DNA of 50,863 nucleotides. Source: a virus. The DNA is taken from positions 1 through 50,863 of IMG/VR virus record IMGVR_UViG_3300048554_001104; one strand, given 5' to 3'. The notes under the pieces are model-generated. The model was not told where the DNA came from, searched no databases, and saw only the letters and a program-made list of their open reading frames with translations. Within the stretch, counting starts at the first letter, position 1. The number at the start of each line of letters is the position of its first letter. Below, piece by piece: positions 1 through 50,863 of this stretch. The position numbers were made by a program, and so were the translations under genes.

Positions 1-1
1 C

Positions 2-1264
2 AAAGAAGAGCATCTTTGTAAGTATGACGCATTAACAACAACTCAAAAATTAAAAAAGTTAACCGCCGAAAAAAATCTTCCAGAAAAATACCACAACAGG
101 GTATGGGAGCTAAAACAACAAAAAACTCTACAAGAAATAGATCAATATAAACCCGACTACAGAATAATAGATATTCTTAAAAAATTAAAATCACAAAACT
201 ACAAAATTGCATGCGCAACAAATTCAATAAGAGAGACTTCAAAATTAATGTTAATAAGAAAAGGTTTTTTTGATTACATAGATTTTCTATATTCTAATGA
301 AGATGTAAATAACCCAAAACCTAATGCCGAGATTTACATGAGATGCATGTTGAAGTGCGGAGTTAATCCAGATGAAACAGTAATAATTGAAGATTCTCAT
401 ATAGGCAGGAAAGGCGCAATAAGGAGCGGAGGTTATTTGTGCGCTGTTAAAAACTCTAAAGACTTGACATTTACCAAACTAAATCATACTATAGTTAGCG
501 CAGAACAGCGATCTAAAATTTCACCAAAATGGCAAGGAGATAAAATGAACGTACTAATACCAATGGCGGGAGCTGGCTCAAGATTTGAGCAGGCCGGATA
601 CACTTTTCCCAAACCTCTTATTGATGTTAATGGAAAACCTATGATTCAAAGAGTTGTTGAAAACTTAAATATAGATGCAAGGCATATATTCATTGTACAA
701 AAATCTCATTACGAAAAATATTCATTACAACACACTTTAAATTTAATATCCCCAAATTGCGAAATAGTACAAGTGGAGGGTATGACAGAAGGCGCTGCAT
801 GCACAACTCTACTAGCTAAAGAATTTATAGATAATGACGAACCACTTATTCTTGCAAATTCAGATCAATATGTAAAATGGGATAGCAATCAATTTATGTA
901 CTCATCTATGGCTGATGATATAGATGGATCTATACTAACATTTCATTCCACTCACCCAAAATGGAGTTATGCAAAATTAAATGAAGATGGATTTGTCACA
1001 GAGGTTGCAGAAAAGAAACCTATTAGCGAACACGCAACAGTAGGAATTTATTTTTTTAAAAAGGGTTCAGATTACATTAGATGCGCAGAAAGCATGATTA
1101 AGAAAAATATTAGAGTCAATAATGAATTTTATGTATGCCCCGTTTACAACGAAGCCTTACTTGAAGGTGCTAGAGTAAAAACATTTCATATTGATAAAAT
1201 GTGGGGATTAGGCACTCCAGAAGATTTAGATACATTTTTAAAACATGATATTAGTATCTCATAG
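2..1264 (+). CDS. HAD phosphatase-sugar nucleotidyltransferase fusion (5' end outside window)
   Basis: The frame is open from base 2, so the true start lies upstream. The first 180 or so residues look like a HAD phosphatase of the beta-phosphoglucomutase type: motif II is ATNS, the motif III Lys is in NPKPNAEIY, and motif IV is IIEDS. The DxD nucleophile motif must lie upstream. From about base 544 a second domain begins, with a nucleotidyltransferase signature (MAGAGSRF, then FPKPLIDVNGKP) and a metal-site-like ANSDQY. The family makes NDP-activated sugars or alcohols from the phosphate, so the fusion probably processes and activates a glycan precursor. An ATG at 544 preceded by GGAGATAAA could also give a free transferase. 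The 3' end overlaps the next gene by 20 nt. The substrate cannot be told from sequence. Confidence 0.8.
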   Translation, partial: KEEHLCKYDALTTTQKLKKLTAEKNLPEKYHNRVWELKQQKTLQEIDQYKPDYRIIDILKKLKSQNYKIACATNSIRETSKLMLIRKGFFDYIDFLYSNEDVNNPKPNAEIYMRCMLKCGVNPDETVIIEDSHIGRKGAIRSGGYLCAVKNSKDLTFTKLNHTIVSAEQRSKISPKWQGDKMNVLIPMAGAGSRFEQAGYTFPKPLIDVNGKPMIQRVVENLNIDARHIFIVQKSHYEKYSLQHTLNLISPNCEIVQVEGMTEGAACTTLLAKEFIDNDEPLILANSDQYVKWDSNQFMYSSMADDIDGSILTFHSTHPKWSYAKLNEDGFVTEVAEKKPISEHATVGIYFFKKGSDYIRCAESMIKKNIRVNNEFYVCPVYNEALLEGARVKTFHIDKMWGLGTPEDLDTFLKHDISIS

Positions 1265-1667
1265 AGGAAATATTTCTGGGCCAATCCCAGAAAGAGAGAA
1301 TCATCCGGACTATATAAAAGAAGCTCTTTCTAAAGGTTACGATGTAGAGGTAGATATATGGGGAGATAAAGAATTATGGCTTGGTCATGACAAGCCTCAA
1401 TATAAATGCTCTGTTAGTTTCCTTATTAATAATTATCAAAAATTATGGATTCATTGTAAAAACTTAATGGCTATAGATATATTATCTGAGTTTAAAGTTT
1501 TGAATTATTTTTGGCATCAAAACGACGACCACACACTAACTTCTAAAAATTTCATATGGACTTACCCCGGAAAACATGTCTGTAATAAAAGTATTTTAGT
1601 AGTAGATGACGCTAGAGAATATGCAGGTCCGATTTGTTTTGGTTTGTGTTCTGATTATTTAAAGTGA
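1245..1667 (+). CDS. Short glycerophosphodiester phosphodiesterase-like protein
   Basis: The 140-residue protein begins with SHRGN, followed by a Glu-Asn pair, then DVEVDIW and LGHD. This is the order of conserved elements in GDPD-type TIM-barrel phosphodiesterases: HRG, then ExD, then HD. It is roughly half the length of a typical GDPD, so part of the barrel is missing or highly reduced. The family cleaves glycerophosphodiesters. In a glycan cassette it could act on a phosphodiester-linked sugar or on glycerol-phosphate decorations, but that is inference. The ATG lies inside the end of the upstream gene (20 nt overlap), and the TGA stop overlaps the GTG start of the next gene, so the three genes are probably translated as one coupled unit. 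Confidence 0.5.
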   Translation: MILVSHRGNISGPIPERENHPDYIKEALSKGYDVEVDIWGDKELWLGHDKPQYKCSVSFLINNYQKLWIHCKNLMAIDILSEFKVLNYFWHQNDDHTLTSKNFIWTYPGKHVCNKSILVVDDAREYAGPICFGLCSDYLK

Positions 1668-2545
1668 AATTATCTGATGACCATTTTTTAAATTACTTAA
1701 GCCATAACGAACATTTATCGTTAGAGCAAAGAATACGTTATAAATTTTTAAAAAACTACCTTCGGTCAATGGAGGAGTTTACAGACACCTTTTCTATTAT
1801 AATACAAGGGCCTTTAAATGAACGATCAATTAATACTATTCCAGAATATTTAAACTATGGCGAAGTCATAGTTAGCTGCTGGGAAACGGATGATTTTTCC
1901 AAACTTGAAAAATACAAAGATAAAATAAAACTAGTAATAAATAAATATTCCAATATAAATATAAAAAAAAGAAAAACAGGTAGTCAGGCTCCTTGGATTT
2001 ATCAAAATTATACTACATTAAATGGAATAAAAGCTGCGTCTAAATACTTTTGTATTAAAGTTCGCTCGGACGAAAGCTATCCAGTCTTAGATCCATTTTT
2101 AAATAAGCTAAGAGATAATAGAGATACTAAAAATAGCGAAACAGGCTTATATAATCACTACAAAATAGTTACATCTAATATTTATTTTAGATATGATTGG
2201 CAAAATAAATTTCATCCATCAGACCATATTATAGGAGGAACAAAATCCAGGATGCTTGAATCTTTCAAACTTTCCACAGCGTATTGCCAACAAGAATTAA
2301 CTAGATTCCCTGAGCAACTTATTTGCAAAGCGATTATTAATAGTTATTGGGATCCTTATCTAAAAAAACAAGAATCAGCAACGGATAATGAATCTATAGA
2401 GTTAATGAAAAAACACTTCGATATAGTTAGAATAAAAAATTTACCTAAACATATATGGACCTCTAGTTATAGGAAATATGATGAGTTATACAGCGAAGAA
2501 GATTGGTGTCATGATATAAATTCTATAGACATAAATACTAGGTGA
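1664..2545 (+). CDS. WavE-like LPS/glycan synthesis glycosyltransferase
   Basis: The 293-residue protein has the layout of the WavE lipopolysaccharide-synthesis family: an early hydrophobic strand ending in IIQGPL (about residue 50), a WETDD segment, and a central VRSDE, which fits a DxD-like nucleotide-sugar site. It then continues with Trp- and Tyr-rich helices. Such proteins transfer sugars to LPS core or capsule in bacteria. In a phage they may alter host surface glycan, virion proteins or DNA. The start is a GTG overlapping the stop of the previous gene (GTGA), the only in-frame choice that keeps the whole domain. It ends the first glycan block, 45 nt before the next gene, which has its own promoter. 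Confidence 0.6.
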   Translation: MKLSDDHFLNYLSHNEHLSLEQRIRYKFLKNYLRSMEEFTDTFSIIIQGPLNERSINTIPEYLNYGEVIVSCWETDDFSKLEKYKDKIKLVINKYSNINIKKRKTGSQAPWIYQNYTTLNGIKAASKYFCIKVRSDESYPVLDPFLNKLRDNRDTKNSETGLYNHYKIVTSNIYFRYDWQNKFHPSDHIIGGTKSRMLESFKLSTAYCQQELTRFPEQLICKAIINSYWDPYLKKQESATDNESIELMKKHFDIVRIKNLPKHIWTSSYRKYDELYSEEDWCHDINSIDINTR

Positions 2546-2554
2546 AATAAATAC

Positions 2555-2582
2555 TAGACAAAAATAAATCATGATATATAAT
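2555..2582 (+). promoter_or_regulatory. Sigma70-type promoter, near-leaderless
   Basis: The -35 box is TAGACA (2555-2560), the spacer 16 nt, and the -10 box a perfect TATAAT (2577-2582). The -10 ends 8 nt before the ATG at 2591, so transcription should begin within two bases of the start codon. It lies in the only sizeable gap of this region. Confidence 0.6.
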
Positions 2583-2590
2583 CTTTTATC

Positions 2591-3160
2591 ATGAGCATTT
2601 CACTTTATAAACCAAACAGTAAAAACACAGGATGCGCCTTTAATTTCAAAATTGGCGTAAACAAAGTAAAAGAGCCGGTAATTTACGCTAGCGCAATTCA
2701 ACAATATAGCTGGGACGATAGAAAAAAAACCGGCAACTTCTCTGGAAACGGTAGTGATCCAGATAAAAGAATTAACCTTAAATTTACAGAATTTGAAATC
2801 GGCGGAATAATTAGTTCTTTTAAGAATAGAAATGAGTTTTCTACATTTCACGCGTTTGAAGAAAACAAAACATCAATTAAATGTACTCCCTGGGATAAAA
2901 AAACTAAAGTCAAACAAGGAGATAAAGAGGAGTGGATAGTAATCCCGGCATTTGGAATTAATGTTACCAGAAACGGGAATCAGACTTTCAGGATACCATT
3001 AGAGCCTGGAGAAGTGGAAAACCTTCTTGAATTTTTCTCTTTTTACCTTTCTGAACTATATAAACACAGAAGAAGAGAAGAGATTAAAAGACTAAAAGAA
3101 TCCAAGGGCGGAGGTAATCAAAATCAATCATCAGAAGATAGCGAACAAGCGCCTTTTTAA
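2591..3160 (+). CDS. Probable ssDNA-binding protein (PC4/YdbC-like)
   Basis: The 189-residue protein has an N-terminal beta-rich part and a segment reading INLKFTEFEIGGI followed by basic and aromatic residues. This recalls PC4/YdbC/Whirly-type ssDNA-binding folds. A charged helix (about residues 150-168) leads into a flexible Gly/Asn/Gln/Ser tail ending in acidic residues and a final Phe (SEDSEQAPF). A disordered acidic tail with a terminal Phe is typical of bacterial and phage SSBs, where it docks partner proteins. Its own promoter lies directly upstream, with almost no leader. The fold call is by pattern only. An SSB role fits the nearby recombination gene but is not proven. Confidence 0.45.
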   Translation: MSISLYKPNSKNTGCAFNFKIGVNKVKEPVIYASAIQQYSWDDRKKTGNFSGNGSDPDKRINLKFTEFEIGGIISSFKNRNEFSTFHAFEENKTSIKCTPWDKKTKVKQGDKEEWIVIPAFGINVTRNGNQTFRIPLEPGEVENLLEFFSFYLSELYKHRRREEIKRLKESKGGGNQNQSSEDSEQAPF

Positions 3161-5067
3161 TGAAGAGGAAAAAGGTATTAATTCACAGTAATCACTGTAA
3201 AGCTTATACAGGCTTTGGAAAAAATACTAAAAATATATTACTACATTTACATAAAACAGGTAAGTATGATTTAGTTGAATTCTCTAATGGAATGAGATGG
3301 GGAGATCCTTCTTTAAAACTATTACCATGGAAAACCGAAGGTTCTCTACCGAGTGACACAGTCACTTTACAGAAAATGAATCAAGATCAAGCTCTAGCTA
3401 GAAATGCTGGTTATGGAGGTCAAACTATTGATAAAATCATAGAAAGGGAAAAGCCTGATGCTTACATAGGTATTGAAGACATATGGGCTTTCTCTGGATA
3501 TACCGATAAAAAATGGTGGAATAATATAAACTGTATGATATGGACTACTTTAGACAGTTTACCCATATTACCCGAAGCGGTCAAGAATGCTAACAAAATA
3601 AAAAACTATTACACCTGGTCATCTTTTGCATCTAAAGAATTAAATAGATTAGGACACAAACACGTAGACACATTACATGGAGCTATAGACACCACTAATT
3701 TTTTCAAATTTAAAAGCGATGAAAAAATTAAATTAAGATCAAGACTTAAAATAGATAAAGATGATTTCATTATTGGATTTGTTTTCAGAAATCAGTTAAG
3801 GAAAAGCGTTCCAAACTTATTAGAGGGTTACAAAATATTTTGCGAAAAAAATCCAGAATGTTCGGCTAAATTATTATTACATACTCATTGGAAGGAAGGT
3901 TGGGATATACCTAGATTGATAAACGAAAAGGGTATAAACCCTAAAAACGTTTTAACAACATATGTTTGTGCGCATTGTAAAAATTTTGAAATCAAACCTT
4001 ACGAAGAAGAAAAGAAAGATTGCGGTTTATGTGGTGCAGAGAAAACCCAAGTAACCCCAAACACTAGGCTAGGAGTTACTGAAGAACAGCTCAATGAGAT
4101 TTACAACCTGATGAATGTTTATTGCCATCCTTTTACCAGCGGAGGTCAAGAAATACCCATACAGGAGGCGAAACTTGTAGAACTTGTAACTTTAGTAACT
4201 AATTATAGTTGCGGTGAAGATTGCTGCACAGAGGATAGTGCTGGACTACCTCTCAGTTGGTCAGAATATAGAGAGCCAGGCACTCAGTTTATCAAGGCTA
4301 GTACAAATCCAGAAAGTATCGCAAGTCAGTTAAAAAAAGTTTACAGCATGAAAGACTCTAAACTCAAACTCCTAGGTAAACAAGCTCGCGACTTTGTGAT
4401 AAAAAACTATGGTATAGAGGCTATAGGTAAAAAATTAGAATCTATCATAGATAACATGCCTGAAGTAAATTGGGATTATGATTTTAAACCTATTGAAAAA
4501 AACCCAAACTATATTCCACCTGAAATAAAAAACGACGACGATTTTATAAAAGATATATATAAAAATATATTACAATTAGACGTAAACGAATCAGATGAAG
4601 GATTTAAACACTGGAAGAATAGACTATCCACCGATATGGATAGACATGGAGTATTGAAACATTTTCAACAAGTAGCTAAAAAAGAAAATAAAAAGCAGGA
4701 AAAAATAGATTTTACTGATATTTTAGATAAAGAAGACGAAGGGAATAGAATTTTATTTTCAATGCCTCAAAGTATAGGTGATATCTACATGTCTACATCT
4801 TTATTAAAAAATATAAAAGAACTATACCCAAACTATAATATTTATTATGCAACAAAGCCTGAATACTTTGAAATATTAGAGGGAAACCCTTATATTCATA
4901 AAGTAATTCCTTACAGTAAATCTTTAGATAGCTTACCAGCTATGGAAGGACAAGGCAACCATAAAGGTTTTTTTGAGATAGCTTTTCTTCCTTTTATCGG
5001 AACTCAAAAAATGTTAAATTACATTCACAATGGAAAAGATAAAATACAATTCGAATTATGCACTTAA
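3160..5067 (+). CDS. GT4 glycosyltransferase-DUF4214-GT9 N-terminal fusion
   Basis: The 635-residue protein has three parts. Residues 1 to about 430 resemble a GT4 (glycosyltransferase group 1) enzyme, with GGQEIPIQEAK matching the Glu-x7-Glu donor site. Inside it is an inserted zinc-knuckle-like pair, C270-x2-C273 and C288-x2-C291. Residues about 451-507 match DUF4214 (DDDFIKDIYKNIL, then HWKNRL). From about residue 525 the ILFSMPQSIGD segment starts a GT9 (heptosyltransferase-like) N-terminal Rossmann domain. The protein stops in the middle of that domain, and the next gene carries the rest. The ATG directly follows the previous stop (TAATG). It probably builds a short glycan on an unknown acceptor. 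Confidence 0.7.
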   Translation: MKRKKVLIHSNHCKAYTGFGKNTKNILLHLHKTGKYDLVEFSNGMRWGDPSLKLLPWKTEGSLPSDTVTLQKMNQDQALARNAGYGGQTIDKIIEREKPDAYIGIEDIWAFSGYTDKKWWNNINCMIWTTLDSLPILPEAVKNANKIKNYYTWSSFASKELNRLGHKHVDTLHGAIDTTNFFKFKSDEKIKLRSRLKIDKDDFIIGFVFRNQLRKSVPNLLEGYKIFCEKNPECSAKLLLHTHWKEGWDIPRLINEKGINPKNVLTTYVCAHCKNFEIKPYEEEKKDCGLCGAEKTQVTPNTRLGVTEEQLNEIYNLMNVYCHPFTSGGQEIPIQEAKLVELVTLVTNYSCGEDCCTEDSAGLPLSWSEYREPGTQFIKASTNPESIASQLKKVYSMKDSKLKLLGKQARDFVIKNYGIEAIGKKLESIIDNMPEVNWDYDFKPIEKNPNYIPPEIKNDDDFIKDIYKNILQLDVNESDEGFKHWKNRLSTDMDRHGVLKHFQQVAKKENKKQEKIDFTDILDKEDEGNRILFSMPQSIGDIYMSTSLLKNIKELYPNYNIYYATKPEYFEILEGNPYIHKVIPYSKSLDSLPAMEGQGNHKGFFEIAFLPFIGTQKMLNYIHNGKDKIQFELCT

Positions 5068-6212
5068 TAGAACAATATGCACTTTCATGTGGGGTTAAAA
5101 TAGATAAACCCTTTATCGAGACTTCTTTTTTTCCTTCTCCATTTAATAAATATATTACAATTCATGCTAGTAGCGGAATGGATTCGAAAAATTACGACTA
5201 CTATAATGATGTGATAGAAATGATATTGCCCTTTTTAAAAAAAGAAGATATACATTTGGTGCAGATAGGCGGAAAAGACGACATAAAATTGAATCACTGC
5301 GAGCATTTAAATGGAGCGACAACAATAAGACAAACAGCTTACATAATAGAAAAAAGCTTATTACATTTTGGCAACGATTCATTTTCTACTCACGTAGCGT
5401 CTGGTTTTAATAAAAAAATAGTTTCGCTATACAGCATATTATATAAAGAATGTTGTGGGCCTTATTGGGGAGATAAGAAAAATCATATACTACTAGAGTC
5501 TCACAGAAAAGGTTTAAAACCTTCTTTTTCTAATAAAGAATTACCTAAAATGGTAAACTTAATAAAACCAGAAGATATTGCCAGAGGAGTATTGGATTTA
5601 TTAGATATACCTCATAATTTAAATAATATAGAAACAATTCATATAGGCTCAGAATACCATCTCCCATCTTTATCTGTTATCCCAAACCACGTCATGCCGG
5701 CAACATTCGCACAAGGTCAACCAATAAACATTTGGGGGCACGAATTTTTTGACGAATCAAATATAGTAGAATGGGCATATAATAGAAAATGTAATATTTT
5801 TCTTAATCAACCAATGTCGGTAAAATATTTAGATGTTATCAGACATAATATAAATCAAATTAATTATTTCGTAAATAAAGACACGGACCCAAAATACTTT
5901 AAAACACTAGAGCGAGGTGGAGTTAAATTTAAACTATTATGCGAAAATGAAAACGATTTAAATGAACTAAGATTACATTTTTTCGATTGGGAAATACATG
6001 CCCACAAAAAAACAACAAAAAAAGATCTTGACAATATAGATAAAGTCTGCGATAATACTCGTTATAAAAGTCAAATTAAAGTAATATCAAACGCAAAAAT
6101 ATATAATAGTAAAGCTGCATGGAAAGAAAATGAACAAAACAGCGACACAATTATCGACACACCAGAATTCTGGGAACAAATTAAATCATTTAAACTTTAC
6201 AACGAAAAATAA
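5058..6212 (+). CDS. GT9-type glycosyltransferase C-terminal half plus unknown domain
   Basis: Residues 1 to about 180 look like the donor-binding half of a GT9 enzyme: YITIHASSG, then VQIGG, a segment with TIRQTAYIIE, then FGNDSFSTHVASG, which matches the dsG-x-x-H-x-A signature of heptosyltransferases. The N-terminal half of that domain is the end of the previous gene, and the genes overlap by 10 nt in different frames. Either two polypeptides assemble into one enzyme or a -1 frameshift joins them. No classic slippery heptamer is visible. The last 190 residues, rich in Asn, Lys and aromatics, are not recognised. It ends two bases before the recombination gene. Confidence 0.6.
   Translation: MHLIEQYALSCGVKIDKPFIETSFFPSPFNKYITIHASSGMDSKNYDYYNDVIEMILPFLKKEDIHLVQIGGKDDIKLNHCEHLNGATTIRQTAYIIEKSLLHFGNDSFSTHVASGFNKKIVSLYSILYKECCGPYWGDKKNHILLESHRKGLKPSFSNKELPKMVNLIKPEDIARGVLDLLDIPHNLNNIETIHIGSEYHLPSLSVIPNHVMPATFAQGQPINIWGHEFFDESNIVEWAYNRKCNIFLNQPMSVKYLDVIRHNINQINYFVNKDTDPKYFKTLERGGVKFKLLCENENDLNELRLHFFDWEIHAHKKTTKKDLDNIDKVCDNTRYKSQIKVISNAKIYNSKAAWKENEQNSDTIIDTPEFWEQIKSFKLYNEK
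6028..6056 (+). promoter_or_regulatory. Candidate internal sigma70-type promoter
   Basis: A perfect TTGACA (6028-6033), a 17-nt spacer and GATAAT (6051-6056) lie inside the end of the preceding gene. It could drive the recombination gene at 6214 with a leader of about 150 nt. Unlike the other promoters of this class it is not next to a start codon, so chance is possible. Confidence 0.35.
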
Positions 6213-6213
6213 T

Positions 6214-7035
6214 ATGTCAACAAAAACAACCGCAGATAATTCAGTTACATACGAATCTCAAGCAACCATAAAATCTTCCAAAAAATCTATCCCCGAAAAA
6301 TATAAAAATGGCCCAGGTCGTTTTTGTAGAAATGAATTCGGACTACTAAATGAAGTAGATTATGAATTTGATGAAGATGGTTCGGTAAACTGGAGGTCCA
6401 TGATTAAAGATGAACATTTATTTCCTAATAAGTCATGGTTTGATTTACGTAAAAAAGATGTACCGCGAACAATTGATGGGCTAAAAGATCATCAGCTACT
6501 CATTAAGCTTTCAGGAATTAAAGAGCTCGCTAAGCTAAGAGGCTTCTCAGATGTATCTTATGAAGTCGTGAAATGTCAAGCAGACCACGTTGCAGTTATT
6601 TGTAGGGTTACATTTTTACCTAATTATGAAACTGGAGGCAAAGCAGTCACTTTTCAAGACATGGCAAATGCAACGTTAAATAATACAAGTAGTTTTGCAA
6701 CTAAATTTTTAGAGACCATTGCATGTAATCGTGCGTTTGTTCGTTGTGTTAGAAATTTTCTCAATGTCCATATTGTAGGCGATGATGAGATAGATAAATC
6801 ATCCAACAATAATAATGCTCAAGTTAATATATCAGCCACATTAACTCCTTATTCAATGATCGAAAACTTAGCTAAGGATAAATTAAATTGCGGAAATTTC
6901 GAAGAGTTTAAAGTAGTACTTCGTGATTGGTGGGCTTCAGGAAAATATAAAAATGATGAAGTCAAAAACTGGAATGATTATTCAGATATTCCTGCAACGC
7001 AAGCAAGAATACTAATGAAAGTCATGAATGAATAA
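6214..7035 (+). CDS. Putative ssDNA-annealing recombination protein (Rad52/Erf-like)
   Basis: The 273-residue protein has a central domain with a helix reading IKELAKLRGF, two beta-strands (SYEVVKCQ and VAVICRVTF), a Thr/Asn-rich loop and a long helix with ETIACNRAFVRCVRNFL. The order beta-beta-loop-helix with conserved NRA and R-x-x-RN positions resembles ssDNA-annealing proteins of the Rad52/Erf superfamily. A low-complexity Asn linker (about residues 195-200) leads to a small C-terminal domain. The ATG at 6214 is chosen because it follows the previous stop at once. The frame is open further upstream to 6130, but only inside the preceding gene. Together with the SSB-like protein at 2591 it suggests a phage recombination module. 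The family call needs a profile search. Confidence 0.4.
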   Translation: MSTKTTADNSVTYESQATIKSSKKSIPEKYKNGPGRFCRNEFGLLNEVDYEFDEDGSVNWRSMIKDEHLFPNKSWFDLRKKDVPRTIDGLKDHQLLIKLSGIKELAKLRGFSDVSYEVVKCQADHVAVICRVTFLPNYETGGKAVTFQDMANATLNNTSSFATKFLETIACNRAFVRCVRNFLNVHIVGDDEIDKSSNNNNAQVNISATLTPYSMIENLAKDKLNCGNFEEFKVVLRDWWASGKYKNDEVKNWNDYSDIPATQARILMKVMNE

Positions 7036-7047
7036 AATTTAAAAATC

Positions 7048-7103
7048 AAACGCAGTTCACCGTATCATTAAGTTTATTCTTAATTCAGCCTATCATTGCG
7101 TTT
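7048..7103. terminator. Inverted repeats between convergent operons, possible weak two-way terminator
   Basis: Between the plus operon (ends 7035) and the minus operon (ends 7102), AAACGCA (7048-7054) pairs with TGCGTTT (7097-7103). Inside is a small hairpin, ATTAAG (7067-7072) with CTTAAT (7079-7084). T- and A-rich runs flank it. The stem is AT-rich and the outer loop long, so termination strength is doubtful. Confidence 0.35.
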
Positions 7104-7719
7104 AATTTTCTAGTTTAGATATTCTTTCCTCTAAAGATTCTATTATTTTTTGTTGTTCTTTTATTGCTCCTACCAATAACGAAGTTACTCGATCGTATTT
7201 TACTGCTTTAAATCCATTTTCTCTAGTAGTTACTATTTCAGGAGCTACCTCTTCAACCTGTTGAGCGATAAGTCCTATATCGTGACCAGAATAAACTTCT
7301 TGATTATCGTTCCAATTAAATTCTACAGCATCCAAAGATAATACTTTATTTAAAGGATTTTCTATTAATGTGATATCATCTTTTAGTCTTTCGTCGGAAG
7401 AAGTAAATGCAACAACATCGCCATTTACATGTAAGCCATTAAAACAACCAACATAAAAAGCGTCAGTTAAATCGGCAGTAGTAAAACTTCCTATAATATG
7501 AGTATTAACTTTATCTTCAATTTTATTTCCATATCCTTGTATAATAGAACACCCTCTTGAATTTTTAATAATATTATTTTGTCCGGCTAATATTGCATTA
7601 ATTCCGTCATACCCACCTCCAAACAAGCTAGAATCTGACGGAGGCAAAGGGTTATTACTTAAATTTTTCTCAGGACTTCTTAAATCAGGATTGTCAGTGG
7701 TTATATCAGGAATACTCAT
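7102..7719 (-). CDS. Small tail fibre protein with S74 intramolecular chaperone
   Basis: The 205-residue protein has a short Asn/Gly-rich stretch (GGGYDG, AGQNNII, GYGNKI) like YadA-head beta-roll repeats, then a C-terminal chaperone-of-endosialidase (peptidase S74) domain. The self-cleavage region is SSDERLKDDI, where the family cuts before a Ser; later come GLIAQQVEEV and AVKYDRV, and a terminal coiled coil. The family trimerises the fibre, then cuts itself off. Its start overlaps the stop of the 2530-residue fibre by 4 nt (ATGA). That fibre has the same Gly/Asn repeats but no S74 domain, so this may be its separately encoded tip and chaperone. It is the last gene of the tail operon. Confidence 0.8.
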   Translation of the reverse strand: MSIPDITTDNPDLRSPEKNLSNNPLPPSDSSLFGGGYDGINAILAGQNNIIKNSRGCSIIQGYGNKIEDKVNTHIIGSFTTADLTDAFYVGCFNGLHVNGDVVAFTSSDERLKDDITLIENPLNKVLSLDAVEFNWNDNQEVYSGHDIGLIAQQVEEVAPEIVTTRENGFKAVKYDRVTSLLVGAIKEQQKIIESLEERISKLEN

Positions 7720-10700
7720 AATAATATATTATTGTTAGTGTTAGTATCGTTTGAATAATATTTTCCAGCAAAGTCTGGATAGGTAGCTTGATTCCAAATA
7801 AACATCCATGATCTACTTTGGCTCCAAATCCAATGACCTTGACTATTGTAAGAGTTACTAACATAAAAAAATCCGTTATATATGCTATTTGTTAATACTC
7901 CAGTGACCCAATAATTACTTTCAGCCCCTTCATTAAAAGTAGGTATAACATATAAAGTGACTGGAACATTATTATAAAATGCATATTCAACATTAATGAA
8001 AAAACCTTGCTTCGAAATTTCATCGCCTCTTAATATTTGCTCTTGGATTTGAACTATCGCTCCGAATTTAGAATTATTTATGGTATAATGATAACCACTC
8101 GAAGAAGCTGCACTTGCTATTACAGCGTCAGTACCGTTTCTACCTAAAAGATAGGAGCTTAAAGGAAATCTTTTAGAATCAAGTACAACTTTTCTCTGGC
8201 TTGAATTATATATATTATCAACATATGAGCCAAAGCTAATAACTGGTGGATCATACTCTATGCTATTATATTTTCCTGCGATTATACTTTGGCTACTACC
8301 TCCGTCAATTGAATTACTAACTCCCGCCCCGATTATATTTCCTCCCGCATTACCACTAACAAACTGAGGCATTTCATTATTATACCCCGCGCCGACAAAA
8401 GAAAAGTTATCTCCAACATTATTATTAAAACCTCCAGCTACTGTAGAGAATCTTCCGGTTATATCATTATATGCTCCACCAATAATCGCAGAAGCTAATC
8501 CGTGATATCCGCCATAACCAGTAATAAAATTATCATAACCACCTCCAATGAATGTTGCGTTTTCTCCATCTAAACTATTAAATCCAATACTAGAACCTCC
8601 AGCTGCGGAGTCCAGACCGTTCAATATAAGAGACCCTTTTAATTCTATTCTATTTTCTTGCCCATTAAATCTAATGTAAGAGTCTGAACCACCTATATCA
8701 AACTTAGGATTTGGCAAGCCATTTTCTTTTTCATTACCTATAAAAAATCCCGTAACGCCGTTTCCGTACTCTTTACCAACAGTTTTAATAATTCCGCCAT
8801 GTCCAACATATTGATTATTGGAATTAACATCCCCCTCTCCCATAGTAAGAGTATGAGTGATTGCAGTGTCTTGAGCTAACAATATATCAGTTGCAACCAT
8901 ATCAAATTGAGCATCAAACTCTTGCCAATCGTTATTAGAAGAAGAAGGGGTGCTGCTAGTGGTTTCGGCTAAAGCCATCCAATATCCATTGCCATAAAAT
9001 ACTACATCCCCTCTTAAAGATTCTTCCGTTGCTCCCTGATAAGTTTTACTTGAATCAAATTCTCCTCTAAAAACTATACCCGCACCCTTATTTCCTTTTC
9101 GCCCATCAAAACTTAAAGATAGATTTTGTTCAACTGTGAAAGTGCGCACTCCGCCGTCATGATCACGTGTTGTTACATTGTAAGTAACTTTAGCTTTACT
9201 ATTCGATTCGGAGCTCCATCCACTTAATTTTGTTCGAAAGCTCTGATTAACTGGTGGCATAATGGATATAGTACAATTATTAGTTGAGGTTGTTACATAA
9301 TACTCACCATTTTGACTCCCACTTGTTCCTCCATATTCAAGAGAGTCGGTTCCCTCGAATACTGTTAATATATTTTCTGTTGTATTTAAATTCGCAACTG
9401 TATTTATTTGACTCAATCCACCTTTTTGTCCATTAGCGTCTGTACCTACGGTTATAGTAACAAACTCTTGGCTTTGAAGTATCGTTATGCCATTAGATCC
9501 TTCTTTTAATTTACTAATAGTTATTTTATCTGTGGATTTTTTCACAAACGATGACCCAACATTAAAAGAGTCGTAAGCTTCAACCTCTATGACTGTAGGC
9601 AAGTCGCTGGAAGTGTAAGAGCTTGGAACAGTAAAACCATAAGTGTTATCACGGCTCATATTTTGCACTATAGTGTTATCTCTTTTAAATATAAAATGTG
9701 GAGTATGATAATAAAAACCTCCAGCTTCAGCACTTACTGTTACCGTGCCGGCATGAGGATTTGAACCTAAAGAATTATATTGAATAGCTTGAGGTTGTGC
9801 GGTAAGATCAAGAGTTCTTCCAGCAGAACCTTCTTTTATTTTACTAAAAGTATATAATCTCTCAAACTCAATAGGACCAAGATCAGCCCTTGTTGAACCC
9901 GCTTTATAATGATTATCTTGAAGAGTTATTTTTAAAAAGCCAGTAGTTAAATCATCTGGTAAACTTGTAATTTCTATATTTAATTGATCAGATGAATTTT
10001 TAGTAGCGCTATATGATATACCGCCATCACTTTTCTCTATGCTTTTACAAGAATATGTACCGGTTTGATTAGATCCAGAAAGATATTCATAAGATTGATA
10101 ACCCTTCATGAATACAGTATTAGTAGAAAATCCTTGGTAATCAGTACTATGAACTTTATTATTTTCGTCAGAAGGAAATGAAACGTTTTCGTTATCTAAA
10201 AATACTGTATATGAGTCTTTTCCTGGAAGCGATCCATATATAGTTACAAAATCACTAGCAATAACATTAGTATTATATATTCCACTAATTTCAACATGAG
10301 CAAGAAATGGAGTATCATCATATTCATTAAATTTAAGATCTAAATTATTTATAGTATGACTAGTATTATCTTGTTGATTAGCTATCTCTACTAAATTATC
10401 TAAATCCTTACCAGTAGAAAATATATAATGCAATGAACCATATGTATTATATGGAATAGCTTTTAATGATAGTGTTTTATTATTGTCCTCAAACTCTCTA
10501 TCGTAATTATATTTATAAACTTGTTGAGCAGCATCTAATTCAACATATATAGAAGCTGCGCCGTCTGCAATAAAGTTAACAGAAATTGACCTCTCAGTAG
10601 AAGTTTTTTCTCCAGAAGCAGATATTAAAATTGTATTACATGTATTAGGTAATGTAGAATTAATTATATGATCAAATCCGGTGACACTAAATTCTGCTCT

Positions 10701-13700
10701 TGCCTGCTTAACAAATCCATTTGTAAAATCCGAAGCTGGATCATATGTAAATCCACTAATATCATATTTTCCATTTGAATCGCGATCATCGTAACCAAAT
10801 ATTGGAATTATATTTCCACCAACAAATACTTTATCAGCTCTAAATCTAACCTCATCAGATTCAATAGAGCTATTTTGAAATCTAGCAATAATATCACAAA
10901 TATCATTATCATCTTCAGGTATATAGGTTCCATCTGATTGCTCAACATAAAAAAACGAATTAGGTTCAGCGGTCATATCTGGAAACGTATATTCTTTATC
11001 GTCTTCAGTTCTTAATTTTCCGGCAAGAGTTAATACCCCATTATCAAAATATAATCTACCATCGTCTCCTGCGAATACAAAACTTCCATCCCCGCTTATG
11101 GCAAAACCTTTTTGTTGATCCCCGACAGTTGGAGCTAAACCAGAAAAACCTACACTTCTTATTTGCCCAGTTCCGCCTATTTGGATATCCTGACTTCGTA
11201 CTTCTGCAGATCTAATTTTATCTGCAGTTAATGTATGGATTTTAGCGCTCGTTATGGCTGCTTCTCTTATATGAGCGGTTCCTATTGATGCATTTGCAAA
11301 AGCGTGCCACATAGGAGTAGCGGTACCTGCAGCATTACGAGCAATAATAAAATCATGCTCTTCTCCCAATAAAGAGGGTTTTAAGTTATTATTATAAGGG
11401 TCTCCATTTAATTCTGTAGTGTCTCCCTCTCCTGCAGGATGATATTTCGATGTATTATAATTACCACTGTATACAATATTTCGAAGAGGATTATTTATAC
11501 TACTATTTAAAGGGCCTCCCCCAGCACCAGTTAGTCCTAAATGTCCACTCTGTACACTTGTGAGTGGAGTTACATCATATCCATGAGTAGCTTGTTTACC
11601 TGTCGCGCTCCAATATACATACGGTTCATCAGTATCAGCGAATCCTTCTCCTATTACATAACCAGTTCCATTGTAATAAACAAAATGTCTATCCCAGCTA
11701 ATTTGGTTTGCTGATGGATAATTATCAAAGAAAGGGTCGTTAGGGACTAAAGCTAAAACATTAGGGAATGAATCTGTCAAGTTTTGTTCGAAATCGGCGA
11801 GGTCAGTTGTTTTTGCTTGACCCAAGATTAACTCAAGCCCCTTCACGTCATCTGTACTCAAATTAGCAGCTCCAGTAAATGGACCTTTATTTCCAACTTG
11901 ATCTACTGGCCTAACCCAAAAATATCTTTTATCATTTATTCCTCCTTTATGAGTGATTTGAGATAATTGAGAAATTGCCGGACTATTTAATATATTAGTT
12001 GCATTTGTAATTCCACTTCCAGGGTCTTGAAGTTCTGGAGGTATAGGACCAACACTACTTAATTCTTGTCCAATTCTATTAAATCCTGTATTAGACGCCT
12101 GAGTTAAATTAACATTTAATGTACCAAAATGCAAATAATCATCTTCTGATTCCCAAATTTCATAATATTTAACATCGTCAGGAACAATATCTAATCTTCC
12201 TACGCTATAATTTGGCGCTGCCCAGTTAAGAAAATAGTTTTCAAATGCAGTATCTCCACTGAAATCTATAACAGGCCCAGGAACTAAATTTTTAAGAATA
12301 TTTTCAGATATAGGACCAGCAGGAATACTTGGATCTTGACTACTATATCCCTTGGGATATATCTTAATAAGGTCTAAGGCTCCTTGATTATTTTCTAAAT
12401 TATATACATCACCACTACCAAAAGCATCGAAAGGTAATATCTTGTAATAGTAGCCAGTAATTTCATCATTTATAGGAGGAGAATCAACAATAGTAGTTAT
12501 ATTTTCTCCAAAAGTAGAGTCTCCAGCTCCTAAATTTATTTTAACCAAGGGAGAATCTATTTCTTGCCCACCAACATTTATCTTACCGACTTTATCTATA
12601 GCGAATCCACGATCATCATATATGCTAAAATTAGGTTGAGTAGATCTATACAAATGAACTTTAGTGGTAGATTCTTGAGCTCCAAAAGCATAATTAAAAT
12701 TAAATTTAACTTTAGTTACTTCGCTAAATGGATCTACATTAAAACCGTTAGCTAAAATACTAGGCTCATAATTTTGTCCGATAATCTTTTCTTTTTGAAT
12801 TATTTCTCCATAATTATCCAATATCGCGACCTCTAAACCAACCGATCTTTTTCCGCTCTGAGGAATACCTATATGTTTAAATACTATATCATCATATTTA
12901 GTATCTCTTTCCCATATAGGCATCCAGTGAGAATTTATATAATTAATATCATCAACACCCCCAGCATCAGTTGTAGCAAAGATAGGTTGTCCGGTCGGAT
13001 TATTTTGTAAAGCTTTATAAACAATATCTTCACTATATACAAGATCATTAGCATTATAATTCGCAAACTCATCATAAAACGAAACTTGTAATTGAAATTT
13101 ATCGGAAACTTCTGGAGTCTGCTCTTCCCAATTAGCAGAATCTATAGATGGGTCGATAGTAATAGGTGAAGATATATTTGCTTTTGCTTTGAACACAGAA
13201 TCCTTATAGTCTACCCCTTCAGTGGCGACTCTCCAGAAATCGCTTTCTATACTAGGAGTTATAGCATTACCAATAGATTGAGATCTTAAAGCTATATAAG
13301 CTTCTCCGCTATACAAAACAACAGAATCTTGCTCATATCTTATATTTTCTTCAAAAATTGAGACATTAGATTTGGGTGAAGTAATTATGTCTCCAGAGTT
13401 ATATGAATCATATTCATTAAAAAATCCATTAGTATATTCTGGACCAGAGTTTTGAGTTGATTTATAAACATTACCCCCATAACTTACTGCATCCGAGTGA
13501 GGAGTAGAACTTCTATAAATATAATTCTTAGCAGAATCCCACTCAGAGTAAGAAGGTCTAATAAAAGGAGTTGATATACTATTTTGCGATTTTATTTCAA
13601 ATAAACCTAAGTTAGTAGTTGCATTTTTAGGTCCAGAATCAGGAGAGTAAACAGTCGAAGAGCTAAAATCATAAGCGTCAGAAGGAAATCCTCCGGCTTT

Positions 13701-15308
13701 ATAAATTGCGTTATTTATTTCTCTGGTATATTCATAATTGTTAAATACTTTAGCGTTATGCAGACCTTCTACTTTTTCTTTTTCGCCTTGAGCATTTAAT
13801 GCGGCGGATGAAGCTTCATCTCCAACGGTTATTCCAGATAAAAACAATTCGGTATCTGCATCAAATAAAGAGCCGCTAATACCTAATAAAGATGGAACAT
13901 CTGATTCAGTAAATATAAATTTTCTTTCAGATAAATCAACGGAATTCCCGTCATTATCAACTAAGTCCCAATCAAATATTAAATCACTATCTCTTTCTCT
14001 AAATCTTAAATTATCTATTCTAATCAAAGAAGTAAAATCCCGCAAAGGGCCTTCTTCATGTAATCCAGTTATTGTTAGATTATAATTTTTCCCAGGGCCA
14101 AAACTATCATTAGCTTCAAATCCATAATAATAAGAATAACCAAATACCTGCATCTGCTCGTGATTGTTTTCAGTAGCAGTTTCCTCTATGTATTTAAAGT
14201 CAAAAGGTTCTTCTAATTGATTCCAATAATTAGAGTTTGCAGGGCTTTTAGATAAACTTGCTGTATGAGTAACTTTAGCTTCATAAACTAGTCCGTCAGA
14301 ATGAAGAACAGTTTGATTCCTTTCATATACTTTATTAGGAATATTCCTCCATGGGCTCGCATTTCTTAGATTAGTATAATAGTAAAAATTATCATGAATA
14401 CTATCACTAGAAAATAGATTTTTTTCTGATGGTATAGCAATCCCGCTTATTTTCACAAAGGAAAAATCGTTATCTACAGAAGACCAAGAAAAAGAAGTGC
14501 TAGAGCCCCTCATTGAATGAGAAAATGAATTTATAGTTGGCTCGTAATTTATTCCCGTAAGTATACCCGTGCAAGTCCTCCCAAAAGAATCGTAAGCTAC
14601 AATTTCAAACGAATTAACTCTCTCCAAATCTAAATCGATAAAAGAAGCTGGATCTATATCTAATTCAAAATTTCTGTAAAAACTTAAAGCTTGCGCAGGC
14701 TCAGATGAATTAAGTTTTACCTGAAGAGCCTCAGAATCATTTAATATTGAATTACTAACAACTAAACCATTCACTCCCCTTTTAATTGTAACTTCAAAAT
14801 GGTCAAAAAAATCATCATTAAGCAATTCTGAACTTAAAGATGAACCTTCTTGAGCATGACCTACAGGAGGAATTAATTCCCACTGAATTTTACTTTTTTT
14901 TCCAAGAAATTCCGATTGACTTGCTAATAGATCCCCTTCTTCTTGTGGGATTATTTGATCAACAATATTATTCTGACTAGCAGGGGGAAGATCTGCGATA
15001 CGTAAGTTATTAAAAGTAAATGTTCCATCGAAATTTGGCGGACTAATAGTAATCCTTTCTTGTATAAATTCAGAACGAATACCTATATTACTTATAGCAT
15101 AAACCCTAACATCAAATACTCCATAATTACCTTTTAAAGGTATAGTTTTTCTAACAGTATTATTTGAAGATCCTCGATCATTATTTATTAAAGAACTTCC
15201 AACCCCAAGATTATATTGAAAAGAATAATTATCAGAAGTACCAACAACCTCATATGCTGCATCCAAATCTTCAATGTCGAACTTTATTCCTAGAGTTGTT
15301 GTGGCCAT
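7716..15308 (-). CDS. Giant central tail fibre (2530 residues)
   Basis: It directly follows the J-like gene and looks like the continuation of a J protein. The first 900 or so residues are fibronectin-III/Ig-like, interrupted by at least five short modules of the form Y-x-x-G/N-D-x-V-x-Y...Y-x-A...W, like CBM5/12 carbohydrate binders (for example LYSGEAYIAL before DFWRV). Around residues 1330-1360 lies AHIREAAITSAKIHTLTADK, the helical spoke typical of J-type central fibres. Then come Ig-like repeats (KEGSAGRTLDL, KEGSNGITIL), another CBM-like module, and YadA-type Gly/Asn repeats (IGGGYDNFITG, VAGGFNNNVG). It ends in a Trp-rich tip. It probably binds the host receptor. The 4-nt gap to the upstream gene implies coupled translation. 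Confidence 0.8.
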   Translation of the reverse strand: MATTTLGIKFDIEDLDAAYEVVGTSDNYSFQYNLGVGSSLINNDRGSSNNTVRKTIPLKGNYGVFDVRVYAISNIGIRSEFIQERITISPPNFDGTFTFNNLRIADLPPASQNNIVDQIIPQEEGDLLASQSEFLGKKSKIQWELIPPVGHAQEGSSLSSELLNDDFFDHFEVTIKRGVNGLVVSNSILNDSEALQVKLNSSEPAQALSFYRNFELDIDPASFIDLDLERVNSFEIVAYDSFGRTCTGILTGINYEPTINSFSHSMRGSSTSFSWSSVDNDFSFVKISGIAIPSEKNLFSSDSIHDNFYYYTNLRNASPWRNIPNKVYERNQTVLHSDGLVYEAKVTHTASLSKSPANSNYWNQLEEPFDFKYIEETATENNHEQMQVFGYSYYYGFEANDSFGPGKNYNLTITGLHEEGPLRDFTSLIRIDNLRFRERDSDLIFDWDLVDNDGNSVDLSERKFIFTESDVPSLLGISGSLFDADTELFLSGITVGDEASSAALNAQGEKEKVEGLHNAKVFNNYEYTREINNAIYKAGGFPSDAYDFSSSTVYSPDSGPKNATTNLGLFEIKSQNSISTPFIRPSYSEWDSAKNYIYRSSTPHSDAVSYGGNVYKSTQNSGPEYTNGFFNEYDSYNSGDIITSPKSNVSIFEENIRYEQDSVVLYSGEAYIALRSQSIGNAITPSIESDFWRVATEGVDYKDSVFKAKANISSPITIDPSIDSANWEEQTPEVSDKFQLQVSFYDEFANYNANDLVYSEDIVYKALQNNPTGQPIFATTDAGGVDDINYINSHWMPIWERDTKYDDIVFKHIGIPQSGKRSVGLEVAILDNYGEIIQKEKIIGQNYEPSILANGFNVDPFSEVTKVKFNFNYAFGAQESTTKVHLYRSTQPNFSIYDDRGFAIDKVGKINVGGQEIDSPLVKINLGAGDSTFGENITTIVDSPPINDEITGYYYKILPFDAFGSGDVYNLENNQGALDLIKIYPKGYSSQDPSIPAGPISENILKNLVPGPVIDFSGDTAFENYFLNWAAPNYSVGRLDIVPDDVKYYEIWESEDDYLHFGTLNVNLTQASNTGFNRIGQELSSVGPIPPELQDPGSGITNATNILNSPAISQLSQITHKGGINDKRYFWVRPVDQVGNKGPFTGAANLSTDDVKGLELILGQAKTTDLADFEQNLTDSFPNVLALVPNDPFFDNYPSANQISWDRHFVYYNGTGYVIGEGFADTDEPYVYWSATGKQATHGYDVTPLTSVQSGHLGLTGAGGGPLNSSINNPLRNIVYSGNYNTSKYHPAGEGDTTELNGDPYNNNLKPSLLGEEHDFIIARNAAGTATPMWHAFANASIGTAHIREAAITSAKIHTLTADKIRSAEVRSQDIQIGGTGQIRSVGFSGLAPTVGDQQKGFAISGDGSFVFAGDDGRLYFDNGVLTLAGKLRTEDDKEYTFPDMTAEPNSFFYVEQSDGTYIPEDDNDICDIIARFQNSSIESDEVRFRADKVFVGGNIIPIFGYDDRDSNGKYDISGFTYDPASDFTNGFVKQARAEFSVTGFDHIINSTLPNTCNTILISASGEKTSTERSISVNFIADGAASIYVELDAAQQVYKYNYDREFEDNNKTLSLKAIPYNTYGSLHYIFSTGKDLDNLVEIANQQDNTSHTINNLDLKFNEYDDTPFLAHVEISGIYNTNVIASDFVTIYGSLPGKDSYTVFLDNENVSFPSDENNKVHSTDYQGFSTNTVFMKGYQSYEYLSGSNQTGTYSCKSIEKSDGGISYSATKNSSDQLNIEITSLPDDLTTGFLKITLQDNHYKAGSTRADLGPIEFERLYTFSKIKEGSAGRTLDLTAQPQAIQYNSLGSNPHAGTVTVSAEAGGFYYHTPHFIFKRDNTIVQNMSRDNTYGFTVPSSYTSSDLPTVIEVEAYDSFNVGSSFVKKSTDKITISKLKEGSNGITILQSQEFVTITVGTDANGQKGGLSQINTVANLNTTENILTVFEGTDSLEYGGTSGSQNGEYYVTTSTNNCTISIMPPVNQSFRTKLSGWSSESNSKAKVTYNVTTRDHDGGVRTFTVEQNLSLSFDGRKGNKGAGIVFRGEFDSSKTYQGATEESLRGDVVFYGNGYWMALAETTSSTPSSSNNDWQEFDAQFDMVATDILLAQDTAITHTLTMGEGDVNSNNQYVGHGGIIKTVGKEYGNGVTGFFIGNEKENGLPNPKFDIGGSDSYIRFNGQENRIELKGSLILNGLDSAAGGSSIGFNSLDGENATFIGGGYDNFITGYGGYHGLASAIIGGAYNDITGRFSTVAGGFNNNVGDNFSFVGAGYNNEMPQFVSGNAGGNIIGAGVSNSIDGGSSQSIIAGKYNSIEYDPPVISFGSYVDNIYNSSQRKVVLDSKRFPLSSYLLGRNGTDAVIASAASSSGYHYTINNSKFGAIVQIQEQILRGDEISKQGFFINVEYAFYNNVPVTLYVIPTFNEGAESNYWVTGVLTNSIYNGFFYVSNSYNSQGHWIWSQSRSWMFIWNQATYPDFAGKYYSNDTNTNNNILL

Positions 15309-15312
15309 TATA

Positions 15313-18300
15313 TTAAATAGTTAAATCAGTTAACACTAAATTTTCCGGAGGTTCCGGTAAAGACATATCCGCTTGAGGCGGAATAGGTAGGGCAGGCATT
15401 TTAATTGATAAATTTTTATCCACAGAATCAAATTTTGAGTCATTATACTCCATACCATTCACTTCGAATTTTCTATCCTCAACTTCTTTCACAGAAAGAA
15501 CTCTAAATAATTGAGACTCAAAAGATCTAAATAATCTATTTTGAATAGATTCTATATATTCTACACTCCCTTTATCGTTAATTGTCACATCAAAAATTAA
15601 ATATGCATTATGAGAATCAATTAGTTCGATTTCATCATTGCTAATAAAAATAATATTCCAAGTTTTATTAATTACATTATCATCTAAATTAGAAGAGCTT
15701 GAGTCAAAATCTCTTATAGTAATTTTATTGTTTTTAAAAAAATCTAAACCGTGCCCTGATTCAAATTTTATTCTTAAAGCGTCCATGTTAGTAACATCAT
15801 TATTTAACGATGAAACTTTTTCCCAATCACTTATAACTGCTGAATGATAAGCGGGATTTCTCTGTACATCTTGCAAAGTTAATTCTGCTTCCACCTCTGA
15901 GGGGGTTACTCCTAAAAATTGTTGAATCTGAGAACTACCCATATTTGCTTTAGATGTAATCCAAAAACCGGAAGAAGCAGCAGCGTGCAAAATTGAAAAA
16001 TCTCCTCCATCAGGAATGCTATAAATATCATTTTTTGAATAGTTATGGTTCTCTTGAAATACAAAAAACATTAACGGAGAAAAATTAGAACCTGTTTGTA
16101 AAAACTTTACATATATCCATTTTTGATCATTACTAGACCACCAGTATTGATTATATAAATTATTAGTGGTAGACACCCACCCAAATTCCGCAGACCAAAA
16201 CCAAAAAAATTCATTATCATCATTTCTTGAATAATTCATTGATCCAACATAAATCCATCCTAACGAAGCAGAAAATATAAAACCATTATCGCTTGGTATA
16301 TTAACAGTTCCAAACATTAAAGATTCATACCAATTAGTTTCAATTTCTGAAGTGAAGATAAAATAGTTTTCTAAATCGTTTGGGTTATGAGTCGCTTGCT
16401 CTGTAATTTCTGATCCAAAAATTCCTTGTAAAGAGTATGATGCTCCAATTTCTATTTGATCAATATATCTTTGCGTAAAACTTTGGCTTTCTACAGCAAA
16501 GTAATGAAGTCCACCTGTATTAGAAAACTGGTCTCGTCCACGGTCTGAGATATTTATATGATCACCATTTAATGTCAAAGCTACTTGAAATGTATGTAAT
16601 CCAGCATTAACAACAAAATAAGAAGAAGATCCAACTCTAAGTTTATCTAGACCAGCGGGTAATAATCCAGAGGAAATGAATCTAACTCGATCTCCGTTTT
16701 CTAAATTATGATTGTATGCCTTAATAACATTTTTATTTAAATCAACAGAAAAAGGAACTTTAACCATTAGATTAGATAAAATTGTTTTTTGTCCTTGAGG
16801 TCCAAATTTATTAATATTTTCATTAACTCCTATACTAGCCTGAAACTTAATAAATTGAGGTGTATTATAACTTTCAATTTCAGCATCTTGATCTTCGGAA
16901 GATTTATGTGAAGAAGCTCTTCCGTCTATGATTTTATCAGTCAGAAAAGGAAGTCCTACATTTACTGAAAACTCAACTTTATTTATGGAAACAAAGTCTT
17001 TTGCAGATTTATCTATCAAAATATATGGAGACTCACCTTCAAACGAAGATATATCCAAAACCCTACCACTCATATTCTTACCAGCTCTATTTTCATCAGA
17101 CACTTCGAAGATTGCGCCAGGATACAAATAAGAACCTTCTTCAGAGGTAGTAAAGCTTATTTTTTCATTTTCTAATTGAGACGAGTACAAAACCCATCTA
17201 GCTAATCTTCTAGCTTGAGTTTCAGAGGTTATTCCTAAACCCATAACCTCATTTTCTTGATATCCATAAACCCTCATAGCTGCAGAATCTTCTTCATATA
17301 CTAAATCTGGCTTATAGTTTTTATTTTTATTATTAAACCGAACTAAACAAGATGTAAATTTTTTATTTTTATCCATACCAGAATACATAAATCCAGTCTC
17401 TCGATCTATATTTGAATTATTAAATAAAATAATTGGATCTTTTTGGCTGTCCTGTATAGTTAAAATTTTACCAAAATCATACCCAATAATTCCTCTGAAT
17501 ACAGAAGCTAAATTGTTCATAACCGTCAAAGCCTCGCCTCTTTCGTGGAGATATGTGCTGCATGTAAACCGTGGTTCTATAACAGGATAGTTTTTTTGTA
17601 GGCAGGCAGCGCCTAACGTTCTTCTTTTTCCATTTATTGAAAAAGTCGAAGGTATTTCTTCTAGCGATGGGCCAAATACAGTAATACTTTTTTTTGCTGG
17701 ATTAGACTCTTTTAAAACTCTTTCTTCGATAACTATTTCTCCTCTACGAACACATGAATTCTTTCTTACTAACTGCCTGGCATTAGTTTGTTGCATAGTT
17801 GATTCTGAAAAATTATGTTGATACATAAAAATAGCTACTTTAAGACCTTGAAATTCAACACCTTCACCAAAATCTTTCCTAAATTCGCCTTCAGAATAAG
17901 AGGTGTATTCAACATCACTACCATTAGAGTTATAAAAACCGTTTTGATGAAAGCTAATTTCAAAACTTCCCTCTTCTCCATCTCCTTCTTGATTAGATAT
18001 ATTGTTATTTGTAACACACGACCGAGGGGAAAAAGTTAATGTTTCGGGAGGGTGTCTAGTTTCAACCAGTTCGTCACAATATTTTGCGGCTTTATATAAT
18101 TGCCATTTATCTATATTATATTCCTCTAAACCATATTTCCCCAATCCATATCTAGGATTTTGTACTAAATCATAAAATATCCAAGCAGGGTTGTCTGTCC
18201 AATATCTAAATTCGTCAGAAATATCATTAACAGAACTTCCATCAATAGTTTGACCTTTAAAAAATCCATTCCAAGGACCCTTATATTTCCTAGATATAGG

Positions 18301-20499
18301 ATCGTAATTTGAAGGGATTAATACTTTCTTTAATTTTAAATGATACGCCCTAGAAGGTAGTTGACTAAAATTTTTACTATCAAATTTTATTTTACATAAA
18401 GCGCTATGAGGGTAGCTTAATTTAATTGAGGATCTTTCTTGTACATCAGAAACTTGCAAAAGCCTTTGTTTTCCTATTCCTCCTACAGAATCCAATCGAC
18501 TTTTATTGTCTTCATCGTCAGTAGAATCATATTGCCCCCCACCTGTTTTAAGCGCAGGGTCATATTCTGAGCTTAATTTCACAACAGTTATAATTGTAGA
18601 CCCCTGCATCGCATTATAATTTTCTTCTGGATCAAATTCTATTTCAATATCAAATTTATAAGGAGATGAAGCAATACCCTCTATTATAAAGAAATTATCT
18701 CTCGAGATACTTAATCCTACATTAGAAGAGTCGCCATTTCCTTGGTCTGGCAATGATTTCACCCATGGATTAAAAACGCTACCAAGACTTAGAAGGTCAT
18801 CTCTAGAAAGATCATCCGCAAGCTTAGCAAACGGGCCTCTCGAACTTAATGAGGATTCTTTTTTCATATCGACCAAGCCATCAACCTCTTCGGTATTTTT
18901 CCATTTTAAATAAATGTCCAATTCTTCATTAGTTATCGGACTGCCGTTTACATAAGCAAGGCCTGCTCTAATTCGACCTTCAGGTGTGTTGAGTCGATTT
19001 GATTTAGAGAAACCTTTTCCTAAAGAAATTTTCGACGATTTAGCTGAAGAATTTATATAATTAGCGACTTTCACATAAGTATTTTTTTCCTCTGCAAATT
19101 CCGCAGCCCTTTGCGATTCTTCTATTCGTTCAATTTCTTGTTGTTTTCTCATCTCAGCATAATTTAATTCAACAATATCTCCCTCCTTGTCATAAAATTT
19201 TAGACTTATAACTCCCGATGAAAGATCTAATATATTAACAGGGCTTCCTTTTTTAGATATATAAACAGAGAATCTGCAAGAATTTCTTAAAGTATTACCT
19301 TGATCGTCGCTTTGAGAAAGCTGCACGGCCATAGTGATAATGCATTTATTTATAAATTGATTTCTTATTGCGTGAGTAAATTTTTTAGCTCCATTATTTA
19401 CAGCGTCTTGAGCGAAAGTGTATTCTGATTTTTTCTCACCATTATCATATGGACTTGCACCATAAAGAAGAGTGTCATATTCGATTACATATGACACCTC
19501 ATCAGTCATTATTTTATACTCATAATCATTGCCGTAAGATATTTCTGGCATTTCTTCCTCTTCATTAAGAACGAAATTAAAGCTGCCTTCCTCAAGGGAG
19601 CTTGTAGCAATTGTTTTTCTTCCAAATCCCTTCCTTTTTTTTCTTGTAGATGTAGTAAAAGTTGATGGATTTTTTACAGGCACTCCATTAAGAAAAATTC
19701 CTTCGCGAATATCATTCCCACTTATAGCTCCTCCAGCTTGACTCACAAACCCTTCAATAGGGCCTTCGGATAATAAATCTATATATTCTACATTAGTATA
19801 AGACTCCAAAGACAGATCGCTTTTGCTATTCGATTTAAGAATATGCGTACTTTTTTTTGCATCTATAGTAGTAGACCCAACTTGTAGCCTCCCATAACCT
19901 AAAGGAACAGGAATACCTTGAGCCGTTTTATTCTGAGAGGATGAAAGCAAATATGATTTTGTTGAAATTTGCTTTCCTGGTTTAGGTGGCTCAGGGGGCT
20001 TAAATAGAGCTTGCATCACAAAACTGATTGCAACACTTACTGCGATAGCTTTTATAAATCCTGCCGCAGTAAAACCTCCTGCTGCTCCTGCTCCTGCACC
20101 AAGACCCATCGCAGAACCTAAAGTGCCAAGACCAGTCATTAATGCGGAGCCGATTCCAACTGCAGCAGTAGCAACGGCTGATGCAAATCCTACAATAGCG
20201 CTTACTACAAATCCTCCTTGAATTGCGCAAACTAAATGAATCTCTTTATTTTTGTATTTCATTTCAAAATCTTTGGGCAAAACAACATCTTCAGGGGATA
20301 TACTTTCCTTATTTTTAGGCTCGTACTTTGAGAGCATAATATACTCAGTTCCTTCCGACTTTAATTTATACATATGCTCAAAAAACCCGTCCAGATTACA
20401 TTCTAGAGCCCACATAAGCTCAGGGATAGTTTTTGCGTCAACCTCTAATTTATGCACAAACTTCTTACCTAAATCTCCATGTAAATAAACCGTCTTCAT
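15313..20499 (-). CDS. Tail tip protein, lambda gpI-gpJ fusion
   Basis: Residues 1 to about 95 (KTVYLHGDLGKKF, then a small beta-grasp) match the N-terminus of lambda tail assembly protein I, and a Gly/Ala-rich hydrophobic stretch to about 170 matches its C-terminus. From about 180 it is J-like: TAQGIPVPLGYGRLQVGS, EYIDLLSEGPIEGF, then the long J core, with NPAWIFYDLVQNPRYGLG and, near the end, VLSVKEVEDRKFEV. So I and J, separate in lambda, are one 1728-residue protein that forms the tail-tip hub and needle exit. A Trp-rich insert sits near residues 1412-1464. It stops at PEPPENL, where the fibronectin-III part of J would begin; that part is in the next gene. A candidate late promoter and an AAGG 7 nt upstream mark the start. 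Confidence 0.85.
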   Translation of the reverse strand: MKTVYLHGDLGKKFVHKLEVDAKTIPELMWALECNLDGFFEHMYKLKSEGTEYIMLSKYEPKNKESISPEDVVLPKDFEMKYKNKEIHLVCAIQGGFVVSAIVGFASAVATAAVGIGSALMTGLGTLGSAMGLGAGAGAAGGFTAAGFIKAIAVSVAISFVMQALFKPPEPPKPGKQISTKSYLLSSSQNKTAQGIPVPLGYGRLQVGSTTIDAKKSTHILKSNSKSDLSLESYTNVEYIDLLSEGPIEGFVSQAGGAISGNDIREGIFLNGVPVKNPSTFTTSTRKKRKGFGRKTIATSSLEEGSFNFVLNEEEEMPEISYGNDYEYKIMTDEVSYVIEYDTLLYGASPYDNGEKKSEYTFAQDAVNNGAKKFTHAIRNQFINKCIITMAVQLSQSDDQGNTLRNSCRFSVYISKKGSPVNILDLSSGVISLKFYDKEGDIVELNYAEMRKQQEIERIEESQRAAEFAEEKNTYVKVANYINSSAKSSKISLGKGFSKSNRLNTPEGRIRAGLAYVNGSPITNEELDIYLKWKNTEEVDGLVDMKKESSLSSRGPFAKLADDLSRDDLLSLGSVFNPWVKSLPDQGNGDSSNVGLSISRDNFFIIEGIASSPYKFDIEIEFDPEENYNAMQGSTIITVVKLSSEYDPALKTGGGQYDSTDDEDNKSRLDSVGGIGKQRLLQVSDVQERSSIKLSYPHSALCKIKFDSKNFSQLPSRAYHLKLKKVLIPSNYDPISRKYKGPWNGFFKGQTIDGSSVNDISDEFRYWTDNPAWIFYDLVQNPRYGLGKYGLEEYNIDKWQLYKAAKYCDELVETRHPPETLTFSPRSCVTNNNISNQEGDGEEGSFEISFHQNGFYNSNGSDVEYTSYSEGEFRKDFGEGVEFQGLKVAIFMYQHNFSESTMQQTNARQLVRKNSCVRRGEIVIEERVLKESNPAKKSITVFGPSLEEIPSTFSINGKRRTLGAACLQKNYPVIEPRFTCSTYLHERGEALTVMNNLASVFRGIIGYDFGKILTIQDSQKDPIILFNNSNIDRETGFMYSGMDKNKKFTSCLVRFNNKNKNYKPDLVYEEDSAAMRVYGYQENEVMGLGITSETQARRLARWVLYSSQLENEKISFTTSEEGSYLYPGAIFEVSDENRAGKNMSGRVLDISSFEGESPYILIDKSAKDFVSINKVEFSVNVGLPFLTDKIIDGRASSHKSSEDQDAEIESYNTPQFIKFQASIGVNENINKFGPQGQKTILSNLMVKVPFSVDLNKNVIKAYNHNLENGDRVRFISSGLLPAGLDKLRVGSSSYFVVNAGLHTFQVALTLNGDHINISDRGRDQFSNTGGLHYFAVESQSFTQRYIDQIEIGASYSLQGIFGSEITEQATHNPNDLENYFIFTSEIETNWYESLMFGTVNIPSDNGFIFSASLGWIYVGSMNYSRNDDNEFFWFWSAEFGWVSTTNNLYNQYWWSSNDQKWIYVKFLQTGSNFSPLMFFVFQENHNYSKNDIYSIPDGGDFSILHAAASSGFWITSKANMGSSQIQQFLGVTPSEVEAELTLQDVQRNPAYHSAVISDWEKVSSLNNDVTNMDALRIKFESGHGLDFFKNNKITIRDFDSSSSNLDDNVINKTWNIIFISNDEIELIDSHNAYLIFDVTINDKGSVEYIESIQNRLFRSFESQLFRVLSVKEVEDRKFEVNGMEYNDSKFDSVDKNLSIKMPALPIPPQADMSLPEPPENLVLTDLTI

Positions 20500-20514
20500 C
20501 CTTATACCTTAAGC

Positions 20515-20526
20515 TTATTACACTAA
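20515..20526 (-). promoter_or_regulatory. Candidate late promoter (TTAGTG-TAATAA)
   Basis: On the minus strand TTAGTGTAATAA lies 15 nt before the ATG at 20499, in one of the few gaps of the tail operon. The TAG within it is the stop of the preceding gene. It matches motifs at 34149, 36291, 36312, 40809, 40827 and 44213. Confidence 0.45.
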
Positions 20527-20831
20527 TTATTTAAAAAATAAAAACTATCATCAATAACTCCATAAATTAAAAAAGGGATGTCAATTTGCTTCTGGAAGAT
20601 GATATCAGTTCTTGATGGTTTACACGTTCCTATCACATGAGAATGATAAATACATGAAACATCTTTTTCAATTAATAATATTGGATTTATAAAAAAATGA
20701 TATTTCGGTTTTTTACTTAAATTTTTACAATAATAAACTTCCCCATTCTCAATAAAGCCGCATACTTCTTCATTCAAATTTTGTAAAGCGTATTCTTTAA
20801 TTTTTTCCTTAATCTCTTTTGAAATTATCAT
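20523..20831 (-). CDS. JAB/MPN metallopeptidase, lambda gpK-like
   Basis: The 102-residue protein carries the complete JAMM metal and catalytic signature: Glu22 (NEEVCGF), His63 and His65 (YHSH), then seven residues, Ser73, two residues and Asp76. This is the N-terminal peptidase half of lambda-type tail protein K. The usual C-terminal NlpC/P60 half is absent, so the protein is about half the usual size. Position between the L-like and I/J-like genes is the canonical tail-tip order. The role is tail-tip assembly or cell-wall entry; its substrate is unknown. The ATG overlaps the stop of the previous gene by 4 nt. Confidence 0.85.
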   Translation of the reverse strand: MIISKEIKEKIKEYALQNLNEEVCGFIENGEVYYCKNLSKKPKYHFFINPILLIEKDVSCIYHSHVIGTCKPSRTDIIFQKQIDIPFLIYGVIDDSFYFLNN

Positions 20832-21904
20832 CCCTCAATTGGAAATCTTTCTGTGCCAGGAAAACCTCCAAACGGAAGAGAATTATTTTTTGATTTATTG
20901 TATTCTTGTAATTCTTTGCCAAACCTTAGTTGACAAGCATCTAAAGTCTTACGGCATTCGTCTTTTATCCAGTAATCGTTATCAATAAAAGGGTGATGCT
21001 CTTTAGCGATTTCGTGTGCTTGAACACATACAAAAACATTAGGGGTTGTCCTGTAAGGGTTATTAGAGCCTTTTCCTATAATTTTTACTATATCTCCCAA
21101 GGAATAGCCATTTATATTTTGTGGGTTACCATTTTTGCCATATCGATTCCACTCGGGAATATCATTAAAACTCAAACTACTATCAATACTTCCTCCCGCT
21201 CCTGCTTTATTTTTGTTTTTAGCAAAACCAGCTATTAAGCTAGTTTCGTCCGAAGCCTCTATAGGAAGTCCTTTGTACCCACAACCTATACTGCACCTAT
21301 ATTTCCAAGTACAATAAGCAGACAAAACAGTTCTTGCAGGAACAAATGCGTTTTCGAGTTCTAAAGCAGAAACTAATTCAAGTTCAATTAAGTTTTTAGC
21401 ATCTAATATTTTTTTATTCACAAAAAATATATCATCAGGAAAATGAGCGTCAGCATCAGGAGAGCCAAAATGATTATCTCCGGCATCATTGGTGTTTCTG
21501 TTGAGATAATTTTCTGCATCCAAAAATCTAGCATAAGTTCTTTTTCTTGAAATTTTACAATTAGCAAAATCCTTATTAGTTTTTAGTATCAAAGAGAAAA
21601 TGCCATCTGGATTAGCGATTTTAAGTCGAGGTCTAGGAAGCTTCCCGTCTCCGGTTTTTTCAAAACCATCTGTTTCTATAGGTAAAGGTTGATACGCTTT
21701 ACCTTGCCAATAAATTGGATTAGCGCCATTAATCATACCGCAAAATCTATATATGGAACTGTCCCCAAAATTAATATCAGCAATATCATTAAAATAAGCA
21801 ACATTTTCTTGCATAATACTAAAATCTATCTCATATAGCTCTATAAGAGCATCAGGAGCTATAGAAAGCATTTGCTTTGATAGATTTGATGTTGATTTAC
21901 TCAT
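20828..21904 (-). CDS. Minor tail protein, lambda gpL-like, with an inserted module
   Basis: The 358-residue protein ends with the gpL signature: AYCTWKYRCSIGCGYKG and, later, CRKTLDACQLRFG, whose cysteines in the lambda family bind a cluster or metal. The N-terminal domain (ALIELYEIDF, then FCGMINGANPIYWQGKAY) also fits. Lambda gpL is about 230 residues. Much of the excess lies between the two Cys groups, including GYSLGDIVKI...VFVCVQAHE...DYWIKD at 20955-21112. That segment resembles a CBM5/12 sugar-binding module. It is part of the tail-tip complex with the M- and K-like proteins and overlaps the upstream gene by 8 nt. Confidence 0.8.
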   Translation of the reverse strand: MSKSTSNLSKQMLSIAPDALIELYEIDFSIMQENVAYFNDIADINFGDSSIYRFCGMINGANPIYWQGKAYQPLPIETDGFEKTGDGKLPRPRLKIANPDGIFSLILKTNKDFANCKISRKRTYARFLDAENYLNRNTNDAGDNHFGSPDADAHFPDDIFFVNKKILDAKNLIELELVSALELENAFVPARTVLSAYCTWKYRCSIGCGYKGLPIEASDETSLIAGFAKNKNKAGAGGSIDSSLSFNDIPEWNRYGKNGNPQNINGYSLGDIVKIIGKGSNNPYRTTPNVFVCVQAHEIAKEHHPFIDNDYWIKDECRKTLDACQLRFGKELQEYNKSKNNSLPFGGFPGTERFPIEG

Positions 21905-24900
21905 TTACTTCTATATATATTTGAATTTGACCTTCTTGTGGACTTAGAAATGTATCACTGTTTATTATAACATTTTGAGAAAAATATCTATTTTGTTTAG
22001 ATAAAACAACCTTATCCGTTTCATAATCACTAGCCGAATGAACTTGATGATAATAATAATTAAATAAGTCAGCGTGGTATTTCACATAAGCTTCGTAATC
22101 ATTTGATCCATTTACTGTAGGCATAAATCTACCTTCGCCATTTCCATTGTTTTGCCAATGATTTTCTCCCCATGAAGCCATGGAAGTTGCGCTTGATTTC
22201 AAAGTTCTTACTAAAATTTCATCATTATTTTGATCCACAAGGAAATCTTCTATATCTAAACTTGAAGGAAGGTAAACTACATAAAGATAACCTCTTTGAC
22301 CAGGCTTTAACTTATTTGTTTTTCTAATAGAAGTAAATATAGAAGATATAAAGTAACTAGATTCAGAATAGTTTGTGGATTGCCCAGCAGTAATTCTCTT
22401 TATATCTCCATTATTTCTTTGAAAATATTCATTCAATTCAACTCCATTTGCATCAACTTCTGTAAAATATTCGCCACCCTCAATCCCATTATCATAACCC
22501 TCTAACCTTATTGTTTTACCGTTAAGGCCAAAAGGTAGGTTATGTGGAAAGGAAGCGTCGTATGAAGGAATTGGATATGTGTAATCTTCTTTAGATAATT
22601 CTTCTTCAACTATAATAGCCGGATTATTTGGCGCATTTCCTAAAATAGAAAAATTAACATCATTTGAATTTGTATCTAGCGATATTGAACTTATATTTAC
22701 GGTTTCTCCTCCAACATTCTCTAAAAACATTTTTTTCCTTAAAACTTTATTTGGGTTTATATTATCGTCGCCTAATTTAGATGCAAAAATCAAAGGGTTA
22801 GTAAAGTGTAATTCACCCGGCCCAACAATTGGCTGTGTTGAAAAATTAGTTAATGTTTGCGCTTCAAAATTAAATGGATATTGCTCGAAAACTGCGGTTA
22901 TATCATGATTATTTTTATATTTATAAGTATGATCCCAGGATTGGCATACAAAATTTTGCGGAGCTTCATATGGAGCTGGGGGAGAAAATAAAAATGGAAT
23001 ATAACCTAAATGACTTTCTAAAAAATGAAGTATAGCATAAGCCTCTTCGTCGCTTCTATTATTAAATTTTAAATTTAATTTCAGTAAACTTTCATTAATT
23101 CCATCGTTATAGATCTGAGTATACTTAGAACTTAAAGAAACTGTATTCAACCTAGGTTTTTGATTAACATTTAAACCTATAGAAGGTAGCCAAAAAAATT
23201 CTCTAGTCCAATACTCTTTATTAATATCAGCATATTCACCGCTAGCCCTAGTCCATTCAGAATTTTTTATTACTGGATCCTTGCCGGCGACACCTGTTTG
23301 ATTATACCAATAATAATATTGATTATTTATTTCTGAATATGCAATATCATTTTTTTGATAAGTTTCACTACTATCATAGCTAGGAGCTCTTTTAGTGAAC
23401 AATGATTCTCCTTTGTTTAGAATAGAAGTATTTAAATTAGTTAAGCTAAGACTTATATTATTACTATCTTCAAAATTCAATGAATGATTAAAATTTCCGC
23501 AATAAAATGTTTTAGATTGATTACTTAAAGAATCATAAGGATGAAACGTTGAATTTCCATCCCACCTAAATCCAGAAATTCCTTGAGAATATTTTAAATA
23601 ACTTATATTTTTATCTTTTTCTAATTGACCAAGATGATTTTCTACAAAATGAATAATTGCATTAGCCTCTTTATTAGTTCTATTTGCAAATTTTAAATTA
23701 GCTTGAAATTTCAAAGAGTTAGTTGAAACCGGAAACAATTTATAATAACCATTTCCATAATCCATTCTTCTATTTTTTGCTTGAAACTGAACATTAGATC
23801 CGTAATCCGCATCGAAGAAAAACCTATCGGTAACCCAACTATCACTACCATTAGGGTCTTCATTTATTGCGGTTAAAATAATTTCATGAGAGCCAGCTTC
23901 TTCAAAAGAATTAATAGTTATTTGATCAGTTAAACCTTGAACCTGAATTCTATCATATTTACCATCCCCTGCGCGGACAGTTTCATCAAGATTAGGAAGG
24001 CTTTTTGGAGACTGATTTTGAGTAGAGTCTGCGCGTATTTGATAATTCTTATCTATAATATAATATTTTTGATCATTATAATTATAAAACGCTCCATGCA
24101 CTGTTTTAACTTGTGGTAGTTTATAACAATATATCCAACTATCACTACCCAAAACGTCAAAGACCTCATCTTGTTCAAAATCGTCTTGCCCTAATATATA
24201 AAAAAAGCTACTTCCTCTCCTTCTATATTGGCCATTTTCAGGAATTGTATTATATTCATCCCTTGAAATCCTTAAGTTTTCCCACGAGTCAAGGAAATTA
24301 TCTTGATCATCTCTCATATTCTCCCCGTTTTTGTCTTGAAACAATACTTCGGTTAAACCTGTAAGATCATGTAAATCACTCGCGCTTGAAACAGCATAAA
24401 AATAAGAACTGTCAATTTTTAAAAAACCATTAGATGCAGAGTTTTCGTTACCTATTGAACCTTTATCAGCAAGAATCCAAACTCCGTTACCTTTTCCTAT
24501 ACTAGAATCGCTTCTACTATTATCCTGATTCTTCCAAAACCAAAATTTCTGTAGATAAACCCCATTTTCTTTAACAGGTATAATATATATCCACCCCCAA
24601 AAATAATGACGAATCCACCCATTATTACTTTTAGACATAAAAAATTTACGATTATCAATCTCAGTACTTTCGTCTTTATTTGCAAGCATAAACCAAGACG
24701 ATCTATAACGACCTCTCCCAAGAGCATTAGCATCTAAAGTATCTCTAATTGTGCCATCTGAATTTATATCTAAATCGGTCGCAAAATTTTTATCAATATT
24801 TATAACATTATATAAACCTGAAGCGTCTTGAATCGATCCTTCTAGATTTATAGTTTGTCCTACTTTGATAGAATTGCCTAAAGCATCTGTCTTATTATGA

Positions 24901-25178
24901 TCATCAAGTATATAATGCGAGGTTCGCCCATTTACAGTTGGCCCATCAGGGTCTAAAGAAAATCTATGAGAGCCAGATAAAATAGCTCCACCACCATAGG
25001 ACATATCTTCGGTAGCGTAATAAAATAACCCATCACCAGTATTATATACAAAATCAAATTTTTCATAAGAAGCTCCGGCTTGAAATATTCCCGAATAATT
25101 AGAAGTATGAGTTATTCTTTCATGAGAATACTTCGCAGTTGAACTTTGATTATATGATTCGGGAAAAGGTAGTGTCAT
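21897..25178 (-). CDS. Tail-tip protein with two lambda gpM-like domains
   Basis: The 1093-residue protein contains two related stretches: KFANRTNKEANAIIHFVENH (about 23640-23700) and KFNNRSDEEAYAILHFLESH (about 23020-23080). Each is followed by a beta-rich segment ending in a Phe/Asn-rich strand. This is the core of lambda tail protein M (about 110 residues), so M appears duplicated and enlarged. The N-terminal 500 residues are not M-like and hold a Trp-rich module (near residues 160-235) and CBM-like stretches. The C-terminal part (SISLDTNSNDVNFSILG, then LKPGQRGYLYVVY) looks like an Ig-like beta-sandwich. It probably joins the tape measure end to the tip. It overlaps neighbours by 4 and 8 nt. 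Confidence 0.7.
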   Translation of the reverse strand: MTLPFPESYNQSSTAKYSHERITHTSNYSGIFQAGASYEKFDFVYNTGDGLFYYATEDMSYGGGAILSGSHRFSLDPDGPTVNGRTSHYILDDHNKTDALGNSIKVGQTINLEGSIQDASGLYNVINIDKNFATDLDINSDGTIRDTLDANALGRGRYRSSWFMLANKDESTEIDNRKFFMSKSNNGWIRHYFWGWIYIIPVKENGVYLQKFWFWKNQDNSRSDSSIGKGNGVWILADKGSIGNENSASNGFLKIDSSYFYAVSSASDLHDLTGLTEVLFQDKNGENMRDDQDNFLDSWENLRISRDEYNTIPENGQYRRRGSSFFYILGQDDFEQDEVFDVLGSDSWIYCYKLPQVKTVHGAFYNYNDQKYYIIDKNYQIRADSTQNQSPKSLPNLDETVRAGDGKYDRIQVQGLTDQITINSFEEAGSHEIILTAINEDPNGSDSWVTDRFFFDADYGSNVQFQAKNRRMDYGNGYYKLFPVSTNSLKFQANLKFANRTNKEANAIIHFVENHLGQLEKDKNISYLKYSQGISGFRWDGNSTFHPYDSLSNQSKTFYCGNFNHSLNFEDSNNISLSLTNLNTSILNKGESLFTKRAPSYDSSETYQKNDIAYSEINNQYYYWYNQTGVAGKDPVIKNSEWTRASGEYADINKEYWTREFFWLPSIGLNVNQKPRLNTVSLSSKYTQIYNDGINESLLKLNLKFNNRSDEEAYAILHFLESHLGYIPFLFSPPAPYEAPQNFVCQSWDHTYKYKNNHDITAVFEQYPFNFEAQTLTNFSTQPIVGPGELHFTNPLIFASKLGDDNINPNKVLRKKMFLENVGGETVNISSISLDTNSNDVNFSILGNAPNNPAIIVEEELSKEDYTYPIPSYDASFPHNLPFGLNGKTIRLEGYDNGIEGGEYFTEVDANGVELNEYFQRNNGDIKRITAGQSTNYSESSYFISSIFTSIRKTNKLKPGQRGYLYVVYLPSSLDIEDFLVDQNNDEILVRTLKSSATSMASWGENHWQNNGNGEGRFMPTVNGSNDYEAYVKYHADLFNYYYHQVHSASDYETDKVVLSKQNRYFSQNVIINSDTFLSPQEGQIQIYIEVNE

Positions 25179-26098
25179 TTAATTACCTCCTTGATAGTCA
25201 TAGATCCTTTTGCATAACTACCTTCTGAAACTTGTAGCGATTGAGTATGTATCTTACCAGATGTCGAAAATTTTGCAACTTGCTCTCCAGTTAGTCCATA
25301 TAAATAAGCAGTGATTGTCGAATTATTCAACCCAAAAGGGGTTGAACCATTTTGTTGATCGCCATAAGGATTAAGGTTAGGAATAAGTTCGTTAGATTCA
25401 ATATTCATTTCGCTAGTGATATTTTCTGCGGTAATTCTATATGGAGTTGCTCCCTCTGATCTCGTGTTTACAGAAGTATGTTCGTTATCTCGAATATGGC
25501 TATGAACTTTTCTTGTCACATTTATATTATATTTTAGATTACTAATCTCAAATTGCCTTCCTATTGCGCTTGCTGCGCTAGCCCCACTTATTTTAACATT
25601 ACCAAATGATTGTAATCCGTGAGCAAAATCTACAACAGGTTGAGAAAATCTATCTATAGCTTCTTCATATCTTTTAATTGTTCCATATATATCATAAACT
25701 GCAGTAGCTATTAAATTTTTAAATGGAGCCAAAGTAAAACTAAAGCTTTTTAAAAACATGCCATCAAATTTATACCTTCCAACAATATTATCATCAATAG
25801 GATTGTCTGACATACCAGCTTTAATTTCGAACATTTTTTCTATTGAATTAGGATTCTTATTAATTAAGAAAGTTTCAGCAGATATATAAAAATTTATTTC
25901 TAATTGCCCTTGAAGCATTCCAACCGGATAAAATTCAACAAATTGAGTTGGCGCACCGCATATACTAAGATCTGTTCTGCCGTAAACTTTTTCTTCAGTA
26001 AGTTTTGGAGAAATAGATAAATTTGCACTATTAGCCATAATATTCTTGCCGCCTATTTGAATACGGCTATTTTCAAATCTTAAAAATGGATCACTCAT
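25175..26098 (-). CDS. Tail-tube-like structural protein, paralogue 1
   Basis: The 307-residue protein is beta-rich, without catalytic motifs. It shares with the upstream gene the sequence GRYKFD (GKYKFD there), followed by a strand and a YDIYG/TVYGE end. A similar strand, N/K-x-F/Y-S-x4-VG-x-L-P in the other paralogues, is degenerate here (LAPFKNL). Gene order after the tape measure places it at the distal end of the tube. The family resemblance to tail tube proteins is inferred from shared motifs and position. It overlaps both neighbours, by 4 and 8 nt. Confidence 0.5.
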   Translation of the reverse strand: MSDPFLRFENSRIQIGGKNIMANSANLSISPKLTEEKVYGRTDLSICGAPTQFVEFYPVGMLQGQLEINFYISAETFLINKNPNSIEKMFEIKAGMSDNPIDDNIVGRYKFDGMFLKSFSFTLAPFKNLIATAVYDIYGTIKRYEEAIDRFSQPVVDFAHGLQSFGNVKISGASAASAIGRQFEISNLKYNINVTRKVHSHIRDNEHTSVNTRSEGATPYRITAENITSEMNIESNELIPNLNPYGDQQNGSTPFGLNNSTITAYLYGLTGEQVAKFSTSGKIHTQSLQVSEGSYAKGSMTIKEVIK

Positions 26099-27224
26099 CT
26101 CCGTCTATAGAATTATGTAAAGTATCATAACCTTTATAAGTTAAAGAAATAGACATTTCTCCTTCGATAGAAGAGTTAATTGATTCTCCTATTAATCGAA
26201 CATTATGACCCGTATACGCATTAATCATTTCCTTAGTTTGTCCATCTCGAATTTCTATTGAAACTGTACTTTTCGGCGCAGATTGAATTCTATCTTTTAT
26301 TTCTCTAATTTCATATTCATTAGCGATCATAGTAAAATTTATATCTGTTTCAATTGGGTATTGAGTGTCAACCTGAACAGGCTGAAGGTTAGGTACTGAA
26401 GGTTTTGATCCGGCAACCCAATCCTCTTCCGTTCCTCTAGGTAGTCCATATACTGGGGTTAAATTCAGTGTTCTTGTGAAAGAAAAATCACTAATAGCAT
26501 CAATACTGAAATCGCTAACCGTAACCCTCATGCTTGCTTGATCAGTAAATTGAGTTGGTGGGTGATTATACTGAACTATATCATCATATGAACGTTCAAT
26601 CTTAAACGCTTCCTGACCTAATCGAAGTATTATGCCTCCATCTATTATATCAGTAGGGTGTAGACTATTATATTCTTCTTCGGTTAATTCAATCGATTGA
26701 TTATTATAGGCATAACTAATATTTTCACCAACTGTATTTCCATCTGAATCGGTTAGAAATACTGAAGATGCATTCCAAGGATAATTTGTATGATTTTGAT
26801 CTACAAGAGCGGTAAAGCTTTTTAACACATCTTTGCCAAGTTCGCCGTATACTGTAAAATCAGTTTGTATTTCAGGTAATTGTCCAACCGTACAAGATAC
26901 TGAATATCTATTTAATCTTGCCTGAGTAAAGCCGAAACCTTTAGTTTTGTTACTGTATAAAATTACCCCACTAATTTCGTCTTCATCAAATTTATACTTT
27001 CCTATAGAGTCGGTTTCTAGCATTGGATCTGCGCTGACCATTGTTCTATTTATAGAAAAGTTTCCTTGTAAAGGAGAATCAATTAAAGCATCAATAAAAC
27101 CAACACCAGCTACTCTAACAGGTTTCTCTGCTATACCGTAACTACCATCAACAGACTGAACGCCAGATAATGCGTATCCATTAAGAACAATAGTTTGTTC
27201 ATAATTGGAATAACTACTACTCAT
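26091..27224 (-). CDS. Tail-tube-like structural protein, paralogue 2
   Basis: The 377-residue beta-rich protein has an N-terminal part with NGYALSGVQSV and NFSINR, and the strand RYSVSCTVGQLPEI, which matches NYSIEAAVGGMPTA (gene at 38323) and QYSYNAQVGSLPTA (gene at 39668). It continues with a second domain starting near SDFSIDAISDFSFTR, so it appears to be a two-domain tube-like fold. Its start shares one base with the tape measure stop (TAATG), implying tight translational coupling. It probably forms a distal-tube or tail-end ring, but the exact role cannot be told. Confidence 0.5.
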   Translation of the reverse strand: MSSSYSNYEQTIVLNGYALSGVQSVDGSYGIAEKPVRVAGVGFIDALIDSPLQGNFSINRTMVSADPMLETDSIGKYKFDEDEISGVILYSNKTKGFGFTQARLNRYSVSCTVGQLPEIQTDFTVYGELGKDVLKSFTALVDQNHTNYPWNASSVFLTDSDGNTVGENISYAYNNQSIELTEEEYNSLHPTDIIDGGIILRLGQEAFKIERSYDDIVQYNHPPTQFTDQASMRVTVSDFSIDAISDFSFTRTLNLTPVYGLPRGTEEDWVAGSKPSVPNLQPVQVDTQYPIETDINFTMIANEYEIREIKDRIQSAPKSTVSIEIRDGQTKEMINAYTGHNVRLIGESINSSIEGEMSISLTYKGYDTLHNSIDGDE

Positions 27225-30200
27225 TAACTTAATAGACCCCCAGGCCTTTGTTCTTCGACTATAATACTTAAAACTTGCTGCTTCACTCTTTCTGACAACA
27301 ACTTCATTTTATCCCCTCCTTCTTGAGCGGGAGCTCCTCCATCTTGCTTTTTTTCTTCAGACCCTTTAGCTGTATTTATGGAAATATTAATATTGTTAGT
27401 GTTGCCCCCAGCAGAAGTTCCTTTGCTTTCTGACATTGGAGAAGTTTCTCCACCATCATAAAATTTTCCTGCGTTTATTTTATCCAACATCGGCTTGCCT
27501 AGCTGGCGAGCACTACTTGCTTTAATAACGTATTCTCCTTCACTGAGCATTGCAGGAATTTGGTCGATACCAGATTTGCCAGAGATGTGTCCTCCGCTGG
27601 CGTATTTATTTATTTTTCCCCCAAAATATGGCATTTTTACCATTAAAGCTTCTTTAAGAGATAAATTTTGACTAACAAAAGGGTTTGCTAGATCTGCATC
27701 AGTTATATCTAGAGAGCTCATTTGAGTACCTGAACCTCCCTCGGTCACAGGAACTATATTTGCTCCTCCTCCTTGATCTCCAGATAAAGGAGTTGAATCT
27801 GCTCCTCCCCCTCCAAAATTTATATTTTTTAATCCATAAGTTAGCCCCGCACTTATTACGGTTGATAAAAGAGCTTGTCTTCTAGCTTTCTTTTTCGCTT
27901 TTTTTGCGGCGGCTTCCTGAGCTCGCCTTCTGTCTTCTGCTAAAAGACCTTGCATTTCATCGACATCAGCTTTAAGCCCAACGCTTTTGGCTTGCCCGCT
28001 ATAGAAAAAGCCCGACATTTTTCTGTATTGATGAGCTCGACTACTTAATCTTTCTCTAGCTCCTGCAGCTCGAGCAGAGCCAGGAACTCCTCCTCCTTCA
28101 GCAAACTTAAGTACGCTACCTCCATTGTATTTTCCTTGTGTTCCACCAAATCCACTAAAAATAGAGCCGAGCATTTTAAATGGAGCAGATATAACACTAA
28201 ATAATCCACCAAATAAATTATCAAAAAATCCCGGTTGTGCTGCGCTTTTATTTATATCTTTTCCAGATTTAAGGGCAGCTAATACATCTCCATGAGGAGC
28301 TTTTCCTGCAAAATTCCCTCCAGGACTTTTAATTCCAGGGATTTTTTTCATATCTTTTTTAAAGCTAGCCATTTTTTTGACGTCCACACTTGGCTGAGAC
28401 GGAGCCTTTGGGCCAGAACCAAAAAACGAAGCTAAATCTTGTTTTTTAGTTATTGCAGAAGATGCGCGGGCTTTTTCATATTCTTGCTGATACAATCGCA
28501 TATTCTTTTCGTTATTAAAGAATTTGCGCATTCTTTGTCTCATTGATGGTCTTGAAATTTTACTATATTCTGGTTGTGGAGCAAAAGCGTCAGCAAGACC
28601 CATAGTTCCACCTGCTGGTTGTCCGAAAGCTTCGGCGAGACCCATGGTTCCTCCTCCGCTAGAAAATTTTGGAGTTTTGCCTCTAGCATTTAAACTATGC
28701 ATAAAGTTTGAGCCGTATTTATTTACAGCTCTTCTACTCATTACATATTCTCCATTAGTGACCATTGCAGGAACGCCACCGCCTTTAGAGTATTTTCTCA
28801 CATTACCCCCTTGCGATAAACCCATTGCTCCGACGACTTGATTTGCGGCACTTTGAAGAAAAGCATTTCTTAAAGCCGATAAAAATCCCATAGCCACTCC
28901 TTGAAGTGCATCTCCTAAATCTTTACTTTTATCTAAAGCTGCATCCATGGCGGTCACAAGTCCATCACGAAAATGGGTTGCGGTTATTGTTCCTAATTGG
29001 TAATCTATGGTTTCTGCGTCTTCAAGCATTTTTTTTCCTGCATCCTTAAATGCATTACCGAAAGCTCCTGGTCCAGTCTTATGAGCCCTTGCGGCAGCAA
29101 CTCGCTCTTTTTCTATTTCCAGAAGAGTCTTAGATGAAGAGATTTCTTTTTCTGTTTCTTCTTTTAGTATTTTTTTCTTTTGAGCTATCTCTTCTAACTT
29201 CTTGATTCTTTCATCTTTGTCTTTCAGTAAAGCTTGGTAGTCTTCTATTTCTGACTTAGTCATATCTAACTTAGAACCATAGACTCCCCCTCCCTGATAA
29301 GTTTTTTCGTGAGCTGCTATTTTTTTCTTGTATTCTAAAAACTTTTTTTGCTCAAAAGCTTCCGGACTAGTATTTAGCTTTGCCATTTCATTTTCTTCGT
29401 TTTCTTTAAGTCGTTTTATTTTTTCTTCTAAAGCAAATTCTTTTTCTCTTATAGCAAAAACTTCTCGCTCCTTTTGAGTTTTATATCCCGGACCGGCGGC
29501 TAGAGCTCTTTGAGCTGCGTCAACCTTATTATCAAATCCCCGTATTTTTTGGGTTGATTGCAGAGATCTAGAGTTCATTTCATTAATTCTCTGCATGTCA
29601 GTAAGTGTTTGCTTTCTATTTGAAAGTATTAAATTAACGTTTTTCTCTGCGTCCGCTAAATCTTTGGCGGTATCTCGAGTTTTTTGAGCCACTTCTAAAT
29701 TGTTAATTCTTTTTTGTAGTTCTGTTTCAAGAATTTTTACGACAATTGCCTCCGTGCCCCCCTTCTGAAGTCTTTTCATTTTATCTAAGATCTCTTGAAG
29801 GCTCATCGCGCTTACTCTATCAGTTAGATCTTGATCTTCCATCTCTTCATTTCCTAAAGAAATTTTAAAAGCTGAAGATAGAGATGGGCTATCTTTTATT
29901 TTTTGAAGTAATCCTGTTTTTGTTTGGGCGTCGATTTGTGCTGTAGCTTTTTTGTAAGCCTCAGTAGCTTTATTGATCGCTTCGGTATGCTTATACATAG
30001 TTTTTTGTCTTTCTGTAATAGAGCTACCTATTATTTTTTGCTCAAGCTTTAAAGCTTGGTTTTGCTTTGCATAACTTGCTTGTATTTCTAACTGTTCGAT
30101 TGTAGCAGCTTGCTGAGCAGCAAGCATAGCTTTCTGAAAGTTCAGGGCAAGGATGACACCATCTTTAAGTTTATTATTTGCATCATTTATTTTTTCTTGT

Positions 30201-33200
30201 TCAAGATTATAAGATTCCATACCATTTAGCATTTCTACTCTTAACGATTCTAGGGCAATTTGTTGGTTTTCTGTTTTTGGATCTAATATGCCTTGCTCTC
30301 GAAGCATTTTCTCATATTGAGCGCCAGTCATGGCCTTTTTTTCTTTCGAGAATTTTATTCCATCTTCGCCGACATTTTCAATTTGCGTAAACAACTGTTT
30401 ACCTTCAAGCCGTTTTAAGTATTTACTAATTATGTCCCCTTGACTTTGAGATTTTTCTGTAAACTCCCGTCTCATGTAAGTTGTTCGTTGTTTAGAGCTA
30501 TCTCCATAAATATAACTTTCAAGAGGTCTACCATTAGGTCCGTACTCAAATTTTGGTAGCTTTTTACGCATACTTTCCATTTCAGATGATGACATTTGAG
30601 ACATCGTCTCTCCTATAAATTCTGGGGGTAAAGCTTGAGCTATTTGTTTGCCGACTTCGGACGCACGTTGTTTCTCTGCATCCCTAGCTTCGTTAATAGA
30701 GGACACTAAGCCAGAAAAAGCTCCAACTGTTGCTCCTACTGCTGTCCCTAAAGCTCCAAACATCATGCCCATAGAGGCGCCCATACCTGCCCCAGATAAT
30801 GTTCCTCCTATCGCTTTACCTGTAGTTCCACCAATAGAGTCTTCTAAAAACCCTGCGGCCATAGGAAGCCCCATCATTAAACCCATCTGTCCACCCGTGC
30901 TGCCAAGAGCTCGACCCATGGTTGTATTAGAAAATCTTTCGTTTGCGTTTCTTAATCCTAGAGATCTAGTAGTCCTACCTCTTGCGTTATTGAGTCTATC
31001 AATAGTGGAAATACTTTTTCTTAATCTTTGATTAACTTCTTGTTGAGCACTGCTTCCGAGGTGATAATTACTAGCTATTTTTTGCGCAGATCTATTTAAT
31101 TGATCTAGAGTTCTATTGCCTTGTTTATAAGAATCAATTCTTTTCTTGAGGTGAGCGTTCGCCTGTTTGGCTAAATCATTTGCTTTCTCTTGCTCTATAG
31201 ATCCAAAATCTCCAGGCTTAAATATTGCGTAATTTGGAACATACCCTTTTGCTCCAAATACATCTTTTAATCCGTTTGGTTCGTCACGAGTATTAGTTAC
31301 TCCAAGACCAATTGGATTGCCTTTATTCATTAGAGCTGGATGCGTTCCTACCCTGATTTGAGAAACAGGAACTCCTGCATCTCGTTCTCTTCCTATTGCA
31401 TCAGATAATGGGTTTGCGAAATTAGGAATAAAACCATCAGCGCGACCTGATATATAATTTAATATTTTTTTAGGAATACCTCCAGACTTAGCGGATGCGA
31501 GAGTGTATTTTAGTTCTAAAGCGCGCTTCGTAGGGTTATTTTTATCATTCAAGAATTTTGATAACTCCGATGCGTCAGCTCCTCTAAAATCAAAAGAAGC
31601 TTGTTTATTATCTTCAATCCTATCTCCAATTGCAGTTCTTAGTGAAGTTTCATATAAGTTCCCTAAAGTTCCGGGATCGATATGTTTAACAATATTTTCG
31701 CTAGTAAAATCTGGTTTTTGACCTTTACTTGAACCTTTAAATATATTTTTATGCAATCTTTCTGCGAACCCCCTCAGAGGGTCTTTAACCAAATCTCCTA
31801 TTGTTTTTCGAGCCACACTATCAGACTGACCCTTCCGGATTAAGTTTAAATCTTGCTCTGAAACAGGTGAGATAGCTTTAGTTGGCAATGTGCCTAATAA
31901 TGTTTTCCCTTTTAAATCTTTTACGTTAACTCCAATTTGTTGAGCCAAAGTTTTTTTGGAGTCAGGATTTACTTCTGAAATCGGCGTACTATATCGAATG
32001 TCTATAGGACTTTCTGTTTCTGCGCCAACGCCCAGAATAACTCCTAATTGACTAATTGCTCCAGGATATATTTGATTTAAATCTATTACTGGATTCTTAA
32101 ACCCCTTTTCTTTCTTGAAAGCTTTTCCACCAAGTTTCCCTCCAGCCGCTTTATTAAAAGCGCTCATATTTACTTTGTTTCTTGCTAAGCTTTTATACTT
32201 TCCCTCCATTTCCTTCTCAGAAAAGCCTATTGAATTAAAATTAGGTATATATCCCCCTGCGGCATAAGGATCAAACCCATGCACAGAACCAAACGCTTGC
32301 TGATAATTTTTGCCTGCCTTACTAGATAAAGGAGGCATTATTGCTGGTTGACTTAATCCTGAGAATGTTTTAACTTTTTCTGCGCTATTATAAATAACAG
32401 ATCCTTCGCCAGGCATATTCATTGATCGAATACTTCCTGCGGCATATCCACCACGAGCAGCCTGTTCTCTTTCTGGGTTCGCAAAATTTGGTATATGACC
32501 GTAAGCACGGCCTCTGCGAGGTGTTAGGTTTGCTCCAAAGCCTTTTGAGTATAATGTAGCTGCACTGCTTTTAGCGACAGAGTCGAGCATTTTTGCTTCA
32601 GCTACTTGAGCTCTTAAAAGTCCAAGAATTATTTTTTCTTTTTCTGTTCGAGAAATGTCCGTGCGCAACATTTCTTTGCTTAATTCAGAACTTCTTCCAA
32701 ACAGTCCTACAAGAGATGTTTGAATTACTTTTTGTTTCTGAGCTTCGCTAGTTACTCCAATTAATGAAGTTAAACTTTCTTTAGCGAAGCTTGCCGCTTT
32801 TAAGAATAACTTTCCAAATACAGCAGTGATAACAACTAAACCCGGACCGCTAATTACATTGCCTAAGCCCCTTAGGAATCCATTTGCAAATTTACTTCCA
32901 GTTCCCTCTCCATCCCCTAAAAGTCCAGACAAACCTTCTGCTCCACTTTTAACTATATTTAAAACTTTTTCAATTCCGGGAGCAAGCATTATCTCTCCGA
33001 TTTGAGCAGATACCTGTTTAATTGCCAACCCAGTTTCGGTTGCCATTGCGGCCATGGTATTCCTTAATTGTTCATTTTTCTCTATAGCTTCGTTTGTTGC
33101 TCCTGCAGAAATTTGAGTAGCGTTTGCAAGAATACCATTTTGTTTAGCGGCATCACCAAGAACAGCTTTTAAAACGTTGATTTGAAAAACGCCACCGACT

Positions 33201-34123
33201 GTCTGAGCTATTTGCGCTTTTTGGGCTTCGGATAATGAATCAAAAGTGTTTGCGAGATCAGTTAATATTTTCTTTGCTCCAAGAGTCTTACCTTCGATAT
33301 CTCTAACAGCAATTCCTAAATTCTCTAGTTGATTTAAAGTATCAGTTCTTCCGATACGAGTAAAAATAGTTTTAAAGGAGTTACCAATAACCTTACCGCC
33401 TCGAGCTGTTTGTTGCTGAGCGGCAGTGACTAAGCCAATTAACTCATCAATATTGACTCCAGCTCCTTTAGCTGCTGCACCAGTTCTAGATATAGCGTCA
33501 GCAAAATCTTCTGCGCTAACCGCAAACTTAACATCAACTGCGGCGAATTTACTTACTAATTGAGTAGTATCCTTGATTTGATTACCATAGGTATTCATTG
33601 CGGCAGTTAATGACTTTACTGCCTCCGCAGAATCCATACCTGTTAATCGAGTAAGAATAAGAGCGTCTTTTGTTCTTTTTAAAGATTCTTCTACATTAAG
33701 GCCTTGACGAGCATACTCTGTCGCAGCGTCAGCTGCAACCTTAAATGCTGCACCAGTTTCTTTAGCTACTTTAAATAAACCATCACTAAACGCTTCAAGC
33801 TTTTGAGTGCTCAGGCCCATAACAACATTAATATCCGCCAAAGATTTTTCAACTTCAACCATATTGCGAACCATTCCTTTAAATGCGTCCGCCATACCGT
33901 TGATTATTGCCATCGAAGCGCCGAAAGCTATAATACGAGCATTCGCGGCTTCCATAGACTTACTGAATTCATCAGCAGCCCGCTTCATATTACCTAAAGG
34001 TTGGGTCGCGCCCTTATCGTCAACACTTATTCTAATAGGTTGACGCCGAATTCTGTTTACAGCAGACTGAACCGCTGCCTCAAGAGGTTGTGTATTACCG
34101 TGTACGTCAAGATTTATAGCCAT
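27224..34123 (-). CDS. Tape measure protein (TP901 type) with embedded nuclease-like domain
   Basis: The 2299-residue protein starts with a TP901-type core (MVEVEKSLADINVVMG, ALILTRLTGMDS, GKVIGNSFKTIFTRIGR). Residues about 542-966 are an insert bounded by GHIPNFA (542), GYIPNFN (624), GFIPNFA (897) and GYVPNYA (960). The 631-896 segment carries E825, D845 (SFDF) and E870-L-K872, the spacing of a PD-(D/E)XK nuclease. A Gly/Ala-rich hydrophobic region (about 1050-1110), long coiled coils (about 1290-1600) and two GEYVMSRRAV/GEYVIKASSA motifs follow. The protein sets tail length (about 0.15 nm per residue gives up to 340 nm, less if the insert does not span) and is ejected ahead of the DNA. A candidate late promoter lies upstream. 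Confidence 0.9.
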   Translation of the reverse strand: MAINLDVHGNTQPLEAAVQSAVNRIRRQPIRISVDDKGATQPLGNMKRAADEFSKSMEAANARIIAFGASMAIINGMADAFKGMVRNMVEVEKSLADINVVMGLSTQKLEAFSDGLFKVAKETGAAFKVAADAATEYARQGLNVEESLKRTKDALILTRLTGMDSAEAVKSLTAAMNTYGNQIKDTTQLVSKFAAVDVKFAVSAEDFADAISRTGAAAKGAGVNIDELIGLVTAAQQQTARGGKVIGNSFKTIFTRIGRTDTLNQLENLGIAVRDIEGKTLGAKKILTDLANTFDSLSEAQKAQIAQTVGGVFQINVLKAVLGDAAKQNGILANATQISAGATNEAIEKNEQLRNTMAAMATETGLAIKQVSAQIGEIMLAPGIEKVLNIVKSGAEGLSGLLGDGEGTGSKFANGFLRGLGNVISGPGLVVITAVFGKLFLKAASFAKESLTSLIGVTSEAQKQKVIQTSLVGLFGRSSELSKEMLRTDISRTEKEKIILGLLRAQVAEAKMLDSVAKSSAATLYSKGFGANLTPRRGRAYGHIPNFANPEREQAARGGYAAGSIRSMNMPGEGSVIYNSAEKVKTFSGLSQPAIMPPLSSKAGKNYQQAFGSVHGFDPYAAGGYIPNFNSIGFSEKEMEGKYKSLARNKVNMSAFNKAAGGKLGGKAFKKEKGFKNPVIDLNQIYPGAISQLGVILGVGAETESPIDIRYSTPISEVNPDSKKTLAQQIGVNVKDLKGKTLLGTLPTKAISPVSEQDLNLIRKGQSDSVARKTIGDLVKDPLRGFAERLHKNIFKGSSKGQKPDFTSENIVKHIDPGTLGNLYETSLRTAIGDRIEDNKQASFDFRGADASELSKFLNDKNNPTKRALELKYTLASAKSGGIPKKILNYISGRADGFIPNFANPLSDAIGRERDAGVPVSQIRVGTHPALMNKGNPIGLGVTNTRDEPNGLKDVFGAKGYVPNYAIFKPGDFGSIEQEKANDLAKQANAHLKKRIDSYKQGNRTLDQLNRSAQKIASNYHLGSSAQQEVNQRLRKSISTIDRLNNARGRTTRSLGLRNANERFSNTTMGRALGSTGGQMGLMMGLPMAAGFLEDSIGGTTGKAIGGTLSGAGMGASMGMMFGALGTAVGATVGAFSGLVSSINEARDAEKQRASEVGKQIAQALPPEFIGETMSQMSSSEMESMRKKLPKFEYGPNGRPLESYIYGDSSKQRTTYMRREFTEKSQSQGDIISKYLKRLEGKQLFTQIENVGEDGIKFSKEKKAMTGAQYEKMLREQGILDPKTENQQIALESLRVEMLNGMESYNLEQEKINDANNKLKDGVILALNFQKAMLAAQQAATIEQLEIQASYAKQNQALKLEQKIIGSSITERQKTMYKHTEAINKATEAYKKATAQIDAQTKTGLLQKIKDSPSLSSAFKISLGNEEMEDQDLTDRVSAMSLQEILDKMKRLQKGGTEAIVVKILETELQKRINNLEVAQKTRDTAKDLADAEKNVNLILSNRKQTLTDMQRINEMNSRSLQSTQKIRGFDNKVDAAQRALAAGPGYKTQKEREVFAIREKEFALEEKIKRLKENEENEMAKLNTSPEAFEQKKFLEYKKKIAAHEKTYQGGGVYGSKLDMTKSEIEDYQALLKDKDERIKKLEEIAQKKKILKEETEKEISSSKTLLEIEKERVAAARAHKTGPGAFGNAFKDAGKKMLEDAETIDYQLGTITATHFRDGLVTAMDAALDKSKDLGDALQGVAMGFLSALRNAFLQSAANQVVGAMGLSQGGNVRKYSKGGGVPAMVTNGEYVMSRRAVNKYGSNFMHSLNARGKTPKFSSGGGTMGLAEAFGQPAGGTMGLADAFAPQPEYSKISRPSMRQRMRKFFNNEKNMRLYQQEYEKARASSAITKKQDLASFFGSGPKAPSQPSVDVKKMASFKKDMKKIPGIKSPGGNFAGKAPHGDVLAALKSGKDINKSAAQPGFFDNLFGGLFSVISAPFKMLGSIFSGFGGTQGKYNGGSVLKFAEGGGVPGSARAAGARERLSSRAHQYRKMSGFFYSGQAKSVGLKADVDEMQGLLAEDRRRAQEAAAKKAKKKARRQALLSTVISAGLTYGLKNINFGGGGADSTPLSGDQGGGANIVPVTEGGSGTQMSSLDITDADLANPFVSQNLSLKEALMVKMPYFGGKINKYASGGHISGKSGIDQIPAMLSEGEYVIKASSARQLGKPMLDKINAGKFYDGGETSPMSESKGTSAGGNTNNINISINTAKGSEEKKQDGGAPAQEGGDKMKLLSERVKQQVLSIIVEEQRPGGLLS

Positions 34124-34148
34124 ATTACCTTATTCCTTAGTTCAGGTA

Positions 34149-34161
34149 ATTATACACTAAA
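34149..34161 (-). promoter_or_regulatory. Candidate late promoter (TTTAGTG-TATAAT)
   Basis: On the minus strand TTTAGTGTATAAT lies in the 40-nt gap before the tape measure gene, 25 nt before its ATG, followed by two AAGG sequences. There is no -35 box at normal spacing. It shares its core with six other sites in structural-gene gaps. Confidence 0.5.
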
Positions 34162-34163
34162 TA

Positions 34164-35150
34164 TTATTCTACTCCATGCAATTTCATTAAATCTTGCATA
34201 TTTAAAGTTCCGCCTTTTTTCTTCGCTTCGTCATGCAGACTAACTCCGCCTTTAGGTTTTTCAATACCAAGATACTCATAATCTTCATCTTTAGCTCCAA
34301 CAAGCGTTCCTGCGGCGCCTTGAGAGAGTTTATCTTTTGCCTTATCTCTTTCTTCTTTTGAACTACTGCCAAACTCTAACAATTTAGCAGGATCTTTTCT
34401 TATGCTTTCTGGTATATTTTCATTACTATCAAATATATTTTTAAATACTCTAGTATAAACAATTAATCTTATTTGATTATATGTTAATGCACAAAATGGT
34501 TTTCCATAAAACTGCATACTATCTTCTGCAAAACTTAAATATGGATTATAAAATTCTTCTAATATAGTATATTGTATATTTTCTTCAGTAAAGCCCTCAA
34601 ATATTTGATTATAATTAAATATATATTTTTTAATATCATGATCTTCTAATTCATCATAAACTTTTTCACTAAATAATACTTCATTTAAATCCTTGTCTTT
34701 GTAAAAACTTTTAATCATATAAAAATCATTCATACGATCTTTTGCATATTTTTCACAAGTATTACCAATAAGAGATATTTTATGATTTTGTTTTTCTAAT
34801 AAAATTTTCTGCTCTTGATCTATAAGCTCAGACTGTTTATCAATAGCGCTTTTAAGTACCATTTTATTTCGCGCTTTCTTTAAGCTATCAATAAAAATAG
34901 TTTTTTCTTCAATAAATTTATCTTCCGCTTCACTCCATTCTCCTTCTTTCATTAAGAAGTCAAGCATATCTTTTTCTGTTGGAACTCCGCGTTTTTGCGC
35001 TATTTTGAAATACTTATCTTCTACCTCTTCAAGTTCTACTTGATCGTGAGGTGTTAGGTGCTTAATATATACAAATTCTTCTTCGATTATAGCCGTAGAG
35101 TATCCACGAACTATATCTCTAAATATTTTTCTGCGCGCTACAGTTTCCAC
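34164..35150 (-). CDS. Probable tail assembly chaperone 2
   Basis: The 328-residue, mostly helical, highly charged protein lies immediately upstream of the tape measure gene, the usual place of the second tail assembly chaperone. It has an aromatic-rich middle (PYLSFAEDSMQFYGKP, TYNQIRLIVYTRVF) and a flexible Gly/Lys C-terminus. Such chaperones coat the tape measure during tube polymerisation. It starts with GTG 5 nt after the upstream stop. The two genes are in separate frames with no visible slippery site, so the usual chaperone frameshift seems absent. No direct family match is recognised, so the call rests on position and composition. Confidence 0.45.
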   Translation of the reverse strand: METVARRKIFRDIVRGYSTAIIEEEFVYIKHLTPHDQVELEEVEDKYFKIAQKRGVPTEKDMLDFLMKEGEWSEAEDKFIEEKTIFIDSLKKARNKMVLKSAIDKQSELIDQEQKILLEKQNHKISLIGNTCEKYAKDRMNDFYMIKSFYKDKDLNEVLFSEKVYDELEDHDIKKYIFNYNQIFEGFTEENIQYTILEEFYNPYLSFAEDSMQFYGKPFCALTYNQIRLIVYTRVFKNIFDSNENIPESIRKDPAKLLEFGSSSKEERDKAKDKLSQGAAGTLVGAKDEDYEYLGIEKPKGGVSLHDEAKKKGGTLNMQDLMKLHGVE

Positions 35151-35155
35151 GCATA

Positions 35156-35977
35156 TTAAACTCTACCTTCTTCGATGTCTTCGTCTAGTTTAGCGAAATC
35201 AGCTGTCGATACTGCGCCAGAGCTATAATACCAGAAGCTAAATAATGCAGCAACTTTGCCTCCGACGATGTCATAAAGTTCATCACCTTCTTCTTCAAGT
35301 TCATAATATCTTTCTAGTTTTTGATCGAAGTCATTTCCTTCAAATAATGGAATAAGATCATCACTATCTTCTTTTTGAGTATAAGTCAGATGAAGAATAT
35401 ACCACTGAATAACTTTATTTTCCGCGCGAACATCTGCAGTGTGATTAAATAAATTAGAATATGAAGTTTCTACATCAACAATATTTTTTCTAAGTTCAGT
35501 AATCTCAGCGGAAATGTCATCCAACTTCTTTTGGTCTTCGTTAGAGATATTGCTTTTAATTCTGATCCTTTCGCTTTCTTGAGATAATTCGCCGTAACGG
35601 ATGTACATTTTTGTTAGAGCTTTTGCATCTTCTTCAGGAAGCAGTCCTCCTGTATCGCTATACTTTTTCGCTAACATGGCTTTAGTAAGAATTCCTTTTT
35701 TAACACACTTACTCATCTCAACACTAAATTCTAATTCCGCATCTTCGATTTGCCTACGAGTTGGTTGTTTCATAACAAGCCTATAAGGCACAGCTTCTTC
35801 AACCTCTTTTGTCATGGAGACTTCTTCTTCTTCTCCAGTCTCTTCATTTTTAATTTTTTTCTTTTGAGTTTGCTTAACCTTTTCTTTCTTCTCAAAAGTA
35901 AAACTATAAATTTCACGTAATTTTTTACGAGTATCGTTCATAGTTGGTGTCTTTTCTAGTGTTTCCGTAGTTGCCAT
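35156..35977 (-). CDS. Probable tail assembly chaperone 1
   Basis: The 273-residue acidic helical protein has an N-terminal basic/acidic low-complexity tract (about residues 30-55, ending in GEEEEVSMTKEVEE). A helical middle (RRQIEDAELEFSVEMSKCV) and a C-terminal part with VIQWYILHLTY and KVAALFSFWYY follow. It is the second gene of the tail operon, followed after 5 nt by the second chaperone-like gene. Position and charge fit a first tail assembly chaperone, but no signature is decisive. It could also be another tail accessory protein. Confidence 0.45.
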   Translation of the reverse strand: MATTETLEKTPTMNDTRKKLREIYSFTFEKKEKVKQTQKKKIKNEETGEEEEVSMTKEVEEAVPYRLVMKQPTRRQIEDAELEFSVEMSKCVKKGILTKAMLAKKYSDTGGLLPEEDAKALTKMYIRYGELSQESERIRIKSNISNEDQKKLDDISAEITELRKNIVDVETSYSNLFNHTADVRAENKVIQWYILHLTYTQKEDSDDLIPLFEGNDFDQKLERYYELEEEGDELYDIVGGKVAALFSFWYYSSGAVSTADFAKLDEDIEEGRV

Positions 35978-35984
35978 AATATTT

Positions 35985-36272
35985 TTATTTAAATGTAAAT
36001 CCTATAGTATAATTATCTAATTCTGTTTCGATATTTCTAATAGTTTCGTTACCAATATCTAAAGTTCTTTTTCTTAAGTATTGCAACTTTTCTTCATCGA
36101 AGTAATTAGCTTGATCGATAATAGGGCTACAGCCTTCAGGTAGATTCTTTTTTAATTTGTCGAAATGAATCTGATGCTCATTATGTAAATCCTCAAGCAT
36201 AACGAGGAAACCCTTAAAAAGGGAAACCGTATTCCTTTGATAGGACTTTCTGAAAATACCTTCTGCGTCCAT
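35985..36272 (-). CDS. Small helical protein, first gene of the tail operon
   Basis: The 95-residue protein begins MDAEGIFRKSYQRN and is mainly helical. Its family is not recognised. The frame is open upstream to a TTG at 36302, but the ATG at 36272 is preferred: a candidate late promoter (36291-36303) would lie inside the longer form. It is followed after 7 nt by the chaperone-like gene. By position it may belong to tail assembly initiation. Confidence 0.55.
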   Translation of the reverse strand: MDAEGIFRKSYQRNTVSLFKGFLVMLEDLHNEHQIHFDKLKKNLPEGCSPIIDQANYFDEEKLQYLRKRTLDIGNETIRNIETELDNYTIGFTFK

Positions 36273-36290
36273 AAACCTTGTACCTACAAA

Positions 36291-36303
36291 GGTAATACAC
36301 AAA
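36291..36303 (-). promoter_or_regulatory. Candidate late promoter (TTTGTG-TATTAC)
   Basis: On the minus strand TTTGTGTATTACC lies 18 nt before the ATG of the first tail-operon gene. It stands back to back with the plus-strand motif at 36312, so the divergent junction has one copy for each direction. It is the weakest match of the set at the left half. Confidence 0.35.
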
Positions 36304-36311
36304 AAATATAG

Positions 36312-36324
36312 TTTAGTGTAAAGT
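36312..36324 (+). promoter_or_regulatory. Candidate late promoter (TTTAGTG-TAAAGT)
   Basis: TTTAGTGTAAAGT ends 5 nt before the ATG at 36330 in the divergent gap. The first seven bases are identical to those of the tape measure site at 34149. A start point some 6-7 nt downstream would make this mRNA leaderless too. Confidence 0.45.
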
Positions 36325-36329
36325 TAGTT

Positions 36330-36797
36330 ATGGCAGAATTTTTATCATCGTCCGACAGAGCTACAATTGCGGCTCACTTATTAGATCTTCATGATACATT
36401 TGGAAGAGATATAATTGTATATAAAGAAGCTCAAAAGGTAATTATTAGCACAGACCCAAACTACAACTATTTATATAATACTGCAGGAGCGACGAATCAA
36501 AGCGTAGAAAATGTTCCAGTTAAAAAAGTATTTAAAGCAAGAATAAGATATGACACAGATCGCAGTTTAGAAAATTTTGGAGAAGCAGATGCGCAAATAA
36601 AAGTTGATAGACCAGACGCAAATAGTTTAGTTAGAATTAAATTAAAAATCGAAGACTATCAATATATAAAAGAAGCTAAAAGAATTGAATTTGATGGTAG
36701 AATGTTTAGAGTAGAATCTGACCCTAGAGCTCACGGACTTTTTGATGTAGTTCAATTTTATACTTTGTACCTCAGACCAATTGAATCAAGTGGCTAG
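36330..36797 (+). CDS. Probable neck/head-closure protein
   Basis: The 155-residue protein is beta-rich after a first helix (SSSDRATIAAHLLDLHDTFG) and carries IVYKEAQKVII and FDGRMFRVESDPRAHG, close in style to small head-closure or connector proteins that read 'tool compliance plus RFRV' in siphophages. It heads the plus-strand structural operon and overlaps the next gene. Neck proteins diverge quickly, so the assignment rests on size, fold pattern and position before a tail tube-like gene. Confidence 0.4.
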   Translation: MAEFLSSSDRATIAAHLLDLHDTFGRDIIVYKEAQKVIISTDPNYNYLYNTAGATNQSVENVPVKKVFKARIRYDTDRSLENFGEADAQIKVDRPDANSLVRIKLKIEDYQYIKEAKRIEFDGRMFRVESDPRAHGLFDVVQFYTLYLRPIESSG

Positions 36798-37413
36798 AAT
36801 AAAAGATAGATCTGTTAGAGACAGCGTTCAAAAACAACTTAGATCAGATAAAGATTTAAACTTACAAGTTCGTGTTTTAATAGATAAGCAATTTAAAACA
36901 GCTCATCAAAAACTTCTTTCAGACTTCAGATCTCATCCTATTACCAGAGAATTAAAAGTTGCAGAAGGAGCGTCTAATTACAGCGGAGGTTTGGCAGAAG
37001 GCAATCTTTTTGGATTCATAGGTTTCGAATCAGGTTATGATGCTATTGAGCCTATTGAAAAACTATTAGTAAGAGCAGATATTTTAATAAAACAAAGAAG
37101 AGTTATGAGATCAGGATTTATTTGGGCTTATGCAGTAAATATGCCATCAATAAATGATCTTTATAAAGTGACCCCAATGCCATGGTCTCAAGGAGCTAGT
37201 TGGCTAAGAGAGCTTGAAGGTAGGGGCATACCAAACTTAGGTCAATATATGTATGTTGATGCCAAAACTAGCCGCTCCTCCGAAGGTATACAAGGAGGTA
37301 ATAGGTCAGGAGGTAGGCTTAGAATGACATATATAAAGCCTATGCTAGAAGAATTTGAAAAGAATTTAAATAATATTAGTGGCGCACAAAGAATATCTGC
37401 GCGCAATTTTTAA
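36790..37413 (+). CDS. Probable neck/tail-completion protein
   Basis: The protein is about 207 residues. A GTG at 36790 (8 nt overlap) or a TTG at 36781 could start it. I chose GTG as the shorter overlap. It has a basic helical N-terminus (RSVRDSVQKQLRSD), a Gly/Phe-rich middle (FGFIGFESGYDA) and a conserved-looking MRSGFIWAYAV, then LPWSQ-like and GGNRSGGRLRM segments. Minor structural proteins between head and tail often have such Gly/Trp-rich middles. No catalytic motif is seen. The role is inferred from neighbours. Confidence 0.4.
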   Translation: MARIKDRSVRDSVQKQLRSDKDLNLQVRVLIDKQFKTAHQKLLSDFRSHPITRELKVAEGASNYSGGLAEGNLFGFIGFESGYDAIEPIEKLLVRADILIKQRRVMRSGFIWAYAVNMPSINDLYKVTPMPWSQGASWLRELEGRGIPNLGQYMYVDAKTSRSSEGIQGGNRSGGRLRMTYIKPMLEEFEKNLNNISGAQRISARNF

Positions 37414-37415
37414 AT

Positions 37416-38264
37416 ATGAAACCGCAATTCCAACACGAAGTAACAACAAGTTTTATGTTATGGGCAGATAATTTTCTATTAAGAAAAGGTGAAGCTTATA
37501 CAAATTATGTATCAACTTTCTATCCAAATACAAGTGATGATAGATTAGGTCCAGGATTAGTTAGCTACAGTAGCCCTCACAAACAGTGGGTTTTTGACAG
37601 TAGTATAGAAGGCGCAAATATTCCTAGTGGAGTATATGACAACGGCACCTTTATTCCAAGAGATACAAATGGATTAAAATTAGACTTCGATAATGGTCGA
37701 GCAATACTTGATTCTTCATTCGGAGACTCTAAAACAACAGTTAGCGGAGAATATTCAGTAAAAGATTTCAATTTTTACATTACAAACCAAACAGAAGAGC
37801 AATTAATAATAGATAGTAAATTCGATACAAATAATAGATTTAAACAAGATGTATCAGGAATCGCGCCTTACAAACAAGTTATACCAGCAATTTTTGTTAA
37901 TTCAGAAGTTTCTGAAAACGAACCTTACGCTTTTGGAGGAGAAGATAAAACATCAACAAATATAAGATGTGTTGTTTTCGCGGAAAATACATATCAACTT
38001 GACGGCGCACTATCTATTTTTAATGATGCAAAAAATGAAGTATATGCAAAATTAAGTTTTGAAGATTATCCATTAAATGAATATGGAGATGTTATAGACT
38101 TTAATTATAGAGAACTTTCAGACAACACAAAACAACAATATTTTCACATAGAAGAAGCAAGAGTTTCTAAATTAAGTGATAGAATAAATAAAAATATAGA
38201 CCCAACTTTATTTGTAGGATTTATTGATTTTGAAATTACAAATTTAAGATTTCCACGATCATAA
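37416..38264 (+). CDS. Structural protein, possible tail terminator or neck
   Basis: The 282-residue protein has no recognised signature. It is beta-rich, with many Asp/Asn and Tyr residues, and a C-terminal strand FVGFIDFEITNLRF. It lies between the completion-like gene and the tube-like gene with a 2-nt gap upstream, so it probably belongs to the head-tail joining or tail-terminator step. Lack of motifs keeps the confidence low. Confidence 0.35.
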   Translation: MKPQFQHEVTTSFMLWADNFLLRKGEAYTNYVSTFYPNTSDDRLGPGLVSYSSPHKQWVFDSSIEGANIPSGVYDNGTFIPRDTNGLKLDFDNGRAILDSSFGDSKTTVSGEYSVKDFNFYITNQTEEQLIIDSKFDTNNRFKQDVSGIAPYKQVIPAIFVNSEVSENEPYAFGGEDKTSTNIRCVVFAENTYQLDGALSIFNDAKNEVYAKLSFEDYPLNEYGDVIDFNYRELSDNTKQQYFHIEEARVSKLSDRINKNIDPTLFVGFIDFEITNLRFPRS

Positions 38265-38322
38265 TTCCCTTTTTAAAATAAAAAATGTAATTAGTGAAAG
38301 AAATTTAACCTTTTAAAATATT

Positions 38323-39615
38323 ATGGCAGACAAACATAGAGCACGAGTAATTTATCAAAGTGAGGCATTATATGCAGGCACAGTTGATGCAACAGGTAAT
38401 CACTTCAGCACTTCAACGGACTGGAGCACTAGAGCAGGATACAAAACGCACGCAACTTACGCATCTGCAGTTGCAGAGGGAGCAGATATTCGCACAGGTA
38501 TCCAACAACTAAGGAGAGTACAGAGCGCAAACTATAGCTTTTCTATCAACAGGCAAGATGTAAATCAGTTCGGACAATTAGGAAGAATTGACTCAGTTGC
38601 AATTGACCCTCCCACCGTAACGCTGGATTTCTCTTATTACATCACAAATGGAGTGAATGAAAGAATTTTAGGTATGAATGTATTAGGTCAGCAAAGTGCT
38701 CTTGCTGATGAAATCGTAGATGGCTTAGTTTGTGGGGATCCAGTTGGCCACGATGGGCAAAACTTTTTCATACTCACAACATGCGAAGGTCATGATGCAG
38801 TTAATAATGAGGATATCGACAACATGAAAAGTGTTATTGCGCTTGGAAACGGTTATATCTCTAATTATTCTATAGAAGCTGCAGTAGGAGGTATGCCTAC
38901 AGCAAATGTTACTGTAGACGGTTTAAATTTAAAAAGTTATGTAGGAACTACTGGGCTAAGTTCTCCAGCTATTAATGTGAACTATGGCATCCCAGTTGAC
39001 GGGGTAGAGTTTAGCATTCCCCCAGCAATTAGTGGAGTTTTAAATGATAGTGCGGCAGACCCTAACGCAGAAACAGAAGGATGGTCTTGCTTGCGTCCAG
39101 GAGACATTACAATGGCACTAGGTACAGACGGAAAAGCTGGAGAATTCGAGAATTTACCTTATGAAGATGCCCCGCATGACTTTACCGCAGGAGCAGCTCA
39201 CATTCAAAGTTTTTCTATTGACGTACCGCTTTCTAGATCTGTTCTAAATAGATTAGGAAGTCCTTATGGATACGCTAGGGTTGTAGACTACCCAGTCAAT
39301 GTCAGCGTTAGCGTTAGCGCTATAATGTCTGATTTAAAAGAGGGTAATGTAGCAGATCTAATCTGGGATACAGAAGAGCACGACTTAGTGTTTACTCTTC
39401 GCGAACCAGAACCTTATGGTACAGGAAAGAAAGCTATCGAATACAGAGTGAAAGGAGCTCTTCTTGAGGGAGAATCATTCAGCTCCTCTATTGGAGACAA
39501 TAAGAGTGTGGACTTGACATTTACCGCTCAGATTGGTGGCCCAGAAGACCTTGCAAGAGGATTGATGATCTCTGGATCAAGAAACGCTCTAACAATTACT
39601 GGCGAATTCGCTTAG
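38323..39615 (+). CDS. Probable major tail tube protein
   Basis: The 430-residue protein has two similar beta-rich halves: QSANYSFSINRQDV with the strand NYSIEAAVGGMPTA, then HIQSFSIDVPLSRSVLNRLGSPYGYA. The gene at 39668 has the matching segments QYSYNAQVGSLPTA and AIQSVSINMPIPRQDIYGFGSNYVFG. Its DNA is visibly richer in GC than that of its neighbours, as expected of an abundantly translated gene. It ends the plus operon before a strong intrinsic terminator. The choice of main tube protein among four paralogues rests on that composition and position. Confidence 0.55.
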   Translation: MADKHRARVIYQSEALYAGTVDATGNHFSTSTDWSTRAGYKTHATYASAVAEGADIRTGIQQLRRVQSANYSFSINRQDVNQFGQLGRIDSVAIDPPTVTLDFSYYITNGVNERILGMNVLGQQSALADEIVDGLVCGDPVGHDGQNFFILTTCEGHDAVNNEDIDNMKSVIALGNGYISNYSIEAAVGGMPTANVTVDGLNLKSYVGTTGLSSPAINVNYGIPVDGVEFSIPPAISGVLNDSAADPNAETEGWSCLRPGDITMALGTDGKAGEFENLPYEDAPHDFTAGAAHIQSFSIDVPLSRSVLNRLGSPYGYARVVDYPVNVSVSVSAIMSDLKEGNVADLIWDTEEHDLVFTLREPEPYGTGKKAIEYRVKGALLEGESFSSSIGDNKSVDLTFTAQIGGPEDLARGLMISGSRNALTITGEFA

Positions 39616-39640
39616 TAATATAATTACATAAAACTTTAAA

Positions 39641-39666
39641 GCCCGTCATTTATGGCGGGCTTTTTT
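39641..39666 (+). terminator. Intrinsic terminator
   Basis: The stem GCCCGTC/GGCGGGC (7 pairs with one G-U) has a 6-nt loop, ATTTAT, and is followed by TTTTTT (39661-39666). It ends 2 bases before the stop of the opposite-strand gene, so it also separates convergent transcripts. Confidence 0.9.
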
Positions 39667-39667
39667 G

Positions 39668-40801
39668 TTAAACCTGATATATCCTCAACCCTTTTGCAGA
39701 ACTAATCCCAAAATTAAAATTAGTGGATACGGTAGATTGTCCACCTATTTGATTTGAAAAAGATTGAGATCTAAGTTGAGCATTATCTATAGCTACATTA
39801 TTAATTACTGAAGCTAATTCTAGTTTTCCGCTGTGATGATATCTATCAGTATGCTTGATTAGGATGTCATACTTAGAACCTTCTTCAAAGAAAGACTCTA
39901 TTTGACCTGTCGCATACTCTCTTACAATCATATTTATACTTGCGGAAGCTATAATTGGAAGTTTTAGTTTTCTACCAAATACATAATTACTACCAAACCC
40001 ATAAATATCTTGCCTTGGAATAGGCATGTTAATAGAAACACTTTGTATGGCAGCATCAACAGATTCAACTGGAGCTCCACCATATTCTCCTGCGGTTTTA
40101 GTTATTTTTATAATCATATCACCAGGCATTATAGCATTTGCTCCATCAACCACTTCTGGATTAAAAGAGTCGGAATTTAGGTATATTTTTTCTTCAGAAA
40201 AAATATTATCAACACCAAGTTTAATTGATGGAAGAGTTGGGGCATCATTTGGGTCATACAAATCAAACTTTAAATTGCTTGCTGCGTATGACACGGAGGC
40301 AGTAGGTAAAGATCCTACTTGGGCATTATAGGAGTATTGAGTTAAAAAACAATTTCCAACACCAATAACATTATATCCAGAAAAATCTTCAGTATCTACG
40401 AAATTCAAATCAGTAATATTTCCTTCATTTGCAGAAACCCCTATAATACTTATATCATCAGAAGTTTCAGCTTCAAAATAATTCTTAAAAACACTACCAT
40501 CAGAGTAAGTATAAAAACCTATAGCTCTTTCATTTTCTCCGCTAGAAAATAAATACTCTATTTCGCAACTAACCTCGGGTTGCCGTATGATTGGGGACTC
40601 TCCATCTTTTTGTGTAACGTTTTGAACTAACTCATCCGAACCGATTTCTTTAACATCTATAGCTGGATGCTGAAAACCAAAATTCATATTCTGAACTCTA
40701 ATTAATTGCCCTGACGTTGTGCCTCCTTCTTTATATGCAGGAAAATCAGTAACTAAGACACCTAATTTTTCATAAGTGATTCGTGAAGCTGTACATGCCA
40801 T
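39668..40801 (-). CDS. Tail-tube-like structural protein, paralogue 4
   Basis: The 377-residue protein is related to the gene at 38323 (QYSYNAQVGSLPTA, then AIQSVSINMPIPRQDIYGFGSNYVFGRK) and more distantly to those at 26091 and 25175. It reads on the minus strand alone between two plus-strand blocks, under its own candidate late promoter. It may form a second tube species, a tail-end cap or a decorated tube ring. Nothing in the sequence decides between these. Confidence 0.5.
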   Translation of the reverse strand: MACTASRITYEKLGVLVTDFPAYKEGGTTSGQLIRVQNMNFGFQHPAIDVKEIGSDELVQNVTQKDGESPIIRQPEVSCEIEYLFSSGENERAIGFYTYSDGSVFKNYFEAETSDDISIIGVSANEGNITDLNFVDTEDFSGYNVIGVGNCFLTQYSYNAQVGSLPTASVSYAASNLKFDLYDPNDAPTLPSIKLGVDNIFSEEKIYLNSDSFNPEVVDGANAIMPGDMIIKITKTAGEYGGAPVESVDAAIQSVSINMPIPRQDIYGFGSNYVFGRKLKLPIIASASINMIVREYATGQIESFFEEGSKYDILIKHTDRYHHSGKLELASVINNVAIDNAQLRSQSFSNQIGGQSTVSTNFNFGISSAKGLRIYQV

Positions 40802-40808
40802 TAATCTG

Positions 40809-40820
40809 TTTACACCTTTT
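40809..40820 (-). promoter_or_regulatory. Candidate late promoter (AAAAGGTG-TAAA)
   Basis: The minus-strand AAAAGGTGTAAA lies 7 nt before the ATG at 40801, back to back with the plus-strand site at 40827. It keeps the GGTGTAA core but lacks the TTA before it. Confidence 0.35.
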
Positions 40821-40826
40821 GATCTA

Positions 40827-40839
40827 TTAAGTGTATAAT
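40827..40839 (+). promoter_or_regulatory. Candidate late promoter (TTAAGTG-TATAAT)
   Basis: TTAAGTGTATAAT lies 13 nt before the ATG at 40853 in the 51-nt divergent gap. The GTGTATAAT part is identical to that of the tape measure site. There is no TTGACA-like box 17 nt away. Confidence 0.5.
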
Positions 40840-40852
40840 AAAAAGACTCCTT

Positions 40853-42274
40853 ATGCCTAATAAAAGAATTTCAGATTTCCAAGAAAGAAAAGTTTTGTAT
40901 TCAGATTCTGCTACAGAACCCTTTCCTCATGCGCCAAGATTAAACGATCAGTCTTTAGATGACAATGAAACTTTATTTTTGTTAGCGAGACCTAAAGTTC
41001 AAAACGAAACAATTACATACCCAGATCTAAAAAGTAATATTTTAGATAATTCAATATATTTAACGGGCTCGCAATTAGTTAGTGGGCAAAAAATTTTTAC
41101 AGATAAATGCACTTTTTTAAGTAGAACGAACATAAACGAAGTAATAGATTCTACATTTAGTGGGGATATATCAGGCAATATATTTGTAGGAGAAAGTGGG
41201 TTATTGCAGAGCTTAAAAATAGGAACTGATTTTTTCGAAAGAAAGAGCGACTTTTCTTCTTATACAGCTCATATTTCTGGAGATTCTTGTTTTTTGGGAG
41301 ACATTACGCTGACAGGAGATAATTTTCAAGAAGGTGATTCCTCAAGGATAGGGGACTCCAATCAAATTGGATTTGCTCATATTTCAGGTAATAAAACAAT
41401 TACAGAAAATTTATATGCACAACAAAACATTTTTTGTCTTTATGATGACGACACATTTATAAAATTAAAAAATCAACAGATTGATATTGAAGCTGGAGTA
41501 AATACACGACTACATCTTATAGATGATGAAGATGACCGAATAGTTTTCTACACAAACAATGAAGAGCAGATGAGGTTGTATAAAAACCCTTATTTAGCAA
41601 TCAATAATACAGACCCCATGGGAGAACTGTCGGTTACTGGAAAAGCTTTCATACAAGATATTTTCACTTACGACCATTTTAGTAAAAAATTTAATAGAGT
41701 ATATGGTGGAGACGATGAAAATGTATATTTCAAAACAAAATTAAGAAAAGGTAAGAGTCAGTATAAAATTAATTTACCAAAAACATTCAAACTAAAACCG
41801 GTCATGTCAGTTATGCTGGAAAATACGAACGGAGGAGTCATAATTCCACTAATTATCTCCAATATAACTAGACATGATTTTTTAATTGACTTCGCAAAAG
41901 AGCTTGAAGACGATAATTATATCCTGCACACTATGGCGTTGAGTACATCTATCGAACCCGAAGTAGATAAAACTCATTATGACCATTATCCACATGTAGT
42001 TTGTTCTGATAATTCTGCAGGTAGACAGCATAGTCAAAGATTCTATACGCCTATTCAAGAAGTTTCCGACACTGTCGAAATTACTTTTCCATTTAATTAC
42101 TACAAGGACACTCCATCTGTATCAGTCACAATCGAAGGGCCAAACAATATTGTTCCACATGCAATATCTAGTGTAAATAATAGATCTTATAAAATAATTT
42201 TCGGAACTCAAGTGGACAGCAGATATACAATACATACATTTTCAAGCATTGAAGAAACAAAAAGGTTAGGATGA
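40853..42274 (+). CDS. Tail fibre protein
   Basis: The 473-residue protein has a head-proximal part with SDFQERK and PFPHAPR, then fibre segments (SGDISGNIFVGESGL, HISGDSCFLGDI). From about residue 170 it has a fibre/knob-like region with RIVFYTNNEEQMRL and GELSVTG, and two related beta-domains at the end (PKTFKLKPVMSVMLEN). It is paralogous to the next gene along its whole length except for a 170-residue insertion there. No S74 chaperone is present. It probably binds a surface glycan at the tail side or tip. The stop overlaps the next ATG by 4 nt. Confidence 0.7.
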   Translation: MPNKRISDFQERKVLYSDSATEPFPHAPRLNDQSLDDNETLFLLARPKVQNETITYPDLKSNILDNSIYLTGSQLVSGQKIFTDKCTFLSRTNINEVIDSTFSGDISGNIFVGESGLLQSLKIGTDFFERKSDFSSYTAHISGDSCFLGDITLTGDNFQEGDSSRIGDSNQIGFAHISGNKTITENLYAQQNIFCLYDDDTFIKLKNQQIDIEAGVNTRLHLIDDEDDRIVFYTNNEEQMRLYKNPYLAINNTDPMGELSVTGKAFIQDIFTYDHFSKKFNRVYGGDDENVYFKTKLRKGKSQYKINLPKTFKLKPVMSVMLENTNGGVIIPLIISNITRHDFLIDFAKELEDDNYILHTMALSTSIEPEVDKTHYDHYPHVVCSDNSAGRQHSQRFYTPIQEVSDTVEITFPFNYYKDTPSVSVTIEGPNNIVPHAISSVNNRSYKIIFGTQVDSRYTIHTFSSIEETKRLG

Positions 42275-44205
42275 ACACTCCAGACAACAGATTATCAAAC
42301 TTTAAACATATGCGTACATTGTTGTCCGACGGACTATCTCCGTTTCCACACCATACAATTATTCGAGAATCGGGAAATAAAGATGATGATGTGTTATTTT
42401 TAATAGCTGAATCAGGCTCGCACAATGAAAAAATCACTTATAAAAATTTAAAAAAATCAATTTTAGATAACAGCGTCTTATTGACGGGTAATCAATTAAT
42501 AAGTGGAGAAAAAACTTTCGCAGATGTATGTACATTCGAAAGTACAATTTACATAAATGAGGTTATAGATATAACTCAAACTGGAGATATAAGCGGAAAT
42601 ATTTTTGTGGGTGAAAGCGGTTTATTTGAAAACGTGGGAGTAGGATTACATTATACAGACAGAAGAATTATTAAAGACGTTTTTAGCGATTTCCCCAGAG
42701 ACGACTCAGAATATTTAGAGTATGATTTTGGCGGAGGGATAAAGTCAGGGATCCTTGATTTTGATGAAAATGATAATCCAGATTTATCGACATCAATTAA
42801 ATCTTACGAAATATATGAGCCTTCGGGATATTATAACTCAAATATACCAGAGTCGCAGCAAAACTACACTGGAGATTTATCTTTAGACGGCCATTCATTT
42901 ATTCCTGATGAAATTCACAGAGAAATGGGAGGAGCTTGGTTAGGAATTGATTTCGCTTCGCCATTTAATTATAAAGGTTTTGCTGTATACAGAAAAGCGA
43001 TAGAAAATTCTGCAGATCAATTTAAAGTAGTTGCATCAAATAATGGAAAAGACTGGTATACAATACATAGAGTTAGTGGTTTAACTGAATCAGATTATAA
43101 AAATCAAGACCAAAGAACCTCTTTTGAATTACAAGATTACTATCCAGAAAAGTATTCTAAGTATCGTCTGGTTGCGCAAAAAATAATTTCAGGAAACTAT
43201 TGGGAACTTGGTCATTTTAACTTTTCTGGGGTAGAATTTCATGAGCACGTGCATACCGTTGACCCAAATTACACATTGCATGTTTCTGGAGATTCTTGTT
43301 TCTTGGGAGATATGACGCAAACAGGGAATACAAGACAATCTGGAGATTTATATAGATTAGGTAATTTTACGCAAACCGGAGATACCCGTATAGATGGTAA
43401 CGAAATAGTTACTGGTGATATACATTTAGGTAAAACACTGTATCATTTAAACGATGAAGATACTTATATTGCTTATACAGATGATAAAGTAGATATTAGC
43501 GCAGGAGATGGAGTTAAAGTTATTTTAAATGAAATAGAAGATAATAAAATTCAATTTTTTACCAATGGTGTTGAGCAAATGCGCCTAGATGAGAGCGGTT
43601 TTCTTGGTATTAACACAACTACGCCTTTTGCAGAACTATCTGTAACAGGGGATTCGTATCTCGAATGTTTATTTACAACAGGAGAAGATGGGCAATGGGA
43701 AAGAGTCTATGGTGGATCAGATGAGGTTGTTACTTTTGTCACTGAATTAGATGGCGGAGAAGATGTTTATAAAATAGATTTCCCAAAAACTTTTGGAGAA
43801 AAACCTTCAGTAACACTTTCTTTAGAGAATGACCAAGGAGGACCTATTGTTCCGTATATAATTTCTGGAATCAACGGTCACGAATATTATGTTAATTTTG
43901 GTTCAGAACTTTCAAATCATGGATATAAAATTCATACTTCAGCAAGAGCAACAGGTCAATCTTCGGTAAATAAAACGACAACACAATCTTTTATAACAGA
44001 AATAACTCCTCAAACAAATAAAGATATATATGAAATATTTTACCCCAATCAATTTCATGCAAATCCAGTTGTCTCTGCGACATTAGAGCATGAGAGTGCG
44101 ATTCTACCTTATGTTATATCAGGAATAACATCCACTTCATACAAGATTGTTTTTGGAAGGGAATTGCATGATACTTGCAAAATTCACACTCATGCAGTCA
44201 GATAG
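42271..44205 (+). CDS. Tail fibre protein with inserted discoidin-like domain
   Basis: The 644-residue paralogue of the previous fibre shares SGDISGNIFVGESGL, VSGDSCFLGDM, QFFTNGVEQMRL and the repeated C-terminal domain (DFPKTFGEKPSVTLSLEN). Between the first two lies an extra 170 residues with WLGIDFASPFNYKGFAVYR and GKDWYTIHRV, then YPEKYSKYRLV: the pattern of an F5/8 type C (discoidin, CBM32-like) carbohydrate-binding domain at about residues 224-325. So one fibre carries an extra sugar-binding head. An ATGA overlap couples it to the upstream gene. Confidence 0.7.
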   Translation: MNTPDNRLSNFKHMRTLLSDGLSPFPHHTIIRESGNKDDDVLFLIAESGSHNEKITYKNLKKSILDNSVLLTGNQLISGEKTFADVCTFESTIYINEVIDITQTGDISGNIFVGESGLFENVGVGLHYTDRRIIKDVFSDFPRDDSEYLEYDFGGGIKSGILDFDENDNPDLSTSIKSYEIYEPSGYYNSNIPESQQNYTGDLSLDGHSFIPDEIHREMGGAWLGIDFASPFNYKGFAVYRKAIENSADQFKVVASNNGKDWYTIHRVSGLTESDYKNQDQRTSFELQDYYPEKYSKYRLVAQKIISGNYWELGHFNFSGVEFHEHVHTVDPNYTLHVSGDSCFLGDMTQTGNTRQSGDLYRLGNFTQTGDTRIDGNEIVTGDIHLGKTLYHLNDEDTYIAYTDDKVDISAGDGVKVILNEIEDNKIQFFTNGVEQMRLDESGFLGINTTTPFAELSVTGDSYLECLFTTGEDGQWERVYGGSDEVVTFVTELDGGEDVYKIDFPKTFGEKPSVTLSLENDQGGPIVPYIISGINGHEYYVNFGSELSNHGYKIHTSARATGQSSVNKTTTQSFITEITPQTNKDIYEIFYPNQFHANPVVSATLEHESAILPYVISGITSTSYKIVFGRELHDTCKIHTHAVR

Positions 44206-44212
44206 CCGAAAA

Positions 44213-44224
44213 CTGGTGTAATAC
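44213..44224 (+). promoter_or_regulatory. Candidate late promoter (CTGGTG-TAATAC)
   Basis: CTGGTGTAATAC ends 6 nt before the ATG at 44231. It keeps GTGTAATA but has CTG in place of TTA. Confidence 0.35.
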
Positions 44225-44230
44225 AATACG

Positions 44231-46507
44231 ATGATCTCAAAACATATATTTACTTCGGATGTTGTTAGCGGAAAAGCTTTTTGGTTAAATAATTTACAAT
44301 CTACTGGGAACCTTGTTACAGCAAACGGCGATTTCATAATCACTGATAATGCAGAAGTTCTTGGGAATTTATTGGTTGAAAACAATTTAACAGTAAACGG
44401 AACAACCACAACAATAAATACAGTTAATCTTACTGTAGATGATCACAATATTGAATTAGGGTCTGTGGAAAATCCAACAGACTTAACTGCGACAGGGGGA
44501 GGAATCACACTTAAAGGGTCTACAGATAAAACTTTTAATTGGCAGACCAATTTCGACAAATCTTGGGTATCTAGCGAAAATCTTGGGACTGCTGATGGAA
44601 AATATATTTTTACGGATAAAGTTAGGGCCAGAGATGCAGCTGGATTATTGCTTCAAGATGACAGTGGAAACGGAATTACAATTAATGACGGAGGAAATGT
44701 ATCTACCTCAAGCGATTTTGCGGTAGGAAATAACTTATTAGTTCCCGGAACTACATCTTTAGTCGGAAATGTAACGACAATAAATAACATTAGCGCAGGA
44801 GGGAATCTTACTGTTGCTGATGGAAAATATATCACTACCGATAGAGTTAGGGCTAGAGATGCAGCAGGATTACTGCTTCAAGATGACAGCGGAAACGGAA
44901 TTACAATTAATGACGGAGGAACTACTAGCGTCTCTCACTCCTTTCTTGTTGGAGGGAATACTACAATTGGAGGAAATACTTCTATTGTGGGAACCACTTA
45001 TCACGGAGGCGCTGCTACTTTCGATGATAACTTAACAATTAATTCATCCAAAACTTTGCAGGCAGGGAACATCACAGTTGCTGATGGAAAATATATCACT
45101 ACCGATAGAGTTAGGGCTAGAGATGCAGCAGGATTATTGCTTCAAGATGATGGTGGAAACGGAATTACAATAACAAATGGAGGAAATGTATCTACCTCAA
45201 GCGATTTTGCGGTAGGAAATAACTTATTAGTTCCCGGAACTACATCTTTAGTCGGAAATGTAACGACAATAAATAACATTAGCGCAGGAGGGAATCTTAC
45301 TGTTGCTGATGGAAAATATATCACTACCGATAGAGTTAGGGCTAGAGATGCAGCAGGATTATTGCTTCAAGATGACAGTGGAAACGGAATTACAATTAAT
45401 GACGGAGGAAGTACTATTGTCTCTCATTCTTTTGCTGTTGGAGGGAATACTACAATTGGAGGAAATACTTCTATTGTGGGAACCACTTATCACGGAGGCG
45501 CTGCTACTTTCAATGATAACTTAACAATTAATCCATCCAAAACTTTGCAGGCAGGAAATATTACGGTTGCAGACAATAAATATATCACTACCGATAAAAT
45601 AGTAGCTCGCGATTCTGCAGGTTTACTTCTTCAAGATGATGGTGGAAACGGAATTACAATAGCAAATGGAGGAAATGTATCAACCTCGAATAACCTAACC
45701 GTGGCAGGCGCTTCTACTTTCAATAACAATGTCACAATAGCATCAAATAAAACACTTAATGTTGGAGGTAATGTCAATATTGGAGGAGCAACTACTTTCG
45801 AAGGTGCAACAGTATTTGAGCAGAGCGTAGTAATTTCTGGAGACTTTAATGTTACAAGTGAAACACCAATGACTCTTGAGCAGGGTCAACTTGAAATACA
45901 AACTTTAACAAGCGCCCCACAAAACACAAATAATCAATTATACAATGTAGATAATGTTTTATATTGGAACGATGTCAATTTAATAAACAATCCTAATACT
46001 ACTTATACGGCAGGAAGTAATCTAACATTAAATTCAAATCAATTTTCTCTTGCTAGCGATGTTACTATTGGAGATGATTTAACTGTCAGTGATAAATTAT
46101 TTGTTGCAGGAACTTCAACTTTAGTTGGAAATACAATTGTTAACGGAACTCTTACGACATTTTCAAATCTTGCTGTAGACGGAACTGTTATTTCAACTGG
46201 TGACGTTGTAGCATTCAGTTCTTCAGATAAAAAATTAAAAAATAATATTTCAAACATATCTGATCCAATAAACAAAATAAAACAAATAAACGGAGTAAAT
46301 TTTGAATGGTCAGACAAGCAGTCAACTTATAGCGGTAAAGATGTTGGGGTTATTGCGCAAGAAATAAAAGAGGTTCTTCCTGAAGTCGTTGCGGAAAGAG
46401 ATAATGGTTATCTAGCGGTAAAATATGAAAAGATTATACCACTACTTATAGAAGCAATAAAAGAACAACAAAAAGAAATCGAATTTCTTAAGTCAAAAAT
46501 AAAATAA
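44231..46507 (+). CDS. Repetitive tail fibre protein with S74 chaperone
   Basis: The 758-residue protein has an N-terminal 100 residues with NNLTVNGTTTTINTVN and VDDHNIELG, typical of marine phage fibres. Then come beta-helical repeats built from ADGKYITTDRVRARDAAG, LLLQDDSGNGITI and GGNTTIGGNTSIVG. Two near-identical 163-residue blocks and a partial third are visible (44591-45690). Next is a short FAS-like linker, and a C-terminal S74 chaperone: SSSDKKLKNNI, GVIAQEIKEVLPEV and a final coiled coil. The chaperone folds the trimer, then removes itself by cleavage near SSD. A single fibre of this kind fits a side or tip spike. Confidence 0.85.
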   Translation: MISKHIFTSDVVSGKAFWLNNLQSTGNLVTANGDFIITDNAEVLGNLLVENNLTVNGTTTTINTVNLTVDDHNIELGSVENPTDLTATGGGITLKGSTDKTFNWQTNFDKSWVSSENLGTADGKYIFTDKVRARDAAGLLLQDDSGNGITINDGGNVSTSSDFAVGNNLLVPGTTSLVGNVTTINNISAGGNLTVADGKYITTDRVRARDAAGLLLQDDSGNGITINDGGTTSVSHSFLVGGNTTIGGNTSIVGTTYHGGAATFDDNLTINSSKTLQAGNITVADGKYITTDRVRARDAAGLLLQDDGGNGITITNGGNVSTSSDFAVGNNLLVPGTTSLVGNVTTINNISAGGNLTVADGKYITTDRVRARDAAGLLLQDDSGNGITINDGGSTIVSHSFAVGGNTTIGGNTSIVGTTYHGGAATFNDNLTINPSKTLQAGNITVADNKYITTDKIVARDSAGLLLQDDGGNGITIANGGNVSTSNNLTVAGASTFNNNVTIASNKTLNVGGNVNIGGATTFEGATVFEQSVVISGDFNVTSETPMTLEQGQLEIQTLTSAPQNTNNQLYNVDNVLYWNDVNLINNPNTTYTAGSNLTLNSNQFSLASDVTIGDDLTVSDKLFVAGTSTLVGNTIVNGTLTTFSNLAVDGTVISTGDVVAFSSSDKKLKNNISNISDPINKIKQINGVNFEWSDKQSTYSGKDVGVIAQEIKEVLPEVVAERDNGYLAVKYEKIIPLLIEAIKEQQKEIEFLKSKIK
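44591..45690 (+). repeat. 489-bp tandem repeat inside fibre gene
   Basis: Copies at 44591-45079 and 45080-45568 (489 bp, 163 codons each) are nearly identical, and a degenerate partial copy follows from 45569 to about 45690. Each copy contains two smaller units starting with GCTGATGGAAAATATAT. The frame is kept, so copy number can change without breaking the gene. Confidence 0.85.
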
Positions 46508-46509
46508 TC

Positions 46510-46538
46510 TTGACATCATAATACAATGCTGCTATAAT
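46510..46538 (+). promoter_or_regulatory. Consensus sigma70-type promoter, leaderless
   Basis: TTGACA (46510-46515), 17-nt spacer, TATAAT (46533-46538): both boxes match the consensus fully. The ATG at 46545 starts 6 nt after the -10, exactly where transcription should begin. Confidence 0.85.
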
Positions 46539-46544
46539 TGTGGC

Positions 46545-47099
46545 ATGGTTAAATTCGAAGAAAAAAATCTATTGTACAAAACCAAGTGTTACTTGGTAGG
46601 ACATATGCAATATGTTAGTGGTCGCAATTGGCGAGAAGAAGTAACAGAAAAACTAGATCCATTAAGTATTACTTGTTTCGATCCTTACAAAAAACCATTC
46701 ATGAAAGACGTTGAAGAAGATGAAGCTCAGCGCGCAGAAATGGAAACATGGATGAGGACAAAGCAGTATGATAGAGTGACAGAAAGAATGAAAACTGTTC
46801 GAGCTTATGACCTTAACCTCGTAGATAGAAGTGATTTTATTATCGCGCATCTTGTTCCTGAAGTCGCTAGTTGGGGTAGTGCAGAAGAAATTGTTACCGC
46901 TGTGCGCGAAAAAAAGCCTGTATTCGTAAGTATGGAGGGAGGAAAGTCAAAAACTCCACTGTGGATGCTTGGAATGTTTCCTCATAAATATATTTATAAT
47001 AGTATTGACGAAATCGTTGAAATGCTATACGCTATTGACAATGGAAACAAACCAATCGATTCAGATAGATGGAGATTATTAAAGAAAGAATTTAGATGA
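46545..47099 (+). CDS. Nucleoside 2-deoxyribosyltransferase-like protein
   Basis: The 184-residue protein carries the order of this fold: a first strand with YLVGHMQYV and then SGRNWREEV, the FDPYKKP segment, D-x-S-D-FIIAHL and EVASWGSAEEIVTAV, and the closing strand KPVFVSMEGG. A GSAEEI-type Glu is where the nucleophile of the family lies. Relatives swap bases on deoxyribose or hydrolyse nucleotides (DRTase/RCL-like). Several phages carry diverged members of unknown substrate. It starts a run with a membrane miniprotein and a GMP reductase, so a role in purine (deoxy)nucleotide supply is likely but inferred. The stop overlaps the next ATG (ATGA). Confidence 0.6.
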   Translation: MVKFEEKNLLYKTKCYLVGHMQYVSGRNWREEVTEKLDPLSITCFDPYKKPFMKDVEEDEAQRAEMETWMRTKQYDRVTERMKTVRAYDLNLVDRSDFIIAHLVPEVASWGSAEEIVTAVREKKPVFVSMEGGKSKTPLWMLGMFPHKYIYNSIDEIVEMLYAIDNGNKPIDSDRWRLLKKEFR

Positions 47100-47218
47100 T
47101 ACAAACACTAGCGACAGCATATTTTGAATTTTTTCCCGGAGACTGGTTACTATTTGGCTTCATTGGTACCGTAGTATATTTCTTTAAGTCTAAAAAAGAT
47201 GATGATTTTTATGGATAA
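47096..47218 (+). CDS. 40-residue single-pass membrane miniprotein
   Basis: The ATG at 47096 overlaps the stop of the upstream gene (ATGA), and the TAA at 47216-47218 lies just inside the start of the GMP reductase gene. The peptide has a polar N-terminus, a hydrophobic span (DWLLFGFIGTVVYFF) and a Lys/Asp-rich end (KSKKDDDFYG). It looks like a small inner-membrane protein. The double overlap and the missing alternative start argue that it is real. Function unknown; holin-like, toxin-like or a membrane anchor are all possible. Confidence 0.5.
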   Translation: MIQTLATAYFEFFPGDWLLFGFIGTVVYFFKSKKDDDFYG

Positions 47219-48185
47219 AGCATATAAATATTCAGATATTGTACTTATTCCTGAGTACAGTGAATGCTCAAGCAGATCAGAATGCGAGACAGGTGCTGAA
47301 CTTTGTGGTTTCAAATTCAAACTACCAACTATTCCTGCGAATATGCAATCTGTTATTAACATGAGTTTGGCAAAATGGATGAGCGAGAATGATTATTTTT
47401 ATGTGATGCATAGATTTCACAATGATCTCGCGGAAAATATCGCAATCGCAAATAGCGAAAAATGGAATATTATATCTTTTAGCGTTGGAGTTCAAGACTC
47501 AGACAAAGATAAAATCCATAAAGTAAAACAACGAAAGCATAGAATTGATTTTCTAACAATAGATATTGCTCATGGTCATTCAAAAAATATGATTGACATG
47601 ATTGAATTTATTAGAAAAGAACTACCTAGTACAAAAATTATTGCGGGAAATGTAGCTACAAAACAAGCTGTCATTGATTTAGCTACAGCTGGAGCAGATG
47701 TGGTAAAAGTAGGAATAGGTCAAGGCTCTCCCTGTACAACAAAAGATAAAACTGGATTCACACTACCTATGTTCACTTGTGTCAAAACATGCGCTAATGC
47801 TTACATAGGTAAAGATGAAAATAATTTAAAAGAAGTCCCCATTATTGCAGATGGAGGCATAGGATGCAACGGAGATATCACTAAAGCTTTAGTTGCTGGA
47901 GCTAAAATGGTTATGGCGGGAGGACTATTCGCTAGTTGCGTTGATAGTCCCGCAACAATAGTAGAAATTAATGGAGAGTTTCATAAAGCTTATTTCGGTT
48001 CCGCAAGTTATGAAAATAAGAGGCATCGAAATCATATCGAAGGTAAATTAAATAAAATAAAAAATAATGGTATGACATACGAGCAAAAACTTAAAGAAAT
48101 TAAACAAGATTTACAAAGCTCAATCTCTTATGCAGGTGGTCGAGATGTGAGCGTTTTACAAAAAACTAAATATTTATATCAATAA
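47211..48185 (+). CDS. guaC: GMP reductase
   Basis: The 324-residue IMPDH/GMPR-family TIM-barrel has no CBS domains. It shows TIDIAHGHS, IIAGNVAT, GADVVKVGIGQGSPCTT (catalytic Cys175), IIADGGIGCNGDI, MVMAGGLFA, YFGSAS and QDLQSSISYAGG. The last two, with the AHGHS loop, match GMP reductase rather than IMP dehydrogenase. It would convert GMP to IMP with NADPH, moving guanine nucleotides towards adenine, which would suit an AT-rich phage. The third in-frame ATG (47211) is chosen; 47199 and 47202 are less likely, since the family N-terminus begins near KYSDIVL. A promoter for the next gene follows 4 nt after the stop. Confidence 0.88.
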   Translation: MDKAYKYSDIVLIPEYSECSSRSECETGAELCGFKFKLPTIPANMQSVINMSLAKWMSENDYFYVMHRFHNDLAENIAIANSEKWNIISFSVGVQDSDKDKIHKVKQRKHRIDFLTIDIAHGHSKNMIDMIEFIRKELPSTKIIAGNVATKQAVIDLATAGADVVKVGIGQGSPCTTKDKTGFTLPMFTCVKTCANAYIGKDENNLKEVPIIADGGIGCNGDITKALVAGAKMVMAGGLFASCVDSPATIVEINGEFHKAYFGSASYENKRHRNHIEGKLNKIKNNGMTYEQKLKEIKQDLQSSISYAGGRDVSVLQKTKYLYQ

Positions 48186-48188
48186 CAC

Positions 48189-48217
48189 TTGACATTTACA
48201 TTTTTTTATACTATAAT
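48189..48217 (+). promoter_or_regulatory. Consensus sigma70-type promoter, leaderless
   Basis: TTGACA (48189-48194), a 17-nt T-rich spacer, TATAAT (48212-48217). The ATG at 48224 is 6 nt downstream of the -10. Confidence 0.85.
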
Positions 48218-48223
48218 CAGTAC

Positions 48224-48400
48224 ATGAATAGCAAAGCAGCAAAAACAATTAGGGGTATATTAAACTTTAATCCGAATGCCTCGGATGAAACCAGCAAAAG
48301 AGTATATTCTCGAGCAAAAAAACAATACAATAAGCTAAGTAAGAAAGCTAAACCTTTATTCTTACAAGAATTACAAAATTTATACAATAAGCAAAATTAA
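48224..48400 (+). CDS. Small basic protein (58 residues)
   Basis: It starts at the predicted transcription start of the promoter just upstream. The peptide begins MNSKAAKTIRGILNF and is Lys/Arg/Asn-rich and helical, with KKQYNKLSKKAK. It ends 2 nt before the next gene. No family is recognised. Small basic early phage proteins often bind nucleic acid or host enzymes, but nothing here shows which. Confidence 0.6.
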   Translation: MNSKAAKTIRGILNFNPNASDETSKRVYSRAKKQYNKLSKKAKPLFLQELQNLYNKQN

Positions 48401-48402
48401 TT

Positions 48403-48741
48403 ATGGAAAATCAAACACAAGAAAAACAAGATTCAAAGTGGCGCAACAGAGAGCTTGGAGCTCTTTGGGTAAGAAGCGGAAAAAACCAGAAGTATCTTTC
48501 TGGAACTATTAATATCGAAACAATGCCAGGAGTAACAGAAGCTTTAAAAGTTGTTGTTTTCACCAATAAAGGTAGAGATAAGAATGAAAAAGCTCCTGAT
48601 TATGTCATTTATAGATCAGAAGATCAGCAACAGCAACAGTCTCCAGACGTGGCTAAAGTCGCAGAGGCTGCAACTGAAGAAGTTAAATCTTCTAAGGCTA
48701 GTGTATCTAATGACGAGGACATTCCTGAAGAATTGTTCTAA
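48403..48741 (+). CDS. Hypothetical protein with SSB-like acidic tail
   Basis: The 112-residue protein has a small beta-rich N-terminal part (RELGALWVR, SGTINIETMPG, VVVFTNKGRDKNEKAPDYVIY) that resembles short phage proteins of the DUF736 style. A Gln-rich linker, an Ala/Glu stretch and an acidic end (SNDEDIPEELF) follow. The end resembles the DDDIPF tail of SSBs. It is cotranscribed with the small basic gene and lies just before the tmRNA. Function not known. Confidence 0.5.
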   Translation: MENQTQEKQDSKWRNRELGALWVRSGKNQKYLSGTINIETMPGVTEALKVVVFTNKGRDKNEKAPDYVIYRSEDQQQQQSPDVAKVAEAATEEVKSSKASVSNDEDIPEELF

Positions 48742-48759
48742 TTGATCTTTGAAAATTAT

Positions 48760-49126
48760 GGGCGTATACTGGATTCGATTTAAATTGAATTTGTATACTG
48801 CAAGTAGGAGTGTGTCTGGCTCCTAAATAAGGCACAAATCATTACATGGCAAAAATCTTAGTCGTGTCGAAAGCTTCGCTCCAAAAAGCGAAGTTTTCGC
48901 TTTGGCAGCATAACGTCTGTCACCTCGCAACTTTTGACGCAGATAGAAAGATTGCGAGGTCATCAATCTGCAAAACAGATAAAAGTTTTCCTGTATCACA
49001 AACTGTAAATAATTGAAACAAGAAGTTGGATGTTAATATCATAACTTTAAAAAAAATTAACTAAACTTGTAGATGTATATCTCTGAAAATTTAAAGACGC
49101 GGGTTCAACTCCCGCTACGTCCACCA
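48760..49126 (+). ncRNA. ssrA: Transfer-messenger RNA (tmRNA)
   Basis: The acceptor stem is formed by GGGCGTA (48760-48766) and TACGTCC, followed by ACCA (ends 49126), with one G-U pair. The T arm GCGGG-TTCAACT-CCCGC lies at 49099-49115, and the 5' part continues with the tmRNA-typical ACTGGATTCGA. Pseudoknot 1 is visible (GGAG/CTCC and GTGTC/GGCAC), followed after 12 nt by a GGC resume codon (48848). The frame runs 21 codons to TAA (48911-48913): it starts GKNL and ends EVFALAA, a typical ClpXP degron end. A further helix ACCTCGCAA/TTGCGAGGT spans 48922-48960. The RNA rescues stalled ribosomes. The encoded CCA and the whole fold argue it is functional. Confidence 0.93.
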
Positions 49127-49133
49127 ATTTAAA

Positions 49134-49412
49134 ATGAATTTATTAAATAAAATAACAAAAGTATTTTCTAAACCTAAGAAAGAACATGAGACTCCAATCA
49201 TTGATTTTATCATAGATAAGATCACCAACTGTGAAGAAAAGCCGGAGTCAGTAGATGAACAAGAATGGAAATCTATCAAAAAAAGTATGCTTTTTGCATT
49301 TCGAGCAAAAAAAAGAAAACTACCATTAATATCAAAAGGAAGAAGAAACGCTGAATTAATCAAAACCAAACAAGGCTTCGAGCTTTTTGAGGTCTACATA
49401 AAACATTTATAA
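49134..49412 (+). CDS. Hypothetical protein (92 residues)
   Basis: It starts 7 nt after the tmRNA 3' end. The peptide is helical and Lys/Glu-rich, with IIDFIIDKITN and a basic stretch FRAKKRKLPL. No family is recognised. It ends 2 nt before the next small gene, so the pair is probably cotranscribed and possibly read through from the tmRNA. Confidence 0.5.
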   Translation: MNLLNKITKVFSKPKKEHETPIIDFIIDKITNCEEKPESVDEQEWKSIKKSMLFAFRAKKRKLPLISKGRRNAELIKTKQGFELFEVYIKHL

Positions 49413-49414
49413 TT

Positions 49415-49588
49415 ATGAACAAAGAAAACGAAGACGAAGATGAAATTTTTTTTGAGCCAGACGAAGCGCTCATTTTAGCTCTTAATGAAGTAAATGATCT
49501 CAGAGAGCTCATGGAAAACCAAGACTCTGAAATCGAAAAATTAAAGAAAGAGCTCCTTTCACTAAAGAAATACATCAAAAAGTCTTGA
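49415..49588 (+). CDS. Small acidic coiled-coil protein (57 residues)
   Basis: It begins MNKENEDEDEIFFEPDE and ends in a heptad-like helix (NQDSEIEKLKKELLSLKKYIK). The acidic start and coiled coil resemble small adaptor or inhibitor peptides. Its TGA stop is inside the -35 box of the following promoter. Confidence 0.5.
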   Translation: MNKENEDEDEIFFEPDEALILALNEVNDLRELMENQDSEIEKLKKELLSLKKYIKKS

Positions 49589-49613
49589 CATAGTAAAGAT
49601 TTTATGGCATAAT
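49585..49613 (+). promoter_or_regulatory. Sigma70-type promoter, near-leaderless
   Basis: TTGACA (49585-49590), 17-nt spacer, CATAAT (49608-49613). The ATG at 49622 is 8 nt beyond the -10, giving a leader of at most two bases. Confidence 0.75.
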
Positions 49614-49621
49614 AATGTCAT

Positions 49622-49891
49622 ATGAAAAAAATCTCATTAAACAAAGATGGTACTCCCCGCAAACGCCGAAATTCAGGCAAAGGCGGTCACGCTATTGTTT
49701 CCTTGTCTGTTGACGAGATATTAAATCTCGCATCACAAGAAGTTACCTCTATTCCAGTTAGCGAAAGTTGGGTTAAAGGCAGACTATACGCTAATTATTT
49801 AGCTAATAAAAAAGTCAGTAATGACTTTAGTGAACTACAGTCAGCAGAGGACAAAATTGAATATGCGTTAACATCTTTTGATAATGAATAA
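49622..49891 (+). CDS. Hypothetical protein (89 residues)
   Basis: It has a basic N-terminus (TPRKRRNSGKGGHA), then a beta-strand (IVSLSVDEIL), and a helical C-terminus. The pattern could suit a small DNA-binding or regulatory protein, but no signature is clear. It has its own near-leaderless promoter and overlaps the RuvB-like gene by 8 nt, so both are likely made together. Confidence 0.5.
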   Translation: MKKISLNKDGTPRKRRNSGKGGHAIVSLSVDEILNLASQEVTSIPVSESWVKGRLYANYLANKKVSNDFSELQSAEDKIEYALTSFDNE

Positions 49892-50810
49892 TTATTTTTC
49901 ACATTTAATAGGTCAGGAAAACGTTAAGAAAAAACTTAACTTTTACCTCAAAGCTTATCATGCAACAAGCGTATGCCCGTTTCTGAATTTAGTAGGAGCT
50001 AAAGGATTGGGTAAGACTTTGTTTGCAAAAGAATTTGCAAAAAACCTTCATAATCAAGATGGTTCTAAAAGACCATTTCTTGAGTTAAATTGTTCAACAA
50101 TCAAGAATAACGCGCAGTTTTTCGAGCAGATTTTTATTCCTATAATCATGAATAACGAGATTACAATCTTGTTTGATGAAGCTCACGCCTTACCTAAAGA
50201 TTTGACTATGGCATTTCTTACTATTTTCAATACGGAGAAAACTAACACGAAAGAATTTGTATATGATGATCAAACTTTTACATTTGACTTTTCAAAGCAA
50301 ACTTTCATTTTTGCTACAACCGAAAGCGATAAGTTATTCCCGCCACTAAAAGATAGGCTTAGTACAGTTGATTTTGAGCAGTACTCTTCCGAAAACCTAT
50401 CAGACATCATCAAATTAAATTGCGATGGAATTAATTTCACAAAAGACGCGCTAGACGCTTTGTCATTAACTGTTCGAGGTAACGCTAGGAATGCAGTTAT
50501 GAGGTCTAAAGAAATCGTGTTATATTGCGAGTCAGAAAATAAAAACACATTTGATCTTAGTGACTACGCAAATCTTACGGATCTACTCGGTATTCTTCCG
50601 CATGGAATCACGTGTACAGAAAAGCAGATTCTAGAGATCCTTGCTGATAGAGGCAGCTGTAAGTTACAAACGTTATCAGCGGTTACGGGACTCAGCCCTA
50701 CATCTCTAAGAAGGGATCATGAGATATATCTCCTAAGAAAAAATTTCATACAAATCGACGGAGAAAGAAAAATCACCAATTTTGGTAAAAACTTAATTCA
50801 ATCAATATAA
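49884..50810 (+). CDS. RuvB-like AAA+ ATPase (Holliday junction branch migration)
   Basis: The 308-residue protein starts LIGQENVKKKL, as RuvB does, then has Walker A GAKGLGKT (residues 38-45), Walker B with D98 E99 (ILFDEAH), sensor-like FATTESD, and the arginine-finger LKDRLS (R158). The C-terminal winged helix ends with DHEIYLLRKNFIQIDGERKIT, close to the RuvB EPYLLR-x-G-F-I-x-R-T end. RuvB pumps DNA through RuvA-bound junctions. No RuvA or RuvC is visible here. A clamp-loader-like AAA+ is the main alternative. The ATG at 49884 is chosen; a TTG two codons upstream is less likely. Confidence 0.75.
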   Translation: MNNYFSHLIGQENVKKKLNFYLKAYHATSVCPFLNLVGAKGLGKTLFAKEFAKNLHNQDGSKRPFLELNCSTIKNNAQFFEQIFIPIIMNNEITILFDEAHALPKDLTMAFLTIFNTEKTNTKEFVYDDQTFTFDFSKQTFIFATTESDKLFPPLKDRLSTVDFEQYSSENLSDIIKLNCDGINFTKDALDALSLTVRGNARNAVMRSKEIVLYCESENKNTFDLSDYANLTDLLGILPHGITCTEKQILEILADRGSCKLQTLSAVTGLSPTSLRRDHEIYLLRKNFIQIDGERKITNFGKNLIQSI

Positions 50811-50815
50811 TAATT

Positions 50816-50863
50816 ATGACAGAAAAAAAGACAGTATATGTAGTAACAAGAAATTCAAGGAGA
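50816..50863 (+). CDS. Start of another gene, cut by window edge
   Basis: The ATG at 50816 follows 5 nt after the previous stop, with 16 codons visible (MTEKKTVYVVTRNS, then RR). Too little is seen for a call. Confidence 0.5.
   Translation, partial: MTEKKTVYVVTRNSRR

Follow-up and report, generated by a model that had tools for sequence, protein, structure and literature searches.

Exchangeable, motif-bounded cassettes with a PD-(D/E)XK nuclease-like signature in phage tape measure proteins

Comparison of a phage tape measure protein (TMP) with its closest relatives shows, at the level of sequence, that nearly identical phages exchange one internal segment of this protein, here called the cassette, at or near copies of a short motif. 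The motif copies, of the form G-[FY]-[IV]-P-N-F, mark the borders of the cassette, and recombination is presumably the cause of the exchange. This swappability is the main point of our analysis and was absent from the preliminary description of the same DNA, which had drawn attention to a nuclease-like domain in the TMP. The cassette itself is a putative PD-(D/E)XK-like, metal-dependent nuclease in which all catalytic positions are kept. On balance, we favour the reading in which it belongs to a large pool of interchangeable TMP cassettes, most commonly PD-(D/E)XK-like nucleases, that are delivered into the cell.

The tape measure gene and its exchanged cassette

The window, that is, the whole stretch of DNA analysed, corresponds to a virus record 50,863 bases long, which may be a genome fragment. 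Its second-largest open reading frame (ORF) gave PF10145 (PhageMin_Tail) as the sole significant match in a Pfam scan, and tape measure proteins made up 14 of the 16 families listed in a PHROG search. This giant ORF with a PF10145 core sits among tail genes, which identifies it as a tape measure of the PhageMin_Tail type. PF10145 also scored above the cut-off in 25 of 26 chosen records having motifs of the G-[FY]-[IV]-P-N-F type. The features of the gene are as follows.

27224-34123, minus strand: tape measure protein ORF, 2299 amino acids (ORF call; PF10145, E 1.6e-28)
33191-33766, minus strand: PhageMin_Tail (PF10145) core, residues 120-311 (Pfam match)
32483-32500, minus strand: motif 1, GHIPNF, residue 542 (motif scan)
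32237-32254, minus strand: motif 2, GYIPNF, residue 624, upstream border of the cassette (motif scan)
31436-32233, minus strand: swapped cassette, residues 631-896 (no blastn match at E <= 1e-10 in the contig G002, flanks align)
31868-32089, minus strand: strand-rich N-terminal part of the cassette, residues 679-752 (AlphaFold2 model; strands 56-58, 70-76, 84-91 and 118-129 in model numbering)
31463-31813, minus strand: conserved PD-(D/E)XK-like core, residues 771-887 (stretch aligning to the family HMM)
31649-31651, minus strand: E825 codon, in a helix, G821-x-x-[FY]824-E825 (family alignment and model)
31589-31591, minus strand: D845 codon (family alignment)
31508-31516, minus strand: E870-x-K872 codons, E870 at 31514-31516 and K872 at 31508-31510 (family alignment)
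31466-31468, minus strand: K886 codon, conserved lysine of the following helix (family alignment and model)
31418-31435, minus strand: motif 3, GFIPNF, residue 897, downstream border of the cassette (motif scan)
31229-31432, minus strand: conserved linker, residues 898-965, 96-97% identical in amino acids to four relatives, ending with motif 4, GYVPNY, residue 960

Residues 631-896 lie outside the TMP core, because the PF10145 match spans residues 120-311 only, and the preliminary description was right to find this segment unlike the core. Four TMPs from viral contigs span the TMP of the window (L002, L003, L004 and L005; the contigs of L005 and L003 are G001 and G002, respectively). Against L005, residues 1-540 show 99-100% nucleotide identity and residues 541-623 show 93% amino acid identity; the cassette (624-897) falls to 15% of amino acids and 34% of nucleotides, and identity is back right after the motif, at 96% of amino acids over residues 898-965. 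Across the window and its closest TMPs, cassette versions are 15-28% identical where the flanking TMP is 93-100% identical. When the window is compared with these near-identical relatives, the cassette stands out as the sharpest of the variable TMP blocks. L003 and L004 have one cassette in common (98% amino acid and 99% nucleotide identity) and have diverged behind it, to 27-28% amino acid identity over residues 966-1300. The cassettes of all four relatives fall in the HMM family of the window cassette.

The block without a blastn match runs from 31431 to 32229 against G001 and from 31436 to 32233 against G002, with flanks at 93-94% identity; the domain borders originally drawn at 31415-32234 nearly coincide with both. 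Other sequence without an alignment to G001 or G002 falls within or spans the ORFs at 7102-7719, 7716-15308, 15313-20499, 21897-25178 and 26091-27224; further such blocks occur in the TMP and, against G002, in the repetitive ORF at 44231-46507. No separate gene co-varying with the cassette, as a candidate immunity gene would, was seen in the comparison with G002 or with G001, which reaches window position 42434 only.

The TMP holds a second apparent exchange unit at 29080-31230 (residues about 966-1680). Over residues 966-1100, the window is 99% identical in amino acids to L002 and 36-38% identical to L003 and L005, which are 94% identical to each other. Elsewhere in the record, the 2530-residue product of the ORF at 7716-15308 is perhaps a host-recognition protein; it gave weak CBM_5_12 and DUF637 matches below the cut-off, and its ORF is unaligned to G001 and G002 at about 8652-9756. 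The ORF at 44231-46507 (758 amino acids) contains internal repeats that match G002 in several overlapping ways, so the number or order of repeats differs. A glycosyltransferase-like gene (phrog_2170) lies at 3160-5067 and a dehydrogenase-like gene (phrog_9582) at 47199-48185.

A membrane-loop model was considered and dropped, as hydrophobic segments flank the motif array in only about half of the TMPs (before it in 52 of 93 and after it in 52 of 93).

Conserved signature and predicted structure of the cassette

In the PD-(D/E)XK superfamily, a glutamate in a helix is followed by an aspartate, then by [D/E]xK and then by a lysine-bearing helix. The nuclease reading of the cassette had been based on Glu825, Asp845, Glu870 and Lys872, and the codons place these residues at the positions given and confirm spacings of 20 and 25. 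In an 87-sequence alignment of the cassette family, the seven most informative columns are D845, E825, Y824, G821, [D/E]870, K872 and K886. D845 and G821 are each present in 87 of 87 sequences and K872 in 86 of 86. Position 825 holds 82 E and 5 D, position 824 holds 75 F, 7 Y and 5 other residues, and position 870 holds 56 D and 30 E of 86. Position 886 holds 70 K and 4 Q of 74, counted in this alignment since the K886 column is unreliable in the hmmalign table. Outside the signature columns the family is variable, its members being 12-33% identical to the window cassette. With L025 set aside, the spacing in the alignment is 18-29 residues from E to D and 19-37 from D to [D/E]xK. L025 is a remoter member (left-out E 8.7e-5) whose sequence reads D-x9-E-x-K, a short spacing that resembles textbook PD-(D/E)XK enzymes.

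Among the matches listed, [E/D]825, D845, [D/E]870 and K872 are retained in all 125 distinct domains (E at 825 in 120; 85 D and 40 E at 870), a count that leans towards conservation because members were both chosen and aligned by HMM. Two results are less biased in this direction. The window's own BLAST subfamily carries E, D, E and K in five of five members, so the expectation that close homologues keep the D/E/K residues held. When the window cassette, L051, L014 and L148 were left out of the HMM, and L142, another phmmer match of the window cassette, was retained, the window still scored 47.8 bits (E 1.8e-14). When the family HMM was run against 20 shuffles of each of 205 cassettes, no match with E < 0.01 was obtained, and the layout of the signature is, judged by these counts, beyond chance.

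The cassettes are maintained as proteins. dN/dS was below 1 in all 25 computable pairs of the 29 related-cassette pairs examined (range 0.08-0.75), with the caveats that pairs share members and that several have dS above 1. The window cassette is in none of these pairs, its relatives being too distant; a pair from its subfamily, L051/L200, gave 0.27.

Using AlphaFold2, we modelled the window cassette (75 relatives; mean pLDDT 79.7, pTM 0.72) and the cassette L233 (104 relatives, the window included; mean pLDDT 85.3, pTM 0.72). In the window model, helix 194-208 contains E825, D845 immediately precedes a strand of two residues, strand 245-249 bears both E870 and K872, and K886 lies in helix 260-268. 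The L233 model has a similar order: N-terminal strands, a long helix, the E-helix, D, a helix, the [D/E]xK strand and a helix. As modelled, this order fits a PD-(D/E)XK core that carries a helical insertion and is preceded by an N-terminal extension rich in strands, but few of the core strands are predicted.

The two parts of the original PD-(D/E)XK reading fared differently: the signature motif is strongly supported, and no significant fold match was found in the PDB or BFVD. Foldseek returned nothing with E <= 0.001 from the PDB for either model or from BFVD for the L233 model; the best E values were 1.0 (window, PDB), 1.0 (L233, PDB) and 0.32 (L233, BFVD). The best VIA-align Z scores of the two models, 2.7 and 3.9, fell on helices preceding the motif residues. 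Searches of 76 family members against Pfam, PHROGs, PADLOC and NCBIfam gave no convincing match, PDB sequences gave none either, and the Mrr_cat profile (PF04471) found nothing in the window. The nearest library match to a nuclease was one PADLOC HamA match with E 0.044.

Several other library matches were taken as chance. These were scattered single Pfam matches over the 76 members (E 0.003 or worse), six single PADLOC matches at 0.023-0.065 that included HamA, SIR2 and HerA, and plant-type lectins among the PDB sequences (E 0.03 to 0.08).

Spread of the family and other cassette types

A TMP search and two motif scans yielded at least 141 motif-bearing ORFs and at least 217 segments of at least 90 amino acids between successive motifs. 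Among the matches listed, these gave at least 205 distinct cassettes including that of the window, and an iterated HMM started from the window cassette with its motif ends trimmed recruited 87 of the 205. The nuclease-like type is the commonest among the cassettes found here. With a third motif scan added, the set comprised at least 248 sources and at least 4,020 ORFs. A search for the same domain in tape measures of viral contigs, as had been proposed, thus found at least 140 copies (125 distinct; sources overlap), and all 140 lie in ORFs with at least one motif. Of 199 ORFs in which the motif occurs at least twice, at least 130 contain the domain; both this figure and the 140 hits are lower bounds because the whole-ORF search misses some members.

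When a 10-member subfamily served as query in a later search, 64 viral loci and two loci in genome bins were obtained. This search was only partly independent, because its patterns included the motif and several of its contigs were already in the set. The domain was found again by HMM in 58 of the 66 loci, all 58 in ORFs with a motif and 57 in ORFs with two or more. The two matches in species genomes (L255 and L256) lie in metagenome-assembled Flavobacteriales and Verrucomicrobiales bins, which hint at hosts or are mis-binned phage contigs; one such bin makes marine Flavobacteriia a first guess for the host.

The family came to light solely by searching with the TMP and scanning for the motif. 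Used by itself as a query, the window cassette found no relative among 15 pattern matches in viral contigs, and a pattern of the motif plus ANP gave 0 stretches in the species-genome collection. In tblastn searches of GenBank phages, neither the window cassette nor two other cassettes had a relative, and the same was true of the linker and of an 867-amino-acid region of L127. Whole TMPs matched 202 and 117 GenBank phage records, and in the best 40 of the 202 and the best 25 of the 117 the match covered the N-terminal part only, up to residue 483.

Two side observations concern the make-up of the cassettes. The nuclease-like domain is doubled in successive slots in four TMPs (L058, L128, L129 and L192). 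A small sub-module resembling 'SDLITKKGEDIYVGGEKFDN' recurs between the nuclease-like core and the closing motif (L051, L200, L012 and L037) and is common to several otherwise different cassettes.

We also asked what occupies the slot, taking as anchors the distinct sequences that follow a cassette (n = 143). After setting aside 16 anchors without an upstream motif in the ORF, 127 were left. The family domain is in the slot just before the anchor in 78, in an upstream slot in 23 and, by that count, in none in 26; seven of those 26 ORFs hold a member by the iterated HMM, leaving 19 of 127 without a family member found. At least 90 amino acids separate the two motifs in 125 of the 127 anchors and fewer than 90 in two, in a set gathered largely by motif, from which cassette-less alleles without the motif would escape.

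Of the 117 non-family cassettes, 95 remained once redundancy had been reduced, and the 78 that were 125 amino acids or longer were scanned. Four of the 78 matched GNAT acetyltransferases (best 7e-8), one a cytidyltransferase-associated domain (3.2e-8) and one a GHKL ATPase (3.9e-5); P-loop NTPase matches were weak (0.0022 or worse). Ten cassettes were scanned individually. GHKL ATPase-, P-loop NTPase- and GNAT-like cassettes, mostly with weak matches, are seen at L069:5024-6769, L067:6520-7029, L129:7308-7856 and L095:241-714. Those at L017:2604-3218 and L024:2554-3240 are kinase-like and zincin-like (HExxH) by motif reading, without significant matches.

Proposed role, alternatives and known systems

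It has been proposed that TMPs exit the tail to become the entry channel (PMC10770324), and the function of the tape measure once ejected is an old question. The TMP lies in the tail tube and exits it on infection, and would bring the cassette with it, probably in an unfolded state, to the envelope or cytoplasm. There the cassette may refold and cut nucleic acid, the targets being perhaps the host chromosome, resident rival elements or RNA. Delivery into the cell, which the preliminary description had raised, is plausible by analogy with the phage P23-45 and the injection-system effector Tme, and most likely the cassette would act as a cargo enzyme at or inside the membrane, early in infection. 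As with polymorphic toxins, the diversity of the cassettes could reflect an arms race in which the host side contributes inhibitors or defences; in the window and its four closest TMPs, where the swap stays within one family, such a race over enzymes of different kinds is not evident. More broadly, the TMP may be a kind of cassette magazine, in which enzymes docked between GYIPNF motifs would precede the genome through the tail, regain their fold inside the cell, disable nucleic acid of the host or of rivals, and turn over like receptor-binding proteins; we give this a little less than an even chance. Just as tentatively, its users would be a broad group of uncultured tailed phages, and most of its enzymes would belong to a new PD-(D/E)XK-like nuclease family. 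If true, the TMP would join the carriers of phage-borne effectors, and its cassettes would offer many possible nucleases and other enzymes that currently lack annotation. The role of the cassette can be tested by point mutation, because conserved catalytic-type residues sit in the exchanged segment.

Other readings of the same data have to be weighed. It is rather improbable that the cassette is not a nuclease, E, D, [D/E]xK and K forming a different active or binding site in some other, perhaps new, fold. Two fairly confident models without a structural match speak for this, as does the D to [D/E]xK distance of 19-37 residues with a helix between, which is long for PD-(D/E)XK enzymes, where the usual spacing is shorter. 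However, residues D and E interchange exactly at [D/E]xK, and this, together with the G-x-x-[FY]-E helix and the lysine of the next helix, fits PD-(D/E)XK enzymes. A role in handling the phage's own DNA or in assembly, such as end processing, packaging or DNA release through the TMP channel, likewise has a low probability in our estimate. Packaging had been suggested at the outset, a head completion nuclease of the REase fold is required for T4 packaging (PMC7824862), and the window and its four closest TMPs all have a family member in the slot, as a shared function would need. Such a role would not, however, call for versions so divergent (15-28% identity) beside almost unchanged flanks (93-100%), and the anchor ORFs in which no family member was found (19 of 127) also weigh against it.

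The variability itself could be what is selected, and we regard this as unlikely. The segment would then act as a hypervariable shield that alters how defences recognise the ejected TMP, or helps select the inner-membrane route, with catalysis secondary. The host nuclease SNIPE associates with siphophage TMPs during injection, and one phage, with a TMP that is different at residues 300-400, stood out as an exception in its clade (PMC13190303); the position of the cassette as the sharpest variable TMP block among near-identical relatives would suit such a role. Yet a shield needs no catalytic residues, and it is these that form the most conserved columns of a family whose members are 12-33% identical. 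Least probable, and by our estimate very unlikely, is a selfish, homing-type element, a nuclease sequence that spreads in frame in TMP genes by cutting cassette-less or different alleles. A nuclease signature with sharp exchange borders is what such an element would show, and nuclease genes are said to occupy boundaries of exchange between phages (PMC10448857). But short slots are rare (125 of 127 anchors with at least 90 amino acids between motifs, in the largely motif-gathered set), slots of the same kind are also filled by cassettes outside the family, and the cassette reads through in frame.

As for known systems, the cassette shares with the PD-(D/E)XK superfamily the order of helix E, D, [D/E]xK and lysine helix, and differs from it in the long insert between D and [D/E]xK, the strand-rich N-terminal extension and the absence of convincing matches in sequence or fold. 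It is already known that TMPs can contain enzymes, that virion proteins can bear effectors and that phages exchange modules, the TMP gene among them; motif-bounded nuclease cassettes in phage TMPs were not found among the matches listed in the literature searched, a scope mostly outside subscription papers and preprints. The TMP of P23-45 also has an enzyme domain inside it, a fused virion RNA polymerase for which a role at the entry pore during infection has been proposed. This is, however, a transcription enzyme in the N-terminal portion, and the available text describes no exchangeable cassette (PMC10770324). Tme, a tapemeasure-related effector of a Streptomyces davawensis contractile injection system, resembles our case as a TMP-like protein with a nuclease in a tail-like particle (PMC11126660). 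Its active endonuclease is C-terminal and EndA-like (DRGH and H-N-N) and belongs to a bacterial injection system, whereas the cassette here is internal, PD-(D/E)XK-like and in a phage TMP; motif-bounded exchange is not described in the accessible part of that report.

Polyvalent proteins and MuF-effector fusions are similar in being virion-borne multidomain effector proteins thought to be delivered with phage DNA, but the carriers named in the text available are MuF, portal, P1 Dar/Ddr-type proteins and virion RNAP, without mention of the tape measure (Iyer et al. 2017, PMC5512222). Closer in carrier are the Sle1-type effectors, which are TMP-related and have divergent, exchangeable functional domains, one of which was exchanged experimentally; the Sle1 domain is, in contrast, C-terminal and in a bacterial contractile injection system, and the word 'nuclease' is absent from the main text (PMC13277306). 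Near-identical cryoconite phages swap single-module variants, including three variants of one tape measure gene, but these are whole-gene variants at 78-81% identity, and the text seen describes no internal nuclease cassette or border motif (PMC7468147). Smug et al. (2023), in the available part of their study, could not confirm genuine recent mosaicism in TMPs (PMC10684548); the exchange described here is a clean case of it. In overall design, the arrangement resembles polymorphic toxin systems, in that a putative effector domain is exchangeable on a conserved carrier.

Follow-up and report, generated by a model that had tools for sequence, protein, structure and literature searches.

The window analyzed here, the whole 50,863-nt stretch of IMG/VR virus record IMGVR_UViG_3300048554_001104, carries a complete one-piece tmRNA (ssrA) gene of 367 nt at positions 48760-49126 of the plus strand. 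Its product is considered to be a working phage-encoded tmRNA that would employ the alanyl-tRNA synthetase (AlaRS), SmpB, ribosomes and proteases of the host (probability about 0.88), because the full Rfam anatomy is present, the structure covaries among relatives, the tag frame is under selection, and both a promoter and a boxA-like leader are conserved upstream.

Detection and anatomy of the tmRNA gene

A cmscan search of the window against all of Rfam 15 placed the tmRNA family RF00023 at 48760-49126 (+), with a score of 124.8 bits (GA 47) and E=1.9e-48, or E=4.4e-52 on a repeat search scaled to one genome. The match spans positions 1-374 of the 374-position model and is not truncated, and RF00023 was the sole Rfam family above threshold within the whole window. 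The initial annotation, made from the letters of the DNA, had proposed a complete tmRNA gene and an Infernal/Rfam search to check it; the claim was not refuted, since the match falls at exactly the coordinates then given and well over the threshold. The individual parts named at that time (an acceptor stem with encoded CCA, a T arm, pseudoknot 1, a resume codon and a 21-codon tag ending in ALAA) are all present. In addition to pseudoknot 1 (PK1), the only one listed earlier, the window copy contains pseudoknots 2, 3 and 4 (PK2-PK4), as well as a long P2 stem. The features of the gene are as follows.

48760-49126, plus strand: complete one-piece tmRNA (ssrA), 367 nt, encoded CCA; full RF00023 model
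48760-48766, plus strand: 5' strand of the acceptor stem, GGGCGUA, which holds G3 of G3·U70; 7/7 pairs, with 217/217 cells paired in 31 relatives, including double changes
48806-48836, plus strand: PK1 (AGGAG/CUCCU and UGUGUC/GGCACA), helices 5 and 6; both-side changes in 2 and 5 pairs
48837-48847, plus strand: 11-nt spacer from PK1 to the resume codon, with U(-5)A(-4) at 48843-48844; this U and A invariant in 31 aligned sequences
48848-48913, plus strand: tag frame GKNLSRVESFAPKSEVFALAA and stop codon TAA, resume codon GGC; protein-level constraint, with homologous 21-aa tags called by ARAGORN in relatives
48874-48893, plus strand: hairpin in the tag region (CUUCGCU/AGCGAAG), helix 7; both-side changes in 4/7 pairs
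48922-48971, plus strand: PK2, helices 8 and 9; both-side changes in 9/13 pairs of stem a
48984-49023, plus strand: PK3, helices 10 and 11; stem b of the window copy contains a single C·A mismatch
49024-49061, plus strand: PK4, helices 12 and 13
49099-49115, plus strand: T arm GCGGG-UUCAACU-CCCGC, helix 14; both-side changes in 5/5 pairs, 99.4% of cells paired
49116-49126, plus strand: 3' strand of the acceptor stem, UACGUCC (49116-49122), followed by discriminator A and CCA (49123-49126)

The acceptor strands GGGCGUA and UACGUCC are paired at 7/7 positions, including G3·U70, the alanine identity element. The resume codon GGC occupies 48848-48850, the 21-codon tag GKNLSRVESFAPKSEVFALAA runs from 48848 to 48910, and the TAA stop codon lies at 48911-48913. 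The window copy shares with the E. coli tmRNA both the 11-nt spacing between PK1 and the resume codon and the A at -4, which in E. coli (A86) is the main determinant of the frame (PMC2481249).

ARAGORN, the tmRNA tool of PMC9004378 and PMC7162821, reported no tmRNA in the window. Within the tmRNA family, the program detected 27 of 46 members and missed the other 19, every one of which scores far over the Rfam threshold. The copies missed were, apart from that of the window, those of L046, L047, L049-L054, L056, L057, L133, L134, L136, L137 and L139-L142. The miss reflects a limitation of the program, given that the 27 detected include close relatives built in the same way, and a check by ARAGORN alone would have led to a wrong rejection of the gene. 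Phage surveys based on this program undercount such tmRNAs.

Conservation and recombination of the tmRNA in related phages

Relatives of the proteins that flank the tmRNA were found in dozens of IMG/VR contigs, and the locus is syntenic with dozens of viral contigs. A tmRNA above the cut-off was present in 26 of 34 and in 24 of 29 related or pattern-matched viral contigs (together 50 of 63), counts that are enriched because the contigs were found either by the flanking proteins or by a pattern of the tmRNA 3' end; all contigs analyzed are fragments. The PK2 signature occurred in 77 stretches of viral contigs and, with all loci combined, in 62 distinct tmRNA sequences.

Covariation was assessed in an alignment of 31 distinct relatives, using a structure of 90 pairs written from the window copy. 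Standard pairs filled 95.2% of the pair cells; since the structure was derived from one aligned sequence, the percentage paired is biased in comparison with slid versions, and the counts of double changes are the stronger evidence. Changes on both sides were observed in 49 of the 90 pairs, versus 26.3±2.5 in shuffles (0 of 500 as high) and 13-18 in slid structures, and the covariation score was 0.336 versus 0.152. Covariation supports helices 5, 6 and 8-13 (PK1-PK4), stem b of PK2 being invariant and hence uninformative. Four pairs of the acceptor stem exhibited double changes, and G3·U70 was retained in all 31 relatives. Broken pairing of the acceptor or T arm in related phages, which the initial annotation had named as the sign against a tmRNA, was looked for in the same set, in which the acceptor is 100% paired and the T stem 99.4%. 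Additional insertions close to PK3, or a 3' end that lacks the encoded CCA, are seen in several relatives. Overall, the pattern of double changes argues that the tmRNA structure is under selection.

The tag frame was compared among 23 distinct 21-codon tags. None of the 23 contains an internal stop codon in frame 0, while 18 and all 23, respectively, contain stops in the two shifted frames, and the synonymous share of single-base codon differences is 72% in the tag frame versus 34% and 6% in the shifted ones. The tags follow the consensus GKNx[SN]RVx[SA]F[AS]PxxEx[LF]ALAA, in which little or no variation is seen at GKN, F10 and the terminal ALAA, and ARAGORN independently reported homologous 21-aa tags in the relatives that it detects. 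These patterns indicate that the tag frame is under selection at the protein level.

Across the wider family set, tag length ranges from 19 to 34 aa, and the resume codon is GGC in 53 of 57 automatically read tmRNAs, the remainder having GCT or GCC. The tags of ∼31-32 aa (in L145, L163, L166, L170, L176, L191 and L200) seem to have grown via internal repetition, for example GNKNRVRALGFKNRLAAKRFGFKGRKLALAA. The proposal that the GGC (Gly) resume codon and the tag length could identify the host lineage was thus not borne out, since both vary inside one phage tmRNA family. Scans for a donor were likewise empty, with 0 matches to the family tmRNA 5' end in 84,980 bacterial and archaeal genomes, using exact patterns by which a diverged donor would be missed.

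Among close relatives, the 3' end of the tmRNA is a hotspot of recombination. Identity between L136 and L142 is 99.3% as far as tmRNA position ∼341 and 98.5% beyond a divergent part, which comprises the T arm, the 3' end and the adjoining downstream bases (57 versus 134 bp between the matching blocks). Relative to L138, L140 and L141 contain ∼616 bp extra directly after the CCA, coding for a 192-aa endonuclease (phrog_3322, E=2e-20; HNH phrog_3118, E=6.6e-11). The same gene, at 68% identity, is located 42 bp after another tmRNA, that of L145 (L145:2558-2958). Two of the three contigs are nearly identical.

L140:1596-2174: HNH/endonuclease VII-like gene after the tmRNA CCA
L141:1910-2485: HNH/endonuclease VII-like gene after the tmRNA CCA
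L145:3001-3570: HNH/endonuclease VII-like gene after the tmRNA

The arrangement looks like the invasion of a phage tmRNA locus by a homing endonuclease. Homing endonucleases are known inside tmRNA group I introns (PMC11915505), and a literature search of titles and abstracts returned none of the free-standing type at a phage tmRNA. The window copy has no endonuclease insert; a fragment of the same HNH-type gene was seen at the end of the contig of L146.

Two alternative alleles of the T arm and 3' end (the last ∼30 nt) were seen to be common to different tmRNA lineages, dividing L136/L137, L138 and L180 from L139-L142. Allele one is GACAGCGGTTCGACTCCGCT..CCAAAA, without an encoded CCA, and allele two is GACGCGAGAATCGAAGCTCGC..CCACCA, with an 8-nt T loop. 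This allele is the main difference between nearly identical phages.

Genomic setting and the upstream leader

The genes of the window include those for a lambda-type tail, S74-type tail fibres, a phage minor tail protein and a clamp-loader-like ATPase. Together with the syntenic neighbors in viral contigs, the tail genes bear out the earlier claim that the tmRNA is carried by a phage; we judge that it lies in the phage genome and is inherited with phage genes. The carrier is an unstudied family of aquatic phages, uncultivated and bearing lambda-type tail genes. The elements adjacent to the tmRNA are listed below.

48189-48217, plus strand: sigma70-type promoter TTGACA-17-TATAAT, 12/12 match, 542 nt upstream of the tmRNA
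48403-48741, plus strand: 112-aa ORF in the interval between promoter and tmRNA, a conserved tmRNA neighbor (29 viral loci, 64-98% identity)
48744-48754, plus strand: boxA-like element GATCTTTGAAA, located after the preceding stop codon, with 5 nt separating it from the tmRNA
49134-49412, plus strand: 92-aa ORF directly downstream of the tmRNA, probably co-transcribed

A perfect sigma70-type promoter is located at -534 to -833 from the tmRNA in most relatives. Between promoter and tmRNA, 21 of 25 representative relatives have the boxA-like motif G[ACT]TCTTTNANA inside the last 30 nt before the gene, versus 1 of 543 background 30-nt windows, and in those 21 it ends 5-8 nt ahead of the gene. Occurrence of the motif in the window is not significant by itself (3 found versus 4.35 expected); only its fixed position across relatives is. 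Six relatives fit the published boxA consensus GYTCTTTAANA (PMC5725501) exactly, and the window copy departs from it at 2 positions. In rRNA, boxA brings in NusB/NusE to form a complex that counteracts Rho-dependent termination (PMC4807359, PMC5725501). Antitermination of this kind would, by analogy, fit a non-coding RNA of such length located within a coding operon. No paper linking boxA to a tmRNA gene was found, as judged from literature-search listings.

The 112-aa protein had no confident family match (a weak one to DUF736, E=0.0038). Its C-terminus, DEDIPEELF, is an acidic tail that resembles the tail of single-strand DNA-binding proteins. Further downstream, at 49878-50810, is the gene for a RuvB/clamp-loader-like AAA+ ATPase (phrog_168, E=1.7e-14), which is 86-99% conserved in tmRNA-bearing relatives; three contigs with ∼56% relatives of it had no tmRNA match. 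In L048 and L056, an apparent tRNA-Ser (GCT) gene, read by eye, follows the tmRNA by a few bases, so that some relatives may have a small cluster of RNA genes.

Regarding the host, the Gly resume codon had raised the suspicion of Bacteroidota. This host was dropped because the perfect TTGACA-17-TATAAT promoters do not fit the Bacteroidota promoter type. Other near-perfect sigma70 promoters were seen in the window at 46510-46538 (12/12, with a TG extension) and 49585-49613 (11/12), which suggests canonical promoter recognition in the host. A cyanobacterial host was also considered, on indications that are not decisive. The region 2-5067 of the window contains HAD hydrolase/sugar nucleotidyltransferase and glycosyltransferase genes, of which the nucleotidyltransferase is ∼61% identical to Synechococcus phage proteins, and the tag of L155 begins with ANNIVRF, which resembles cyanobacterial tags. 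A search with the terminase family PF17289 yielded nothing to place the phage.

Proposed function and relation to known tmRNAs

Phage tmRNAs are already known, and the window tmRNA is a new member of the family rather than a new kind of thing. Ten were named in PMC4131195, and PMC9004378 reported tmRNA in 402 of 18,146 phage genomes, with only 2.5% of the one-piece phage forms being marine; huge phages carry both tmRNA and SmpB (PMC7162821). A blastn search with the window tmRNA gave no match among 50,697 phage records. In common with the bacterial one-piece tmRNA (RF00023), the window copy has a tRNA-like domain (TLD) with G3·U70, the CCA, four pseudoknots, a resume codon after UA(-5,-4) and a tag ending in ALAA; it differs in being phage-borne, in its 21-aa tag (the commonest length being 10 aa) and in its GGC resume codon. 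The tmRNAs of the mycobacteriophage Bxz1 group, Wildcat and Bacillus phage G are likewise complete and presumably use host SmpB, but belong to a different phage group. Those of the methylophage Melnitz and the pelagimyophages (PMC9004378) are also from aquatic phages; in contrast to the one-piece window tmRNA with its boxA-like leader, they are permuted two-piece forms, one of which is associated with a glutamine riboswitch. Mycobacteriophage DS6A has a TLD-only RNA, a phage-borne tRNA-like domain of tmRNA without tag and pseudoknots, all of which are present in the window gene.

Among the roles suggested in the initial annotation, ribosome rescue with the phage's own tag is the most likely, judging from the intact anatomy and the selected tag frame. 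Transcription would start from the promoter at 48189-48217, and the boxA-like element would keep RNA polymerase from Rho termination across the 367-nt untranslated stretch. The ends of the RNA would be trimmed by host enzymes and charging performed by host AlaRS via G3·U70. Host SmpB would then bring the tmRNA to stalled ribosomes, where reading would pass to the GGC codon and Ala-GKNLSRVESFAPKSEVFALAA would be added. An -ALAA end predicts ClpXP-type degradation, and the tagged product would be sent to host proteases of this type. The benefit to the phage would probably be extra rescue capacity when infection, or host defences that cleave RNA, yield many broken mRNAs. Points against a working tmRNA are the C·A mismatch in PK3 and the two boxA departures of the window copy, and the lack of a phage SmpB, none having been detected in 24 family contigs; the RNA must consequently rely on the SmpB, AlaRS, ribosomes and proteases of the host.

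While more rescue capacity is the simplest account of the presumed benefit, a special fate of the tagged proteins must also be taken seriously, given that conservation extends to the N-terminal half of the tag. In this sub-case of a working tmRNA, which is not an alternative to it, the long GKNxxRVxxF segment would serve as the main purpose of the gene by directing tagged proteins to another protease or adaptor, to slower decay or to amino-acid recycling. The tags, at 19-34 aa, are conserved along their length, compared with a commonest length of 10 aa (PMC11915505), and another phage tmRNA has been suggested to tag host proteins selectively (PMC9004378). However, part of the constraint may act on the RNA, at the hairpin of 48874-48893, and the terminal ALAA is the ordinary degradation signal. 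We hold a special tag to be possible but rather unlikely as the main purpose. Equally tentative is a broader proposal of a phage-specific tmRNA lineage, in which the long conserved tag would confer a phage-specific protein fate, boxA would protect transcription, and the 3' end would be a site for free-standing HNH homing, with T-arm alleles swapping between phages as immunity alleles.

It is very improbable that the phage RNA is a decoy or inhibitor, competing for host SmpB, AlaRS or ribosomes and thereby shutting off host trans-translation. Such a role was proposed for the TLD-only RNA of DS6A, and a phage TLD-only tmRNA inhibits E. coli tmRNA (PMC4131195, PMC11915505). Nevertheless, the tag frame, resume signal, PK1 and -ALAA end, all needless for a decoy, are retained here, and the reading was rejected.

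The chance is slighter still that a host ssrA gene or fragment was left, unselected, by imprecise prophage excision: integration often takes place at the 3' ends of ssrA genes (PMC11915505, PMC9004378), and the pattern-matched L064 and L065 (1501-1704) hold only a 38-bit partial match that includes the tmRNA 3' end, but across dozens of phage contigs the gene is complete and shows synteny and covariation, its tag frame is under selection, and instead of a partial 3' copy beside an integrase we found an intact gene and no match to the tyrosine integrase family PF00589 in 18 contigs. The partial matches of L064 and L065 are themselves possibly prophage attachment-site remnants; there is no tyrosine integrase on the L065 contig (G030).

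In this group of uncultivated phages, whose tail genes are of the lambda type, full-length tmRNAs under selection are a standing gene. Their conserved long tag poses a testable question, namely whether the phage gains more rescue capacity or a different fate for the proteins that are tagged.
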